A DNA stretch of 64,000 bases, taken from positions 2,542,001 through 2,606,000 of the forward strand of contig NZ_CP040755.1 of NCBI RefSeq assembly GCF_024585285.1, read 5' to 3'. The position numbers were made by a program, and so were the translations under genes. Under the pieces are notes generated by a model. The model did no database searches and had not been told where the DNA came from. It saw nothing but the letters and a program-made list of their open reading frames with translations. Below are positions 1-64,000 of the stretch, one piece after another. The stretch is from Colwellia sp. M166 (GTDB taxonomy: Bacteria; Pseudomonadota; Gammaproteobacteria; Enterobacterales; Alteromonadaceae). Positions within the stretch are counted from its first letter, which is position 1. The number at the start of each line of letters is the position of its first letter.

Positions 1-1
1 A

Positions 2-103
2 AATAGACGTCATACGGGTAACAATACTAGTGCTAATCCGTATGGGAATAGTGATGGTAATAACGCTAGCAGACGTCGTATTAAACCAGCTGCAAGCAAA
101 TAA
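2..103 (+). CDS. C-terminal tail of an unidentified protein (cut by window edge)
   Basis: An open frame runs from the window edge to TAA at 101-103 and encodes about 33 residues. The tail is rich in Asn, Gly and Ser and ends in a basic stretch (RRRIKPAASK). No domain can be recognised from so short a piece. The low-complexity composition fits a disordered C-terminus, but no function can be given. It converges with the yaiI homologue downstream. Confidence 0.4.
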   Translation, partial: NRRHTGNNTSANPYGNSDGNNASRRRIKPAASK

Positions 104-172
104 CTAACAATTAAATATACGGCCGGTGATTTTTAATTAGTAAAAGGCCATATTGGGATTAATTAAAGCAAA

Positions 173-616
173 TTATTGTTGTGCTAATAATTTATCAAGG
201 TTGTTGGCAAAGGCTTGTCGATCTGCTTGGCTAATTGGTGGCGCGCCACCGGTCTCAATACCACTAGAGCGCAAAGTATCCATAAAATCACGCATATTAA
301 GACGTTGACGAATATTGCTCTCGGTGTAAAGTTCTCCTCTAGGGTTTAGCGCTAAGCAACCTTTTTCGACAACTTCTGCGGCTAATGGGATATCTGCGGT
401 GATGACTAAGTCATTAGGCTCGGCGCGTTTAACAATTTCATTGTCAGCGACATCAAAGCCAGCACTCACTTGTACAAAGCTGATAACTTTAGAAGGTGGC
501 ACTTTTAAATAATGGTTAGCCAGTAATGTTGTGACTGTTTGTGTACGTTCAGCGGCTCTAAATAATATTTCTTTAATGACTACGGGACAGGCATCGGCAT
601 CAACCCAAATTTTCAT
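173..616 (-). CDS. yaiI: YaiI/YqxD family protein (DUF188, UPF0178)
   Basis: The 147-residue product has the family's hallmark start ([16 protein letters not shown]), whose acidic DADACP motif resembles a PIN/NYN-like metal site. The length is typical of UPF0178. The cellular role is not established; a nuclease-like activity is only an inference from the fold. The ATG start at 616 gives the canonical N-terminus. The gene is divergent from the thioesterase gene at 738 and appears monocistronic and intact. Confidence 0.93.
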
Positions 617-737
617 GCTTTCTCTTTAAATTTTAACTATGACTTAACTGGTGGTAATGTACCTTTAAATAATCGCTATTGTAAGTTTTGTTAAAGGTTA
701 ATTAGATTGTAACAATTATTTATAAACAGGAAATGTA

Positions 738-1214
738 ATGAATCAACCACAGCGTGATATAACTTTAAGATTTTTGGCTGAGCCTCAAGATGTAAATTTT
801 GGTGGTAAAGTTCACGGTGGTGCCGTCATGAAATGGATCGATTTAGCTGCTTATGCTTGTGCCGCTGGTTGGAGTGGTCGTTATTGTGTTACCGCTTATG
901 CAGGTGGTATCCGTTTTATTGCCCCGATCCACGTTGGTAGCTTAGTAGAAGTTGAAGCAAAGGTTATTTATACCGGTAAATCTTCAATGCATATAGCTTT
1001 GGAAGTGAATGCTTGTGATCCTAAATCGTTAAATCGTCGATTAACCACACACTGCATTGTTATTATGGTTGCTGTTGATCAAAATGGTCAATCTGAACGC
1101 GTTCCTGAGTGGGTTCCACAGTCAGAAGCAGATAAAAAGCAGCATGAAAGTGCAAGAAAATTAATGGAAATGCGTAAACAGATCGGCGAAGAGATGCAAA
1201 TTTTTGTAGAATAG
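738..1214 (+). CDS. Acyl-CoA thioesterase, hotdog fold
   Basis: This 158-residue single hotdog-domain protein resembles the YciA/ACOT family, which hydrolyses acyl-CoA thioesters to free acid and CoA in the cytosol. The visible signature is the N-terminal NFGGKVHGGAVMKWIDLAAY segment, the conserved loop and helix of the hotdog fold, followed by alternating beta strands. An AGGAAA ribosome-binding site precedes the ATG by 6 bases. It leads a likely operon with the DUF2750 gene (36 bases on) and the RNA helicase. The chain length of its substrate cannot be read from sequence. Confidence 0.88.
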   Translation: MNQPQRDITLRFLAEPQDVNFGGKVHGGAVMKWIDLAAYACAAGWSGRYCVTAYAGGIRFIAPIHVGSLVEVEAKVIYTGKSSMHIALEVNACDPKSLNRRLTTHCIVIMVAVDQNGQSERVPEWVPQSEADKKQHESARKLMEMRKQIGEEMQIFVE

Positions 1215-1250
1215 CGCCTTATTTAAAAATAAATTTCAGCAGGACTTCAT

Positions 1251-1634
1251 GTGTTAGAGCCAGAAAAAGTTAAGCAAATATTACAAATGGATGATGCGCA
1301 ACGCGCTGTTTATTTTGTTAATGAGACCGTCACTCAAAATCAGTTATGGATTTTAACTGATGAACATGGTTGTGTGATGCTCAATACTGAAGAAGAAGAT
1401 TGTGTGCCAGTTTGGCCGAATGAAGAGTTCGCCCAAGCTTGGGTTACTGATCAATGGCAGAATTGTCAGCCTGAAGCTATTTCTTTGAATAAGTGGTTTA
1501 GCCGATGGACACATGGTCTTGCAGACGACGAACTCGCCATTGTAGTCTTTCCAAGCCAAGATGAACAAGGGCTCGTTTATTATCCCGATGAACTTGAGCA
1601 TGAGCTTAAGCAACATTCAGTTAAAAAGCGATAA
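1251..1634 (+). CDS. DUF2750 family protein
   Basis: The 127-residue acidic protein matches the DUF2750 pattern: an N-terminal helix followed by a section that reads LWILTDEHGCVMLN and then VPVWPNEEFAQAW. Its function is unknown. The start is GTG at 1251; an ATG overlapping two bases upstream is out of frame and hits a stop at once. An AGGA box lies about 7 bases upstream of the GTG. The next gene (helicase) begins 6 bases after the stop, so the two are probably co-transcribed. Confidence 0.8.
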   Translation: MLEPEKVKQILQMDDAQRAVYFVNETVTQNQLWILTDEHGCVMLNTEEEDCVPVWPNEEFAQAWVTDQWQNCQPEAISLNKWFSRWTHGLADDELAIVVFPSQDEQGLVYYPDELEHELKQHSVKKR

Positions 1635-1640
1635 TTTGTC

Positions 1641-2891
1641 ATGAGTTTTTCTTCCTTAGCACTAGATAAATCACTTACCGATGCCGTGAAAGCTTTAGGC
1701 TATGAACAGCCAACACCGATTCAACAACAAGCGATTCCGGCTATTTTAGCTAATAAAGATATTATGGCAGGGGCACAAACAGGTACTGGTAAAACGGCCG
1801 CCTTTGCTTTACCTATTCTTCAACGCCTAAGTGAGAATATCCCTGCACAAAGACCGATCAGAGCCTTGGTATTAACACCAACCCGTGAGCTTGCTCAGCA
1901 AGTGTATAAAAGTTTTGTTAGCTATGCTGAAAATACCGAGCTAAATATTGCTGTTGCTTATGGCGGCGTAAGTATTAAACCGCAAATTGAAGCAATTGAA
2001 AAAGGCGTTGATGTATTAATTGCCACGCCTGGACGATTATTAGATCATATTATTAACGGCAGTGTGTTATTGATCCATCTAGAAACTATTGTCTTTGATG
2101 AAGCTGATAGAATGTTAGATATGGGCTTTAAAGATGAAATTGATCGTATTCTTAATCGTTTACCGCCAAAACGTCAGACTTTGCTGTTTTCTGCAACGTT
2201 CGACGATGCTATTTTTAAACTCAGTAAAACTTTACTTAATGAACCAGAACTTATTGAAGTAAGCGAACGCAATACAGCTGCCACACAAGTCGAACAAATT
2301 GTTTATACCGTTGATAGTGACCGTAAACGTGAGTTAACCTCGTTCTTAATTGGCTCCAAGAACTGGCAACAAGTGCTTATTTTTACCCGCACCAAACAAG
2401 GTGCAGATGAGCTTGCGAAAGAAATGTCGAAGGATGGTATTAAAACCCAATCTATCCATGGTGATAAATCGCAAGGTGCGCGAGATAAAGCTTTAGCTGA
2501 ATTTAAAGCAGGAAAAACACGAGCGTTAGTCGCCACCGATGTTGCTGCTCGTGGCATCGATATCCATGATTTACGCTATGTCATTAATTACGAATTGCCT
2601 TATATTGCTGAAGACTATATTCATCGCATTGGCCGAACAGGTCGAGCGGGCAATGAAGGTTTAGCTATTTCATTAATGAGCCCGTCTGAAAATTGGTTAT
2701 TAGAAGCGGTTGAAAAAGTATTAGATACACGTTTAATGCAACAATGGCTGCCAGGTTATGAACCCGATTTAACGAAAACCGATGTTCCAGCACGCAAAAA
2801 CACTTTAGGGCGACAAAAAAAGCACGGTCGTCAACAAGCCTTTGGTGATAAAAACAAAAGTAAGCCGAGTAATAAACATCGTCGACATTAA
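1641..2891 (+). CDS. rhlE: ATP-dependent RNA helicase, RhlE type
   Basis: This is a DEAD-box RNA helicase of 416 residues. Motif I AQTGTGKT is at residues 45-52, motif II DEAD at 153-156, motif III SAT at 184-186 and motif VI HRIGRTGR at 328-335. A short basic tail of about 50 residues follows the RecA2 domain. The N-terminus (MSFSSLALDKSLTDAVKALGY) and the tail are RhlE-like. RhlE proteins act in ribosome assembly and RNA remodelling, often at low temperature, which fits a marine psychrophile. The gene ends before a clear intrinsic terminator. Confidence 0.92.
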   Translation: MSFSSLALDKSLTDAVKALGYEQPTPIQQQAIPAILANKDIMAGAQTGTGKTAAFALPILQRLSENIPAQRPIRALVLTPTRELAQQVYKSFVSYAENTELNIAVAYGGVSIKPQIEAIEKGVDVLIATPGRLLDHIINGSVLLIHLETIVFDEADRMLDMGFKDEIDRILNRLPPKRQTLLFSATFDDAIFKLSKTLLNEPELIEVSERNTAATQVEQIVYTVDSDRKRELTSFLIGSKNWQQVLIFTRTKQGADELAKEMSKDGIKTQSIHGDKSQGARDKALAEFKAGKTRALVATDVAARGIDIHDLRYVINYELPYIAEDYIHRIGRTGRAGNEGLAISLMSPSENWLLEAVEKVLDTRLMQQWLPGYEPDLTKTDVPARKNTLGRQKKHGRQQAFGDKNKSKPSNKHRRH

Positions 2892-2916
2892 TAAAAAATA
2901 GCTTAATTAAAGATGA

Positions 2917-2949
2917 AAAGCCGAACTAGTTAAAGCTTCGGTTTTTTTG
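2917..2949 (+). terminator. Intrinsic terminator after rhlE
   Basis: The arms AAGCCGAA (2918-2925) and TTCGGTTT (2937-2944) pair with a single G-U, around an 11-base loop. The right arm runs into an uninterrupted T tract. It lies 26 bases after the rhlE stop. Confidence 0.8.
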
Positions 2950-3058
2950 TATTACTTGATATTTAAAGGCTAAACAGATAGGCCACTTCAGCAAAAAATT
3001 ATCACTATTAATTTAATATTTACTGCTGACTATCATGACTGGTACGCTGGTGAGGTGA

Positions 3059-3299
3059 CTACCCACTTAATTCTGGCGGCGTTGCTTTATTTTTTACCAC
3101 TATCTTGTAGTGCGTTCCTTCCTCAAATGTTGCAGAGAAACTATTGAAACTGATACTAGTAATACTGTTACTGTGAATACGGAAATAAGCTTTATTATTT
3201 TTGTTATACGAGTCCTTAAAATATGCTTTTAAAAGGTACTTTCACGATTGTTTGTTTCAAGGTATAAATAATATCGGAAAGTTGAGGTTTATTAGTCAT
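3059..3299 (-). pseudogene. Small unrecognised gene broken by one frameshift
   Basis: On the minus strand an ATG at 3299 opens a frame beginning MTNKPQLSDIIYTLKQ, and the sequence then continues in another frame to a stop at 3059-3061, ending KATPPELSG. The switch falls near the run TTTTAAAA at 3227-3234. The span is 241 bases, i.e. 80 codons plus one base, as expected for a single-base insertion. The downstream frame has normal amino-acid composition (FEEGTHYKIVVKNK). No family was recognised. It fills most of the gap between rhlE and the TIGR00266 gene; nothing else is evident there. Confidence 0.45.
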
Positions 3300-3471
3300 A
3301 AATTTTCAGTCGTAAATGTAAAAATTAATATCAGTACGTGGTTAGTGCTAGCCAATAAAGTAGAAATTTGCTTAAGTAGCATAGTGGTTTAATTTTCGAG
3401 TTGCATGAGATGTTAAAACCAAATAATAAAGTTAACTAACGATAAATATAGCCAGAGCATAAGGATAGACA

Positions 3472-4218
3472 ATGCGCAGTGATGAAATAGATTATCAAAT
3501 TATCGGAAATTCAATGCAGTTAGTTGAAGTAACCTTAGATCAGGGAGAGACCGTTGTCGCCGAGGCCGGTGCGATGAATTATATGGAAGATGGTATAGAA
3601 TTTGAAACAAAGATGGGGGATGGCTCAAATGCCACCCAAGGCATCATGGGGAAGTTGTTTTCTGCGGGTAAACGCATGTTGACCGGAGAGTCAGTGTTTA
3701 TGACCCATTTTTCTAATCAACATCCACAACGTCGTACTGTTGCTTTCGCAGCACCGTATCCAGGTTCGATTATTAGCATAAATCTCGCTGATATTGGCGG
3801 CGGTGTTACTTGTCAAAAAGATGCTTTTCTTTGTGCCGCTTTGGGAACTAAAATAGATATCACCTTTAGTAAACGTTTAGGCAGTGGTTTTTTTGGTGGT
3901 GAAGGCTTTATTTTAGAGCGTTTAGAAGGTGACGGCTTAGCATTTTTACATGCCGGTGGTACGATTATCGAAAAGGAACTGAATGGTGAAGTATTACGCG
4001 TTGATACCGGTTGCTTAGTGGGCTTTAGTGATGGTATTGATTACGACATTGAATTAACTAAAGGCCTAAAAAGTATGCTCTTTGGTGGCGAAGGTTTGTT
4101 TATTGCCACGCTTTCTGGCCATGGTAAAGTCTGGCTGCAAAGTTTACCTTTCTCTCGCTTAGCGGATCGGGTTATTCAGCATGCTCCTATACATGGTGGT
4201 TCAAGTCAGGGGGAGTAA
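3472..4218 (+). CDS. TIGR00266 / AIM24 family protein
   Basis: The 248-residue protein is a typical TIGR00266 (AIM24-like) beta-sandwich protein: it has the N-terminal [19 protein letters not shown] stretch and repeated glycine-rich turns ([19 protein letters not shown]). The mitochondrial AIM24 homologue affects inner-membrane organisation, but the bacterial role is not defined. An AAGGA box precedes the ATG by about 6 bases. The gene stands alone and is followed by a strong hairpin at 4249-4282. Confidence 0.85.
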
Positions 4219-4248
4219 TTATTTTTAGCTATACAGTCGCTTGATATT

Positions 4249-4282
4249 ATACCTAACAGCGTTAATAAGTGCTGTTAGGTAT
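4249..4282. terminator. Perfect 12-bp hairpin between convergent units
   Basis: ATACCTAACAGC (4249-4260) pairs perfectly with GCTGTTAGGTAT (4271-4282) around a 10-base loop. There is no T tract, so termination is inferred from position: it lies 30 bases after the TIGR00266 gene and overlaps the 3' end of the decayed minus-strand hydrolase. Confidence 0.5.
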
Positions 4283-5040
4283 TAGATTAAATGCCAAACC
4301 TGTGTAGATTGGAGGCTCTTTTACGTACGCTATCACTGTAGGTGATATCGTCGATACTTTGTCTGATATCTTTGTTAACGGTCGCCCATAAATAATAACT
4401 TGTTCGGTAACTCTGCCGACGATCTTAGAGCCATTTACTTGATTCACTTTGTGGTGTAAATGCAGAGGTCTAGCGCAACCATTATGGCCTAAGCGATCAA
4501 TATTTCCTTTAGTATAATCTGAATATACATTGCCAGATCGCCATTGTTGTAATACACCGTGACTTGCCGAGCGAGTCGGTGCACATTTACCATCGGTTGC
4601 TCTTGTTCGAAAACGTTATCATCAACATCAGGCGCGCACATAAATAGATGTTGAAATAACTGGGGTAAATACTTTTGGTCATTAAGTTTAATTAATGCAG
4701 TAAGTGCATGCTGTAAAACATAATTGCCCATAGAATGACACAGTAAATGTAGCTGTTGAGCGCATTATTTTAATGCTATATCGTCATGATCTGGTCTCAG
4801 TGTTATCAGAAAATCACGCAACTTTAAAAAGCCACGTGCTACAGCGATACTTGAACCTTCAGCATCGCTGCGATCAGATAAATAAGCTTTGTTTTTCATC
4901 ATAGCGCCATTCGAAGGCCAAGGGAAAAGAAAGACACTCGTATTTTTTAAGTCCTTATTATCGTAAGAATGACGATTTAGCATTAACTCTAACGCCATCG
5001 CTTCAAACCAATCGCATTAAAACCATGGATGAAAACTAAT
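4262..5040 (-). pseudogene. Decayed alpha/beta hydrolase (DUF900-like)
   Basis: Minus-strand translation gives a continuous alpha/beta-hydrolase trace in pieces. There is an HGF-like strand region near 5020, then NTSVFLFPWPSNG, then the nucleophile elbow LLCHSMGN near 4730, then CAPDVDD. The last part is SDYTKGNIDRLGHNGC and VNQVNGS in a shifted frame. In-frame stops interrupt it near 5016 and 4765, and there is a frameshift near 4508. The palindromic repeat at 5039-5095 abuts its 5' end. The gene is dead; the family (DUF900 esterase/lipase-like) is assigned from the G-x-S-x-G elbow and overall layout. Confidence 0.65.
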
Positions 5041-5095
5041 ACCAATTTTACTAAGTTTCTTCTCACTCAGTGAACAAACTTAATAGACTTGGTAT
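5039..5095. repeat. Palindromic repeat, short form of the MITE-like family
   Basis: The 57-bp unit begins ATACCAATTTTACTAAGTTT and ends AAACTTAATAGACTTGGTAT; the ends are inverted repeats matching at 17 of 20 positions. The core contains TTCTCACTCAG. It is related to copies at 17327-17638 and 29397-29449. It sits at the upstream edge of the decayed hydrolase. Confidence 0.75.
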
Positions 5096-5165
5096 AAAAT
5101 TCCTGACCATAGCTTTTTGGTGACCAACGTTGGCCAATATGGTTTCTGTTTGTCGCGTACTAGAT

Positions 5166-5600
5166 TTATCTTGAGGTGAGTCGTTGGAAAAACTTACTCA
5201 TCAGACTTTTCTGTGCTTGTTGCAGGGCAATATCATCATAATTAACACTTAATATTTTAATACGTATCGAATAGGTTGCGCCGTGACCCCAAGGCCACCA
5301 AAGAATTGCGAGTGCTGGTGTATCTACTGTAGCTGGCCGGGTAAATATCAATTGCTCTTTAGTCAGTTTTGCTAACTCCCCAAGCTCATCTTTAATCGCT
5401 TGTGGTGACTTTTTAATGTTTTTATTACTCCATTCTTCAGTAAATAATTGTCGCAATATAAGTAAAATCTGGTCTTTTTTTTCCCAGGAAAATTCAGTAA
5501 GTAACGTTGACAATTTATCATCCCAACGCCAAGTTAATTCATCGCCCAACGGTGATGTTATCGTATTAAATATGATGTCTTGCTCTGGCTTATATGACAC
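5166..5600 (-). CDS. Hypothetical protein, 144 residues
   Basis: The product is not recognised. It is soluble, rich in Trp and Lys (DELTWRWDDK; ILWWPWGHGATYSIR), and has no signal peptide or membrane segment. The start is GTG at 5600, supported by an AAGGA box 6 bases upstream. It lies in tandem with the CWC protein gene (5655-5864), with 54 bases between them, so they may form one unit. Confidence 0.65.
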   Translation of the reverse strand: MSYKPEQDIIFNTITSPLGDELTWRWDDKLSTLLTEFSWEKKDQILLILRQLFTEEWSNKNIKKSPQAIKDELGELAKLTKEQLIFTRPATVDTPALAILWWPWGHGATYSIRIKILSVNYDDIALQQAQKSLMSKFFQRLTSR

Positions 5601-5654
5601 GATAAATCCTTATAGATAAGTTGGTTAGGTCGATATTTTAAAATTATTTACTTG

Positions 5655-5864
5655 TTACGATTTGTCAGTAATTTCTGTTAAGTTAAATTTATTGATACAC
5701 TTTTGACAAATACATGATTTTCTAGAGAGTTCTTTTGGTACCCGCATCAGTAATTCGGGTTTAATATTACTGCTGACACACCAACATGGCTCAGTACCTT
5801 TGACGCCACACAGGTTATTTGCATGACATAATGGGCAGAGGTTGTCATTAATTACTGTGGTCAA
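5655..5864 (-). CDS. Cysteine-rich CWC family protein
   Basis: A 69-residue protein with the CWC pattern: CPLCHANNLCG, then GTEPCWCV, and a final CICQKCINKFN. The eight or so cysteines in CxxC-type pairs suggest zinc or other metal binding. Function is unknown for the family. The start is TTG at 5864 with a GGAAG box upstream; no in-frame ATG precedes the conserved cysteines. It probably heads a short unit with the 144-residue hypothetical gene. Confidence 0.8.
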   Translation of the reverse strand: MTTVINDNLCPLCHANNLCGVKGTEPCWCVSSNIKPELLMRVPKELSRKSCICQKCINKFNLTEITDKS

Positions 5865-6064
5865 AATAACTCACTTCCATACTGTAGGTTTGTTCATTTT
5901 AGTGTAACTCAGTTGCTAATTCGGATAAATCATCATTTAGGCATCAATAACTAGAAAATGTAAACATGGTTACAATTTGTTGCAACATCCGTTGATAACG
6001 TTAACAGTTTTTTTTATTCAATTGATTAAAATACGGCCTCTTTTTTAGCTACATAGGATGCAAG

Positions 6065-6310
6065 ATGCAACCTTCACTTGAGCCAACAGGGTCAATAAAA
6101 GAAGTTACCATTATTTATTATGGTGAATTATCTTTGCAATTACAGCATAGTGTTGAACACTTTGTGCAATTAGAAAATGGCCGAGTGATCATTCCTGAGA
6201 GTTATAAGCAAGATAAGTCAATTATTGCTGTTTGTGACGGCAAAGTGAATATTCTTAATAAGTTTGGAGAGCGTATAGAGTTTACGCCTTGCCATAGTAA
6301 GGTTATATAG
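6065..6310 (+). CDS. TIGR02922-like small conserved protein
   Basis: The 81-residue product carries VTIIYYGELSLQLQHSV, then NGRVIIPESYKQDKSIIAVC and a short C-terminal ILNKFGERI segment. This is the pattern of a small conserved family known from Colwellia, Shewanella and Pseudoalteromonas (TIGR02922). Its role is unknown. It has no membrane segment. The assignment rests on recall of the motif, so it is moderately sure. Confidence 0.65.
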   Translation: MQPSLEPTGSIKEVTIIYYGELSLQLQHSVEHFVQLENGRVIIPESYKQDKSIIAVCDGKVNILNKFGERIEFTPCHSKVI

Positions 6311-6442
6311 CGCTTAGCTAAGTTATTGTTTTCTCTTGTTTTTAGTATCATATATTGATAATTATCATACCTCTGCCTTGACCCTAAACAACTAAATCCG
6401 TTACTGTTGCTGTAGTTATCTTTATGAAAGTACAGTAAATTT

Positions 6443-6892
6443 ATGGTTAATGTTGATGTAATGCAAATGGTTGCCGCGGCGCCAAATGAAATCAGTAAGC
6501 TATTACTCGATCATCAGCAATTGCATCGTTTTTTTGATGCAAAATTTGCTGTTGCAAAAACGGCTGATGATGGAGAGCCCGCTGGTGGCAAAGGGGCAAT
6601 TCGTAATGTTAGTGTTGCTGGAGTGAAATTTTCAGAACAAGTATTGTTTACTAGCTCAAATCAAATACGTTATGCCATTGTCGGAGATAAACCATTAAGC
6701 AACCACCAAGGCAATATTTACCTGACGGCGCAAACCCCAACACAAACTTCTGTACGTTATACTATTGTTTGCAATGGACCTAAATGGTTACCAGAAAAAT
6801 GGGTCGAATTTTTCTTGGCACAAGCAATGAAAAAAGCTTTAGTTAAGATCAATCAATATTTTTTATTGCATAAAAATAGGCGAACCGTGTGA
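6443..6892 (+). CDS. SRPBCC-superfamily protein
   Basis: A 149-residue START/SRPBCC-like protein: MVNVDVMQMVAAAPNEISKL is the first strand-helix unit, a polyketide-cyclase-like central sheet follows, and a long C-terminal helix (AQAMKKALVKINQYF) caps the cavity. Such proteins bind hydrophobic ligands; the ligand here is unknown. Its TGA overlaps the GTG start of glpK by four bases (GTGA), which indicates translational coupling and co-transcription with glycerol kinase. Confidence 0.75.
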   Translation: MVNVDVMQMVAAAPNEISKLLLDHQQLHRFFDAKFAVAKTADDGEPAGGKGAIRNVSVAGVKFSEQVLFTSSNQIRYAIVGDKPLSNHQGNIYLTAQTPTQTSVRYTIVCNGPKWLPEKWVEFFLAQAMKKALVKINQYFLLHKNRRTV

Positions 6893-8376
6893 TCAAACCC
6901 CAATATTTGCTGGCTATCGATCAAGGTACAACAAGTAGTCGAGCCATTATTTTTACTATTGCTGGCGAGCTTATTGCCAGTGCATCAGAAGAGTTTGCGC
7001 AAATCTATCCTCATGATGGTTGGGTAGAACATGATCCACAAGTTATTTGGCAAACAACCCTAACAAGTTGTCGACAAGTGCTGACGAAAAGCGATTTGAC
7101 AGCCAATGATATTGTCGCCATTGGCATTACCAATCAGCGTGAAACCACTATTGTCTGGGACAAAAGTACCGGAGTAGCTATTTATAATGCAATTGTCTGG
7201 CAAGATAGACGTACCGCCAAGCGCTGTGAAAAACTGCAACAAAACTCGGAGATCGCCAGACAAGTTACAGCGAAAACAGGACTACTAATAGACCCTTATT
7301 TTTCAGCCAGTAAAATTGAATGGTTGCTAGACAATGTTGCTGGTGCGCGCGCAAAGGCAGAAGCTGGGCAATTATGCTTTGGCACGGTAGATACCTTCTT
7401 ACTTTGGCACTTAACTGCAGGAAAAGAGTTTGCCACTGATGCCAGCAATGCATCTCGAACTTTGTTATTTAATATTGTCGAAAATTGCTGGGATCAAGAG
7501 CTACTTACGCTGTTTAATATTCCAGAGGCGATGCTACCCGAAGTCAAAAATAGTGCCGATGATTTTGGTCAAACGGCAACACACTATTTTGGTAAAAGCA
7601 TTGCCATTAATGCCATGATAGGTGATCAACAAGCGTCACTGGTTGGTCAGGCATGCTTTGAAAAAGGCATGATGAAAGGCACCTATGGTACAGGTTGTTT
7701 TGTTATGGTGAATACCGGTTCAGAAATACTTTATTCGCAGCATAAAATGTTAAGTACTGTGGCGTATCGGATAAATAATCAAAGCACTTATGCGCTTGAA
7801 GGCAGCATTTTTATGGCCGGAGCGACTATGCAGTGGCTGCGTGATGGTTTGCAATTAATGACTGATGTTGGAAAAAGTGCCACCATAGCGGAATCTATGC
7901 AAAATGAAAATCATGTTTATTTAGTACCTGCTTTTACTGGGCTTGGCGCACCACATTGGCAACCAGATGCACGTGGTGCAATTATAGGTTTAACGCGCGA
8001 TTCTGGTATTAAAGAAATAGTCAGCGCTGGCTTAGCATCAGTGGCGTATCAAACGCGTGATTTATTAACGGCAATGGCACAAGACGGTATTAAAACTACG
8101 CAATTACGAGTAGATGGCGGTATGGTGGTGAATAATTGGTTGCTACAGTTTTTAGCTGATATTTTAGCCATTACCATAGAACGACCAAAAATTACCGAAA
8201 CGACCGCCTTAGGTGCTGCACTATTAGCGGGCTTGCAACAGGGGCTTTTTGACAGTATTGAACAAGCGGCACAGTCATGGCAGTTGCAGGACAAGTTTGA
8301 CAGAAAAATGGCTGAAGACAGTCGAAATCGGCACTATCAAGGTTGGTTAACAGCACTGCAGCGAGTTATCGATTAA
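6889..8376 (+). CDS. glpK: Glycerol kinase
   Basis: This 495-residue FGGY-family kinase phosphorylates glycerol to sn-glycerol 3-phosphate with ATP, feeding glycerol and lipid metabolism. The N-terminal phosphate-binding loop AIDQGTTSSRAI is at residues 9-20. The substrate-binding ITNQRETT and the C-terminal FGGY signature region (GAPHWQPDARGAIIGLTR) are present, and the length is normal. The start is GTG, overlapping the stop of the SRPBCC gene. No glpF or glpD lies beside it, which is unusual for a glp locus. Confidence 0.97.
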   Translation: MIKPQYLLAIDQGTTSSRAIIFTIAGELIASASEEFAQIYPHDGWVEHDPQVIWQTTLTSCRQVLTKSDLTANDIVAIGITNQRETTIVWDKSTGVAIYNAIVWQDRRTAKRCEKLQQNSEIARQVTAKTGLLIDPYFSASKIEWLLDNVAGARAKAEAGQLCFGTVDTFLLWHLTAGKEFATDASNASRTLLFNIVENCWDQELLTLFNIPEAMLPEVKNSADDFGQTATHYFGKSIAINAMIGDQQASLVGQACFEKGMMKGTYGTGCFVMVNTGSEILYSQHKMLSTVAYRINNQSTYALEGSIFMAGATMQWLRDGLQLMTDVGKSATIAESMQNENHVYLVPAFTGLGAPHWQPDARGAIIGLTRDSGIKEIVSAGLASVAYQTRDLLTAMAQDGIKTTQLRVDGGMVVNNWLLQFLADILAITIERPKITETTALGAALLAGLQQGLFDSIEQAAQSWQLQDKFDRKMAEDSRNRHYQGWLTALQRVID

Positions 8377-8469
8377 CATTAAGTACACTTTACTGTATAA
8401 ATAAACAGTTTTAAGTGCTAGGCTAGCTAATAAGTTTAATAGCTTTTACTGCTCAGATAAGTATTCATC

Positions 8470-10419
8470 TTGAAATTATATATTGCTGAAAAACCAAGCT
8501 TAGGTCGAGCAATTGCCGCGGCATTACCTAAACCACAGAAAAATCATCAAGGTTATATCGAGCTTGGTAATGGCGATGTGGTGAGTTGGTGTATCGGCCA
8601 TATTCTCGAGCAAGCTAAGCCAGAAAATTATGATCCGGCCTTTAAAAAATGGCAAATGGCTCATTTACCGATTGTGCCTGAGCAGTGGCAATTAAAGCCC
8701 AAAACGCAAACACGTGCGCAACTTACCGTATTGCGAAAACTGGTCAAGCAAGCCGATGAAATTATTCATGCTGGCGATCCCGATCGAGAAGGACAGCTGT
8801 TAGTCGATGAAGTGATCGATTTTTTAAAGGTGCCGGCGAAGAAGAAGCAAAATATTAAACGTTTATTGGTCAGTGATTTAAATTTACCTGCGGTGCAAAG
8901 GTCACTTGCTAATATGCAAAGTAACCAGTTATTTATGCCATTGTCGATATCGGCCTTAGCACGTTCTAGAGCTGATTGGTTATACGGTATTAATTTAACG
9001 CGAGCCTATACAATTCAAGGCCAAAAGGCTGGTTTTAACAGTGTGTTATCGGTTGGCCGAGTGCAAACCCCCTTGCTAGGTTTAGTGGTACGACGCCAAC
9101 AAGAAATTGATAACTTTGTTGCTAAAGACTTTTATGACGTGCACGCGCATTTAACAAGTAATACTCAAGAATACTTTATTGCTAAATGGCAGCCAAGTGC
9201 AGCTTGCCAACCTCATATGGATGAAGAAGGTCGTGTCCTTAACCGTGCTTTAGCCGAAAATGTTGTGCGTCGTATTGAAAACCAGCCAGCGGTAATTAGT
9301 TCGGTCAATGAGCAACAAAAAAAACAAGCTGCACCTTTACCTTATAGCTTATCAGCCTTACAGATTGACGCAGCAAAAATTTACTCACTGAATGCAAAAT
9401 TGGTGCTAGATGTATGTCAGGCTTTGTATGAAAAGCATAAGTTGATCACTTATCCGCGTTCAGACTGTCGCTATTTGCCAAAAGAGCATCATGGCCAAGC
9501 TAAGGGCATTATTGCTATGCTCGTTAGTGCAGATGATAGCTACTCCTCATTTGCACAAGGGGCCAATAGCTCGTTAAAAAGTAAAGCCTGGAACAATGCC
9601 AAAGTTACCGCTCATCATGCCATTATTCCGACTGAAAAATCGCCATCGAAATTATCGTTAAATCCATTTGAGAAGAAAATTTATTTTCTTATTGTTCGAC
9701 AATACTTAGCGCAGTTCTATCCAGTTTATCAATATAATCAAACTCGCGTTGAAGTGCTTATTGCTGGCGGTAAGTTTTTAGCCAATGCTAAAACGCCTAT
9801 TGCTCAAGGTTGGAAAGTATTATTTCAGCGGGCAAAGAAAAAGCCAGAGACAGTAAAACAAGGGAGTGATGATGATGTTGAACAGCAATTAGCGCATCAA
9901 CTATTACCGAAGTTAGTTGAAGGTGAAAAAATATTGTCTCGTCATGGAGAATTAATTAGTCGTATTACACAAGCACCTAAACATTTTACCGACGCTAGCT
10001 TGTTAAGTGCTATGACAGGTATTGCTCGATTTGTCAGTGATCATGAGATTAAAAAACTCTTAAAAGAAAATGATGGCTTAGGTACGGAAGCGACCCGTGC
10101 AGGGATTATTGATTTACTCTTTAAGCGTGATTATTTGCAGCGACAAGGAAAAAATATTCATGCAACAGTTGTTGGTACATCGTTAATCAAGGCCTTACCT
10201 GTCGCTGCGACTATGCCCGATATGACCGCACACTGGGAAGCAACATTGACCAATATTAGTGAGAAAAAAAATCGCTACCAAGATCTTATTAATCCTTTAA
10301 CAGCGACCATAGCACAGATGATTGCACAATCTGAGCAACAATCTTTTGCACAATTACCTAAAGTTGCTTTTAAAGGTAAAATAAAAGCGAAGAAATACAG
10401 CGCACGAAAAAAAGCATAA
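8470..10419 (+). CDS. topB: DNA topoisomerase III
   Basis: A type IA topoisomerase of 649 residues that relaxes and decatenates DNA through a 5'-phosphotyrosine link. The TOPRIM start (IAEKPS, E7) and the acidic triad DPDREGQ at 103-109 are clear, and the catalytic tyrosine is Y328 in ITYPRSDCRYL. The C-terminus ends in a basic tail without zinc fingers, as usual for TopB. The start is TTG at 8470; no better upstream start precedes the conserved MKLYIAEKPS. Confidence 0.96.
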   Translation: MKLYIAEKPSLGRAIAAALPKPQKNHQGYIELGNGDVVSWCIGHILEQAKPENYDPAFKKWQMAHLPIVPEQWQLKPKTQTRAQLTVLRKLVKQADEIIHAGDPDREGQLLVDEVIDFLKVPAKKKQNIKRLLVSDLNLPAVQRSLANMQSNQLFMPLSISALARSRADWLYGINLTRAYTIQGQKAGFNSVLSVGRVQTPLLGLVVRRQQEIDNFVAKDFYDVHAHLTSNTQEYFIAKWQPSAACQPHMDEEGRVLNRALAENVVRRIENQPAVISSVNEQQKKQAAPLPYSLSALQIDAAKIYSLNAKLVLDVCQALYEKHKLITYPRSDCRYLPKEHHGQAKGIIAMLVSADDSYSSFAQGANSSLKSKAWNNAKVTAHHAIIPTEKSPSKLSLNPFEKKIYFLIVRQYLAQFYPVYQYNQTRVEVLIAGGKFLANAKTPIAQGWKVLFQRAKKKPETVKQGSDDDVEQQLAHQLLPKLVEGEKILSRHGELISRITQAPKHFTDASLLSAMTGIARFVSDHEIKKLLKENDGLGTEATRAGIIDLLFKRDYLQRQGKNIHATVVGTSLIKALPVAATMPDMTAHWEATLTNISEKKNRYQDLINPLTATIAQMIAQSEQQSFAQLPKVAFKGKIKAKKYSARKKA

Positions 10420-10626
10420 TAAAATAAAGTTATATTTTTTTGCTGTTATGTCATTAAAATTAACTAAAACACACTTTGCTAACTCTCTCTCAATAGACAT
10501 CAATTCAAAGTAATATTTACTTACCAAATGGTCAGTGGTTAAAAAACATTCACTTTTCTTTAACAATAACTTAACATTTAACATACAGAATGCCATTAGG
10601 CATTTTGCATAATAATAATTTGGGGA

Positions 10627-13600
10627 GTGTGTGTGGTGAATATTTTTTTGCGGAAAAAGTTCAGCAGTGTTAAATCAAGCTTAGCAAGTACAGTGGTTTT
10701 TACTATTTTTACCGGTAGTGTGCTAGCTTCATCAATGGCTAACGCGGATGAAATATGGAGTGAAAACTTCGATGCGGTAAGTATTGATGGCAAAGGGGCC
10801 GTTTTTAATCAAGTTGATTTAACTGATGTAACCAAATGGTCAATTGATGTTAGTTCAGCAGAGCTTACAGCGACATCAGATTGGTTTAAAGTCAACAATG
10901 GAAAGTTTGAAGGACGAGATTTAGACGGTATAGCCATGTGGCAGTCAGAAGCTATCAACATTAGCCGTTTTTCTGATATAACTTTGGCAGTAAATGCCGC
11001 AGAGAATGGTGATCACGAAAGTACTGATTTTATAGATGTTGCTTATGCTATTGACGGTGGAGTATTTAATACCATAGATAATTGGCAAGGTAAGGGGAGT
11101 GCATCACACACCTTAATTGATGATTTTACCAGTGAAACCATCACCACAGCTATTGCTGCAGGTAATTCGTTAGTTATTCGTATTAGCATGAAAAATAATG
11201 CCGGCACTGAATACATAACTTTTGATAATGTCGTGGTTTCGGGCAATAGCGGTACAGTGGAGCCGCCAATTGAACCACCTGTAGAACCACCAATCAGCGA
11301 TACTATTACCGATGCTTGCTTCAATTGCCCAGAGTTAAGCAAGGTTGCTGTTGCCAGTGAATTCGACGATAGTATTTATTATGCCGATGTACATTCATCG
11401 CTGACAAACCAAGCAACATCAGCACAACTTCGTACTGCGATTAATGGTGTAATAAGCCTTAATCATAAGGTGTTGACTTACTCTGAAGTTTGGACCGCGT
11501 TAACTCAAACTGATGAAGACCCGCTAAATAATAATAATGTTATTTTGTTGTATAAAGGCACGTCATTAGCAAAGTTTTCTAACGGAAGCGGTTCTCAATC
11601 TTCTAATCCAGATAACTGGAATCGTGAGCATGTATGGGCAAAAAGTCATGGCTTTCCAAGCTCAAGTGCCTCAGCTTATACCGATATTCATCATTTAAGA
11701 CCGACAGATATTTCGGTTAATTCATCACGTGGTAATTTAGATTTTGATTACAGTGATAGTGCATTGTCAGAAGCGCCATTGAATCGTGTGGATAGTAATT
11801 CATTTGAGCCAAGAAATGCGGTTAAAGGCGATGTTGCTCGTATGACTTTTTATATGGATGTGCGTTATGAAGGTGCAGACCCTCAAACGCCAGATTTAAC
11901 CTTAGTTGATATGCTAACCAGCACAGGGCAACCACAACTAGGTAAGTTATGTGCTTTATTGGCTTGGCATGAAGCTGACCCAGTGGACAGCTATGAGCAA
12001 GAACGTAATAATCGCATTTATGAGTTTCAAGGCAATCGTAATCCCTTTATCGATCATCCAGAATGGGTAACGAAAATTTTTACTAATGCCTGTGATGGAA
12101 CGACACCAACCGATCCAGTTGACCCCACGCTTCCAGATCCGATTGACCCGACACCGCCATCAAGCAGTTCAGCGTTATTTATCTCTGAATATATTGAGGG
12201 CAGTAGCTACAATAAAGCAATTGAAATATTTAACCCTACGAGTACCACCGTATCTTTATCTGGCTATCAGCTGAAACTGTATGGCAATGGTAATACCGAA
12301 CCGACAGTGACGGCAGACCTTGCTGGTACAGTGCTAGCTAACGATGTTGTTGTTATAGGTTCAAGCCAAATAACCGCTGACAGTGCACTTAAACCCTTAG
12401 TGGATATGACCAGCAGTGCAATTAATTTTAATGGTGATGACTATTTTGAGCTAGTAAAAGATGGTGAGTTGGTTGACTCATTTGGTGTTAAAGGCGTTAG
12501 AACTAGCTGGGCGGCAAATACCACCTTAGTGAGAAAGTCTAATGTTACTTCAGGTGATAAGAACGTCAGTGATGACTTTATTGTCACCAATGAATGGGAT
12601 AGCTATTCATCAAATACCTTTAGCTATTTAGGTGCCCATAGTTTTGATGGCGTTGTGGTTAGCCCAGGACCTGATCCTGAGCCAGAAGCGCCATCATTAA
12701 TTGGCATGTGTGGTGATAGTGCAGAACTGATCAGCGCAATTCAAGGTAGCGGCGATGCTTCAATTATGGTTGATGAAAGCAAAGTTGTCGAAGCGGTTGT
12801 AACCTCGGTGGTCGACAGTTTATCTGGTTTCTTCATTCAGGAAGAAGCGCAAGATAACGATGCAGATCCGGCAACATCAGAAGCAATTTTTGTTTACTTA
12901 AATGGCAACAGCGTAGTGCCAACTGAAGGCACGCTGGTACGTGCTAAAGGTGACGTAAAAGAGTTTTATAATCGTACGCAATTATCACTAAGTGAAAGTA
13001 TCCTTGACTGTGGTGCAGGCGATGCCATTGCCGCAACCAATGTCACTATGCCTGTGACTAGTTTAAGTGACTGGGAATCCTGGGAAGGGATGAGAGTCAC
13101 TTTTGAACAGAAGTTACATGTATCTGATAGCTATGATCTAGCACAGTATGGTCAGCTAACCTTGTCATACGGTCGATTAATTATCCCAACTAATGTTTAT
13201 ACGCCTGGCTCTAGTCAAGCAATTGCGTTGGCTGATAGAAACTCACGAAATGCTATTGTTATTGATGATAAAAATAGTAGCCAATACCCAGAGTTTATCC
13301 CTTTTCCAAATGCAGGTTTAAGCTATAACAGCACCGTGCGTTTAGGTGACAGCGTGGAAAACTTAAGCGGTATTTTAGATTACAGCTTTAACGCCTACCG
13401 TGTATTACCTATGACAACACCAACATTTAGCGCAAGCAATCTCCGTGAGTCATCACCTACTATTGGCTCGACAAGCGAAATCAAAGTTGCCAGTTTTAAT
13501 GTGCTAAATTACTTTAATGGTGATGGTTATGGAGGTGGTTTTCCAACCTCGCGTGGCACAGATTCACTTGAAGAGTTTACCCGTCAAAGCAATAAAGTTG

Positions 13601-14616
13601 CTGCGGCGATTGCCGAAATCAACGCGGATGTTGTGGGCTTAATGGAAATCGAGAATGACGGTTATGATGAGCTTTCAGCGATTGCCGATTTAACTGACAA
13701 GTTAAACAGCTTAGTGGGTGCTAATACGTATCAATATATCAGCATTGATGCTGCGCAGTTAGGCGGAGACGCTATTGCTGTCGGTTTACTTTATAAACCT
13801 AGCACAGTAACGCTTATCGGTAATACTATGACAACGAATGAGGCGCCATTTGATTTTGGTAATCGTCAACCATTAGTTCAGTCGTTTAGCTCTAATGCTA
13901 GCGGTGAAAACTTTACTATAGCGGTTAACCATTTTAAATCAAAAGGTAGTTGTAGTAGCGCTTCTGGTAACAATGCTGACCAAAATGATGGTCAAGCTTG
14001 TTGGAATGAGTTGAGAACCCAAGCGGCAACAAAACTAGTTAATTGGTTGGATTCAAAACCAACCAGTATCGAAACCGACCACATCTTAATTATTGGTGAT
14101 TTAAATGCTTACGGTAAAGAAGATCCTATCGAAACTATTACTGCTAACGGTTACCGTAATTTAATTGCTGAAAAAGTAGGTCCTAGTGCTTATTCATACG
14201 GCTTTGGTGGTGAGGTTGGTTATCTTGATCATATGTTAGCAACCAATGCACTCACTGCGTTAGTTGATGCTGTTGATGAGTGGCACATTAATGCTGATGA
14301 ACCTCGAGCTTTTGATTACAACATGGAGAAAAAGTCTGACGGACAGTTAGGCTCTTATTATGGCAGTGATGCTTATCGTGCCTCGGATCATGACCCGGTT
14401 ATTGTTTCGTTTACTTTTAATATTGCAGAAGTGCTGCTCGGTGATTTTGATAATGACGGAGATATCGATATTAACGACATTAGAAGTTTTATTAGCCAAT
14501 TAAGAGCAGGCGTGAGCTTTGAACTTGACTATGACTTTAATAACGACGGTACAGTGAGCAGTTCAGATGCAAGAGCATTAATGGCGAAATGTACTCGTGC
14601 AAGTTGTGTAAGTTAA
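10627..14616 (+). CDS. Secreted multidomain nuclease (EndA-LTD-ExeM/NucH) with dockerin
   Basis: The 1329-residue exported protein starts with a signal peptide (about residues 12-40). After a beta-sandwich (45-205) comes an endonuclease I (EndA-type) domain at about 235-485 with the NWNREHVWAKSHGF motif. A lamin-tail domain is at about 515-640 and an ExeM-like OB region at about 700-810. Next is an endonuclease/exonuclease/phosphatase domain at about 950-1260 (ASFNVLN; LMEIENDG; SDHDPV). The end (about 1270-1329) has two calcium-loop repeats, GDFDNDGDIDINDI and DYDFNNDGTVSSSDA, i.e. a type I dockerin. It probably degrades extracellular DNA. The GGGGA box favours GTG at 10633 or 10636 over 10627. 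The cohesin-like gene follows 42 bases on. Confidence 0.92.
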   Translation: MCVVNIFLRKKFSSVKSSLASTVVFTIFTGSVLASSMANADEIWSENFDAVSIDGKGAVFNQVDLTDVTKWSIDVSSAELTATSDWFKVNNGKFEGRDLDGIAMWQSEAINISRFSDITLAVNAAENGDHESTDFIDVAYAIDGGVFNTIDNWQGKGSASHTLIDDFTSETITTAIAAGNSLVIRISMKNNAGTEYITFDNVVVSGNSGTVEPPIEPPVEPPISDTITDACFNCPELSKVAVASEFDDSIYYADVHSSLTNQATSAQLRTAINGVISLNHKVLTYSEVWTALTQTDEDPLNNNNVILLYKGTSLAKFSNGSGSQSSNPDNWNREHVWAKSHGFPSSSASAYTDIHHLRPTDISVNSSRGNLDFDYSDSALSEAPLNRVDSNSFEPRNAVKGDVARMTFYMDVRYEGADPQTPDLTLVDMLTSTGQPQLGKLCALLAWHEADPVDSYEQERNNRIYEFQGNRNPFIDHPEWVTKIFTNACDGTTPTDPVDPTLPDPIDPTPPSSSSALFISEYIEGSSYNKAIEIFNPTSTTVSLSGYQLKLYGNGNTEPTVTADLAGTVLANDVVVIGSSQITADSALKPLVDMTSSAINFNGDDYFELVKDGELVDSFGVKGVRTSWAANTTLVRKSNVTSGDKNVSDDFIVTNEWDSYSSNTFSYLGAHSFDGVVVSPGPDPEPEAPSLIGMCGDSAELISAIQGSGDASIMVDESKVVEAVVTSVVDSLSGFFIQEEAQDNDADPATSEAIFVYLNGNSVVPTEGTLVRAKGDVKEFYNRTQLSLSESILDCGAGDAIAATNVTMPVTSLSDWESWEGMRVTFEQKLHVSDSYDLAQYGQLTLSYGRLIIPTNVYTPGSSQAIALADRNSRNAIVIDDKNSSQYPEFIPFPNAGLSYNSTVRLGDSVENLSGILDYSFNAYRVLPMTTPTFSASNLRESSPTIGSTSEIKVASFNVLNYFNGDGYGGGFPTSRGTDSLEEFTRQSNKVAAAIAEINADVVGLMEIENDGYDELSAIADLTDKLNSLVGANTYQYISIDAAQLGGDAIAVGLLYKPSTVTLIGNTMTTNEAPFDFGNRQPLVQSFSSNASGENFTIAVNHFKSKGSCSSASGNNADQNDGQACWNELRTQAATKLVNWLDSKPTSIETDHILIIGDLNAYGKEDPIETITANGYRNLIAEKVGPSAYSYGFGGEVGYLDHMLATNALTALVDAVDEWHINADEPRAFDYNMEKKSDGQLGSYYGSDAYRASDHDPVIVSFTFNIAEVLLGDFDNDGDIDINDIRSFISQLRAGVSFELDYDFNNDGTVSSSDARALMAKCTRASCVS

Positions 14617-14658
14617 ATAAAAATAATTTAATAACCTAACCATATACAGGAAAATAAC

Positions 14659-15255
14659 ATGAAAAATTTTTTAATATTGTTGACTCTATGGTGCACAACA
14701 ATTACGGCAAATGCTTCATTAATTATTGATATTGAAGATAAATTTTATGGTATTGATGATACCTTAACCGCAAATATTTATATTTCAGATTTTAACAACG
14801 GCTTTCAGCCGTTAGTTTCTGAATTTTCATTTAATTTATTGTCTCCAGATAGCTTATTAACATTTCAACAAGTAACTTTTGGCACTAGGTTAGATGTTGA
14901 TATGGTTACTTTTATACCAAGTGATACTGTGGTCGATAACACCGGACTCAATAGTTTATTTATTAGTGAGTTTGCCTTTGCAGATGCATTTGATCTATTT
15001 GCTGCGCAAGATGGCTTGAGTCAATTTCTATTAGCGTCTATCGACTTTAACGTTGTTAGTTTAGGGCTAGCTGAATTTTCCTTGAGTAACATTGCTGTTT
15101 TTGACCTATTTGGCAGCGCATATAATGGTGTTACTGCTGAAGACGTTAGCGTTCGCTTAGGTAGTCAAGCGAGTGTGCCAGAGCCAAGTTCAATAGCGAT
15201 TTTTGTTTTAGCAATTATGTTATTAGTAGGCTCAGGTCGATTACGTAAAAGTTAA
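14659..15255 (+). CDS. Cohesin-like PEP-CTERM protein
   Basis: The 198-residue protein has a cleavable signal peptide (residues 1-19, ending ANA). A cohesin-like beta domain follows (about 20-165, with FSFNLLSPDSLLTFQQVTFG). The end is a PEP-CTERM sorting signal: VPEPSS, one membrane segment, then a basic tail RLRKS. PEP-CTERM proteins are processed by exosortase and retained at or beyond the outer surface. Because it directly follows a dockerin-ended nuclease, it may anchor that nuclease at the surface; this pairing is an inference. An AGGAAA box precedes the ATG. Confidence 0.8.
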   Translation: MKNFLILLTLWCTTITANASLIIDIEDKFYGIDDTLTANIYISDFNNGFQPLVSEFSFNLLSPDSLLTFQQVTFGTRLDVDMVTFIPSDTVVDNTGLNSLFISEFAFADAFDLFAAQDGLSQFLLASIDFNVVSLGLAEFSLSNIAVFDLFGSAYNGVTAEDVSVRLGSQASVPEPSSIAIFVLAIMLLVGSGRLRKS

Positions 15256-15279
15256 CAGAGTCGTTTGATAATAAAACTG

Positions 15280-15304
15280 AAAACCCCTAAACATTAGGGG
15301 TTTT
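15280..15304. terminator. Bidirectional intrinsic terminator
   Basis: AAAACCCCTAA and TTAGGGGTTTT form a perfect 11-bp stem with a 3-base loop. The A and T runs on the two arms let it work on both strands. It separates the PEP-CTERM gene from the convergent GNAT gene. Confidence 0.92.
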
Positions 15305-15316
15305 ATATATACAAAA

Positions 15317-15943
15317 CTAAATGATAGTCTTTGGGCTGGCGATAAATACTTTAAACGGTAACGGCGCTTCTAAGGCACTATCATCAATGGCTAAATAGTT
15401 AAAACCTGATTTTTCAAAAAAAGCACTTAACTGCTCAGGGTTTAAATTATCTGCTGCTAAATTCATTGCTTGGTAGTAAGTTTTATTTTCTTCACTCTCA
15501 CAATCTTGAGCATCAACAAATAAACTCATCGGCATACTCAGTGCTGAAATAGATTGTACCTTGCTGTAGTGTTGAGCTATTGCGGTTAAAAGAAACTTAG
15601 CCACGCCTTGTTTTCGATATGCAGGTAAAACACTTATCGCTTCAATTAATAGATGATCTTTAGCTTTTGTATCTATTTTTGCTTGTAATTTGTCCAGTAG
15701 ATCTGCAGCAACATTTTGTTTTTTAAAAAATAAGTTTAATGGTACTTCCCAGTCAGTAGCACCCTGCTGGCTCAATAATTCATAGCTTTCGTCAGCACCT
15801 CGATGTTTATTTAGTGTGATTATTTCAATTTCTGCTTTGGCAATAACTTGGCTTTGGTCATTTTTGACATTAATTTCTTGTATTAATTGCCAATCAAAAG
15901 TGCTTTTAATTTCTGGTTGTTTAAATTCTATGGTTAAATTCAT
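15317..15943 (-). CDS. GNAT family N-acetyltransferase
   Basis: A 208-residue protein with the acetyl-CoA binding motif A of the GNAT fold (ISVLPAYRKQGVAKFLLTAI, about residues 109-128) set in a sheet of acidic N-terminal strands. It transfers acetyl from acetyl-CoA to an amine; the acceptor cannot be told. The ATG start at 15943 gives the full N-terminal sheet. It stands alone and converges on the terminator shared with the PEP-CTERM gene. Confidence 0.8.
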   Translation of the reverse strand: MNLTIEFKQPEIKSTFDWQLIQEINVKNDQSQVIAKAEIEIITLNKHRGADESYELLSQQGATDWEVPLNLFFKKQNVAADLLDKLQAKIDTKAKDHLLIEAISVLPAYRKQGVAKFLLTAIAQHYSKVQSISALSMPMSLFVDAQDCESEENKTYYQAMNLAADNLNPEQLSAFFEKSGFNYLAIDDSALEAPLPFKVFIASPKTII

Positions 15944-16307
15944 GGTATTTCAGAGCTCTGCTTGCCTTTTATACAGCTTAGCACAACAAGCCTCTGCCTT
16001 AGGTTGTCAAGGTAGTAAACTTTATTCACTACTAAATTAAATAATATGGCGCGGTTATATCATTAGTTATAGCGCGATACCAGACCTTGATTAATTTTCG
16101 CATAGCACATTACTTTATGAAGTTAATATAAACTTACAACTCATATTTAAGCTAATTGCAGACTATACTTTAATCTGTGAACAGTAATATCACCACTGTC
16201 CTTTAGACTGAAATGCAAAAGAAACTGATGGGGGTAATGTGAAATCAAAGCTTTAATATTACATTTTATAGCTGTTAAATACGCACTAAAGTCATGTTGG
16301 AGTTTAT
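15944..16307. other. Intergenic spacer, nothing recognised
   Basis: This is a 364-base divergent spacer between the GNAT gene and the binding-protein gene. It is AT-rich with no open frame of interest. A GGAG box at about 16300 serves the downstream gene. No RNA gene or repeat was seen. Confidence 0.5.
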
Positions 16308-17123
16308 ATGCAGGAGAGATTTGAGTATACAATTGATGTTCATGATAATACTAAGTTGAAAATTATGAAAAAAATACCAATCTATTTTCTGATGTTATTT
16401 ATCTTCAGTGTTTTTTCGGTTACCCCGGTTGTACTTGCACGAGATAGCGCTACAACATTACATTTTGATTTAGGTGAAAATACCGGTTGGGCGCCATATA
16501 GAACAGGAAAGACACCAAATCAAGATGGTATTTTATCTGAGTTGGTGGTACTGATTGAAAAACACTCAGCTATTACATTTACTGCTGTTAATTGGCCAAT
16601 GAAACGTGCAGAATTTGCTTTGGTAAAAGGTATTGTTGATTTTGATTTTATCTGCACAGCATGGTTTCCTGGCGGAACTTACGGTCGTAATTTTGTTATT
16701 AGTGAGCCACTTTTTGCAATAAAGGAGTATGTCATAACACTTAAAGGTAATAAGCATTTATTTCCGAGCTTAGAGAGTATTTACACTATGCCTATTGGTA
16801 CTATTGCAGGGTATTTTTATTTTGATGATTATCAATTTACGCGCGTAGATTTTAGTGACGAAGAAAGTTTAATTAAAGCGTTAAAATATAAGCGCGTGCA
16901 AGCAGTAATTCTTGAGTATGAAGCCGCGAAGCATTGGGCGGAAATTCTTCAAGCGGAAATCGAGATGGCAGCACTACATTCTACTGGAAATTTACTAATA
17001 AGACTTAATAAAGCAAAGCAACAGCAGCTTCCTGCAATAAATGCAGCAATAAAAAAAATAAAAAAAACAGGTCAACTAAAAGAAATTTTAGACAAATATG
17101 ATGTTGAAACTCAAATTTTTTAA
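16308..17123 (+). CDS. Periplasmic solute-binding protein, family 3-like
   Basis: The product resembles bacterial extracellular solute-binding proteins of family 3 (amino-acid type, PBPb fold): LGENTGWAPYRTGK, a middle VDFDFICTAWFPGG section and a final KKTGQLKEILDKY. A signal peptide starts at the internal ATG at 16365 (MKKIPIYFLMLFIFSVF, cleavage after about VVLA). That start gives 252 residues and is likely the true one, although the only good Shine-Dalgarno (GGAG) serves 16308. There is no permease or kinase nearby, so it may be an orphan sensor or binding protein. Confidence 0.78.
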   Translation: MQERFEYTIDVHDNTKLKIMKKIPIYFLMLFIFSVFSVTPVVLARDSATTLHFDLGENTGWAPYRTGKTPNQDGILSELVVLIEKHSAITFTAVNWPMKRAEFALVKGIVDFDFICTAWFPGGTYGRNFVISEPLFAIKEYVITLKGNKHLFPSLESIYTMPIGTIAGYFYFDDYQFTRVDFSDEESLIKALKYKRVQAVILEYEAAKHWAEILQAEIEMAALHSTGNLLIRLNKAKQQQLPAINAAIKKIKKTGQLKEILDKYDVETQIF

Positions 17124-17326
17124 TATATAACTCCAGTATGAGTGCAGCTACTTTACTCAACCATGCTATTTAAGTGCATATAAGCGTTTTTTACGCCCAA
17201 GAGCTCGCTATTGGTTGGTAATAAAGCACTCGCTAAGCACATAAATTCATTATCGCGGCTATTTAATTTTTTACTTAAAGAGAACTAGGGCATAATTTAG
17301 TCAATAACGCTATAAATCAACTGATT

Positions 17327-17638
17327 ATACTAATTCTACTAAGTTGCTTCCCACTCAGGGAAATTTAAAAGGTTTAGAGGCACAGGTTCACAGTTCCAGA
17401 CTGAACTTAAGTACCTACATCCATGTGGGCAAGGCATTGATTGAAGAGAATGGTTATTCCCTTATCGAAATTAATAACGCGGCCTGTAAACCTTTTAAAA
17501 TCAACCTTCTGGAGCTTACCAGCGGTTCGATAACCGCCGATAATTTCCTTCATATTGAATAATTATATTCACAAAATGATCGTTGTTCTCAAAACGCTGA
17601 TAAGCTCTGAGTGGGAAGAAACTTAATAGACTTGGTAT
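17327..17638. mobile_element. 312-bp MITE-like element with 34-bp terminal inverted repeats
   Basis: The left end ATACTAATTCTACTAAGTTG continues CTTCCCACTCAG, and the right end is its inverted copy (CTGAGTGGGAAG then AAACTTAATAGACTTGGTAT). The 34-bp ends match at 29 positions. The interior holds a 72-codon open frame (NLKGLEAQVHSSRLNLSTY) that does not look like a transposase and starts inside the repeat. The element is thus non-autonomous or a decayed IS. The rest of the gap between 17124 and 17787 shows nothing else. Confidence 0.7.
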
Positions 17639-17787
17639 TATAAAGTCAATCAATCCGAACTGAATAAGCAGATTAAGCATTAGAGTACAATTTCAAACCT
17701 ACTCACAGAAAAACCCTCAATAAGCTAAGTCTTCTAATATCTTGTTATTAACAACAGAAAAATACTCACACTAGACGTGGTATAAAT

Positions 17788-18843
17788 CTATTGCACGACA
17801 ACTTGTTGCCCCTCATTCAAACGCTCAGCGCCCCGAATAGCCACGTTATCACCAGCTTTTAAATCACCTTCAATGCTAACGCGATCAAAAGTGCCATTTT
17901 GCACAATCACTGGTAAACGGTGCACTTTATTGTCGATATCTATTTTCACCACGTAAGTACCATCTTTACGTAAAATCAGTGCATCGCGGTGCACGGTTAA
18001 GGTGTTTTTAGTTGCTTGAATTGGCACAGTGACTTTAACAAGTTGACCGGCAGCCCATGACTCATTTAAATGCGTGGGAATATTAATTCGTACTTCAAAA
18101 GTTTGTGACTTGGCATCAGCGCTTGGGATCAGTGCTGTGATTTTCGCGTTAATTATTTGCCCATTAGCACTGATATTCAAGCTATGGCCTTTACGGATAA
18201 ATGCTAAGTATTTAATCGGCACGTACAGGCGCACTTCTAAGTGCTCAGTGTCGAGTAATTTCAACAAGCTATCGCTACGATTAACATCAGTACCTGCTCG
18301 TACGATGCGTTCGGTAATAACGCCTGAGAATGGTGCGGTGACATTGGCGCGTTGTATTTGATCGTTAATCTGTTGTAATTTTAAGTCGGCAATTTCAATA
18401 TCTGTTTTGGCTAAATCATACTGTGATTGGCTTTGATCAAGTTGAAACTGTGATGCCGAATTACTTTTTCTAAGTTTCTGTAAACGTTGTACTTCATTGT
18501 GCAAATAGTTGACATTAATTTTGGCGCGCTTTAATTGTGCTTGTTGCTCTAGCTGCATCAATTTTAAAGGTAATAAATCCATTTTTACCAAGACATCACC
18601 TTCTTGTACCATGCTACCGGGTTCAGCGAGCCATTCGATACGGCCATTAACGCCAGCCGTAACCGGTACATGTGAACGGCTATGAATTGTGGCCATTAAA
18701 TCAGTAGTGGCACTTAAATCCATTACTTTAACCGGATCAACTTTAACGGGCTTAGGTGTTGGACCTTCAGCTGCAATGGTATTCCCTGCAAGCAATATAC
18801 TGGCACCGAGTATGGCGCTAATAACTTTTTTCATTGTAAACAT
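17788..18843 (-). CDS. RND efflux periplasmic adaptor (membrane fusion protein)
   Basis: This is a HlyD/AcrA-type adaptor of 351 residues linking an RND pump to an outer-membrane channel. A signal peptide (MKKVISAILGASILLAGNTIAA) follows the first Met. Then come a lipoyl half (NGRIEWLAEPGSMVQEGDVL), an alpha-hairpin at about 85-145, the second lipoyl half (VTAPFSGVITERIV) and beta-barrel and proximal domains. The start has an AAGGAA box. It lies 24 bases after the permease gene in the same direction, so the pair is an operon with the permease first; no TolC gene is adjacent. Confidence 0.93.
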   Translation of the reverse strand: MFTMKKVISAILGASILLAGNTIAAEGPTPKPVKVDPVKVMDLSATTDLMATIHSRSHVPVTAGVNGRIEWLAEPGSMVQEGDVLVKMDLLPLKLMQLEQQAQLKRAKINVNYLHNEVQRLQKLRKSNSASQFQLDQSQSQYDLAKTDIEIADLKLQQINDQIQRANVTAPFSGVITERIVRAGTDVNRSDSLLKLLDTEHLEVRLYVPIKYLAFIRKGHSLNISANGQIINAKITALIPSADAKSQTFEVRINIPTHLNESWAAGQLVKVTVPIQATKNTLTVHRDALILRKDGTYVVKIDIDNKVHRLPVIVQNGTFDRVSIEGDLKAGDNVAIRGAERLNEGQQVVVQ

Positions 18844-18867
18844 GGTGCTTCCTTTAATGATTACTTG

Positions 18868-21800
18868 CTAATGATGTTGGCTTAGCATTACTCTGTTTTT
18901 ACTGTTATCAATAGCGGCTGTTGCGCCTTTTTCACTAAGTCGTAATAAACTTGGAAATAGCACTAAGGTAAAAATAGCGCTAACGGTCATACCGCCAACA
19001 ATAACGGTCGCTAAACCACGATAAATTTCACTACCAACGCCTGGCATTAACATCAGCGGTAACATACCAAATAAACTGGTTAACGTACTCATATAAACTG
19101 GTCTAGCGCGAATGCGTACGGCTTGTGCAACCGCTTTGTGAGTCGATAATCCTTCGCGTTCACCTTCCCGAGTTTGATCAACCAGTAGAATCGCGTTGTT
19201 AACCACTAAACCTAAGAGGATGATAAAGCCGATCATGGTCATTAAATCGAGTGATTGAAACGTAAAGACATTCAATAGGTTCAACGCTAAGACTCCGCCC
19301 GCGACTGCCATTGGCATAACAAGCAGCACTAATAAGCTGTCTTTGGCTGACTTAAATAATGCCGTCATCAATAAAAATAAAATCAGTAACGCTAGCACAA
19401 AGTTTTTCAACATATCATTAATAGCATTAGCCATTTCATTGGCATTACCACTGAGTAAAATAGAAGAGTCAGCAGGCAGCAGAGCATTCATTGAAGGTAA
19501 AACGCTGACTTGAATCGAGTTCAATGCTTCTTCAAGCGACATATCTGCTGGCGGTGAAACTTGCAAACTAATGGTACGTTTACCGTCAACGCGACGTAAT
19601 TGAGTTGGTCCCGCTGTTCGGGTTATTTCGGTAAGCTCGCCAATGGTTTGAACACCCGCTAATGGCGAATGAATCGGCAAAGAGGCAAGTTCGTCAGGTG
19701 TATTCCATTGTTTACCACGTAAAATCACATTAACGCGGTCATTACCATCGAAGTACTCACTGATAAACAGGCCGCTAGTATAAGCGCGAATAGCATTAGC
19801 AACGTCACGACGCGTTAAACCTGCCTGTGAAATACGTTGGTCGTTCGGCACGAGTTTAAGTTCAGGTTCAGATAAGCTCAAACTAGGGTTTGGAAAGGCA
19901 GTTGTGCCAGTCATATTTTCGTTAATAGCGTCTATGCCCGCTTGAGCAACGGTCATTAAACTTTCAATATCAGGACCTTTAATGTCGATATCAATAGTGC
20001 GGCCATTACCACCGCCAGAAACATTGATCATTGAACCCCTAAATATGAATACTTGTGTGTCAGGTAAATTAGCCATCACTTTCGTTCTGACTTCTTGCAT
20101 TAATTCTTCAACGCGGGTTGGGTCATCAGCGTAAATAAAAACTCCTGTTGAACCTGAGCCATAAGAATAAAAGTTATAACTTTTTATTTTTGGCATTTTT
20201 TCACCGCTTAAATAAGGCGCCAAACGCTCTTTTACTAAGCTAGCAAATTCATGTTCAATAAAGTCAACGTTACCACCTGGCGGCATATTCAGGCTGTAAA
20301 AAAAGCCATCGGTTGGGGCACGAGGCATAAAGTCGGTTTTAGGCATCATCAGCATAGTCACCAGAATCGAGCCACCGAGCAGGGCAGCTATCCAGCTAAA
20401 ACGCTTAGTGGTTGAATTGGTTAATCGCATGACTAAGTGAGTTAATTTTTCCCAATAGTGGGCAAAAGGGTCTGGCGTTTCATCCGCTTTTAACCAGTAT
20501 TTGCTGGCGATAGGAATAATAGTGATGGCCGAGACCAGTGAAGCAATAACGGCAATAGAAAGTGTCAGTGCTAAATCAGAAAATAGCTGGCCTTCAATGC
20601 CTTTCATAAATAAAATCGGCAAAAATATCGCAACACTGGTTGCGGTTGAAGCAAACAGCGCCCCCGTTACTTGCAAGGCTCCGCGCATAACCGCTTTGTT
20701 ATTGTCCATGCCTAAACTGCGCAACCTAACAATATTTTCTTGCACAATAATCGCCGCATCTAAAACTAAACCAACAGAAAAGGCTAAACCCGCCAGTGAA
20801 ATAACGTTCAAACTGCGATCGAATGCCGCCAAGGTGATAAATGCCACCATTAATGAGACCGGAATAGTCGCAGCAATAATCAGCGTATTACGAATGCCGC
20901 GTAAGAATAACCAGAGAATAATTAAGGCCAGTAATACCCCTAAACCTAAGTTGTTTTGTACCAGCTCTAGGGCATTTCTTATATGCACTGACGCATCAAA
21001 GCTAAGCTCTATGACCAAACCTGCGGCTTTCATTGGGCCAGCATTGAGTTCTTTAATGGCAATATTAATTTCGTCTAGCAAGGCAACGGTGTTGGCATCG
21101 TTTTGACGCTTCAAGGTGAAATAATAAGAAGGTTGCCCGCTACGTAAATTAAAGCCAAAGCGGTCAACTAAGGTATTTTCCACGGTAGCGACATCTTTTA
21201 AATAGATAGGTCGGTCACCACTGAAACTGATGATCATATCAGTTAAATTTTCTACGCTATATTGCCCAGAAAATCGTATGGTATATTGTCGGCGACCGAC
21301 ATCGGCAACACCGGCAGAAACATCACTGGCACGAGCAATAGTTGAACTGATATCGGCAATGGATAAGCCCAGAGAAGCAGTACGCATGGGATCAAAAGTA
21401 ATGCGTAATTCACGCGGGCGAGAGCTATTTAAGTTAACTTGCCCCATACCTGGAATGCGCGAAAAACGCGGTTTAACCACATCTTCAATTAACTTTTGAT
21501 ATAAGCCTAAATCTGTATTGGCGTTATCGGGTAAGGTTTTAATCATCAATGACGCGGTATTTGGACCACCGCGACCACCGCCAGCCGATACGACTGGCTC
21601 TATCGCATCTAAAGGTAATGGCGGCGCTTGATTAAGGTTATTAATCACATCAAGCATAGCGCGCTGCATATCAGCACCCACGTCAAAAGCGAGGGTGATA
21701 TTACCAAAGCCGCGTTGAATGTTAGTGGTAACCTTAGTCACTCCTTGAGTGTTTTTTACAACATTCTCAATGGGTTCAATGATCACTGATTCCATTTCGG

Positions 21801-21969
21801 CAGGTGCTGCACTGCGCCAGCCTGTCGAAATAGTAATTTGTGGTTGTTCAATATCAGGAGTTAATTGAATGGGCAATTTAAGCACGCTCATAAAGCCAAA
21901 CACCATGACCAAAGCAACAATGACAATAATGGCCGCTGGATTTTTTAAAGCGTTGCGCGTTAAGTTCAT
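18868..21969 (-). CDS. RND efflux permease (AcrB/HAE1-like)
   Basis: A full-length 1033-residue RND proton/drug antiporter of the inner membrane. The first membrane helix follows a short basic N-terminus. The first periplasmic loop begins LPIQLTPDIEQPQITISTGW, and TM4 has the acidic relay motif (GLVLDAAIIVQENIVRLRSL). The mirrored C-terminal half has GLVVNNAILLVDQTREGERE. It uses the proton gradient to export substrates through the adaptor gene downstream. The substrate is unknown; no heavy-metal (CusA) signature was noted. Confidence 0.95.
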   Translation of the reverse strand: MNLTRNALKNPAAIIVIVALVMVFGFMSVLKLPIQLTPDIEQPQITISTGWRSAAPAEMESVIIEPIENVVKNTQGVTKVTTNIQRGFGNITLAFDVGADMQRAMLDVINNLNQAPPLPLDAIEPVVSAGGGRGGPNTASLMIKTLPDNANTDLGLYQKLIEDVVKPRFSRIPGMGQVNLNSSRPRELRITFDPMRTASLGLSIADISSTIARASDVSAGVADVGRRQYTIRFSGQYSVENLTDMIISFSGDRPIYLKDVATVENTLVDRFGFNLRSGQPSYYFTLKRQNDANTVALLDEINIAIKELNAGPMKAAGLVIELSFDASVHIRNALELVQNNLGLGVLLALIILWLFLRGIRNTLIIAATIPVSLMVAFITLAAFDRSLNVISLAGLAFSVGLVLDAAIIVQENIVRLRSLGMDNNKAVMRGALQVTGALFASTATSVAIFLPILFMKGIEGQLFSDLALTLSIAVIASLVSAITIIPIASKYWLKADETPDPFAHYWEKLTHLVMRLTNSTTKRFSWIAALLGGSILVTMLMMPKTDFMPRAPTDGFFYSLNMPPGGNVDFIEHEFASLVKERLAPYLSGEKMPKIKSYNFYSYGSGSTGVFIYADDPTRVEELMQEVRTKVMANLPDTQVFIFRGSMINVSGGGNGRTIDIDIKGPDIESLMTVAQAGIDAINENMTGTTAFPNPSLSLSEPELKLVPNDQRISQAGLTRRDVANAIRAYTSGLFISEYFDGNDRVNVILRGKQWNTPDELASLPIHSPLAGVQTIGELTEITRTAGPTQLRRVDGKRTISLQVSPPADMSLEEALNSIQVSVLPSMNALLPADSSILLSGNANEMANAINDMLKNFVLALLILFLLMTALFKSAKDSLLVLLVMPMAVAGGVLALNLLNVFTFQSLDLMTMIGFIILLGLVVNNAILLVDQTREGEREGLSTHKAVAQAVRIRARPVYMSTLTSLFGMLPLMLMPGVGSEIYRGLATVIVGGMTVSAIFTLVLFPSLLRLSEKGATAAIDNSKNRVMLSQHH

Positions 21970-22345
21970 TCAATTATTCCAAAATTTATACTGGTAGCAG
22001 TATAAGTTGTTCGGCTATTCAGTGCGCGTAAGCTTAGGGTAAAGCGCCGAAATATTGCGATAAAAAGCACTTTGGATACATTTGATTACATTTGTGGGGA
22101 AGTTACAATGTAACTCATTTGGTGTCTAGTAAAGTCAGGGAAGTCCAAACTGAAAGTTAGCGCGACTTACATAAGGTTTAATGAAGTTTAACCTGTATCT
22201 GTCTTATCTAATTATGGGAGGTCGAAGCTAGAAACCTACATTATTTCTAAAACGAATACACACCATAAAAACAAAACTAATATAAATTATATAGTTAGAG
22301 CGTCACTAGATATCTTGAGTATTCGTTATAGTTTGTTATAACCAA
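21970..22345. other. Spacer upstream of the RND operon
   Basis: 376 bases between the RND permease start and the end of the YhiN gene. It must hold the RND operon promoter. The only feature noticed is a short palindrome GTTACAATGTAAC near 22104, which could be an operator. Confidence 0.35.
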
Positions 22346-23530
22346 CTAAACCGCCTGCCCACACGCCATGCCACTACTCCACGCAAACTGAAAGTTGTAG
22401 CCGCCTAACCAGCCGGTGACGTCGATTGCTTCACCAATAAAAAATAAGCCTTTTGCTTTTTTTGCTTCAAAAGTTTTTGATGATAATTCGTCGGTATCGA
22501 CACCACCTAAGGTTACTTCTGCTGTACGGTAACCTTCAGTGCCGTTAGGTTTGATTTGCCATTGATGTAAATATTGCCCTAGATAGGTAATTTCGTCATT
22601 ACTGATTTGATTGATGGCTTTATCTGTTATGTCTTTTTGTTTGACTAATGCTTCAACAAAGCGTTTGGGTAAAACAGTGGCGAGCATATTTTTTAGTGAT
22701 TTTTGACCACTAGTTTCACGCCAGTCATTGAGCAATATATCAACAGGTGATTCCGGTAGCAAGTTGATGGTTACCGCTTGCCCAGCATGCCAAAATGATG
22801 ATATTTGCAAAATGGCAGGGCCCGACAAACCACGATGAGTAAATAAGATGTTTTCATTGAATGTGGTGCCATCTTCACTGCTAACCTCTGTCGGTAGACT
22901 AATTCCAGACAGGCCGTCAAACTTCTGTTTATCGTGATCATGCAAAGTAAAAGGGACTAATGCTGCGGTGGTAGGTAAAACATTGAGGCCAAATTGCTCA
23001 GCAACTTTATAAGCTATTGGGCTAGCGCCTAATTTCGGCATAGTAAGGCCACCAGAAGCAATAACTAATGACTCACATTGATAGCTTTCGCTTGTTGTGA
23101 CAATTTCATAACCCGTATCACTTTTGTTGACTGAGATGACTTCGCTACGCAAGGCAATATCGACACCTGCCCATTCACATTCGGTCATCAATATATCGAC
23201 AATGTCTTGAGCGCTATTATCACAGAATAATTGCCCTAAGGTTTTATGGTGATAATTCAGACCATGACGGTCAACAAGTTCGATAAAATCTTGTGCGCTA
23301 TAGCGGCTAAGCGCTGATTTAGTAAAGTGCGGATTTTGGCAAAGGTAGTTTTCAGGGCTAGCGTTTTCGTTAGTGAAATTACATCGGCCGCCGCCAGAAA
23401 TTAATATTTTTCGGCCCGGTTTTTTCCCCATGTCTAGTACGGTAACACTACGGCCTCGATAGCCAGCGGTAGCTGCGGCCATTAAGCCTGCTGCACCCGC
23501 ACCAATAATAACTACGTCAGAAAATATCAA
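22346..23530 (-). CDS. yhiN: HI0933/YhiN-family FAD-dependent oxidoreductase
   Basis: A 394-residue flavoprotein. The FAD-binding Rossmann motif VVIIGAGAAGLMAAATAG is at about residues 6-23, and the family signature KPGRKILISGGGRCNFTN follows at about 37-54. The C-terminus has GEAIDVTGWLGGYNFQFAWS. The family is conserved but its substrate is not settled. The start is TTG at 23530; the codons immediately downstream encode the conserved beta strand, so a later start would remove the fold. The gene is intact and monocistronic. Confidence 0.9.
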   Translation of the reverse strand: MIFSDVVIIGAGAAGLMAAATAGYRGRSVTVLDMGKKPGRKILISGGGRCNFTNENASPENYLCQNPHFTKSALSRYSAQDFIELVDRHGLNYHHKTLGQLFCDNSAQDIVDILMTECEWAGVDIALRSEVISVNKSDTGYEIVTTSESYQCESLVIASGGLTMPKLGASPIAYKVAEQFGLNVLPTTAALVPFTLHDHDKQKFDGLSGISLPTEVSSEDGTTFNENILFTHRGLSGPAILQISSFWHAGQAVTINLLPESPVDILLNDWRETSGQKSLKNMLATVLPKRFVEALVKQKDITDKAINQISNDEITYLGQYLHQWQIKPNGTEGYRTAEVTLGGVDTDELSSKTFEAKKAKGLFFIGEAIDVTGWLGGYNFQFAWSSGMACGQAV

Positions 23531-24069
23531 CGAAACAACCCGATTTATGTTTTAGATGACATTATTATACGTGAGATGATTCAGTAGAGCGATAAGATAA
23601 AATTGTGCGAGTTATTTTTAAGGCCAATTTAATTGCATTATGATGTCCGTAAGTAAAACTATATTGATTGAATAACAAAAAATTCTTTTTTTCATTATCT
23701 TTGGCAAAAATATTAGCTTTTTCCTTTTGCTCAAATTCTTCGCTTCGTATGCTGGAAAATGGTGAAGGTAAATTTATTTATAGCAAACATTGTCAGCTAT
23801 GATTTATCTCAATAATCATTTTTTTGTCCTTTATTTTTATCACCTATTTACGGTGATTTTATAGCATTATTCTGCAGACCTTTATCTTCCTACTGTGTAA
23901 AGAAAAGTATAGATAAGTAAAGAAGTGCAAAGATGATGTGAACTTTAGAACTACCTCCTAAAATGCGGCTCTACAACGTGCTTATTCAGCTGTTTTTTCA
24001 GGTGAGAGCATTAATGATCTGTCAGTTATTTCTGTGCAGTAATGGCCATTAACTTTATTGGAAAAATAT
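23531..24069. other. Long spacer before the lipoprotein gene
   Basis: 540 bases with no convincing open frame. It is AT-rich, with short T-runs near 23688 and 23820. It is divergent, so it should hold promoters for both flanking genes, but none could be assigned with confidence. Confidence 0.35.
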
Positions 24070-25596
24070 ATGAGTTCTAAATCCCACTTGTTTTCAACTA
24101 TTTCATCTTCAACTATATTGCTATTTGCATCGGCGTTAGTGCTTGCCGGTTGTGGCGGTGGTGATGACAATAGTGATGTCGGTTATGTGAAATTTTACAA
24201 TAGTTCGAAAAATGCGCCCGAAATTTTGTTAACCATTGACCAAGATTTACAGTCAGATGACGATGATGATGATGGTAACTATGAAGTCACCTTTAATGGT
24301 ATTGAATACACTGAAGCACTGAGTAACTTTGAGGTAGAACCGAATACTTATTTTTATGAAATGGGCTGGCAAGACGAAGACAGCAATGATCGTGATGATT
24401 TAGCACTGGTAGCAGAAGGACAAATAACGGTTAGTAAAGATAATATTCAATTATTGGTATTAACCGATGATATTACCTCAGCACAAGTGGAAACTTACAA
24501 TATTGCCGTAGTTGATGACGATGAAGACGAGGATGATGATCTATTCAACTTACGGATATTAAATTTACACCCAGATTCTGCTGGCGTTGATGTTTACATG
24601 TCAGAGTCTGATGAAACTTTCAATGAAGCAACATTAGTTGGGCAATATAATTATAAGCAATTATCAGACAATCAAAAATTTGAGCAAGATGAATATATTT
24701 TCTATATCACCAAGGCTGGAACTGAAGAGGTGTTGTTTACTTCAAGTGATATTGATTACGCTTACCCTGCACAATATGTGATGATAGTGCGTGAAAACAA
24801 TGGCTCTGGCAATTCACCTTATGGGCTTGATCGTATGTCAAGCTCATCAATAACTGAATATTTAGATACCGATTCAGAAGCAAGATTCAGAGCTTATAAT
24901 GCGATTACTGAGCATGATTTGATACCGAATTACACAGGAACGTTCGACGTTTACATTAATGGTATTGATGATGAAGCGGAAATTAAAGCACTTGAGCGTG
25001 GGCATTTCAGTGACACAAAAATTCAAGATAAAGGTGATTACAGTTTAGATTTGTTAATTCCAAATACGGCTGAATCTTTGTTGAGCAATCATTTGTTAGG
25101 TTTGGCTGAAAATACCAATAAAACAGTATTCTTTTACTTAAATGAAGAAGATGTTGATCTTGATGGTGATGGCAATGTTGATGAAAACAATGACGGTATT
25201 GTTGATGAAATTGAAGTGAAAATTCGATCTCTTGTGGTTAATAACAGCACTCGAGAAAGTATCTACGATCATCAAATTACCATGATAAACCTGGTTGATA
25301 GCGATGATTTTAGTTTAGTTAATTTCTATTTTGTCCGCAGTGACGAAACCATAGAAACAGCATTGTATAATCGCAGTGCTGCTTATACTCAACCTGAATC
25401 TGTTTATCTTCAAAATAATACTTATCAAGTGTTTGCCGTAGCTAAAGTTGATAGTAGTGATGTTATCCTATCAAGCTTTGAGCTGGTACTTGATGAAGAG
25501 TCAGAAGAATTGTTTTTAATCGTTGAAGCTGATATTAATGAGCCAACCGGTTATCGTACAGAAATACTGAAACAAACTGATGACGAAGAAGGCTAA
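24070..25596 (+). CDS. Acidic lipoprotein (DUF4397-like) with EF-hand-type loop
   Basis: The protein has a lipoprotein signal peptide with lipobox LVLAGC and a GGGDD spacer, so it should be lipid-anchored. Of the two possible starts, ATG at 24070 (preceded by TTGGA) is better than the TTG at 24058. The mature chain is very acidic with runs such as DDDDDDG and DDEDEDDD. It contains repeated beta units of the kind seen in DUF4397 proteins (GVDVYMSESD; FDVYINGIDD) and a calcium-like loop DLDGDGNVDENNDGIVDE. It is probably an envelope protein; no catalytic site is apparent. Confidence 0.75.
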   Translation: MSSKSHLFSTISSSTILLFASALVLAGCGGGDDNSDVGYVKFYNSSKNAPEILLTIDQDLQSDDDDDDGNYEVTFNGIEYTEALSNFEVEPNTYFYEMGWQDEDSNDRDDLALVAEGQITVSKDNIQLLVLTDDITSAQVETYNIAVVDDDEDEDDDLFNLRILNLHPDSAGVDVYMSESDETFNEATLVGQYNYKQLSDNQKFEQDEYIFYITKAGTEEVLFTSSDIDYAYPAQYVMIVRENNGSGNSPYGLDRMSSSSITEYLDTDSEARFRAYNAITEHDLIPNYTGTFDVYINGIDDEAEIKALERGHFSDTKIQDKGDYSLDLLIPNTAESLLSNHLLGLAENTNKTVFFYLNEEDVDLDGDGNVDENNDGIVDEIEVKIRSLVVNNSTRESIYDHQITMINLVDSDDFSLVNFYFVRSDETIETALYNRSAAYTQPESVYLQNNTYQVFAVAKVDSSDVILSSFELVLDEESEELFLIVEADINEPTGYRTEILKQTDDEEG

Positions 25597-25651
25597 TGTT
25601 TATTACTGAAAAATAGCGTTATACCCGTGTGATTAATAAATTGCGCACAAT

Positions 25652-25689
25652 AAAAAAGGCTTACTTAAGTATTTAGGTAAGCCTTTTTA
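25652..25689. terminator. Bidirectional intrinsic terminator
   Basis: AAAAAGGCTTACTT (25653-25666) pairs with AGGTAAGCCTTTTT (25675-25688), 14 pairs with one G-U. A and T runs are on opposite arms. It separates the convergent lipoprotein and ferritin genes. Confidence 0.9.
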
Positions 25690-25719
25690 GTTTTCTGCTA
25701 TTTTGTTGTGTGCTCGATT

Positions 25720-26250
25720 TTACTGGCCAGCTGTTGCAGTCATAATACTACCACCGCTAGCTTTTGCCATTTCAGCTAAATCTTTATCAACAAAAAATAA
25801 TGCGTGGCCGTCGTGACCGACCAAATTAATTTTATCTAACACACTTTTAAACAAGGTTTCTTCTTCATGCTGTTCAGCAACATACCATTGCAAAAAGTTA
25901 AAGGTAGAATAGTCTTGATTACTAAACGCTTGGTGCGCCAAGCTATTAATGTGTTCAGTAATTTCACATTCGTGCTGATAAGTTTTTTCGAAAACATCGG
26001 CTAATGATTCAAATTCATGTGGTGGCGCATCAATGGTGCCTAAAATAGGTAGTGCGCCGGTTTCACTAACATAAGTGAATAAACGGGTCATGTGATCCAT
26101 TTCTTCTGCAGCATGCTTACGCATAAACATCGCAGCACCCTCAAAGCCTTTTTCTTCACACCAAGCACTCATTTGTAAGTATAAGTTTGAAGAATAAAAT
26201 TCTAAGTTGATCTGATTATTTAACTGCTTAACCATTTCAGGTTTTAACAT
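25720..26250 (-). CDS. ftnA: Non-haem ferritin
   Basis: A 176-residue ferritin subunit that oxidises Fe(II) and stores iron as a mineral in a 24-mer shell. The ferroxidase ligands are visible: [14 protein letters not shown] (E17 and Y region), the AAEEMDHM helix with E49, E50 and H53, and the EQHEEE region near 128-130. The length matches bacterial FtnA. A GAGG box precedes the ATG. A candidate sigma-70 promoter is at 26283-26312. It lies near, and in the same direction as, a peroxiredoxin gene, fitting iron and oxidative-stress management. Confidence 0.95.
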
Positions 26251-26282
26251 TGTGCTACCTCGTTGTGCGTTTTATCACATAA

Positions 26283-26312
26283 ATTATGCACGGCAGTGTG
26301 CGTTAATATCAA
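26283..26312 (-). promoter_or_regulatory. Candidate sigma-70 promoter of the ferritin gene
   Basis: On the minus strand TTGATA (26307-26312) and CATAAT (26283-26288) are separated by 18 bases, about 35 bases upstream of the ATG. No clear Fur box was recognised around it. Confidence 0.4.
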
Positions 26313-26451
26313 TATTAATTCAAGACAAATATTTATAAAGTCCTTATAAAACAAGGGCTACAGTTAAACGATAATGGTTTTTATTTATCTTACTTTAACG
26401 TTTCAAATAAAAAATTTGCACTTAACATTCGAATCAAAGGCAGTAAGTAGA

Positions 26452-26474
26452 TTAAAAAGGGAGCATTGGCTCCC
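26452..26474 (-). terminator. Intrinsic terminator after the peroxiredoxin gene
   Basis: Read on the minus strand, GGGAGC and GCTCCC form a 6-bp stem around a four-base loop, followed by TTTTT. It begins 24 bases after the stop of the peroxiredoxin gene. Confidence 0.85.
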
Positions 26475-26497
26475 GAGTGGCTTGCTGAAACTATAGT

Positions 26498-26971
26498 TTA
26501 TAGTTGGCTTAGAATGGTTTCGGCGTTACTGACTTCAAATTCTTGCGGTTTTTCAATGTTTAAGCTTGTTACCACACCGTTGTCGATGATCATTGAATAA
26601 CGTTGCGAGCGTAAGCCGCCAAATGCTGCGGTTTCCATTTCAAGGCCTAGCGCTTTTGTGTAACTACCATCGCCATCCGCTAGCATCATCAGGTTTTCAG
26701 CATTTTGCGCCGTTCCCCACGCTGCCATGACAAAAGCGTCATTAACAGACAAGCAAATAATGGCATCAATGCCTTTAGTTTTTAATTCATCAGCTGAAAC
26801 CACATAGCCAGGTAAATGTGCTGCTGAACAGGTTGGGGTAAATGCACCCGGTACGGCAAACATTACCACTTTTTTATTAGCAAAAAGTTCTGAAGTATCA
26901 TGACTGATCATTTCACCATCTTTTAATTCTTGTAGTTGCCCAGTTGGCATAGTCGCATTTACTTGGATCAT
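26498..26971 (-). CDS. Peroxiredoxin, Prx5 type
   Basis: A 157-residue thiol peroxidase of the AhpC/TSA superfamily, Prx5 branch. The peroxidatic site VPGAFTPTCSAAHLPGY (C48) is complete with its conserved Pro, Thr and Cys. It reduces hydrogen peroxide and organic peroxides in the cytosol using glutathione or thioredoxin-type donors. The C-terminal resolving cysteine of some homologues is not obvious. It has its own terminator at 26452-26474, so it is transcribed apart from ferritin. Confidence 0.93.
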   Translation of the reverse strand: MIQVNATMPTGQLQELKDGEMISHDTSELFANKKVVMFAVPGAFTPTCSAAHLPGYVVSADELKTKGIDAIICLSVNDAFVMAAWGTAQNAENLMMLADGDGSYTKALGLEMETAAFGGLRSQRYSMIIDNGVVTSLNIEKPQEFEVSNAETILSQL

Positions 26972-27189
26972 AGTGTGTCCCGTATAAAGTTAGAATAAAT
27001 TATAGATAAGTGACCATTACTTCATAAAAACTGTTCGATAGCCATCAAATTATTTAACTTAAGCCATTATCTTCTATCAATGCCTTGCCTAAATGGATGT
27101 CGGTACTGAGGTTTGGTCAGGAACTACAAACCTGTGCCGCTGAGCTTTTAAATTCTCACTAAGATAGCGCTTTCATAGACGGATGGGTC

Positions 27190-29142
27190 TTAGCTAGCTT
27201 GTTGCAAGGTTTCGCTAATACCCGAAACATGGCTATTAACGTCTTGTGCAATATTTTCTGCTAATTGTTGTGATTGGCTAACTTCTTGATCGACATTGCT
27301 CATTGCGGTTTCAAAGGTAATGAAATGTTCTCGCTGTAGGGTGATTTGTTGCAGTGTGTTTAAGGCAACTTCAGCAGAAAATTTTGCTTGTTCAGTAACT
27401 TCAATAGCCGTTTTTTGTAATTCATCAGCAATGCTCTGCTGATTGGCGGAGGCGGTTTCTATGTCAATAATGGTGGATTGAATCGAGTTAGTTGCACTTT
27501 GTAATTGTTCGAGTTTGGCTGAAATCTGTTGTAATGACTCTTGTGTTTTCCCAGCTAATTGTCTGACTTCATCGGCAACGACAGAAAACCCTCGGCCGTG
27601 TTCTCCTGCTCTAGCGGCTTCAATAGCGGCATTTAATGCCAGTAAATTGGTTTGGTCAGCAATGGCGGCGATAACATCAACAATCGAGGTTACGCTGTTA
27701 ACTGATTGCGAAAGTGAGGTTATTGCGTCTTTACTTTGTTGTGCAGCAATATTGGTTGACTCACTGGCTTGTAATACTTGTCCGACGCGTGCTTGACTCG
27801 CCTCCATTGCTTGCTGAGTGGCTTGCGCATTGTTAACCACTTGGCCTGATAAGTCGTTTACTGTTTCAGTAGCTTGCCCAAGTGCTGCCATAATTTGACG
27901 TGCGCCTTGTACATGCTCACTGGTGCTGGCGGAAGATTGATAGATATTTTGTACTTGGCTTTCCATCGCTTTTAGGGCATTAGCAACCAGATCAAGCTGG
28001 TGGGCTTTTTGTCGATCATCGTTAGCGAGCTTATTAACCATTTGATTAAAGCTTGAAGATATTTCACCCAGTTCGGTTTTAACCGAAATCCCTTCAATGT
28101 TATCAACCTTACCTTGTTCGACTAAGGCGACAAAGCTATCGCGTAATTTGCGTAGTGGATTTAAAATAACCGTGCGCTGTAAGGCATAATTAGCCACTAA
28201 AAAAAATATTAAAAATGTTGTTAAACCGATAACAATTAACATTAATTGTTGATTTAATTCTTTTTGCTCATCAACAATGGTAGTTTCACCGGTCAGTATG
28301 ATTTGCTCTAATATTTCGACATCAGCAATTAACTGTTGAAGCCCTTGTTGGCTGTTTAGCTTAAGTGTTGAGGTGCTGTTAAACTCGCTAAGGTACCTAT
28401 TGCTAAGTGACCTTAGCTCATCGATCACTTCGTCTGCTAAATCTTCACTGTTTTCTTCATCAGCAAAAAAATCATCTTCGTCAATTTCAGCATATATAGC
28501 TAACGCCGGCATTTTTGCTAGCTTAGTTATTAGATTTTTTAATTCTGCGTTGATAATGTTTATATGGCCAGTACTATTGGTATCGATATTAGTATTGGTG
28601 ATAAAGAATTTTTCTCGGCTGTGGATCAACTCATTTAAGCTTTTGGTAATTAGCTGGCAATTGACTAAGTAATCAAGGCGTTGTTGCGAGTTTAAGCTTT
28701 TGCTTTGTTGTGCATATTCAGTGAGGGTAAAGGTTAGCGACAACATGCTTTGCTCAGCATTACGAAGTAACACAAATGGGTCACCACTCAGTTTGCCTAA
28801 GGCACGATATTTAGTGCTTATGTCATGATCCAGTTTTGCGGTGTTTTTTTCAAGATTAGCGGTTAGAACGGGTAAATTGAGTTTTTTGCTTTGTTGGTTG
28901 ATCCGCGCCAATTGCTGTTGTGCCCTAGTTAGTAAAGCTGCATCGCCAGATTGTAAGTATTGTGCAATGGTACGATAAAAGCTAACAGTAGTTGCTGATT
29001 TTAGGGCTTGGTAGTCGGCGAGTTGTGCGCGACTAATAGTGAGTGAATTACCGACATGGTACATGGTGGTTAAAAAAACGGCGGCAAATAAACTAACCGC
29101 GATCACTGATACTTTTGAAAAACTTGAAACCCGCACTGGCAT
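27190..29142 (-). CDS. Methyl-accepting chemotaxis protein
   Basis: A 650-residue transmembrane receptor. TM1 is at about 10-30, a long helical periplasmic sensor region (about 35-295, HBM/TarH-like helices) follows, and TM2 is at about 298-322. A HAMP linker is at about 323-375. The cytoplasmic signalling coiled coil has the conserved hairpin tip ([20 protein letters not shown]) near residue 490. It would couple ligand binding to CheA/CheW. There is no visible CheR pentapeptide at the C-terminus. The ligand is unknown, and no che gene is adjacent. Confidence 0.93.
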
Positions 29143-29396
29143 CCAACCCTGTAACTAATGTTTCTGAACGATGCCGAATTCTCACGTTTTTATATGACAG
29201 TTTGGTTAAGGTTAGATGACACTAATGTGACAAATGTATTGATGGTGACGCGATAAACACACAAATTAAGTGCTTGCCCCTGCTCTACTGATAAATATTA
29301 ATAATACTACCTATCAAAGAGTCGGTTTTGCGTTGTAAAATCTAAAAAAAACAGTGTGTTAATTATCGTGTCGAAACCCTTTCGAAGGTTAAAGTA

Positions 29397-29449
29397 ATAC
29401 CAATGTTACTAAGTTTCTTCCCACTCAGAGCTTAATAGACTTGGTGTAT
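29397..29449. repeat. Palindromic repeat, short form of the MITE-like family
   Basis: The 53-bp unit begins ATACCAATGTTACTAAGTTT, contains CTTCCCACTCAG and ends CTTAATAGACTTGGTGTAT. It is the same family as 5039-5095 and the ends of 17327-17638. It lies just after ndh and could fold as a hairpin in its 3' end. The rest of the 29143-29461 spacer shows only a near-palindrome AACCCTTTCGAAGGTT. Confidence 0.75.
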
Positions 29450-29461
29450 AACCCATGCAAA

Positions 29462-30766
29462 TTAATGTAACTTCATTTTTGGACGTACGACGCGCAGTAT
29501 TTTTTCGCTGATCCACAACGCCAAGGTTTTAGCGCCGCCATGAATAGCAAGTTGATGCATTCGATATAACGACACATACATAAAGCGGGCAATTTTACCT
29601 TCAATAAAAAAGCTATTACTGGTGAGGTTACCCATTAAGTTACCTACCGTGCTGTAGCGCGATAAATTAACCAATGAACCATAGTCGTTGTACTTAAATT
29701 TTATCAATGGTTGCTGTTTTAGTGTCGCAATAAGGTTTTTTTCAATACATTGTGCCATTTGATGTGCTGATTGTGCACGAGGTGGCACTTGCTTACCATC
29801 GTCTAACGTAAAGGCACAGCAATCACCTAAAACAAAAATACTGTCATCGACTGTGCTTTGTAAAAATTGGTTTACCTGAATTTGATTACTACGGGTGAGC
29901 TCAAACACAGCTAAGTCTTTGATAAAGTCAGGGGCTTTAACACCTGCTGCCCATAACATAATGTCAGCATTAATATGCTCATCATCTTTGGTAATAAAGC
30001 CTTGCGCACTGGCTTCTTTTACTTGCGTTTGTTCACGCACATTCACACCCAGCTTTAATAATTCGCGTTTGGCACTAATGGCAATACGCTCAGGCAGCGC
30101 GGGTAAAATACGCGGACCTGCCTCAATTAAGTGAATATGTAGGCGCTTAGAAGACATGTTAGTTAAACCATATAACTTTAACAGCTCTGATACATGATAT
30201 AGCTCGGCTGAAAGCTCAACCCCAGTTGCGCCAGCACCTACAATGGCAATATTGAGAGATTGTTGTTGGTTGTCGTCTTGATGTAAACGAGTAAAGCTAT
30301 CAAGTAAGGTATGCTGAAAACGTTCTGCTTGCTGATTTGAATCTAAAAAGTAGCAATGTTCTTTAATGCCAGGGGTATTAAAATCGTTACTTACGCTGCC
30401 AACTGCAATAACAAGGTAGTCATAATGTACAGTTCGCTCAGGTAAAATAGCATGGCCTAAGTCGTCAGAAAGTGGCGCTAGAGTAATACATTTTTTGCTT
30501 TGATCAAGTTGGTAAAAAGTACCTAACTGGAATCGGTAATGATGCTTAGCAGCATGAGCAGAATAAACCACACCATCTAAATCGGGATCAATAGAGCCCG
30601 TTGCAACTTCATGTAGTAATGGCTTCCAAATATGGGTACGATTCTTATCAATAAGGAGTATATCTGCGTGCTTTTTTCTTCCTAGCTTATGTCCTAATTG
30701 AGTTACCAGCTCTAATCCACCGGCTCCACCGCCAATAACGACGATTTTAGGTATGGTGTTGCTCAT
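29462..30766 (-). CDS. ndh: Type II NADH dehydrogenase
   Basis: A 434-residue FAD protein that moves electrons from NADH to quinone without pumping protons. The N-terminal FAD motif VVIGGGAGGLELVTQLG and second dinucleotide motif IAIVGAGATGVELSAEL are in place, and VLGDCC near residue 320 is the third FAD contact. A C-terminal amphipathic region should bind the inner membrane. The length is normal. The gene stands alone on the minus strand. Confidence 0.92.
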   Translation of the reverse strand: MSNTIPKIVVIGGGAGGLELVTQLGHKLGRKKHADILLIDKNRTHIWKPLLHEVATGSIDPDLDGVVYSAHAAKHHYRFQLGTFYQLDQSKKCITLAPLSDDLGHAILPERTVHYDYLVIAVGSVSNDFNTPGIKEHCYFLDSNQQAERFQHTLLDSFTRLHQDDNQQQSLNIAIVGAGATGVELSAELYHVSELLKLYGLTNMSSKRLHIHLIEAGPRILPALPERIAISAKRELLKLGVNVREQTQVKEASAQGFITKDDEHINADIMLWAAGVKAPDFIKDLAVFELTRSNQIQVNQFLQSTVDDSIFVLGDCCAFTLDDGKQVPPRAQSAHQMAQCIEKNLIATLKQQPLIKFKYNDYGSLVNLSRYSTVGNLMGNLTSNSFFIEGKIARFMYVSLYRMHQLAIHGGAKTLALWISEKILRVVRPKMKLH

Positions 30767-31104
30767 CGTATTATCCTAAAAAAATAAAAACTCATTAAAC
30801 TTACAAACCGCTCATATTGATTGTATTCAGAATTTCTCAGCCGTACCACAGGAGAATATCGGCTCTTTTTGTATCATCAATATAGAGGTACGCTTGAACG
30901 ACTATTTTCTTTCACCGATAAACCTAATTGTTGTGCAGTAGCGAACAGTATCAGAAGTCTATTCATGGCATTTGCTAATTAACTTATGTATCTATACTTA
31001 AGACGTAGGTCAAGCGATTGAAATATTTACCTAAACGTGAAATCATGTTGGCAATACTGAACGGACTTCAATTTAAAGAAGAATCTATATTTAAAGGAAA
31101 ATAC
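30767..31104. other. Divergent spacer between ndh and the TonB/TPR gene
   Basis: 338 bases of AT-rich DNA containing the upstream regions of both genes. An AAAGGA box ends it, serving the ATG at 31105. A longer in-frame extension from TTG at 31018 is possible but lacks a ribosome-binding site. No repeat or RNA seen. Confidence 0.4.
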
Positions 31105-32190
31105 ATGACTCTAAAATGGACTTATTTATACCTAATAATAACAGCTCTGTTATTTAGCACTAACGCAAACTCAGAAGAAACATTAAACACTCAGTTCAAA
31201 GCTGCTTATTACTCATATCAAGATGCGGTAAAAAGTGATGACCTAGATGCGCAACTTAAATATGCAAAAGAAGCTTACGAGTTAGGCAAACAGCTCTATG
31301 GTGACACTGATATTAATACCGCAAATTTAGCGCTAATATTAGCTCAACAATACCTCAATAAAAATCAAGAAAAAGCAGCAACGCCAGTTCTCTTAGAAAC
31401 CTTAAATATTTTCAAAAGTGAATATGGGGATAATGCTATAGAGCTTGCTGAAATCTATATTCTTTTAGGCCAATCTCTGCCTTATAACGAAAGTGAAAAA
31501 GCGATTAGTTATTACCAATCTGCTTTAAATATTGCTGAAGAAAATGAAAAAGAACATCCTTATTTTAATGCGCAAATACAATTAGAAGCGGGAATGGAAT
31601 TACTTCGTGCAGGCTCTAGAAAAAGTAGCACTATTTTAACGGCGCAAAAGTTTTTTGCAGAAAATTTACCTAACAATGATAAGCGCGTAGTTAGAGCTAA
31701 TTTTTATGCGGGTAAATATTATTCAGCACGACAAAAATATAGCCAAGCGATTGAACATTGGGAGATGAATTTACCTGTATTTGAGTCACTAGAAGGGGGC
31801 ACGCACCCTTTAGCGTTAAGCACTCATGCATATATGATTCACGCGCTAGAAAAATCAAATAAAAGTGATGAAGCAACTAAACATTGTATTGCCATTGGTT
31901 CAATGAAACCGTGGGATGATAGTCAAGACCAAATGCCTTTATTTAGATCTGAGCCTAAATATCCAATGGATTATGCTAAAAAAGGCAAGACAGGTTGGGT
32001 AGAGGTAGGTTTTACTGTTTCTGATTTTGGCACCGTGAAAGAGGCAAAAATATTAAACTCTGAAGGTGGCAGTAAATTTGAGAAGTCATCTTTGGCGGCA
32101 TTAGAAAAATGGCGCTACGCACCTAAATTTGAAGATGGAAAGCCTACTGAAGCATACGCCACTGTACGTTTAGACTTTAAGATGGATTAG
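31105..32190 (+). CDS. TPR protein with C-terminal TonB domain
   Basis: Taking the ATG at 31105 (AAAGGA box 6 bases upstream) gives 361 residues with a signal peptide (MTLKWTYLYLIITALLFSTN). TPR-like helix pairs span about 35-260. A TonB C-terminal domain ends the protein (YAKKGKTGWVEVGFTVSDFG; LAALEKWRYAPKFEDGKP). This is an unusual TonB layout, with no N-terminal membrane anchor retained after cleavage and no ExbBD partners beside it. It may act in the periplasm as an auxiliary or sensing TonB-like protein. Confidence 0.82.
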   Translation: MTLKWTYLYLIITALLFSTNANSEETLNTQFKAAYYSYQDAVKSDDLDAQLKYAKEAYELGKQLYGDTDINTANLALILAQQYLNKNQEKAATPVLLETLNIFKSEYGDNAIELAEIYILLGQSLPYNESEKAISYYQSALNIAEENEKEHPYFNAQIQLEAGMELLRAGSRKSSTILTAQKFFAENLPNNDKRVVRANFYAGKYYSARQKYSQAIEHWEMNLPVFESLEGGTHPLALSTHAYMIHALEKSNKSDEATKHCIAIGSMKPWDDSQDQMPLFRSEPKYPMDYAKKGKTGWVEVGFTVSDFGTVKEAKILNSEGGSKFEKSSLAALEKWRYAPKFEDGKPTEAYATVRLDFKMD

Positions 32191-32424
32191 TTGTCTATTT
32201 TTTTAGCTAGCAGATAGGTGAATGATAGCGTGGGTAGTTTTTACAACAATTATATAGACTTGATATTAGGCTTGCTCAAGCTCGATTAAACTATATCGAA
32301 CCGTCCAAGTTTTAGTTGTTGTAAATGTTACTGATGTACCTATTCACTAGACTATTTAATCCTAATATATTGTGGCAACTTTCGAAAATCTATAAGTTTA
32401 GAACCCTAAGTTACCTTGGTTAAT

Positions 32425-33216
32425 TTAGTTATTTCTAGGAATAGCCTGATTAACATAAACATCAAAGCGATTTTTCTTCATATTAATACTGGTTGAAGGC
32501 GTTTTTCCTGCCAGTGGTGGCGCATAACTAGGGCGTTTAACGACAACGCGGTACTTTGCTAAGGCAATGGCTGGCGCAAGTAAGTTGTCAGCATCAAGAT
32601 CTTCACCCACTAGTGACTGAAATACGCGCATTTCTTTTTTAACGGCGGCAGATTTTTCACGGTGTGGGTACATAGGATCAAGGTAGATCACATCTGGCGG
32701 CTCGGCTAAGGTCATATTTTCAATCGATGAGGAATTAATTAAGCGCATACGGTCGGTAATATCATTAATTTCAGTGCTTAGCTTAGCGCGTTCTAAACCG
32801 TCTTCTAATAAAGCGGCAACGATAGGCATACGCTCCATCATGGTAACGTAGCAACCTAAAGTAGCTAGCACAAAAGCATCACGGCCCAAGCCTGCGGTGG
32901 CATCGAGTACATTCGGGGTAAAACCATGTTTTAATCCGACTGCTTTAGCAATGTCTTGACCTCGACCACCGCCAAACTTACGGCGATGGGCTGTGGCACC
33001 ATCAACAAAATCAACGCAAATAGCGCCTAGTTTGGGTTCATCAAGCTTACTTAGCTCTAAGCGTTGTAGGTTAACTTGTAAGGCGAACAATAGTTCAGGA
33101 TGATTTTTTACCGCGGCAATATCGCCGATATAATCAAGTTGCCACTTTTTGGCAATTTTTTTTGCTTTGTCGATGTCGACAGCATCAACATAGGCAACGG
33201 CAACTTTATTCAACAT
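32425..33216 (-). CDS. rsmJ: 16S rRNA (guanine1516-N2)-methyltransferase
   Basis: A 263-residue SAM-dependent methyltransferase of the RsmJ (YhiQ) family, which methylates G1516 of 16S rRNA. The SAM loop [19 protein letters not shown] is at about 104-122 and the catalytic-type DPMYPHR at about 182-188. The conserved [14 protein letters not shown] stretch precedes the SAM loop. Its ATG overlaps the end of the upstream glycosylase gene by 11 bases, so the two were translationally coupled in the ancestral state. Confidence 0.95.
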
Positions 33217-33907
33217 TGGCGACTTCTTCTAAATGAATATGATTGTCGCCCGTTGCATAAGCAATAAGACGACTTAGCTGGCTTAGTGATAAATCACATT
33301 GCTGCTGCCAGCGATTAAAGCTTGCTTGTATAGCGTTCAAGCTCGATTTAGTTTGAATGCCGCCGGTGATAATATCATGAGCGCGAAAATACGCTTCGAC
33401 ATCTCGGCTAAGAATAAACGTGTCTTTGCCTAACGCTCGCAAAGCATAAGGTCCGGTATTACCGCCAAGACGCTGACCGTGCTTTTTCAAATAGGCCCAT
33501 AAACCGATAATATCGTTACTGGGCCAGTTAGCAATAAATTCAGCAAAGCTATGGCCTTTTTGTTGTTCTTCAAAAATCATTTGCCCGTTAGCTTTAATGG
33601 TTTTTACTTTGTTAAAGTTACGAATGATTTTTGGATCGCTAGCTTTTCGTTCCATCATTTCTTCTGGCATCATCAAAATTTTTTCGATATTAAAATTAAA
33701 AAAGCTCTCTTCGAAATTTGGCCATTTATTTTCTACTACGCGCAAGGTCACCCATAAGGAATTGCAATATGGACTCAGGTAAAGCTTTGATTTATGAATA
33801 AAATAATTAAATAACATGAATCTAGCGTGTCCATAAAGTGAATGGTTTTTTATAGACAAAATATGTGATAAGTGCATACATATGTCCATATTATTCTTAT
33901 TGTACAA
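33206..33907 (-). pseudogene. Truncated 3-methyladenine DNA glycosylase I-like gene
   Basis: From about residue 52 on, the reading frame is a Tag-family helix-hairpin-helix glycosylase (VVENKWPNFEE; DPKIIRNFNKVKTI; LGGNTGPYALRALGKDTFILS). Before that the sequence no longer matches: the expected N-terminus, with the FQSGFVW active-site helix seen in the copy at 41533-42225, has been replaced by unrelated sequence from about 33750 on. The catalytic region is therefore missing. Its 3' end overlaps rsmJ by 11 bases, marking it as the native copy. The accessory island begins at this break. Confidence 0.8.
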
Positions 33908-34339
33908 TCCTACAGAATTACATTCAATATTGACAGGAAATCACATTTACTTTGCCACCAAGTTATAAATAGCTAATTATTTTATATATATGTAAATAAG
34001 TAGGCGTTGCCAATTTGATGAGCCTCCAACTTACTGACAATAACATCAATGAATACCTTATGACTTCATTTAGCAATTGCGGACTGTGGTGTTAACTCAT
34101 TTATGCCCCAAAATGAGTCAGCGACTGCATGCGCCATTACTCTCCACGCCATCATTTGGAATATTTTTTCTAACCCAAAGCAAGGGGCTAATCTACCTGT
34201 GAGAAACATAGATATTTGAAACCTTAGCGCTCTCACAGCTATAGACTTTATGCAATCTGTTTGATTTCAATGTAACCCTTCCAATTTTGTTGTGCTAGCA
34301 TCGGAAGCATAATTCTAATTTGCTCAGAGGAGAAATGCA
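33908..34339. other. Island edge spacer
   Basis: About 430 non-coding bases between the broken glycosylase and the next operon. It contains a hairpin with arms ACTCATTT and AAATGAGT near 34092-34115. A 13-base word TAACTCATTTATG there recurs at the attC-like site at 38517-38612, so a remnant recombination site is possible. A GAGGAG box at its end serves the TTG at 34340. Confidence 0.4.
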
Positions 34340-34579
34340 TTGGCCAGACGAGGAAGTGGTTTAAGGACGGCTATAAAGGTTGTTAAAGCTATAGATAGGG
34401 CCAACAAACAAGCCACCCGCGAAGCTCAGCGAGAACTAAAGCGGCAAGTAAGACAGCAACAATCCGCAGCAAAGCAAGCATTTAAAAATGCGCTATCAAA
34501 TGCAAATGAAGAGTACCAAGACCGCTGCGAAGAACGAGCCGCCCTTAGAAAGCAATTCATACAAGAGGTTTTAAGGTAA
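34340..34579 (+). CDS. Small basic coiled-coil protein upstream of the DUF4041 nuclease
   Basis: A 79-residue, strongly basic, helix-rich protein (QATREAQRELKRQVRQQQS; EERAALRKQFIQEVLR). The start is TTG at 34340 with a GAGGAG box 7 bases upstream; an ATG four bases before is out of frame. Its stop is 3 bases before the ATG of the DUF4041 gene, so the two form an operon. It has no known family that I recognise. A role as partner or DNA-binding accessory of the nuclease is only an inference. Confidence 0.7.
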   Translation: MARRGSGLRTAIKVVKAIDRANKQATREAQRELKRQVRQQQSAAKQAFKNALSNANEEYQDRCEERAALRKQFIQEVLR

Positions 34580-34582
34580 ACA

Positions 34583-36025
34583 ATGGATAATAATTTACTG
34601 ATATTAGCAGGCATATCTTTGTTAGCAGTTTTGCTGACCTATATAGTGACGAAACGCTCTGCGGATAAAAAAGTTGGACAGTACAAGTCAATTGATGAAG
34701 CGTTAACGAAAGCCAAAGAAGAGCACGAGACATTAAAGGAAGTAAATGAATCACTACAGCAAACTAATGAGATAGCAAAGCAGGCGCTTTTCAAAATTAA
34801 CGCTGAAACTGCCGACCTACAAGCTTTGAAAGGACAAGATGACTCTCTTAAAGTTAATATTCTAGAACAGCAACAGTCTCTTGACGCGGCTCAAAACACT
34901 CTAAATGAACTTAATGCCAATATTGAAAAGAGCGAACAGGATCTGAACGAGCTTATGGGTGGGATAGACTTGTATTCACGACTCGATGAATATACTGCTC
35001 ATGGTCACTTTGAAATGCCACAATATCTCTACGAAACATCAACTCGCTATTCTGAAGAGATCAAAGACATACGGCAGCAACAAAAAGACATGATTAAAGC
35101 CAAAACCGCAGTCACCTTCCCAGAAACGACCGTTATTTCTAATGATAAGCCTTTGAATAAAAAAATCCTCAATGGTCAAGTTAAGCTAATGCTAACTGCG
35201 TTCAATATTGAATGTGACATGCTTATTGGCAAGGTTTCTCCAAGCTCATTTGGTCGTACGCTGGAACGAATCGAGAAACTAGCAAACAATCTAGAAAAGT
35301 CAGCTGCGACACTGGAGTGCGGCTTTGATATTGACTACATCGAACTAAAATTCGAAGAATGTAAGCTTCAGTATCAATATACCCTGAAGAAGCAGGAAGA
35401 AATTGCCGAGCAGAAGCTTATCAAAGAGCAAATTCGTGAAGAGCAGAGAGCAATAAAGGAGTTTGAAAAAGCTATTGCTGAAGCTGAGAAAGAAGAAAAA
35501 ATGTATCGAAACCTTCTTGATAAAGCTCAGCAAGAGCTTGCTCAAGCTAATGAACAAGAACGTAGTGAAATGGAACAAAGAATAGCCATTCTAGAGCAGC
35601 AATTAGCCGAAGCTGAAGCCAAAGAAGAACGTGCCAAGAGTATGGCGGAACAAACTCGTAAGGGCTATGTGTACGTGATAAGTAACATTGGTTCCTTTGG
35701 AGAAGATGTTTACAAGATAGGCTTAACGCGCAGACTTGAGCCTATGGACAGAGTTAAAGAGCTTGGTGATGCCAGTGTACCATTCCCATTTGACGTACAT
35801 GCCATGATTTATACTGATGATGCACCTGCACTCGAAACAGCTTTGCATCGTGAATTCCATTCTCAACGTGTTAATGCAATTAACCTTCGTAAGGAGTTCT
35901 TCAGTGTCGATCTAGAGGAAATTAAAGGTGCCGTTGAGAAAATCGCTGGTGTAGATGCTGAGTTCAAAATGACCGCTCTGGCGGAAGACTATTACGAAAG
36001 CCTCCGTCTTAGTGATGCCGCATGA
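34583..36025 (+). CDS. Membrane-anchored DUF4041 / GIY-YIG nuclease (SNIPE-like)
   Basis: The 480-residue protein has one N-terminal membrane helix (residues 4-23), a coiled coil (about 35-125) and a DUF4041 domain (about 125-265, with DLYSRLDEYTAHGHFEMP). A second long coiled coil (about 268-358) leads to a GIY-YIG domain of the Mug113/T5orf172 type: GYVYVISN at 361-368, YKIGLTRR at 377-384 and the acidic ETALHREF near 418-425. This is the layout of SNIPE, reported as an inner-membrane nuclease that cuts incoming phage DNA. The assignment is by architecture. The stop-to-start gap to the upstream 79-residue gene is 3 bases. Confidence 0.85.
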   Translation: MDNNLLILAGISLLAVLLTYIVTKRSADKKVGQYKSIDEALTKAKEEHETLKEVNESLQQTNEIAKQALFKINAETADLQALKGQDDSLKVNILEQQQSLDAAQNTLNELNANIEKSEQDLNELMGGIDLYSRLDEYTAHGHFEMPQYLYETSTRYSEEIKDIRQQQKDMIKAKTAVTFPETTVISNDKPLNKKILNGQVKLMLTAFNIECDMLIGKVSPSSFGRTLERIEKLANNLEKSAATLECGFDIDYIELKFEECKLQYQYTLKKQEEIAEQKLIKEQIREEQRAIKEFEKAIAEAEKEEKMYRNLLDKAQQELAQANEQERSEMEQRIAILEQQLAEAEAKEERAKSMAEQTRKGYVYVISNIGSFGEDVYKIGLTRRLEPMDRVKELGDASVPFPFDVHAMIYTDDAPALETALHREFHSQRVNAINLRKEFFSVDLEEIKGAVEKIAGVDAEFKMTALAEDYYESLRLSDAA

Positions 36026-36396
36026 TTTAATAGTTTTGTCCACCTTCGAGTCAGCCAGATCAGCGCTGGCTCACCTTTGCCCCACTGCGTGCTAGCAACG
36101 TTAAACTTCGAGCCAAAGTGAAGTGTCCAGTTTATGTTTCAGTAAATTCCATTAAGAAATCTATAAAGAGCCTTAAGTGCAGTGGTAAGTTTTTGTAGCG
36201 TTGCACACTGCTTAGTTGTTCAACCTTAGAATATTTATATGTTATTAGTGCATTTAGAATAGGTAAAGCTATGTTTTATTTGCTTTTTATACCAAAAGAC
36301 AAGAATGAAAAGTTGGACGAATTATTGAAAATTTAAGATGAAATTCATTAAGTTAAGGTGCAATATGAGAGCTGATATTTTAGGTAAGGGTTTAGG
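36026..36396. other. Spacer with hairpin and minimal reading frame
   Basis: After the nuclease gene an AGCCAG...CTGGCT hairpin (about 36058-36077) may terminate transcription. The word CGTTAAAC near 36099 resembles an attC core site but no partner box was found. A 21-codon frame (MFYLLFIPKDKNEKL) at about 36271-36336 is too short to judge. An AAGGG box ends the spacer. Confidence 0.35.
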
Positions 36397-38109
36397 ATGA
36401 AGTATGAACAGTTGGTAGAGTTTTCACTAAAAGCAGATGACCTGCTGCTATCAGGTGATTTAGTAAAACTGCAAGTCTACGTAGATGAGCACGAAGCACA
36501 TGAGTACCAGTTCGATTCAGCACTTTATGAAGCTCAATACTATTACGCATTGGCTAATTGTTATTCTGCCTTATATCACCCTCGAACGTCCAAGTGGTAC
36601 TCACAAGAGATGGTAAAAGTAGCTGTTTGCTATCGAAAAGCATTAGCAGTGATAAACAGCGTTGAGGCTTCACCTAATACCATAAGGTTAAAATCAATGA
36701 TCTGTACAAACTTAGCCAATCACCTTTCTTCACAAGGGCGAGCATTATGTTGTATTGAACTTTATGATGAAGCAATACGATTAGACAATAATCCGGTTGC
36801 CTACGTTGCAAAGGCTCGAAATGAACTGTTTATAGCAGATTCTATCTATGACTCAGGACATAGAGAATATCATTACTATACTGCTGCGAAACTGTTAGAA
36901 GAACTCAAACCTTTTGAGGAGTTGCTTGAACCAGAACAGCGTATCCCAATTGATGAGGGTGGACGGCTTCATCATTTTAGAAGCTGGTATCACGAAAATT
37001 ATGAAAATGATTCATTTAACTATTTTGATGAATTTAAAGAGCAATTTGAATCTGACAGACAGAAGAAATACTTATCATGGTGTGCTGATAATCGGCTATT
37101 TATCAACGATTTAAATGATGTATGTAAGTCTGAGATAGTTTATCAAGATGTACTTGGTTTATCTTCATTTACTCAACGCTTCAATGATTTACTCAGTGAA
37201 ACTGATGAACTGACTTATCACGGAAACTACGATGAGATTAAAAATGATTACTGTTATGCGAGATACTTAATGTATCAAGCAATGTCTATTGAAAATGATG
37301 AAATTCATTACTCTAACAAGACCTTTCAGCACGTAGATACTCGTTGTGGTGCGATTGATAATTTGAAAGTCAGTCATTTGAAATCTGCATTCAAAATCCT
37401 ATATTCTCTTTTCGATAAAATTGCTTATTTCATTCACCGCTTCTTTGATCTGAATGACATATCAAAAGACAATAAGATCTACATTGATAAGCTATTCCAA
37501 AAGCTCAATGGTAAAAGTTGGAAGCCAAACGAGAAGTTGGAAGGTGGTCAAAACCACTTCATCAATGCTCTTTTCTTTATCCTACAAGAATTGAGAGATG
37601 TAAAAGGGTTTGAATCAGTCTCAAAATGGATTAATCCGAGTGCTGAAAAATTTAGCGAAATTAGAAACGCTATGGAACATCGCTCTTTGGTTGTTGTTGA
37701 CGCAGAGTCATACCACTTGATAACTAACTTCGATATCGTAAATAAGCTATCAACTGAGCGCTTCAATAGTGGTTATTCAGAACTGGAAACCAAGTTAGAC
37801 GAAATAAACCAGAAAATTGCAAACGCTCGAAGGTCGAAAAACAAGGATTTAGAACAAAAAAATAGGGCTAAGCAAAAAAAGCTTGAAGATGAACTTGCGG
37901 GCTTAAACTCTCAACGATATGAAAAACAAAAGCTTTCTTCTCATACACTTCATATAACGGTTGATGACCTTGAAGTTCGACTATTTTCATTAATAAAGTT
38001 AGTCAGAAACTCCATAATGTATCTATCATTGGCAATCAATTTAGATTCAGAGATGAAAAAGGAACATCAAGAAGGTATCGCTTTACTTCGTGATATACCT
38101 TTGAGATAA
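36397..38109 (+). CDS. LA2681-type HEPN domain protein with TPR-like N-terminus
   Basis: The 570-residue protein starts with TPR-like helix pairs (about 1-180: AQYYYALANCYSALYH; LYDEAIRLDNNPVAYVAKAR). Its middle and C-terminal part resembles the LA2681 family of HEPN domains. The HEPN ribonuclease signature R-x4-H is present as RNAMEH at about 423-428 (SEIRNAMEHRSL). A charged coiled coil follows (about 465-505), and a final helical unit ends the protein. HEPN proteins often cut RNA in defence or toxin settings; here activity is inferred from the motif. It stands alone on the plus strand with an AAGGG box. Confidence 0.8.
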   Translation: MKYEQLVEFSLKADDLLLSGDLVKLQVYVDEHEAHEYQFDSALYEAQYYYALANCYSALYHPRTSKWYSQEMVKVAVCYRKALAVINSVEASPNTIRLKSMICTNLANHLSSQGRALCCIELYDEAIRLDNNPVAYVAKARNELFIADSIYDSGHREYHYYTAAKLLEELKPFEELLEPEQRIPIDEGGRLHHFRSWYHENYENDSFNYFDEFKEQFESDRQKKYLSWCADNRLFINDLNDVCKSEIVYQDVLGLSSFTQRFNDLLSETDELTYHGNYDEIKNDYCYARYLMYQAMSIENDEIHYSNKTFQHVDTRCGAIDNLKVSHLKSAFKILYSLFDKIAYFIHRFFDLNDISKDNKIYIDKLFQKLNGKSWKPNEKLEGGQNHFINALFFILQELRDVKGFESVSKWINPSAEKFSEIRNAMEHRSLVVVDAESYHLITNFDIVNKLSTERFNSGYSELETKLDEINQKIANARRSKNKDLEQKNRAKQKKLEDELAGLNSQRYEKQKLSSHTLHITVDDLEVRLFSLIKLVRNSIMYLSLAINLDSEMKKEHQEGIALLRDIPLR

Positions 38110-38163
38110 GGAGTTATATCTCTTCTCCAGCTTTTAGTTTTGTATTCAACATTTTTAGTTCTG

Positions 38164-38191
38164 TGTGCTGAGTCGTATCGGACTTAGCACA
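38164..38191 (+). terminator. Hairpin after the LA2681 HEPN gene
   Basis: TGTGCTGAGTC pairs with GACTTAGCACA (11 pairs, one G-U) around a 6-base loop, 55 bases after the stop. It lacks a T tract, so termination is inferred from position. The rest of 38192-38516 shows no supported gene. Confidence 0.5.
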
Positions 38192-38516
38192 ATATTAAGC
38201 TTGGTTGATTTGAGTAATGTCCATTAGGTTTGCTATTGGTATTTTAGACATTGAAGCGCTTGTTCTAAAACATTTCTTTCCAAAAATTAGTTTAACGTCC
38301 GTTCTCACAATTGAATTTATGTTGTTAAGTTATTGTTGAATGGCAGCAGTTGGCACATTGCTGACTGTGAAGTATTATCTCTAAACGCTAATTTTTGCCA
38401 CAAAGAAGACCTAATTCACATAATAAAATCACCCCACCTAATGTTCACTTTGATACGAAAGCGGACATTAGCCTTGGGTTATCTAGCGACAAGTGATCCG
38501 GCATTGCCGTCATAAG

Positions 38517-38612
38517 GCCTAACTCATTTATGGACAAAAACAATTTAGAGCGATGGGCCGCTATGTGCCAATTGCGGTCATTGGTAACGCCATGATTAAC
38601 AGCTTGTTAGCT
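38517..38612 (-). repeat. attC-like integron recombination site
   Basis: Read on the minus strand, the site starts AGCTAACAAGC and ends GTTAGGC, which fits the R' consensus GTTRRRY exactly; the length is 96 bases. The stop codon TAA of the 174-residue HEPN gene lies inside the first box, the usual arrangement for a cassette gene. The internal arms pair poorly, so this is a candidate rather than a proven attC. Confidence 0.5.
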
Positions 38613-39131
38613 ACGTGCTAAATACGGAACCACTGTAATTACTTCATCAAGTCGACTGACAACTAAATCACCAAGCGAAGCGTTTGAAGTACACTCAGCT
38701 ATAAAACTATCAACGGCGTTGCAAACATCGATAACCAATGACTTAGTAGAGATAGCAACCGTATTTTCTTCTGCGTATAATTGATGCGTAAGATGATTAC
38801 AATCATGATATAAGAACTTCATGATATCAGATTTATCATGTAATTCAGCTGTTGTGCCATAAGTATGAAGTAACGCACATCTAGCAGCATATACATCTTT
38901 CCCCGAATATTGATACTGTTGTTGAGTATTTGACTTTAAGTACTTATCGCACCAGCCAATAAAGTCTGCGCGCGTAACTCTACTGTTACCTGATGGCCTA
39001 GCAAGACTAGCCATTGCATCGATACAAATAAAACTCATAGCAATACTTGGAGTAACTAATCCTTGAGCATCGCATTGCTTTATTTGTTCAGTAAGACCTC
39101 TCAAAACTGACCAATCTTCTTTTTTATTCAT
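38607..39131 (-). CDS. HEPN-like protein, 174 residues (cassette gene)
   Basis: A small all-helical protein with no close family that I recognise. The R-x4-H signature of HEPN ribonucleases is visible as RCALLH at 84-89 in DVYAARCALLHTYGTTAELHD, preceded by a conserved-looking Asp/Tyr helix. The preceding segment (DFIGWCDKYLKS) fits the second HEPN helix. The stop codon is part of an attC-like box, suggesting a gene cassette. No partner antitoxin is fused to it; the nearest candidate partner is the tiny hydrophobic gene upstream. Assignment as HEPN rests on the motif and helical content. Confidence 0.62.
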   Translation of the reverse strand: MNKKEDWSVLRGLTEQIKQCDAQGLVTPSIAMSFICIDAMASLARPSGNSRVTRADFIGWCDKYLKSNTQQQYQYSGKDVYAARCALLHTYGTTAELHDKSDIMKFLYHDCNHLTHQLYAEENTVAISTKSLVIDVCNAVDSFIAECTSNASLGDLVVSRLDEVITVVPYLARS

Positions 39132-39222
39132 AGTTGCCTCAATTATCGCTCAAGTAGTTTATTCGCTTGTGATTTGTAAAATGAGGGCGGTGCGCCAGCC
39201 TAACTGAATACGCACCTAAGCA

Positions 39223-39372
39223 TTACAGTTTGGCTAGTACAATTGATGCTACTAGTGTCAACGCGAACGCAACAGATGGTAAGAATGCCACAGACAAAGC
39301 TGTAAACAATACACCAAAAGCACCTAACCGAAGATGCAAGCTTGCTGAACCCGCCAAAGTAGGTTTTGTCAT
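39223..39372 (-). CDS. 49-residue hydrophobic peptide
   Basis: An ATG at 39372 with a strong AAAGGAGTG Shine-Dalgarno opens a 49-codon frame ending at 39223. The peptide begins MTKPTLAGSASLHLRL and continues with about 33 mostly hydrophobic residues (ALSVAFLPSVAFALTLV), enough for one or two membrane helices. A structured leader lies 63 bases upstream. Size and hydrophobicity recall type I toxins or small membrane regulators, but no family was recognised. It is oriented with the neighbouring minus-strand cassette genes. Confidence 0.6.
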   Translation of the reverse strand: MTKPTLAGSASLHLRLGAFGVLFTALSVAFLPSVAFALTLVASIVLAKL

Positions 39373-39434
39373 AGACTCACTCCTTTAACAATGCCTCAGT
39401 CTCATGTGGGATCGGGAAAGAGACGGCTCAGACT

Positions 39435-39525
39435 TTGCTACCATATTTAGGTTTAAAACCGGTCATGCTTTGGTGGTAGCAACCCGACCGGACGGTTGTT
39501 GGGAGGAGTATAACTCTACTCCCAA
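39435..39525 (-). ncRNA. Structured, possibly pseudoknotted leader RNA
   Basis: Three perfect inverted repeats lie in 91 bases: TTGCTACCA/TGGTAGCAA (39435-39443, 39474-39482), CCGGTC/GACCGG (39459-39464, 39486-39491) and TTGGGAG/CTCCCAA (39499-39505, 39519-39525). The second pair has one arm inside the loop of the first and one outside, the geometry of an H-type pseudoknot. The block is 5' of the hydrophobic peptide gene on the minus strand. It could be a leader, a small RNA or a terminator complex. Confidence 0.45.
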
Positions 39526-39587
39526 ACATTCTTTACAAATAACGCCACTAAAACGGGGTTAGCCGTTTGAAGCTCTTATTAGCGTAC

Positions 39588-40040
39588 CTACTTTTTGGGT
39601 AACCCTTTAAATGTAGTTTCAACCCATGCGTCAAACTTACTTTCTTTGTCAAAATTAAGTACGTCATACATTTCAGGGTTTGTATCTTTAAACCCTGCTT
39701 TGAATTGTTCAAGGTTAAACTCTTCTATATTTTTCTCACGCTTAACTCTAAGAAATAGTTTAGTGATATCTTTAGGTTTAAATCCGATATCTTTTTTGCC
39801 TAAGCTGATTGCTTTTCCATTTTTAGTAATGCCCAACGCTTGAGCAGCTCGAACAGCTTCTTCTTTAACTTTGAAAACTTTGTCATGTAAAGCCAATCTA
39901 GTTATAACATCTCGGGATTTTTGACAATCATACTTTTTTAGTTCTTCTAACGCTGAGAATCGAGTTTTCCAATCATGTTTACAATTAGCATTTTTAATAA
40001 GTTCATCGATATTAGCTGGCGTTTTCATTATTAGTGACAT
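39588..40040 (-). CDS. HEAT-repeat protein (cassette gene)
   Basis: A 150-residue protein whose N-terminal half is a HEAT/armadillo-type helical repeat (WKTRFSALEELKKYDCQKSR; VITRLALHDKVFKVKEEAVR). A lysine-rich C-terminal part follows (KDITKLFLRVKREKNIEEFN). The first Met codon has an AAGG box 7 bases upstream. Such small HEAT proteins bind other proteins; the partner is unknown. Its coding start lies 34 bases after an attC-like site, typical of the short 5' leader of integron cassettes. Confidence 0.72.
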   Translation of the reverse strand: MSLIMKTPANIDELIKNANCKHDWKTRFSALEELKKYDCQKSRDVITRLALHDKVFKVKEEAVRAAQALGITKNGKAISLGKKDIGFKPKDITKLFLRVKREKNIEEFNLEQFKAGFKDTNPEMYDVLNFDKESKFDAWVETTFKGLPKK

Positions 40041-40073
40041 TGATTTACCTTAAGTGATGAATGATGGACAACA

Positions 40074-40146
40074 TACTAACGCCGCGCTCACCGGAAAATT
40101 AGGAGCAGAGCGAGTAATCTTTTCCGAATGCAGCGCCTTGTTATGC
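40074..40146 (-). repeat. attC-like integron recombination site
   Basis: On the minus strand the 73-base site starts GCATAACAAGGCGCT and ends GAGCGCGGCGTTAGTA. The arms GCGCT/AGCGC and CGGAAAA/TTTTCCG pair, leaving the mismatched bulges expected of attC. The stop codon of the 334-residue gene upstream (TAA) lies inside the first box. A matching core word GTTAAGT lies at 41206-41212, before that gene, as expected for the other boundary of the cassette. Confidence 0.65.
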
Positions 40147-41145
40147 ATCGCTACACGCCTCTTCAATACCGATAGACAATTTCTCCAAACAGACCACTAG
40201 GTTTTCCACATCGTTGGCCGAAATTATTAAGCGCTGACCTTCTTTGTATTTGTTATCACCTGATTTTTCAAGGTATTTCTCGTCCACAATTCCTTCATTG
40301 TGGGCGAGCAAATGGCGCTTTTGATATAGAATTCGAAGTAAATTGATTTCGTCTTTACTCATCCATTCATCAAACCCTTTTTGAACCGCCTTTTTCCAAA
40401 GCTCACTAGCTTGTTCTAAACGCTGAAAAGCGTTGAACGGAGCCTTTCCAAAAACGTCATACATACCTTCACAATATTTCTGGAAGGCAACTACTCCGTC
40501 ACTAATACACGTCTCAATCAGCGATCTGCATGTTAACTCTGCTTCATCTTTGCCTGCTGTCTCGATTAGCGCCTGTTTAACAACACCGACACTATCTTTC
40601 TTAGCCCGAATTTTCCGTAATGAGTCTCTAAACGTACGAGTCACGGAGTTGTGACCGCACGCGGGACAGAAGTATGCGCTACCTACAACAGAAAATCTGG
40701 ATTCGCAGTTTTCACATTGAATTTCCAGCTGCATAAGATCCGCAGCCTTTGCTGGAATTGTATGTGTTCTTTTAGAGCCGCCTGTTACTTTCATTGACAT
40801 TGAGATAAAGCTGTTTTTCGATTGACGCCCATTGAACTTTTGAGCACCAGAAAGGAGGGAGTTATGAATTTTCCCTTGAATTACGGCAAACGCCTCAGCT
40901 TTAGCATGTTCGACTTGCTCAATAGTAAACCACTGATCGGAGGGATCTTCATGACGACAAAACGGGCACCATACAGCTTCGTCTTTGAAGATATTAGCCC
41001 AATCTTCTTCATTGACTTTAAAAATGAACTCGCAGTCTTCATTGGGGCATTGCTTGTCGATATATCCCTTTTCATCCGATTCGATTACTACAGATACCGA
41101 CTGGCCATTCATCCGTTCCATTTCTTTTATCAAGTCTTCAAACAT
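40141..41145 (-). CDS. Double zinc-ribbon HEPN protein (cassette gene)
   Basis: Starting at the ATG at 41145 (AAGGGA box upstream) the protein has 334 residues; an earlier ATG at 41172 lacks such a box. Two zinc ribbons are visible: CPNEDC...CPFC (about 33-63) and CENC...CPAC (about 144-163). The C-terminal helical part ends in the HEPN signature R-x4-H (RHLLAH, about 277-282, followed by NEGIVDEKY). A nucleic-acid-binding, RNA-cutting protein is a fair inference. The gene lies between two cassette-type core sites, so it appears to be a mobile gene cassette. Confidence 0.75.
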   Translation of the reverse strand: MFEDLIKEMERMNGQSVSVVIESDEKGYIDKQCPNEDCEFIFKVNEEDWANIFKDEAVWCPFCRHEDPSDQWFTIEQVEHAKAEAFAVIQGKIHNSLLSGAQKFNGRQSKNSFISMSMKVTGGSKRTHTIPAKAADLMQLEIQCENCESRFSVVGSAYFCPACGHNSVTRTFRDSLRKIRAKKDSVGVVKQALIETAGKDEAELTCRSLIETCISDGVVAFQKYCEGMYDVFGKAPFNAFQRLEQASELWKKAVQKGFDEWMSKDEINLLRILYQKRHLLAHNEGIVDEKYLEKSGDNKYKEGQRLIISANDVENLVVCLEKLSIGIEEACSDA

Positions 41146-41172
41146 GGGAAATCCCTTATAGATGCATAACAT

Positions 41173-41532
41173 TTTAGTATTTATGCGACACGCATATTTC
41201 TGCCAACTTAACGCTCATTTTTCTACATTATATAGTTTTAACAAACAACCTAAGGAATTACTATCTCTAAGTTTTCTAAAACATTTGAGCAAAGATAAAT
41301 AGAACAATATGTGCGCGTCGCTTATTTTCATGGATATACGCGCAAAGAGCAGTTTGACCAATCAGTTAACTACGATATTTAGCAAACCTCAACGTCTGCT
41401 CATCGCTCTTTAACGACGTTAGTCTAGTTACAATTTTCTTTGGCTATATGCATGGATACTTAATCTAAATATTTACCTTAGCGGTATCTCCTGTAAACTA
41501 TTCTCATATCTAAAATGTTAACGATCTACCTA
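41173..41532. other. Spacer between cassette array and glycosylase paralogue
   Basis: The core-site word GTTAAGT (minus strand, 41206-41212) marks the likely left boundary of the zinc-ribbon HEPN cassette. GCTCAAATGTTTT and AAAAATGAGC could pair across 41215-41295, but no second core box was found. Nothing else is evident. Confidence 0.4.
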
Positions 41533-42225
41533 ATGGAAAAATTCGAAAATCTTTATCGCCGAGCTGCTGAGCGAAAAGGCGGAGAAATGGCTTTATCTCA
41601 TTTATTATCTAAACCTCTTACTTATGACGAGCTATTATTGGTAAGTAATAGTGAGGTGCTTGCTGAGTTCACACGAAAAATTTTTCAATCGGGTTTTGTG
41701 TGGGCGGTTGTTAATAAAAAATGGGATGGTTTTGAAGAGGTTTTTTGGAATTTTGACATTGATAAGCTAATAATGATGCCGGACGATATGCTTGAGCGTA
41801 AAGCTGCAGATCCAAAAATAATCCGTAATCATACCAAGGTTAAAACCGTTCGGGATAATGCTATATGGCTAAAAGAACTGAGTGACGAATATGGTTCTGT
41901 TAGTAAGTGGTTGGCAGACTGGCCTGCTGATGATATTACCGGTCTTTGGTTGCATCTTAAAAAGCACGGCGCTCGCTTAGGCGGGAATACAGGTCCTTAC
42001 GCACTTCGCCAATTAGGTGTTGATACTTTTATTCTCAGCAGGGACGTTGAAACTTATTTTAGGTCTCATAATCTGATTGACGGAGGGTTAACCTCAAAAC
42101 GTAATTTGAAAATAATTCAAGATACGTTCAATCAATGGAAAAAAGAATCTGGTTTTAGCTTACAAGAGTTAAGTCAAATAGTTGCGTATTCGGTTGGTGA
42201 TAATCATGTTGGGTTTATTAGTTAG
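41533..42225 (+). CDS. 3-methyladenine DNA glycosylase I-like protein (intact paralogue)
   Basis: A complete Tag-family glycosylase of 230 residues from the ATG at 41533 (MEKFENLYRRAAERKGG); a start at 41515 would add six residues. The active-site helix KIFQSGFVWAVVNKKW, the DPKIIRNHTKVKTV strand and LGGNTGPYALRQLGVDTFILS are all present. Such enzymes remove alkylated bases from DNA. It is clearly related to, but diverged from, the truncated copy at 33206-33907 and lies in the opposite orientation. It may back up the lost native function. Confidence 0.85.
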   Translation: MEKFENLYRRAAERKGGEMALSHLLSKPLTYDELLLVSNSEVLAEFTRKIFQSGFVWAVVNKKWDGFEEVFWNFDIDKLIMMPDDMLERKAADPKIIRNHTKVKTVRDNAIWLKELSDEYGSVSKWLADWPADDITGLWLHLKKHGARLGGNTGPYALRQLGVDTFILSRDVETYFRSHNLIDGGLTSKRNLKIIQDTFNQWKKESGFSLQELSQIVAYSVGDNHVGFIS

Positions 42226-42337
42226 TTGAGCGTTGACGAAGCTATCTAATTACAATAACTTCACCTATACAGATATCATTTTGTTTCCACTTTAGATGAG
42301 CACGTCTGGAAATAATGATGTAGCTATTAATCATAAG

Positions 42338-44254
42338 TCATAGCAACCCCAATTCTTCTAATAACTCCAACTTACGATACCAATACTCCGACAGTAACTC
42401 TTGTTCAAATACCTCTTTACGAACGTTTTTAATAATAGTTAAACAATCAGGCTTCTTGTCGCCTATGAAGCCTAACAAATCTTCAATACGTGTTAATATC
42501 TGCTTATAAACGCTATCAAAATGCTCTTGTGACGCAGATGAAGTTTGGCTTTGTATTATTAAATACTTTACTGACAATAGCTTTCTGATATCAGCTTCAT
42601 CTGCATGAACTCGATATTTATTACAAAACAAACAGCCTTCGTGGTTACCACAGCTAACCGTTATAGGGCTATTTGAGGGAAGGGAGTTCAGCGGCTCAGG
42701 CTTTGACTCTTCAGAACAGTTGCCACTAGGGATAGGAACAGATATAACAGGCTCTTTTAAGAGTTGTTTATCTAACTCAGCAAAATAATCAGTTATCTGC
42801 TCAGCTGACTTTTCTGTATCTTTATTCGTGTAGTGTGAATCAGCAGACTTTTTATTATGTTGCATGACATAGCTACTGATTCCACTACCATAATTATTTC
42901 TAACCCATAGTGACTTACTTACTCGAAAAGACTTACTTGTACCTGTTAAAGGAGCGCCGGTGAATTGGGTTGAGAACAGCTTTCTAAAAGAGCAAGAAAC
43001 ATCTCCTTTGGTGCTTAAGCTAGATAGTTTACTTACTGCAGCACTAATAAATAGAGCTTTATAATCTTGTTGGTAATATTCAATTAAGTAGCTTCTCAGT
43101 TGGATGTAGCGCTGAAAATCAGCCACAAACTCATTTTGAATATCGTAACTAACGGTAATGCCATTAGCTCTCCATTTTATACTTTTGAAGTTCTGTTCGC
43201 TTTTATCCGTAAGGTATTCATCCTCAAAAATTAACGATGCGGCAGTACTATCATTCTCACCTGTCACTATCAAAAAATGCATGAAATAAGCTCGACAAGC
43301 CCATGCAGCCAGCAATAATCTTAATTTTGAGTATTCTAAATTTACTTTAACGTTAGCATCTTCTGCTTGGCTTACATGCTGGCCTAATTGATACCTTTTT
43401 TTTCCTTTGTTATGAGCAAACAACTCAAGCTCTTCAACAGAATAAAAATCCCCAGTATCATAATTGAACGCACGCATCCCAATTGTCTTTTTATGTTTTG
43501 GCTTCAACCATTGGTTATAAGACGGTGCTATCCATAATAGTTCATTATTTACATCTACTGATGTCGGGATTTCGATATGGTCTAATACTATATTGCTGAA
43601 TTGTCTGAATATTTGTGTGTATAAGCTAAATTGTTTGGCAAAAGCCTCATCATTTAAAGCAAGGGCAGATTGAACTTGGTTATTGTTACGTTGAATTATA
43701 AATAACCCGCCGGTCAACTCACTTTCTTCAACACTTATCGCATATGCAAAAAATGAAATAACTCTACTTTGATAGGTTTGCGCTGTGTGAGTTGATAAAC
43801 CTAACTTTAAGTCTCTGTCATATATTTTAATTTCGTGTAATAAATGATCTGTATAGTGGTGAATGAAACTTTGAATGGAAAACTTATTAAATTGTAGTTT
43901 AACCCCGTCAGTATGAATGCGCTTAAATAGACTAATCATATAGCTGGTAAATCCACTTAAAGTACGGGGTCTTTTACCATCTAACAATAAGTCAGCTACA
44001 TAGGTAATCAGCTTTGTAGCGAATGAAGTTGAAGTTATATCGATGGATCTTAAGTTAACCTTAAGAGTTCGATTATCTTTGTTGGTTGTTTTAAAATCTG
44101 TATAACAGATGCGTCCGAGGTGCTGAAAGGTAGTGCCAAACTGTATAACAATATTATCTACTCGATTAAAACTAAATGTATCGTTGTTATCGAATAGGTC
44201 AGTAAGCTCTTCTATTGTGTAGATTTTAGGGGTGATAAGAGTATATCTGTTCAT
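42338..44254 (-). CDS. Large tyrosine-recombinase-fold protein with zinc motif, catalytically degenerate
   Basis: The 638-residue protein resembles a tyrosine recombinase in its last two thirds: a section like TGENDSTAASLIFEDEYL sits where the first catalytic Arg is normally found but has none, while SSYVMQHNKKSADSHYTN keeps the final His and Tyr. Near residue 538 a Cys cluster (CGNHEGCLFC) followed by YRVHADEADIRKLLS suggests zinc binding. It starts 13 bases after the active recombinase gene and is clearly its partner. Similar large partners occur in mobile islands of gammaproteobacteria, but I cannot name the family with certainty. Confidence 0.65.
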   Translation of the reverse strand: MNRYTLITPKIYTIEELTDLFDNNDTFSFNRVDNIVIQFGTTFQHLGRICYTDFKTTNKDNRTLKVNLRSIDITSTSFATKLITYVADLLLDGKRPRTLSGFTSYMISLFKRIHTDGVKLQFNKFSIQSFIHHYTDHLLHEIKIYDRDLKLGLSTHTAQTYQSRVISFFAYAISVEESELTGGLFIIQRNNNQVQSALALNDEAFAKQFSLYTQIFRQFSNIVLDHIEIPTSVDVNNELLWIAPSYNQWLKPKHKKTIGMRAFNYDTGDFYSVEELELFAHNKGKKRYQLGQHVSQAEDANVKVNLEYSKLRLLLAAWACRAYFMHFLIVTGENDSTAASLIFEDEYLTDKSEQNFKSIKWRANGITVSYDIQNEFVADFQRYIQLRSYLIEYYQQDYKALFISAAVSKLSSLSTKGDVSCSFRKLFSTQFTGAPLTGTSKSFRVSKSLWVRNNYGSGISSYVMQHNKKSADSHYTNKDTEKSAEQITDYFAELDKQLLKEPVISVPIPSGNCSEESKPEPLNSLPSNSPITVSCGNHEGCLFCNKYRVHADEADIRKLLSVKYLIIQSQTSSASQEHFDSVYKQILTRIEDLLGFIGDKKPDCLTIIKNVRKEVFEQELLSEYWYRKLELLEELGLL

Positions 44255-44267
44255 ATCACCCCTAAGC

Positions 44268-45029
44268 TTAAGTGCTTTCTTTTAATTTTTGTATTGTTTT
44301 CAAAGTAATATTTAAATCACTTTCTGAAATTCCATGTTTTTTAGCGATATCCGACAATTCACTGCTATTATTTGATATTGCAGAATTTAGTAACGATTCT
44401 AATCCATTATCCATTTTTTGTGATTGCTCTAGGTTTGCTTCAGGTGCGGCTATTAGTTCTCGATTGATATAACTTTTAGTCGTAGTCACGGTTTCGTGCC
44501 CCATAAGTTGTGCTAAATATTTATGATCAACTTTATGTGAGGAGGCTATGAATGACATGTGTGTGGCAAAGTGGCGTCTTAGTGAACTAACTGTGATTGG
44601 TAATGCAGTACTATCGCTCGCTGTCTTAAAACCTTTCATTACATACTGCCTAGAGATCGGTGATGCAGGCTTATTTTTTTGATTCTTACTACTTCTAGAT
44701 TGAAAGACAAAAATATCATTCGGGTATTCATGCTGTAATGTTGATAGCACCTCAATGCATTCTTCATTTAATATGATAGTGCGTATTTGCGGTGTGCTGG
44801 TTTTTATAGACTCAATTGATATTGAATTAGATTTATAATTAATATCTATAAATTTCAGCGGTAATATTTCATTAATTCTTGCTCCTGTATTCAAAATCAT
44901 CGTAAATAAATCTTGAAGCTGCGCGTAACCATTCTCTTTCAAAGCCTCTTTGAACTTCTTGAGGTCTTGAGTTGTTAAGGCTTTGTTTTCTAACGTTTGC
45001 ACTTTCTTGATATCTTTCATTCTGTTCAT
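44268..45029 (-). CDS. Tyrosine recombinase / integrase
   Basis: A 253-residue site-specific recombinase. The first catalytic Arg is in GARINEI (R51), the second Arg in SSLRRHFATH (about R151, with Ser replacing the usual His before it), and the box GHETVTTTKSYI supplies H178 and the Tyr nucleophile Y187. The N-terminal DNA-binding part is short. It should catalyse excision or integration of the island. It lies upstream of, and in an operon with, the 638-residue recombinase-fold protein and follows the helicase by 85 bases. Confidence 0.88.
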   Translation of the reverse strand: MNRMKDIKKVQTLENKALTTQDLKKFKEALKENGYAQLQDLFTMILNTGARINEILPLKFIDINYKSNSISIESIKTSTPQIRTIILNEECIEVLSTLQHEYPNDIFVFQSRSSKNQKNKPASPISRQYVMKGFKTASDSTALPITVSSLRRHFATHMSFIASSHKVDHKYLAQLMGHETVTTTKSYINRELIAAPEANLEQSQKMDNGLESLLNSAISNNSSELSDIAKKHGISESDLNITLKTIQKLKEST

Positions 45030-45114
45030 TATAATTCCAACTTGTCATTTTTTGTGTTTTGACAAGTATAGGGTTTGGGAGTATATTTGCAATATATAAT
45101 TAACAATATATTTA

Positions 45115-46549
45115 TCACCTCAACCCACTCAGCCCCAACGCTATCGTTTCCTGCTTAAAACGACCAAATATATTGACCACTTTCTCATACGAAGTTGTTA
45201 GATAGTGATCATCAACGGCATTACTAGATTCATCAAAGTCTACAATTTCAGCTTTAGCTCCAAAAACACTAACTGTAAGCTCAGCATTAGGCTTTAATGG
45301 TGAAGCCTTATCGAAAACAACATCCTTTTTTTCTGTAAACTCTAAATCGTCAACAACCTCAGCTTTCATCTTTTCAAACTTAACCACATCAGCTTCAAAA
45401 GGAACATCTTGCTTAACGCGATAGGCATACTCCAACAACTTAGGCTCAGCTGGCATATACATCACCGCTTCTTGGTTCTTTTGAGCCAGTCATTCTTAAA
45501 ATACGACCTAATATCTGCCTAAAGTGCATTTCAGTTTTGATATTGGTCAGGTGACAACAAACCTGTAAACGGGGGATATTCGTACCTTCGCTGATCATGC
45601 CGACAGATATTATCCACTTACTCTTGGCATGTCTGAATTGTTGAATAATATTCGTTGGGTCACTTTCCCTGTACGTTACAACTATCGAATCTTCGTTAAA
45701 ACACGACTTCATCAACATCGATATTTGGTTTGCGTGCTCTACCGATGAAGCAACAACCAACCCCGCAGCGTCAGGGTTAACTCGCCTAATTTTTGATAAT
45801 TTCTTATGTGCAGAAGCGATTAAAAACTCCATCACCGCCTCATTCTCAATAATCTCCTGATAAGGAATGATTGACTGAGATAAAAGCGCTTTAAAACTAT
45901 TAAACGTTTTAGTTTCCTCGATATCAACAACCGAAATATTTGTATTATCGATGGCAACTATTTGAGGAACCCTACAAACATCATCATGAATAGCCTCATA
46001 AAGCCCGTAAACGTAATCACAGGCTATTTTGTTATTAGGGTGTGTATAGTTAGAAAGAACGATAGGAGCAGCGTCTGATCGCCACGGAGTGCCTGTTAAT
46101 GCCAGTGTAAATTTTGCCTTATTTTGAATGTTAAGGATTATCTGCTCACCCCATGCGTTGGCATTATCAACATTTGAACCAGCACAATGATGAATTTCAT
46201 CAAATATCACAAATACCCGATAACGCTCAAACAGCCGCCAAAAGCTTGCATCAAGGTACTGTAGATTATGATAAGTCAGTGATCTACCCTTAGCACCAAT
46301 CAAGCCGTCAAAACGCTCTTGTGTTCTTAGGTGCAAACTTTCACTAAAGTCTTTAGCAACGATGGAAGAAGGGGAAAAGCAAACCACTAAATCCACTTGG
46401 TCACTTTTAAGTAGCTGATCAGCCAATTCCGAAGCCATTATCGTTTTGCCCGCGCCTGGCGTTGCTAAGGCTAAAAAGTGGCTATGCCCCTTTAAGTATT
46501 GAGCTAAGGCTAAATCAATACACTCAGATTGCCACTGTCTTAATTTCAT
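45115..46549 (-). pseudogene. DEAD/DEAH-type helicase, frameshifted
   Basis: A superfamily 2 helicase of about 475 residues when read across one frameshift. Walker A ATPGAGKT, the DEIHHC box and a C-terminal helicase domain ending FRQILGRILRMTGS are in the first frame. The rest (VMYMPAEPKLLEYAYRVKQD) is in the next. Removing one base from the run of four T (plus strand 45479-45482) restores a continuous product. Its start overlaps the preceding gene's stop by four bases (ATGA). Whether the shift is a mutation or a base-calling error is unclear. Confidence 0.8.
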
Positions 46550-47058
46550 AAGTTCTCTTGTTCAAGTAAGCCTTCAATAGCCCTTATCTTGCCTAAAATT
46601 CTAGTATTATTATCTTTAGCTTTATTAAATTGAGGTTGTATTTCATCAACTAACTCGGGAAACTCAGAATACAGCTCCTTGTAAGCTTCTGATTCGCCAA
46701 TATTCAATAATAATTCAGCTTTATAATGATTTAACTTAGTGATTAACTTGTCTTGTTTAGCATCATTTGTATTATCTGATACTTTAGTGGTAGCTTCAGC
46801 CAATAAAGCTATTTGCTGACTGTCAAAAAGTTCGGTTTTATGAAAGCGGGTAAGCCCTTTTTTATTCGATTTGGGTTTAATTAACCAACCTTTATTCACT
46901 AGTTTTAATAGTTCTGCATAAATGAACCGCCTAACACTGGTTGGCTCTAATGATGAGTCATTCTTTAAAGCAAAATATGCTGATCGGACATCGCTGGTCG
47001 TGAAGTGATCAAAGTTGGCTGCGGCAATAATTTGAGCGACAAAAGAATCTAATTTCAT
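46546..47058 (-). CDS. Winged-helix-like protein coupled to the helicase
   Basis: A 170-residue protein with an N-terminal winged-helix-like section (SDVRSAYFALKNDSSLEPTS; LLKLVNKGWLIKP) and a C-terminal helical, coiled-coil part. The family is not recognised. It is the first gene of the mobility operon: its stop overlaps the helicase start (ATGA) and its promoter region faces the divergent XRE gene. A DNA-binding or helicase-accessory role is inferred from these positions. Confidence 0.65.
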   Translation of the reverse strand: MKLDSFVAQIIAAANFDHFTTSDVRSAYFALKNDSSLEPTSVRRFIYAELLKLVNKGWLIKPKSNKKGLTRFHKTELFDSQQIALLAEATTKVSDNTNDAKQDKLITKLNHYKAELLLNIGESEAYKELYSEFPELVDEIQPQFNKAKDNNTRILGKIRAIEGLLEQENL

Positions 47059-47112
47059 ATTTTTAATTGCTACAGGGGTTAAGTATTTGATAAAAAAGTA
47101 ACGATATTGATA

Positions 47113-47159
47113 TATATGTCAATAAGTTTCATTATATGTCATGGGTTGGTTGTCTGCAA
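47113..47159 (-). promoter_or_regulatory. Promoter of the mobility operon with repeated operator
   Basis: On the minus strand TTGCAG (47154-47159) and TATAAT (47131-47136) are 17 bases apart. Two direct copies of TATATGTCA (plus strand, 47113-47121 and 47133-47141) lie 20 bases apart, about two helical turns, and the second overlaps the -10 box. The divergent XRE protein is the natural candidate to bind them. Confidence 0.55.
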
Positions 47160-47197
47160 TATGGGAAGATTTATTCTTTTATCTGTGGAAATTTTGA

Positions 47198-47438
47198 ATG
47201 CAGCCCGTGCAAAAAATAATTGGCATGAATCTCAAAATTGCCCGAACAAAGCGCTCTATAACACAAGCTGAAATAGCTAATAAATTAGGTGTCGAGGCAA
47301 GCTATTTAAGTCGAATAGAAAGAGGCTCTGTTCCTGCATCATGCGAAAAAAATTTATGAAATCATTCACCTACTCCAATGTGGAATTGATGAAATTTTTC
47401 CACAGCCTGAAGAGGTAGAAACTAAATTTCATCAGTAA
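47198..47438 (+). pseudogene. XRE-family regulator, frameshifted
   Basis: The ATG at 47198 opens a helix-turn-helix protein (IARTKRSITQAEIANKLGVE, then ASYLSRIERGSV). A run of seven A (47346-47352) shifts the frame; with six A the product continues CEKIYEIIHLLQCGIDEIFP to TAA at 47436-47438, about 79 residues. The span of 241 bases equals 80 codons plus one. It is divergent from the recombinase/helicase operon, the usual place for a repressor of mobility genes. Confidence 0.7.
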
Positions 47439-47565
47439 TTTTGGTTCGCGTTTGCTTTAATCGAATAAATATCTCGCATTAATTAAGTAATCAAAATCAG
47501 TTGACATCATAACTTTCATTAGACAATAATGTTGTAAATGGTCGGCTCAACCAGCGGTTGAATTT

Positions 47566-47641
47566 CTACTCCTTTCAAACAAAGAGTCACCCCCTAAAAT
47601 TATTCGGGTCTTTTATTTTATATCCTTTAGCCAAGGAGTAG
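47566..47641. promoter_or_regulatory. Inverted repeats upstream of the FGE-domain gene
   Basis: CTACTCCTT (47566-47574) and AAGGAGTAG (47633-47641) are perfect 9-bp inverted repeats enclosing ACCC...GGGT then CTTTT, which could fold as a terminator-like structure. The palindrome TCAACCAGCGGTTGA lies just before. They occupy the leader of the gene starting at 47677. Confidence 0.35.
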
Positions 47642-47676
47642 GACGTTTTACGTCGGCAAAATTAAAGGTATAATCC

Positions 47677-49499
47677 ATGAATAATTCTACCTCGATCAAT
47701 TCGAATAAAGTTCACGTACAAAGTTCATTTCTAGTTTTTGATGACTATCATTTTGCAGAGCTAAAAGATCTGTCTCCAGAGTCTATAAAATTAACAGCTA
47801 AAAATGTTAGTGATAACTCTAAAAAGCATGTCAACGACAACCGTAAAAAACTCAAAAAGACAACAGCTCTCAATAGAATCGCAAGCACTTTAGGCGTTAA
47901 AGGGGGATTCGCAAGTTATAGCAAAGTCTATGAAGACGAAATACTGCCCTTTATGGATAAGCATAACTTAGTAAAAAAAGATGACTTATTTACTTTTAGG
48001 TATGCAAAACTTGGCATGCCTGTAAAAAAAATCTCTTATCAGCAAATATCAGAACGTTTATTTTTTAATGGAGGTAAAATTCCGAAAAAAATATTTACTG
48101 GGTATAACTTTCCTTTTGATAACACGTTTTCTGATGGGCATTACTTAGTAAATGCCTCTGAGATAAAAGAGATTAGGGACTTTGGCATTGAGAGAAAAAC
48201 GGTGTTTGCAAAATCTCTTACAGATAAAGATCTACTAATCGCGGAAAAATTTCGTGATGCTACTATTGAAGACCTACCTTTTGGATGCGGAAACCGTAAG
48301 GTTATCGACCTAGTTATTGGCAAATACTCTTTTGACTTAGATTCAGGATTTAACCTGATAGGTGATTTATTGGTTGAGCCAAATAATTATGGTGTAGAAT
48401 TACAGCTGTATTCGCCCAAAGATTATGATTGCGAAATCGAACCCTATATTGCGACTAAAGCATGCGAGTTATTTGGCGAGCGTATTAGAGAGTTTTCAGA
48501 AGGTTGGTTAGAGATCATTTCTTTCAATGATAATCTAATATTCTTAAAAGGCGCAAATGGTGAATATGATTTCGTCTTTAAAAATATGCGTGATAAGCCT
48601 TTTGTGTTCAATTACCACAATGGTGCGCTTAAGCTTAAAGATCTACCCACTTGTATCAATGATTATGATTTTGCGCGTTGGTATTACTTTAACTACCAAG
48701 GACAAAGAGAATTAGATGAGCATCATGCAGAGCAGCTTCATTATCAAAGCGGTGGAACTGCGAGTAATTACCCTGATTATAGTTTGCTTGAAGCCTTTTA
48801 CGTTGAAAACGAAACTTACCCCCCTAAAAGCTATATAAATTCTGCTTCAACACCTGTGCTCAATGAATTCAAGGCAGTTGCCAATACGAACATATTTGTA
48901 ACTGACTTAGTTACTATTGCTGAATTTGAAGAATTTATTAAAGCAAATACTGAATATTATAAATACCGCAAAGAAAGCTTTCCTGGAGAGAAAAAGAAAG
49001 AGAAACAACAGGAATAGACAGAAATAACTTAGATGATGACAAGGGGCTTCCGGTGGCATGTACTTGGTACGATGCTATGGCCTACCTGAACTGGAAAAAA
49101 AAAATAACAGGGCTTTCTTTAAGGTTATTGAAAAAAAATGAGTTCGAAAATATTCGCAGAAAAGGAACACTTCTTAATACAAATAGTGGCGAAACCGATA
49201 AGTTAGGTTTCAAGGTTGGTTCAACTAGAAAAATTGATATGGATATTAAGGGTACCGGTGGTCACAATACCTTTGTCAGATTTCCAAATAGATTCACATG
49301 GGACATTATGGAAGATGGAACTAAATTTATACCTTTAAACTATTTCGCTGAATGGGTTATGGAAAAAACATGTATAAGAAGCGGCGATTTATCTAGTTTT
49401 TATGGCGATGATTGCTTTAGAGATAATATCCTAAGCACAACGGGGGCATATAAAAGCACTAAAATAGGCTTTCGCTTATGTTACGAGGTTGATGATTAA
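47677..49499 (+). pseudogene. Large protein with C-terminal FGE-sulfatase-like domain, frameshifted
   Basis: The first 446 codons encode an unrecognised, lysine- and tyrosine-rich protein whose end (NIFVTDLVTIAEFEEFIKAN) is the start of a formylglycine-generating-enzyme-like (SUMF1) domain. The remainder is in the next frame: ACTWYDAMAYLNWKKKITGL through GFRLCYEV. One extra A in the run at 48991-48995 would join them into about 608 residues. Most bacterial proteins with this fold are not sulfatase activators, and catalytic cysteines are not apparent here. An AAAGG box precedes the ATG. The N-terminal part is novel to me. Confidence 0.65.
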
Positions 49500-49561
49500 A
49501 ACTAATTTCGGTGAATTTGAAATTAACTTTTAACGCATCAACTTTTTAACAGGAGTAAACT

Positions 49562-50278
49562 ATGTCCTACATCGATGAAAGCCAAGCCAAAGGGCTTGTT
49601 AAACGCATATTTAGAAGCTTATATGCAGCAGCAAACAATAGTGCACCTCAAAACTTTGAATACTCTCAAAGAAAAATTTGTAAAAAAATAAAGGGGTTGT
49701 GTAAAGAAAAAACCAACGCTGTATTGATTGCTGAGCGATTCAACAATACGAATAAATGGCAGTTAATATGGGGTGAATGGTGTTTATTTAGCGCAAAGAA
49801 AAAATTATTTGCAAGTACTAGTGATGTTGAAGAATATGACCAAATTGCATTTGATTTAACCATCAATGTTAGAGGTGGGGTTAGCTATAAATCATTTTAT
49901 GTTGTTTTATCTAAGCACGCCTTAGTTAGGTTGATTATGAGGAGCCAGCATCAATTAAAGAATGCTCATGACTTAAACTTATACCTTAAAAGAATCACTA
50001 AACCTCTTGTGTTTTCAGCATTAGAATTATCTGACCAACACACTAAAAGTAACGGTAAAATAAGCCAGTACAGCACTATTATTGATGATGTTTTTTTACC
50101 TTTAGCGCTAGATGTTGGCATAAATAGCCAGGGCTTATTAGCTAAAACCTGTACGATTAAAACATTTATGCCAGCCCATTATGATGGTGCTGCCGCTGAA
50201 TTATCTAGAAGAACCCCCATAATTACAAAGTCTGACTTTTTTGATTATGAAGGTAATTTTGGCATTTTAAGAGCGTGA
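49562..50278 (+). CDS. Hypothetical protein, 238 residues
   Basis: The product is unrecognised: soluble, basic at its N-terminus, with a core reading YKSFYVVLSKHALVRLIMRS and a section of polar turns. An AGGAG box precedes the ATG by 6 bases. It follows the FGE-domain gene by 62 bases in the same direction, so the two probably form a unit. No membrane helix, signal or catalytic motif is visible. Confidence 0.6.
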   Translation: MSYIDESQAKGLVKRIFRSLYAAANNSAPQNFEYSQRKICKKIKGLCKEKTNAVLIAERFNNTNKWQLIWGEWCLFSAKKKLFASTSDVEEYDQIAFDLTINVRGGVSYKSFYVVLSKHALVRLIMRSQHQLKNAHDLNLYLKRITKPLVFSALELSDQHTKSNGKISQYSTIIDDVFLPLALDVGINSQGLLAKTCTIKTFMPAHYDGAAAELSRRTPIITKSDFFDYEGNFGILRA

Positions 50279-50332
50279 CATTATTAACAACACTTCAACC
50301 CTATAGAGTTAAGCCCTAGTCGAAGTTAACTA

Positions 50333-50379
50333 TAAACGGTAATCAATGACCCTAACTTGAGCTAATCGGTTACCGTTTA
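50333..50379 (+). terminator. Candidate terminator or inverted repeat
   Basis: TAAACGGTAA (50333-50342) and TTACCGTTTA (50370-50379) are perfect 10-bp inverted repeats with a 27-base loop, 54 bases after the 238-residue gene. The large loop and weak T tract make the terminator role uncertain. Confidence 0.35.
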
Positions 50380-50458
50380 ATTCCTTAGCTACTAACAACA
50401 AAAATAATTGCTATTTCATTATGATATGAGATAAATGTACAATTAAGATTAAGCGTTA

Positions 50459-50738
50459 TTGAAACTAAAATGGAATTGTAATTTGAAAGACAAGGAAAAA
50501 ATCGCATTATTCATTGATGCGGATAATGCCCCAGCCGCTAAAATAGATATTATCCTCTCAGAGCTTGCTCGCTATGGCGTAGTAAACATTCGTAAAGCAT
50601 ACGGTAACTGGAAAAGTCCTAACCTAAAATTATGGCTTCAAAAAGTTAAGTGAGTTCTTTGCATCAATAGACTTATTCGAAATGAAAAAAACTAACGGCT
50701 CAATATTTTGGGTTAGAGATAAGAAGCGAGCCAAATAG
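50459..50738 (+). pseudogene. Remnant of an NYN-domain protein
   Basis: The first part is the start of an NYN (PIN-like) nuclease domain: IALFIDADNAPAAKIDIILS, then YGVVNIRKAYGNWK. It stops at 50651-50653. In the next frame the C-terminal end of the same kind of protein follows (FFASIDLFEMKKTNGSIFWV to a stop at 50736-50738). Most of the middle, well over 100 residues in homologues, is missing. This is an internal deletion, not a simple frameshift. The gene is dead. Confidence 0.7.
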
Positions 50739-50870
50739 CGAACGAAACTAAATAGAATGCTCAACAACCTCAAACATAATGGTTTTAATAAGCCTATGTT
50801 ACACTGCTAATTGGTTTTAAATATTCTTCTCACTATTTTCATACTATTGTTACAAAAATACAGGTAAATC

Positions 50871-51521
50871 ATGGTTCAACAACATCAACAAGAATTACAA
50901 AAACAGCTTTGGAACATCGCCAATGCCTTACGTGGCAATATGTCAGCTGATGACTTTCGTGACTATATTCTTGGGCTTATTTTCTACAAATACTTATCAG
51001 ACAAATTAAACCGTTACTGTGACGTATTATTAGCAGAAGACGGTATTACATTTGCTCAAGCAACTGACGACGAAGCACTTATCAACGATTTACGCGAAGA
51101 GTGTATTGAAAACCTTGGTTACTTTATTGCCCCTAACCAATTATTTTCCAGCCTAGCCAAACGTGGTGAAAAGCAAGAATTTATACTTGATGAGCTAAGC
51201 CGTGTACTTAACGACATTGAACAATCAACCACAGCGGCAGACTCTGCCGATGATTTTAATGGCTTGTTTGAAGAGTTAGATCTTAACTCAAGCAAACTAG
51301 GTAAAAACCCTGATGCGCGCAATAAACTTATTAGCCAAGTATTAGTGCATTTAGAGAATATTGATTTTCAATTAGAAAACTCAGAAATTGATTTACTCGG
51401 TGATGCCTACGAATACCTTATTGGGCAGTTTGCCTCTGGCGCGGGTAAAAAAGCCGGTGAGTTTTATATAATGTCACCTTCATTTTTTACTAACGAATGC
51501 CACCTTCCAACAGCAGCATAA
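50871..51521 (+). pseudogene. Truncated type I methyltransferase subunit (second hsdM)
   Basis: The frame is the N-terminal helical domain of an HsdM subunit (QKQLWNIANALRGNMSADDF; YLIGQFASGAGKKAGEFY). It breaks exactly at the GEFYTP box that should lead into the SAM-binding domain, then runs 15 unrelated residues to a stop. The catalytic motifs DPCxGSG and NPPF are absent. It is on the opposite strand from, and of a different lineage than, the complete hsdM at 60513-62033. It is a relic of an older R-M locus at the junction with the new operon. Confidence 0.82.
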
Positions 51522-51525
51522 AGTG

Positions 51526-51987
51526 TTACCACTCAATAGGTGTTAAAGTCGATTTTAAATAAAGTGGATGAGCTGGTTCACCTGATTTATTGACTTTCAA
51601 TACGTTTAATTCTGGAATCAAGGCTCGAACATGTTTAGAGCGATTCAAAAACATACCATCATTTCCCCAAGCCCCAACAATTACTCCCGCATTTTTGGCA
51701 AGTAGGATCAGTGTCTCATCATTTTTATTACCGATTGGATCAGATGCTCTTTTCATGTCTTCAGGCTGAGTAGCTCGATAGGCAAAAAGGTTGGTCATAC
51801 ATAAGCCACCATAGCCCCATGTTTTAGCGAAATTAATACAGCGACGAATAGTAGGATCGTCTTCAGTTTCATCTGCTGTTGATGGATTAAGTCCTATGAA
51901 CATCGCATAGGGTTTCGACTCGTCCCAAATACGCCAAAGTTCATAACGATAAGTTCTACAATCGGATAGTTTTGCTGTTTTCTTCAT
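51526..51987 (-). CDS. DUF1643 family protein
   Basis: A protein of 153 residues (from the ATG at 51987) with the DUF1643 pattern: MFIGLNPSTADETEDDPTIR, then WGYGGLCMTNLFAYRATQP and GNDGMFLNRS. The family is common near restriction systems and phages, but its activity is unknown. The start lies one base after the stop of the zinc-ribbon gene. A longer version from TTG at 52008 would overlap that gene. It is the last gene of the minus-strand type I operon and abuts the truncated hsdM. Confidence 0.8.
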   Translation of the reverse strand: MKKTAKLSDCRTYRYELWRIWDESKPYAMFIGLNPSTADETEDDPTIRRCINFAKTWGYGGLCMTNLFAYRATQPEDMKRASDPIGNKNDETLILLAKNAGVIVGAWGNDGMFLNRSKHVRALIPELNVLKVNKSGEPAHPLYLKSTLTPIEW

Positions 51988-51988
51988 A

Positions 51989-52162
51989 TCAATCATCCAC
52001 AACTTCAATCGTTACATGTTGGGCACCAAAGTACGTACCTTCATCCACTTCATAGCGCAAGGTTTCATCGCAGTGTGGGCAATCAAAGGTTTCATTAGGC
52101 TCAATGCATTCATCTTCTAGCCAATCCCAGCCAATATACTTTTCACAAGTTGGGCATTTCAT
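51989..52162 (-). CDS. 57-residue zinc-ribbon protein
   Basis: An ATG at 52162 opens a 57-residue frame with two cysteine pairs, CPTC at the N-terminus and CPHC at about 31-34, a typical zinc ribbon, in an otherwise acidic chain (WDWLEDECIEPNETFD). It begins 10 bases after the peptidase gene and ends one base before the DUF1643 start, so it is embedded in the operon. Function unknown. Confidence 0.7.
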   Translation of the reverse strand: MKCPTCEKYIGWDWLEDECIEPNETFDCPHCDETLRYEVDEGTYFGAQHVTIEVVDD

Positions 52163-52172
52163 TCAGCAGTCC

Positions 52173-53002
52173 TTATTCATTCAAATACATCTCCGCCATG
52201 TCATCTAATTTGGCTTTTACTTCTTTCCAGTTTGGCATTACTTGGGTTAATAAGCGCCAGAAGCGCTCGCTGTGATTGTGTTCGGCAATGTGGCAAAGCT
52301 CATGTAAAATCACGTAATCAATGCATTCTTTCTGTGCTTTAACGAGGTGAGGGTTGAGCATCAAGTTGCCTTTAGTTGAGCAGCTTCCCCATTGCTTTTT
52401 CATTGCCATTACACGAAATGAAGGAATACCTGTTACCCAAGTCGCTTTCGGAAGAAGCTCGGCTAGTCGCTCATGAAAAATTGCTTTTGCTTTATGTTGA
52501 TACCATTTGTCGATTAGCGGCTTAACCTTCACCAACCGATCATCAGTATCTTTGCTTATTTCATACTTGAGTGTGACGTTCAATTTGCCACGGCTTAGCT
52601 TTTTACGTTAGGTACTTGCTCGGCATCAACAATTACCTTGAGTACATAGCGCTTGCCTAGATAAAACTGAGTTTCACCGCTCACATAGCGCTTAGGTAAA
52701 ACCGTGTCTTTTTGCTTAGCAAAGTCATTAATACTTTGCCATATCCATCTTGCACGCTTGTGCATGGCATCAACAATAGCATCATCACTAGCATCATGAG
52801 GCACAGTAGCTACAACACGTTGATCAGGATGAACCTTGATAATGACCTTGCGTGCTGTTTTTTTAGCGTTATCAGCAGGCTTGGTTTTACGAATAACATC
52901 ATAGTGAATGGTGTCGTTACCATAGGTAAAAACACCTCGTTCACTGGTTGTTGTTCTGCTTTCTTTTGGGCAAATAGCGGCAGCAACGGCTTGTCTAGTC
53001 AC
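52173..53002 (-). pseudogene. M48/YgjP-like zinc metallopeptidase, frameshifted
   Basis: Read across one frameshift the product is a YgjP-type DUF45 protein of about 276 residues. The N-terminal part (HPDQRVVATVPHDASDDAIV) and the C-terminal zinc site HELCHIAEHNHSERFW, preceded by MAMKKQWGSCSTKGNL, are both good. A run of five T (52600-52604, plus strand) in place of six breaks it. Proteins of this kind commonly follow hsdR in type I loci. It starts 16 bases after the hsdR stop. Confidence 0.78.
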
Positions 53003-53018
53003 GCTTGTTAGCCCCTTG

Positions 53019-56000
53019 CTAAGCTTCTAAGCGAGTGACTTTAAGCACTTCTTCAATCAGTTTTTGTGCGTTATCAAGGCCAAGCTCAGTAAACAGTATG
53101 GGTAATAATTTCATGTGAATGGCGTTTTCAATTTCTGCTGGATTAATTGAATACTCAGCAACCGCGTCATTTACGACGGCATCAATATCAAAAGCAAGCG
53201 CTACCAATTTCTCATTATCCAGTGCCTTTTCAGTTAAAAATGCACTATCGAATAAATGTTTGAACAGGCCAAAATAGGCTTGGGCATGTTTGTTTAACTT
53301 GCCTGCGTCATCCATAAAGTCATTGGGAACATCAGCCACTTTGCGCTCTTTCACTTCCTGCTCAAAATCAGCGAACAATATGTACTGCTTAACAGGTGCA
53401 TCAAACATTGCTTTGGCATCTTCAATCGCCTTTTTAAGCATCTTAGAGAAATACTCTTGAGCATAAGGATCATCAGCTAAGTCTTGCTCAATCATCTTAG
53501 TGATTCGGCCAGTGATTTTATCTGTTTGGTTACGCGCTTCGTCATCGCTCATATCCTGTGGTTTAACGTCTTTGCCCAAGTTACCGACTAAATACGCACC
53601 GTCTGGCTCTTTAACTTCAATACCAGCAATGTGCTTGTCTAAAAGGCTACGAATATCTTCAGCGTATTCATCATAGTTAATGGTTTCGTCGGCATCTTCA
53701 CGTACTTGCTTACGTAAATCGACAAAGGCTTTTAAGTCTCGTTTGTATAGGTCGCGCTTGTTATCAAACGACTTATCTTCAAAGTAGGTGGCTGATTGCA
53801 GCGCTACTTTCATACAGTTTGAAAATGCCGTGAGTATTGAGTAAAAATCATCACGCTTTTTAAGGTTGGTGTCGGTAAGCTTACCACCAACCTCATGTAC
53901 TTTTGGTGCTAATGCTTGGCGTAAAGCGGGGCCATCTTGTTTGTTTTTAACACCATCGAATATCGCCCATAAATCGCTGTGTAACCCCGGAAGCTTTTTG
54001 TATTCCGTATCCATTCGGTTATATAAACCTTTTAGGTCATCTATATCAAAACCGCCTTGAGTGCGCTCAGCAAGGTCTTGGTACTTTTCTATGGTGGTAT
54101 CAAGTTCTTTTTAAAATGCCTCGGTAGTCAATCAGGTAACCAAACTGCTTTTTGCTATGTAATCGGTTAACACGGGCAATTGCTTGTATTAGGTTGTGCT
54201 CTTTCAGAGGCTTATCAATATAAAGCACAGTGTTCTTTGGCTCGTCAAAGCCCGTTAGCAGTTTATCAACCACTATCATGATGTCAGGGCCGTCATCTCT
54301 ACCAAAGTCTTCAATAATGGCTTTGGTGTAGGCTTTTTCGTCCATTTTATCAACATTGGCTTTCCACCAATTTTGCACAATGTCTTTGCTTTCTTGATCA
54401 ACTACATCATGCCCCTCACGTGTGTCAGGAGCCGACATTGCCACAACTGATGTCACGGTACCAATTTTATCTAAAGCCTCTTTATAACGTATTGCAGAGG
54501 CTTTAGAGTCACAAGCTAACTGACCTTTTAAACCTTGATGCTTAAAGTTTTGAAAATGGTCGGCAATATCATAGGCAATCAACATAATGCGATCGGCAGT
54601 TTGATATATTTGACCTTTTTGTGAAAACTTTCTTTTTAAATCAGTTTTTTGTTTGTCGCTCAGCTTACTGGTACTGCGATCAAACCATGCATCAATCGCC
54701 TTATCGTTAACGTTTAGCTCAGGAATACGTTCCTCATACAGCAATGGGGTCACGGTTTTATCTTCAACCGCTTGCTGCATAGTGTAAGAGTGAATGATCT
54801 TACCGAACTTGTTTGCAGTCTTGTCGTCTTTTAATAGCGGCGTACCTGTAAAGGCGATAAAAGCAGCTTTAGGCAGGGTTTGCTGCATACGGATATTATT
54901 TTCACCGTTTTGGCTGCGGTGACCTTCATCCACTAATACAATTATATTCGGGCTGTCGTTGTAGCAGTCTTTGTATTTTTATGGCAGAGCCAAACTTATT
55001 AATGATCGAGAAAATAACCCGTTCGTTACCTTGACCAATTTGCTCGGCCAAACGCTTACCTGTGGTCGCCATCGCATCTTTTTTATCGCGGTCGGTCAGT
55101 ACACCACCAGATGCAAACGTACGGCTTAGCTGGTCTTCTAAATCAACGCGGTCAGTCACAATAATTACGCGGCACTGCGCTAGCTCTTCAAGCCATATAA
55201 GCGCCTTAGATAAAAACACCATAGTAAACGACTTACCACTACCTGTGGTGTGCCAAATAACGCCGCCTTGACGTGCGCCAGCGCCGCGAGCGGAAGAAGA
55301 GTCATCAAACGTATTAATTCGTTCAATAAGTGCTTTTATACCAAACACCTGCTGGTATCGAGCTACAATCTTGCCTGCTTTTTTATCAAACAAAGTAAAC
55401 AGGCGGGTCATATCCAGTAGGCGTTCAGGGCGTAATAAACTTACAATCAGCCTATCTTGGTCGGTTACTGTCAGCTCACCCGCAGCAACAAGTGAAAGGT
55501 AATCTGTTTTATCTTTTGCAGGGCGATGATTAAACAGTGCATTTAATTGTTCATTGCTTAATTTATGATTTTTTTAACCTGACAAATTCCGCTTCGGCTA
55601 TTCCTAAGTGAGAGTGTTCTTCTTTCCACTTTGCCCAAAACTTCTCAGGGGTGCCGCACGTTGCATACAAGCCCTCATGCCCGTTTATGGCCAATAATAA
55701 CTGGCTGTAGGCATATAAGTGCGGTATTTCATCTTGCTTTTGGTTACGAATATGCTGAGAGATTGCTGCAAAGTTGGTCGATTTACCCTCTTTGTTTGAA
55801 TCCGGGCGTTTTGCCTCAATCACCACTAATGGTAAACCATTCACAAAACACACAATGTCTGGTCTACGGTTACCTGTGCCCTCGGCATTTTGTACTACTA
55901 ATTCTTCGGTACAATGAAACGCATTTTTATCAATATTATGCCAATCAATCAGCTTAATAGTGGGTGAGGCTTTTTTACCATCAATAAATTCAGTAACACT

Positions 56001-56337
56001 CACGCCATACATTAGGGCATTGTAAATTTTCTCATTAGCCGCTTTTAACCCAAGGTTCATGGCAGGGTTCAGCTCATGCATTACCTTATCAATGGCCGCT
56101 TCTGATAGTGTATGTTGCTTACCTGCAAACGAAAATGTCTGTTTGGCTAAAAAGGCACGCATTACAGGTAACAACACCACCTGATGCGTGCTCTTTTTTT
56201 CGCTGGCAAGCGTGTTGCCACGTAGCGCTTCGCATTCGCTGGGGGGGAATGAAGGTGTAACCTAAGTTGGTTAACAGCGACAGCGCAGGTATTTTTGCGC
56301 TGAATTCTTCTTGAAATTTAGGTGTGTATTGCGTCAT
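53019..56337 (-). pseudogene. hsdR: Type I restriction subunit R, four frameshifts
   Basis: The whole HsdR is present in order, about 1105 residues when joined. The pieces are the N-terminal nuclease (RPDIVCFVNG...VIEAKRP), helicase motif I HTTGSGKSFTM, the DEGHRSQNG box, motif VI QAIARVNRLH and a helical C-terminal domain. Single extra bases in homopolymers break it at 56241-56247 (seven G), 55569-55575 (seven T), 54976-54980 (five T) and 54108-54112 (five T). No translated HsdR could cut DNA in this form. It lies 43 bases after the RT-nitrilase gene in the operon. Confidence 0.88.
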
Positions 56338-56380
56338 TTGTTATCTCTCTTCAACCCCTGATACCCGAGGTGTAGTAAGT

Positions 56381-59323
56381 TCATCGGCTGAGTACCGAGT
56401 CGCTGTCATAACCTGGGGGGAGGTGTTTAAAATAATCCTTTGAGCCTGGTTTTGATTTGTATTGAAAATCTCTAAGCTCCTTTATGTCGAGTTTTGTAGT
56501 CAGGACACAAGAGTTGTCACCACCTTTAACATAAAGCATCGTCTTACTCTCGGTTTTGGTTGGTCTCAATACGCAAGACCCTCCGTATTGCGAGGTATTT
56601 GCTTGAACTGTGTAGCAATGCAGATCCCGGACAGCGGACTCCAGAATATGTTGATAGTAATTTGTGTCTTTATTCCAGACGCATGCAAATAGAAGATCGA
56701 TCTGTGATTTAAATAAAACCCGGTGTGTGATGTCTGATAATTCGAAGCAGTTGTATGACGCAAATGACAAACCACGCCATGATACTTTGTGGTAATAGGC
56801 ATTTTGCTTGAGTACAAGATTGCCAGGCTTAAGCCTTACTGCTTCTAAAAGCCCTAGTTCGGCAGGGGCATAATGATTTTTTACGCGAGCCGTCATCACA
56901 CAGGACTTGTACTTGCCAGACACTCTAAATGGCAGCGCTTCTATGATCAAATTGTATGCGACACCATTCGATACCCAGTGTTCAAGTCCGAAAACAAGAC
57001 CAATTTGATGTCTACGTGAAAATGACACCATAAACGGAAGCCAACTTACAGGTATGGCAACTTCAGGCATCACCAATAGATCAGCTTTCTCATAAAGAGC
57101 CGAATTCAAGATGCTATAAAGATCTTCCTGGCGTTTAAAGCTAAGGTTCGGCTGTCGATCTCGACGCACAGCACTGCTGATATCCTCTTCGTTTACTCGA
57201 AGATTTGCTATTGCCAAGTTAATCTGGTCTTTAGAATCCTTGTCAGAAACCAATAGGCTGGACTTAGCAATCCCTCCGGTGCCTGCATCATCAGTTGTAA
57301 AGTCAACAGGAAATTCATTCCCGAAGAATCGATACTTATAGGCATCTATGGTCTCTGCTAGCCAACCATTCAAATCGTTCTCGGTGGCGAGATATTTTCC
57401 CAAATGAAAGATCTGCCATTCGTCGAAGTGTATGAATCGTGGAGAAAAAGCAATTTTGGTTTCATCTAACTCGACATCCTCATTGCTTGTGAAATCGCTT
57501 TCAGATGTCAGGTCGGACTCTTCAAGAGAATAATTTGCAAGGGGCCAGGCAACGAGGTGATGACGAATAAGGTTAGAGCACCGAAACTGCCATGAAAAGG
57601 AGTGCAAATCAGATGCATAGCTGACTAATTTATTTAATTCAGGGTTTGTGCCGTGAAACACGCTCTCATCTTCAATGAAAAGAATGTCGATATGAGAAGG
57701 AAAGGCTTTTATATCCAAAAGTCCGATCGTAATTGCCAACGCAATCTGGTTGTATAAATTCAGGTCTTCGTTTAGCTTTTTGGTAAACCGATCGGAAGGC
57801 CTCCTAGAGTTCGGCATAATGCCAATAATCTTGTTTATTTCGGCTTCAACATACTGATAGAAGAAAGAAGCAAATCCGTAATTTCTGGTGATTACCGAGT
57901 ATTGATACAGCTTTTCCCATAAACGGAAAAATTGAAGTGCGTTCTGCCCCTTAAAAAATTGCTTCAGTTGTGGAAGAACCACATCTCTATTGTTTAGTTT
58001 GCAAAGTCGATGAGCCGTTATATGGCTGGATAGATACTTTGCCAGTTCTGTCTCATTTTCAGCAAGTCCGACAATGCTGCGTAACTTATTGGCAGACCCA
58101 TCATAGAGTACATCGTATGCAAATCTGTCGAGTTCTTTATCAATATGATCGCTTGGCAAAAATTTGAATGCGCTGCTTCTTTCATCAAGTTCTTGCTTAA
58201 AGGCTTCCAGCCCGGCGCGGCTATGCTCCTTATCAAAGAACTGCAATATGAGCTTATCCTGTTGCATTGGCAACGTATTGTCAGCAACTGATATTACATA
58301 TTCGGCATTATCGCCGGTTGCTGTGAGCACAGAACTTAAATAATGATTTACAAATGATGGTATTGGGTTTTCTACATCAAACTTAGGACGCTTGAAGACC
58401 ATTATAATGTCATCGACATAGCGGCCATAATAGGCTGGCCTAACATCATCACCAATAGAATAATCAAATTCTGAAAGATACCAGTTGGCGATGATGGATG
58501 CTGACGCCATGCCGATAGGCAAACACTTTTTATCTTTGCACTTAACATGAGTTTGCTTGATTCTAGGTGCAATAACTTGCTGGTAACGACTGTATATTGC
58601 TTCCAACACAAGGTTGAGTTTTAGTGCAAGTTCCGCGAGTTGGGCGTTGTCTGAATAATGATTTTGAATTTCAGCTTCGATGTTTTCAAAATCTAGATCC
58701 ACATGATAAAAGTACGACTTCAAATCAAGCGATAAAAGTGCCACATCATCGCCATTCTTAGAGATTTGAGTTGCAACCTCTAAGGCCTGATCGCGCCATT
58801 GGTTGTATTGATCAATATATCGCTTGAAGACCTCTTGGCCGGAAAGGTCATTATCTTTTGAAAAGTTAAGAGCCGAGGAGTGCATCCGATTACCGTAGCT
58901 GTCTTTGCTCATGTCTTCCTCAAGAGCAGAGCCAACAAACAGACACCACAGCATTTCAATGATATGGATTTCTACCGGAGCATTGATGAAGTAGTTAACT
59001 TTGGAAACCTGATATTGCTCAGAATCACGGACATTACTAATGAATAACCCTGTATTCTGGCTTGGTTTGTCTTCGTTGCGCTCTACAAGCTTTGGTAGCA
59101 AGTGGTAGTTAATACTTTTCAGCCAATCCTTGAAATACTTGTGGTTAGAAGGGTTTTCTTGATCAACGACCTCTATTATGGATTCAAACACCTCGTCCAA
59201 TTCAGTGTGGCTAGTCTCGAACTCTGCCACACGTTGCTTAAGAAACAGATTAAGGTTCTCATGGTATGCGTAGCTTTTAACGAAGAGGTACGCTTTCCTA
59301 ATCTGATCAATATTCAAATCCAT
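56381..59323 (-). CDS. Reverse transcriptase-nitrilase fusion, DRT type 1 (UG1)-like
   Basis: The 980-residue protein has an N-terminal reverse transcriptase: motif A LLSLDLKSYFYHVDL (D200), motif B CLPIGMASASIIANWYLS, and the catalytic YVDD at 302-305. A long helical middle (about 390-690) leads to a C-terminal nitrilase-like domain (about 695-960) with E754 (VMPEVAIP), K815 (ARVKNHYAP) and C859 (SYNCFELSD), the Glu-Lys-Cys triad. RT-nitrilase fusions of the unknown/defence RT group (UG1, DRT type 1) protect against phage. It lies inside the type I operon, 12 bases after hsdS and 43 before hsdR, and is uninterrupted. Confidence 0.88.
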   Translation of the reverse strand: MDLNIDQIRKAYLFVKSYAYHENLNLFLKQRVAEFETSHTELDEVFESIIEVVDQENPSNHKYFKDWLKSINYHLLPKLVERNEDKPSQNTGLFISNVRDSEQYQVSKVNYFINAPVEIHIIEMLWCLFVGSALEEDMSKDSYGNRMHSSALNFSKDNDLSGQEVFKRYIDQYNQWRDQALEVATQISKNGDDVALLSLDLKSYFYHVDLDFENIEAEIQNHYSDNAQLAELALKLNLVLEAIYSRYQQVIAPRIKQTHVKCKDKKCLPIGMASASIIANWYLSEFDYSIGDDVRPAYYGRYVDDIIMVFKRPKFDVENPIPSFVNHYLSSVLTATGDNAEYVISVADNTLPMQQDKLILQFFDKEHSRAGLEAFKQELDERSSAFKFLPSDHIDKELDRFAYDVLYDGSANKLRSIVGLAENETELAKYLSSHITAHRLCKLNNRDVVLPQLKQFFKGQNALQFFRLWEKLYQYSVITRNYGFASFFYQYVEAEINKIIGIMPNSRRPSDRFTKKLNEDLNLYNQIALAITIGLLDIKAFPSHIDILFIEDESVFHGTNPELNKLVSYASDLHSFSWQFRCSNLIRHHLVAWPLANYSLEESDLTSESDFTSNEDVELDETKIAFSPRFIHFDEWQIFHLGKYLATENDLNGWLAETIDAYKYRFFGNEFPVDFTTDDAGTGGIAKSSLLVSDKDSKDQINLAIANLRVNEEDISSAVRRDRQPNLSFKRQEDLYSILNSALYEKADLLVMPEVAIPVSWLPFMVSFSRRHQIGLVFGLEHWVSNGVAYNLIIEALPFRVSGKYKSCVMTARVKNHYAPAELGLLEAVRLKPGNLVLKQNAYYHKVSWRGLSFASYNCFELSDITHRVLFKSQIDLLFACVWNKDTNYYQHILESAVRDLHCYTVQANTSQYGGSCVLRPTKTESKTMLYVKGGDNSCVLTTKLDIKELRDFQYKSKPGSKDYFKHLPPGYDSDSVLSR

Positions 59324-59335
59324 AAATAGCCCTCC

Positions 59336-60523
59336 TTACACCAAAACCCGTCGCTTACCCGTCAACAACTGCTGCATCAGCGCTTTTTTCTCTTGCTTTA
59401 AGGCATCGAGCTTTTGTTGCAAAGCAGAGATTTCCTGATCGGCAGTTGAAAGCACGGCAGCGATTTTTTGTTGTTCTTCATAGCAGGGATAGTGAACAAT
59501 GGTCGTCCTTAAGTCTGTCGAACTAATATTCAACTGGGCTGCACCAGCAGCTTTGTCGAGTATCGACTGCTGGATCTTATCGGATAGATACAAATACGTA
59601 ACAAACAGTTGCACAGCGCATTCTTTGGCCAGTATTCGCCCGACACGTTGATTAAGAAAACACGGAAGATCTCGTTCTTTTACCCAGCCATAATTACTCA
59701 AACTGCCAGACATTCCGAATACGAAGTCACCGGTTTTCAACTTGAATCTATCAAGACCAATAGTGCTCTCTGGAATAACTTTAGCTGCACTGGAAATATC
59801 TATACCTCCAGCTTTAAAGTCACTCATTCGAATAATAGGGATACCCTTATCTGAGTCGGTAAAATCATTACTCTTGAACGCATAGCCAGAATCAATATTG
59901 GCAATATCGCTCAGCTTTCCTTTTTTCCACTCCCCACTAAACCTAACCCCATTCTCATCAAGTAGGCGCTTTTTGCCTGTGAGCAGTTGTTGCATTAGGG
60001 CTTTTTTCTGCTGTTTACTGTTGTCGATTAGGCGCTCGGTGGTGCTAATCGCTTTATCCCAAGTAGATAGGATTTTGGCGATTTTGCGTTGTTCGTTGTG
60101 AGGAGGAACCATTATTGGAGTATTAAGCACATCCTCCCTTGAAATGCCCGGAATTAAACCTGCGGCAGCTCCTTCATACCTTCTTATACTTGCAACCAAG
60201 TTGTAGAAACAAAACTTTGGGTCAAATGAAGTTGACCTGATCGCCATTAATTGGCGACTAATTGCATAAGCAGCATCAGCCTCAATTACTTTACCTGTTC
60301 CTGAACCTTTTACAGTTATTAGCAAATCGCCTTTGCAACATTCCTTTTTAGCATTCTCCGTATACTTGGTAACTACTATTTTTCCACTGGGAAAGTCTGC
60401 GGGGCCAGTTAAATACGGCTTTCCATTACCAACTGTGTTTACAAATTTAGCTTCTACATGTTGACCCGAAATCAATTCAATTCCGTCTGAAAACACCCCC
60501 AAGTTCCATCCATTAGGCACCAT
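59336..60523 (-). CDS. hsdS: Type I restriction specificity subunit S
   Basis: A 395-residue two-domain specificity subunit. Each target-recognition domain is followed by a coiled-coil spacer, and both spacers end in the same motif, KKALMQQLLTGK (about 182-193 and 378-389). It directs the M2S or R2M2S complex to a bipartite DNA site; the site cannot be read from sequence. Its ATG overlaps the hsdM stop by 11 bases, so M and S are coupled. The RT-nitrilase gene begins 12 bases after it. Confidence 0.93.
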   Translation of the reverse strand: MVPNGWNLGVFSDGIELISGQHVEAKFVNTVGNGKPYLTGPADFPSGKIVVTKYTENAKKECCKGDLLITVKGSGTGKVIEADAAYAISRQLMAIRSTSFDPKFCFYNLVASIRRYEGAAAGLIPGISREDVLNTPIMVPPHNEQRKIAKILSTWDKAISTTERLIDNSKQQKKALMQQLLTGKKRLLDENGVRFSGEWKKGKLSDIANIDSGYAFKSNDFTDSDKGIPIIRMSDFKAGGIDISSAAKVIPESTIGLDRFKLKTGDFVFGMSGSLSNYGWVKERDLPCFLNQRVGRILAKECAVQLFVTYLYLSDKIQQSILDKAAGAAQLNISSTDLRTTIVHYPCYEEQQKIAAVLSTADQEISALQQKLDALKQEKKALMQQLLTGKRRVLV

Positions 60524-62033
60524 AACCCAACTCCTTTAAATAGCCTTCCATCTCGAACTCAAGGGTTTGCAGCTCATTTTTTAGCTGTACACGTTCAGTG
60601 CGCACCGCTTCTAAATCAATCTCGGCTTCTTCTTCAAAGGTATCCACATAGCGTGGAATATTGAGGTTGAAGTCGTTTTCTTTAATTTCATCAAAGCTGG
60701 CTAGGTAAGAATATTTATCTGTGGTTTCTCGCGCCTTGTAGGTGTCGATAACCTTTTGAATATTCTCTGCGGTTAGCTGGTTTTGGTTTTTGCCTGATTT
60801 GAACTCACGGCTGGCATCGATAAACAGTACGTTTTTATCGGTTTTTTGCTTCTTAAAGATCAAGATAGCCGCTGGAATGCCGGTGCCGAAGAACAGCTTT
60901 TCGGGTAGGCCAATAACGGTGTCGAGCAAGTTTTCTTCAATGAGTTGTTGACGAATTTTACCCTCACTCGATGCTCTAAATAACACACCATGTGGCACCA
61001 CCACACCCATTCTTCCGCTTTCCGGTTTTAGCGTTTCAATCATGTGGCTGATAAACGCATAATCACCTTTGGTTTTTGGTGGTACACCACGGCGAAAACG
61101 CCCATAAGGGTCGCTGCTAGCATCGTCATGACCCCACTTATCGAGGCTGAACGGTGGGTTGGCTGTTACTACATCAAAGTGCAATAAGCCGTTGCCGTCT
61201 TTATCAAGTAGCAGTGGGTTACGAATAGTGTCGCCCCATTCAATACGGTGGTTGTCTTCACCATGAAGGAACATATTCATTTTGGCTAATGCCCAAGTTG
61301 AACCAATGGCTTCTTGTCCAAATAATGCGTATTTTTTTGAACCAGAGTTTTTACGTACCATAGCGCCACATTTTAATAGCAACGAGCCACTGCCCGTACA
61401 TGGGTCGCAGATTTGGTCGCCTTCAACTGGTTCTAAAATGGTTGCTAAAAGGGTTGAGACCTCAGGCGGGGTATAGTATTCACCAGCGGTCGCGCCACTG
61501 CCAGCGGCAAAGTGTTTAATCAGGTATTCATAGGCGTTACCGATAATATCTAAGCTGCCTACACGCTCTGTGCTTAGGTTTAAAATGTCTTTGCCAAAGT
61601 CTTCTAGTAAGTGGCGTAGTAAATCGTTCTTTTGTTTTTCTTGGCCTAGGCGGTCAGTGTTAAAGCTGATGTCTTGGAATACGTTTTTAAGCTTACTGCC
61701 GTTGGCTTCTTCGAGTGCGTGTAGGGCTTTATCAATACGCTCGCCGTTACCTGCTTCGTAGCGTTTTTCGTATAAATCCCAAAAGCTCGCGCCTTCTGGC
61801 AGCACAAAGCGCTGCTTCGACATCATGGCGTGTATTAGCTCTGGATTATCGCCATATTGAGTTACCAGTTTGTTGTATTCGTCTTTGTATACATCAGAGA
61901 TGTATTTTAAAAACAGCATGGTCAGGATGAAGTCTTTATAGGTATCGGCACTGATCACACCACGGAAGGTGTCGCAGGCGTTCCACACCGCTTTGTTAAT
62001 ATCGTCCTGATTGATTTGGTTGGTTGTGGTCAT
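60513..62033 (-). CDS. hsdM: Type I restriction methyltransferase subunit M
   Basis: A complete 506-residue N6-adenine methyltransferase. The N-terminal HsdM helical domain (DINKAVWNACDTFRGVISAD) is followed by GEYYTPPEVS, the SAM motif DPCTGSGSLLLK at about 213-224 and the catalytic NPPF at about 293-296. It methylates host DNA in the type I complex. It is open and normal in length, unlike hsdR. It follows the half-S gene by 53 bases and overlaps hsdS by 11. Confidence 0.95.
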   Translation of the reverse strand: MTTTNQINQDDINKAVWNACDTFRGVISADTYKDFILTMLFLKYISDVYKDEYNKLVTQYGDNPELIHAMMSKQRFVLPEGASFWDLYEKRYEAGNGERIDKALHALEEANGSKLKNVFQDISFNTDRLGQEKQKNDLLRHLLEDFGKDILNLSTERVGSLDIIGNAYEYLIKHFAAGSGATAGEYYTPPEVSTLLATILEPVEGDQICDPCTGSGSLLLKCGAMVRKNSGSKKYALFGQEAIGSTWALAKMNMFLHGEDNHRIEWGDTIRNPLLLDKDGNGLLHFDVVTANPPFSLDKWGHDDASSDPYGRFRRGVPPKTKGDYAFISHMIETLKPESGRMGVVVPHGVLFRASSEGKIRQQLIEENLLDTVIGLPEKLFFGTGIPAAILIFKKQKTDKNVLFIDASREFKSGKNQNQLTAENIQKVIDTYKARETTDKYSYLASFDEIKENDFNLNIPRYVDTFEEEAEIDLEAVRTERVQLKNELQTLEFEMEGYLKELGYGA

Positions 62034-62086
62034 ATTTTTTAGTCCTTGTTATTAATTTTTAAATCTGTTTTGTTTTAGGCTCTCTT

Positions 62087-62704
62087 TCAAACGCATGAGC
62101 TTTCAAGTGCGTGAATAGCAATGGCTTCTAGTTGTTGCTGTCTATTTTCAATCAGCTTTTTTAATACTTTTTGCTCTCTAACAGCGCAGCGGTGAATTGC
62201 AGCGAGTTGTTTTTGCTTCTCTAACTTAAGCACCTTAATGGGCACGTTCTCCAACACTTGCCTGCGAATACTTAGGTACATTGAACCTTCAGCAGTCGCT
62301 TTAAAATAACGCTGTGCTGGTTGTTGGTTAAGCTGCCAGCATAAGAAATCGGGCACGATCACATCTTTAAACTCAGGTTTTAAACGCACCATAAAAAAGT
62401 GTGGTGAGCAGACTGTGCGCTCTAATACCTGTTCTACTAATACGCTGTAATGTTTTGCCCCTTTAGCGACAAATAACACATCGCCATTTTGTAACCAGTC
62501 GGGTTGTTTTTTCGTCTTTAATACGGTTTCAACCATAGTGTATTGGTTGATTTCACCCGTTGGCTCGGTATCCCTTACTTGAACAACATTTACATCACCA
62601 TTGTCGTATTGCTTCACCGTGCCACGAAAAGGGTGGCCTAAGCGGATATCGGCAATATCACTCAGGCGCAGCTCTTCAGTAGCTTGGCGCATTTTTGCAT
62701 TCAT
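62087..62704 (-). CDS. Half-size specificity-like protein (single TRD)
   Basis: A 205-residue HsdS-like protein with one target-recognition domain (LSDIADIRLGHPFRGTVKQY; LSIRRQVLENVPIKVL) and one terminal coiled coil (about 155-195). It is the first gene of the operon, before hsdM. Type I loci usually carry one two-domain S; half-S proteins can pair to give a symmetric site or act as regulators. The ATG at 62704 has an AAGG box. Confidence 0.8.
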   Translation of the reverse strand: MNAKMRQATEELRLSDIADIRLGHPFRGTVKQYDNGDVNVVQVRDTEPTGEINQYTMVETVLKTKKQPDWLQNGDVLFVAKGAKHYSVLVEQVLERTVCSPHFFMVRLKPEFKDVIVPDFLCWQLNQQPAQRYFKATAEGSMYLSIRRQVLENVPIKVLKLEKQKQLAAIHRCAVREQKVLKKLIENRQQQLEAIAIHALESSCV

Positions 62705-62757
62705 GAACGTTAAACCTTGGTTGTGTTCAGCAAACCGATTTGCTCAAAAAGTAAATA

Positions 62758-62787
62758 AACGCCAATGGGGTATGACCAACTGGCGTT
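62758..62787 (-). terminator. Leader hairpin / attenuator of the type I operon
   Basis: On the minus strand AACGCCA and TGGCGTT (62781-62787 and 62758-62764) form a 7-bp stem with further partial pairing inside, followed by TATTTACTTTTT. It lies about 54 bases upstream of the first gene, so it may act as an attenuator or end transcription coming from outside. Confidence 0.45.
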
Positions 62788-62852
62788 ACAAAATCGGAAT
62801 TAATTTAATGAAAATTATTGTGGCTGACATTGTTGGCTAGGTCAATTTATTT

Positions 62853-62918
62853 TTGCAGTAATCAAATACTGCAATTTGTTGTTGACACCTTAAATGCTCA
62901 TGCGTATATTTTGCAGTA
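62853..62918 (+). promoter_or_regulatory. Strong promoter flanked by three TTGCAGTA boxes
   Basis: TTGACA (62882-62887) and TATATT (62905-62910) are 17 bases apart. TTGCAGTA (62853-62860) and its inverted copy TACTGCAA (62867-62874) lie just before the -35 box, and a third TTGCAGTA (62911-62918) directly follows the -10 box. Placement at both ends of the promoter is typical of repressor operators. The region is shared with the divergent type I operon. Confidence 0.65.
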
Positions 62919-62937
62919 TTGTAATGGAGCATTTAAT

Positions 62938-63108
62938 TTGAGTGGCAATTATCCCAAAGTTGTAAAACAAACTGTAAATTTAGGCAGCCTGCCTTACGTA
63001 TCGAATGTTGATGAGGAAGGTCAACGCACTGTTGCTTTTCATGAAGATCACATTGTTGAACGTTTCCCTAGAGGGGTTCTAGGGATTTTCCCCTCTAAAG
63101 TAACATAA
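62938..63108 (+). CDS. Small protein, 56 residues, behind the TTGCAGTA promoter
   Basis: Downstream of the promoter, GGAG (62926-62929) precedes a TTG start at 62938. The product begins SGNYPKVVKQTVNLGSLPYV and ends VERFPRGVLGIFPSKVT. No family was recognised. Translation upstream of the TTG would require reading through the promoter, so the shorter form is preferred. The last codons overlap two alternative hairpins at 63066-63097. It could be the regulator that binds the boxes, but this is only a guess. Confidence 0.45.
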   Translation: MSGNYPKVVKQTVNLGSLPYVSNVDEEGQRTVAFHEDHIVERFPRGVLGIFPSKVT

Positions 63109-63210
63109 ATCGCCATACTCACCATATTTAAAGGCATACAAAGGTGGGTTACTTCTCCAAAGTATGGCAAATTATGAGGTTAACAACCCCTTAAACTTAA
63201 TTTAATTCCT

Positions 63211-64000
63211 ATGGCTATAAAAAACGAACTATCAATTCTTACCAAAGCTGAGCAGCTTGATCTATATTCTCCGCCGCTATTATCACTTGAACAACAACGA
63301 TTGTATTTTACGCCAAACGAGATCGAGTTAACAGAGTTGAAAAGTATTCGCCTAAGGAACCACCGATGCTATTTCATTGCGTTATTAGGGTATTTTAAGT
63401 CTAAGCCTGTGATTCTTTCACCTAGCTTTAACCTCATCTTTGACGATATGCAGTTTATTTCAACGCAAGTTCAAGGAGGCAAAGGGATCAGGCCTTTCAG
63501 CATTAATAAGATGCAGCGTGACCGTATATATCAAAAGAATACTGAGGTTATTAAACTATCAGAAATGGGACGAAAGTCTGCACTTTGCGCCGCTGTACGA
63601 ACATCTTGTTATGGTCGGCAAAGCTTGGCTTGAGCCTCGTTATCTATTCGATGCAGCCGCTGAATATCTAGCAACGCATAGAATTGCCATCCCTAAATAT
63701 ACTGTCTTACAAAAGCTTATCAGTCGTGTTATCCAACAGGTCAAGAAGGCGTTAAATAATAAGCTTCGTATTCATGTTTCATCTGAACTACACGGATTTC
63801 TAAATACTATTATCGATGACAAAGATGGGCTCTCCTTAAGCCAGCTTCGAGCCGGTGCAAAAAGCGTTATGGTGACAGAGCTAAAAAAAAAGAACTGACG
63901 GTGTATCATCAGTTACAGCCTTATACAAGACAGATTGATAATGCTGTTAAGGGCTTAGCCTTATCGTCTAAAAACCAACAACACTTCGGTGAAATGGTGG
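63211..64000 (+). pseudogene. tnpA: Tn3-family transposase (DUF4158), frameshifted, cut by window edge
   Basis: The start (ILTKAEQLDLYSPPLLSLEQ) and a later segment (WLEPRYLFDAAAEYLATHRI, then PKYTVLQKLISRVI) are the N-terminal DUF4158 domain of Tn3-type transposases. The product is split into three frames by homopolymer changes at 63533-63536 (four A) and 63883-63891 (nine A). The catalytic DDE domain lies beyond the window. No Tn3-type terminal repeat could be picked out upstream of 63211. Confidence 0.72.

Follow-up and report, generated by a model that had tools for sequence, protein, structure and literature searches.

A class 3 UG5-nitrilase reverse transcriptase as likely exchangeable cargo between hsdS and hsdR of a type I restriction operon in Colwellia sp. 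M166

Background

The prrC gene lies between hsdS and hsdR. In EcoprrI it is a cell-suicide gene within a type I operon, and the anticodon nuclease that it encodes is silenced by the restriction-modification (RM) enzyme. Defence genes between hsdS and hsdR have also been described as DarTG2 in the RRDM island of EPEC (PMC12255303), and as TgvAB in VPI-2 and RloF in Campylobacter (PMC11411939), and TgvAB protects even with an HsdR nuclease mutant (PMC11411939). As for reverse transcriptases (RTs), one AbiK seems to be part of an RM system and the AbiA operon includes RM genes (PMC8934634), which speaks against full novelty of an RT within an hsd operon. No paper on an RT between hsdS and hsdR was among the matches listed in the open literature (titles and abstract beginnings), and the term "reverse transcriptase" is absent from PMC12255303, PMC12707154 and PMC3874165.

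Nitrilase fusion is known from RTs of unknown classes 1 and 5 (PMC8934634). Phage defence is reported for DRT1 (UG1; PDB 9YFD) and is abolished by mutation of C1116; purified DRT1, DRT5S and DRT5L carry out template-free, protein-primed synthesis, and the priming serine of DRT1, S402, is reported to lack conservation among the other class 3 DRTs (PMC13275509). Reading DRT5S and DRT5L as UG5 small and large, from the class 3 wording of that paper, we regard the UG5-nitrilase RTs as probably its DRT5L. The locus compared here with these systems lies in a 64,000-nucleotide stretch of the marine bacterium Colwellia sp. M166 (NZ_CP040755.1, positions 2,542,001 to 2,606,000), hereafter the window; loci from other genomes carry L numbers.

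Results

On the minus strand of the window the gene order is half-hsdS, hsdM, hsdS, a 980-residue RT-nitrilase and hsdR, with the following features:

62087..62704, minus strand: HsdS-like ORF of half size at the head of the operon; 205 aa with a single target-recognition domain
60513..62033, minus strand: hsdM, type I DNA methyltransferase; open, 506 aa (N6_Mtase E 6.3e-104, HsdM_N E 2.7e-25)
59336..60523, minus strand: hsdS, specificity subunit; open, 395 aa (Methylase_S E 1e-35)
59321..59338, minus strand: overlap of hsdS stop, Shine-Dalgarno-like site and RT start, TAAGGAGG, read from the sequence; 12-nt gap
56381..59323, minus strand: UG5-nitrilase RT (class 3 DRT); 980 aa, 2943 bp, without internal stop
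56266..59479, minus strand: exchanged block of hsdS 3' end, RT and first ~70 bp of hsdR (blastn, 90.9% DNA identity to L003)
53019..56337, minus strand: hsdR, restriction subunit; located by tblastn with the intact HsdR of L055, L056 and L003 and by Pfam/PADLOC on its pieces
52173..53002, minus strand: YgjP-like metallopeptidase gene after hsdR (PF01863; tblastn with the L055 and L003 homologues)

The type I RM set is complete in genes, with hsdM and hsdS open and hsdR present but broken. A first-pass annotation, made from the sequence alone, had described an uninterrupted RT gene within a restriction operon, 12 bases after hsdS and 43 before hsdR on the same strand. The ORF 59323..56381 indeed has no internal stop, both distances are right (the hsdR start codon is at 56337), and the RT does lie physically between the specificity and restriction genes. 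The genes hsdM and hsdS are open and match their families; hsdR is not one open frame. The annotated range, 56381..62704, also contains the 205-aa half-specificity ORF (62704..62087) upstream of hsdM. This ORF scores 22.5 bits with Methylase_S (PF01420), marginally above the cut-off of 22, matches PADLOC Specificity_I (PDLC03199, a model of 208 positions) and sits at the same position in L003, L051, L054-L061, L063 and L065; in L011 it is not called.

By its profile scores, the gene is a UG5-nitrilase RT, a class 3 DRT of the UG5-large type. The best profile, PADLOC RT_UG5-nitrilase (PDLC02995), covers residues 6-980 of 980 with 937.8 bits (E 1.7e-282), against 108.3 and 49.4 bits for Drt1a/UG1, so that the original assignment to UG1/DRT type 1 is rejected. 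A group II intron or DGR RT is rejected as well: neither a GIIM maturase domain nor Avd occurs in the RT or the nine neighbouring proteins scanned, and UG5 profiles score best. Pfam gives RVT_1 only on the RT, and PF13166 (AAA_13), which we take to be the PrrC family, does not match it. An N-terminal RT domain (D200, YVDD at 302-305) is followed by a C-terminal nitrilase fold at about 696-976 with the residues Glu-Lys-Glu-Cys (E754/K815/E822/C859). The YVDD motif and the triad E754/K815/C859 were both correctly placed by the first-pass annotation and are invariant in 46/46 aligned sequences (query included), as are D200 and E822. The best 50 rows each of Foldseek and VIA-align are nitrilase-superfamily chains, with 9YFD absent among the matches listed.

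The likeness to DRT1 lies in the domain order (RT first, nitrilase last), in the alignment of C859 with C1116 and in that of the RT block (profile E 3e-27 for the whole chain). The two differ in length (1229 aa in DRT1, 980 here) and their similarity is low, the UG5 profile (976 positions) scoring DRT1 at only 98 bits. The alignment to 9YFD stops at chain residue 374, short of S402, which is reported not to be common to other class 3 DRTs; S384 is invariant in UG5 sequences and falls in the block where the model has its lowest confidence. DRT1 relatives for comparing the priming serine were not found in 274 genomes, a search in which the control was silent too.

Six peptide patterns found 17 related loci, which is a lower bound. 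The window's RT resembles these relatives in its full-length profile match, the catalytic residues of both domains and its size, and differs in position: 12 of the 17 have no hsdM, hsdS or hsdR in the stretch examined, some of these stretches reaching only a little way to one side (1.7 kb upstream in L009 and 3.4 kb in L004, for instance). A divergent member on an E. coli plasmid has no RM gene annotated within 8.3 kb. The order hsdM-hsdS-RT-hsdR, which a gene-order survey was proposed to look for, is not unique to the window: in three of the 17 loci (L003, L011 and L013) an RT is likewise placed between hsdS and hsdR, one of the three being in a Chloroflexota MAG whose RM backbone is distant. 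An 11-12-nt hsdS-RT junction is common to these three in two distant backbones, with TAAGGAG kept in L003 and L011, and L013 having AGGAG and a gap of 11 nt. An RT tree of 33 rows comprised the window, 16 of the 17 loci (L019, a broken copy, was left out) and 16 of 120 listed proteins. With PDLC02995 at E 1e-30, and besides the window's own genome, the family was found in 0/16 other genomes of the genus, 1/245 of the family (G815, taken as L008 and hence no new locus), 0/294 of the order, 0/368 of the class and 0/397 of the phylum, these samples overlapping. A phage origin of the RT was not borne out: tblastn against 50,697 phage records gave no match at E 1e-10, and no viral contig carried any of the six patterns.

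The RT cassette has been exchanged between RM backbones, and its breakpoints could be mapped by sequence comparison. It is 91% identical in DNA to that of a Photobacterium (L003), from the last ~140 bp of hsdS through ~70 bp into hsdR (3220 blastn alignment columns). Per 100 bases, identity to L003 is 43-55% in windows above 59504 and 36-53% in those from 56304 down; within hsdS it is 30-59% in the second variable part (59954-59455) and 90-92% from 59454 on. The RT proteins are 92% identical (pS 0.26; dN/dS 0.13), compared with 75% for HsdM (pS 0.78) and 39% for HsdS. HsdM groups with L055/L056 and not with L003, a window-L003 clade being rejected (p-AU 5.8e-49, for a pair picked after the identities were known), and is 93.1% identical to HsdM of the Alteromonas plasmid pAMCP48-600. 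In these nearest backbones the slot holds a GIY-YIG nuclease (pAMCP48-600), a KAP NTPase (L055) or nothing (L056), so that related operons carry differing cargo at the same place.

From 88 HsdR places listed in other genomes we took 40, dropped seven stretches without hsdS (L052, L053, L062, L064, L066, L071 and L074) and evaluated the 33 with hsdS and hsdR on one strand. The slot was occupied in 26 of them, that is, it held at least one same-strand ORF of at least 100 aa not overlapped by a longer one. Domains of the cargo were checked in 7/7 occupied close relatives and, for mostly one ORF each, in 11/19 occupied distant ones; an AbiP2 RT and a DRT4 RT each appeared once (L073 and L087). The window differs from the DarTG2, TgvAB and RloF loci in that its cargo is an RT and in that exchange is shown, by incongruent trees and mapped breakpoints.

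An RT with its own promoter and terminator would have spoken against the operon; neither a promoter-like nor a terminator-like minus-strand site was found at either RT boundary, which is weak evidence. Promoter-like sites numbered 18 against a shuffle mean of 23.0, and because they do not exceed shuffles, single hsd-RT transcription is not established. A nearby ncRNA template is rejected in view of the Rfam scan of 50000-64000, in which no family reached its gathering score, and of the scant intergenic room at the RT (12 and 43 nt).

Discussion

We consider it likely that the RT is an autonomous class 3 UG5-nitrilase DRT that rides beside restriction, as exchangeable cargo of a type I RM operon in the slot between hsdS and hsdR. 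The operon seems to be a dock for exchangeable defence cassettes and not one fused machine. Cassettes would pass from one related RM backbone to another through homologous recombination at two places, the conserved hsdS 3' end and the hsdR 5' end. Translation of the RT probably uses the hsd transcript, with re-initiation at a ribosome-binding site that overlaps the stop codon of hsdS. The analogy with DRT1 suggests that the RT domain adds untemplated DNA to the protein itself and that this drives nitrilase oligomerisation; priming may differ, since S402 is reported not to be conserved in other class 3 DRTs. Our guess for Colwellia sp. M166 would be that the nitrilase responds to a replication or recombination function of the phage and that its substrate is an essential metabolite, an amide or amine, whereby infection would be aborted, as relatives suggest. 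Autonomy there is a guess of the same kind: the RT would work beside restriction, catching phages that evade it, and not through the RM complex. A point against this reading is the 11-12-nt hsdS-RT junction shared in two distant RM backbones, which might stem from a functional link and not from hitch-hiking. The layered or hybrid defence proposed at first survives in part, two complementary systems in one operon being plausible by analogy with TgvAB, DarTG2 and PrrC; gating of the RT by restriction has little support and is made less likely because the cassette moved between backbones with HsdM only 75% identical and 12/17 loci show no type I RM gene in the stretch examined.

Gating of the kind known from EcoprrI would mean that the HsdM/S(/R) complex holds the RT-nitrilase inactive until a phage anti-restriction protein releases it. 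The RT is embedded in a type I operon, as prrC is (PMC3874165 and PMC12707154), RTs recur in the slot (AbiP2 and DRT4), the 11-12-nt junction is found in two RM families, and the frame is broken in hsdR but open in hsdM and hsdS. We nevertheless regard such guarding as unlikely, given a cassette on backbones so divergent in HsdM and HsdS and so many homologues showing no type I genes in the stretch examined; moreover, slot occupants are of unrelated families, so most cannot share one RM contact, and no dependence like that of PrrC is indicated for the RT, which belongs to another protein family. Broader still, and quite improbable in our view, is that the slot selectively recruits RNA-free self-priming RTs (UG5-nitrilase, AbiP2, DRT4) as RM guardians, their untemplated synthesis sensing or being licensed by the HsdM/HsdS state; were this true, losing or blocking restriction would arm cell suicide. 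It may also be that the slot simply recombines often and that the RT is a passive hitch-hiker, silent or starting to decay like hsdR (four frame changes) and ygjP (one), in line with the lack of its family in the 16 other same-genus genomes examined. This we hold for very doubtful, as the RT is open over 2943 bp, has a dN/dS of 0.13, retains its catalytic residues and has a Shine-Dalgarno-like site ahead of its start.

HsdR homology spans five segments in changing frames, with changes near 56247, 55575, 54980-54950 and 54112, and the YgjP-like gene has one near 52604. These could be assembly errors in an operon that is a complete RM and RT system, a reading that bears on hsdR alone and does not conflict with the cassette explanation. 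All five changes lie at or adjoining homopolymers of 5-7 bases, the four long hsdR segments have no in-frame stop in 1059 codons, and pN/pS is purifying, similar to open relatives; against this, the genome's rpoB and rpoC have open frames, and 33 runs of at least 5 bases are unbroken in half-hsdS, hsdM, hsdS and RT, compared with 5 breaks in 30 runs in hsdR and ygjP. We think errors possible, but would not bet on them. The stop-free segments and purifying pN/pS indicate that hsdR was lost very recently or that its loss is in part an artefact of assembly, so the idea that a two-system operon explains the loss of hsdR is compatible with the data and goes no further.

With these loci, RTs of three lineages join the list of defence genes docking between hsdS and hsdR, and the breakpoints show how a cassette swaps while the methyltransferase backbone stays. 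Reading the slot in each type I operon is a way to find new defence genes, and the arrangement allows a clear decision on whether effectors embedded in such operons are under the control of the RM complex or have no more than a transcript in common with it.

The likeness to RRDM extends beyond the slot: RRDM has an M48 metallopeptidase gene after hsdR (PMC12255303) and the window a YgjP-like one, of which L003, L011 and relatives have an open homologue of 236-274 aa in the same place after hsdR.

Organization of the RT-containing operon

The UG5-nitrilase reverse transcriptase (RT, a class 3 DRT) belongs to a type I restriction-modification (RM) operon on the minus strand (62704..52173), with the gene order half-hsdS, hsdM, hsdS, RT, hsdR and ygjP-like:

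62087-62704, minus strand, half-size hsdS preceding hsdM (205 aa, one recognition domain)
minus strand, hsdM (506 aa)
minus strand, hsdS (395 aa)
59323-56381, minus strand, RT (980 aa, catalytic YVDD at residues 302-305)

Twelve bases separate the hsdS stop, which TAAGGAGG overlaps, from the start of the RT, whose end lies 43 bases before the hsdR start. No promoter-like or terminator-like sites were found at either RT boundary in a minus-strand scan, a weak one as promoter-like sites did not exceed those in shuffles. The coordinates and residues assigned in the first-pass annotation held on checking. A half-size HsdS ORF also precedes hsdM at related loci L003 (Photobacterium salinisoli), L051, L054-L061, L063 and L065, and was not called in L011, an Alteromonadales metagenome-assembled genome (MAG); it may provide alternative or competing specificity.

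Exchange of the RT between RM backbones

Between the window and L003, the RT shows 92% protein identity (pS 0.26, dN/dS 0.13) and the shared block 90.9% DNA identity, while HsdM is 75% identical (pS 0.78), HsdS 39% and the half-size HsdS 41%. The high-identity block starts ~143 bp before the hsdS end and stops ~70 bp into hsdR, and the adjoining 100-base windows fall to 36-58% identity. In the HsdM tree, the window clusters with L055 and L056 (support 100/99); constraining it with L003, a pair named after the protein identities were known, costs 182 log-likelihood units (p-AU 5.8e-49). Its hsdR is 74% identical in DNA to that of L055 vs 62% to that of L003, and the closest backbone seen is on Alteromonas mediterranea plasmid pAMCP48-600 (HsdM 93.1%). 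The hsdS-hsdR slot holds a GIY-YIG nuclease in pAMCP48-600 and a KAP NTPase (PDC-S20) in L055, and is empty in L056. The RT block is thus close to L003 and the backbone to loci with other or no cargo: the RT was exchanged as a cassette, by recombination within conserved flanking sequence.

The hsdS-hsdR slot as a cargo site

Of 88 HsdR sites listed from other members of the class, 40 were examined, and 33 of these gave evaluable operons. The slot was occupied, with one or more ORFs of at least 100 aa, in 26: 7/10 where HsdR shares at least 40% identity with that of L003 and 19/23 with more distant HsdR. Cargo in the close group consisted of DUF4917+AbiD, DUF559+Fic, KAP, RhuM, DUF3800, an AAA_21 ATPase and OLD-like+DUF3800; domains were looked up in 11 of the 19 occupied distant slots. 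An AbiP2 RT (L073, 5711-7273, 676.9 bits) and a DRT4 RT (L087, 6341-7924, 704.3 bits), each overlapping hsdS by 4 nt, occupy the slot, as does a PF13166 protein (PDC-S06) in L075. With UG5-nitrilase, the slot is thus used by RTs of three lineages. The same RM family is found with other cargo on plasmids, e.g. conjugative pAQU1. Embedded cargo has published precedents in PrrC (PMC3874165, PMC12707154), TgvAB and RloF (PMC11411939) and DarTG2 (PMC12255303). Relatives also carry cargo at another site, between hsdM and hsdS, which holds RhuM in L054, L060, L061 and L063 and a SoFic-like protein in L056.

Recurrence and proposed autonomy of the RT

Peptide patterns run over 84,980 species genomes recovered at least 17 RT loci. 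The window's arrangement, which the first-pass annotation had proposed to survey for, is not unique: hsdS-RT-hsdR order recurs in three of the 17, namely L003 (RT 91% in best segment), L011 (73%) and L013, an Ornatilinea MAG of the Chloroflexota (33%). In L008 the RT lies 29 nt after hsdR, and L007, a 4.1 kb contig, is too short to judge. A pairwise search, repeated with profiles, found no hsdM, hsdS or hsdR within the examined stretch at the other 12, counting the broken RT copy L019. At other loci the RT is found near a Cap15-like protein, a Schlafen/Fic-like protein, an OLD-UvrD pair, or RecQ with a type III-like restriction gene next to it, in keeping with a mobile defence gene. The Cap15-like membrane protein gene is directly 3' of the RT in Acinetobacter rudis (L004, 6439-7062); in a Clostridia MAG (L016, 8102-13096), RecQ precedes the RT by 48 nt and the restriction gene adjoins.

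The RT probably entered the slot at least twice, since in L013 the RM proteins are far from those of the other loci (HsdM 34-36%, HsdR 28-32% identity) and, in a quick tree where L013 is a long branch, RM-free RT lineages fall between L013 and the window. An old RT-RM association with repeated loss is a possible alternative to such repeated entry. Regulation of the RT by RM, by analogy with PrrC, an anticodon nuclease silenced by a type I RM enzyme, is also possible, at low probability; backbone exchange and relatives without RM genes point to independence. Relatives without RM genes further include a divergent 1069-aa UG5-nitrilase RT, annotated hypothetical, on E. coli plasmid pA16EC0305-2 (L093, 103-3312; PDLC03780, 1034 bits); the 8.3 kb seen there has no annotated RM gene, and pinE and a tail fibre gene lie near the RT. 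The reading with most support is that the window's RT acts as an autonomous class 3 DRT effector and is carried along in an RM operon.

S384 is invariant in 46/46 aligned RTs, 79 residues past D305 in 22 of them (77-127 overall), and falls within 381-390, the lowest-confidence block of the RT model (pLDDT 57). In DRT1, a related class 3 DRT, the priming residue S402 lies 77 residues past D325 in an unresolved stretch, and other class 3 DRTs are reported not to conserve it (PMC13275509). S384 is a candidate counterpart of S402, as a lead only.

State of hsdR and other defence genes

Homology to intact HsdR is spread over five segments, separated by four frame changes, and the ygjP-like homology over two, separated by one; each change lies at or beside a homopolymer of 5-7 bases. 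Across the four long segments of hsdR, 1059 codons include no stop, and pN/pS resembles that of open relatives. Homopolymers of 5 or more bases show no break in upstream genes (33) vs 5 breaks in 30 across hsdR and ygjP, and rpoB and rpoC of the genome are open. Given this pattern, either restriction was lost very recently while M, S and RT were retained, or the frame changes are assembly indels.

A PD-Lambda-1 protein sharing the window with the RT operon suggests a defence island, and the 216-aa protein may be what is left of a further type I RM locus:

34583-36025, plus strand, PD-Lambda-1 defence protein (597.6 bits)
36397-38109, plus strand, 570-aa protein with HEPN_LA2681 domain
50871-51521, plus strand, 216-aa protein, HsdM_N and start of N6_Mtase

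A chemotaxis protein encoded in the window shares 90% identity with one from a Cognaticolwellia aestuarii MAG, which makes a marine Colwellia-type bacterium the probable host. The genome carries a second RT of 343 aa (L001 1231-2262, G000:C1 about 335708) matching the RT_UG4 profile at 420.6 bits.
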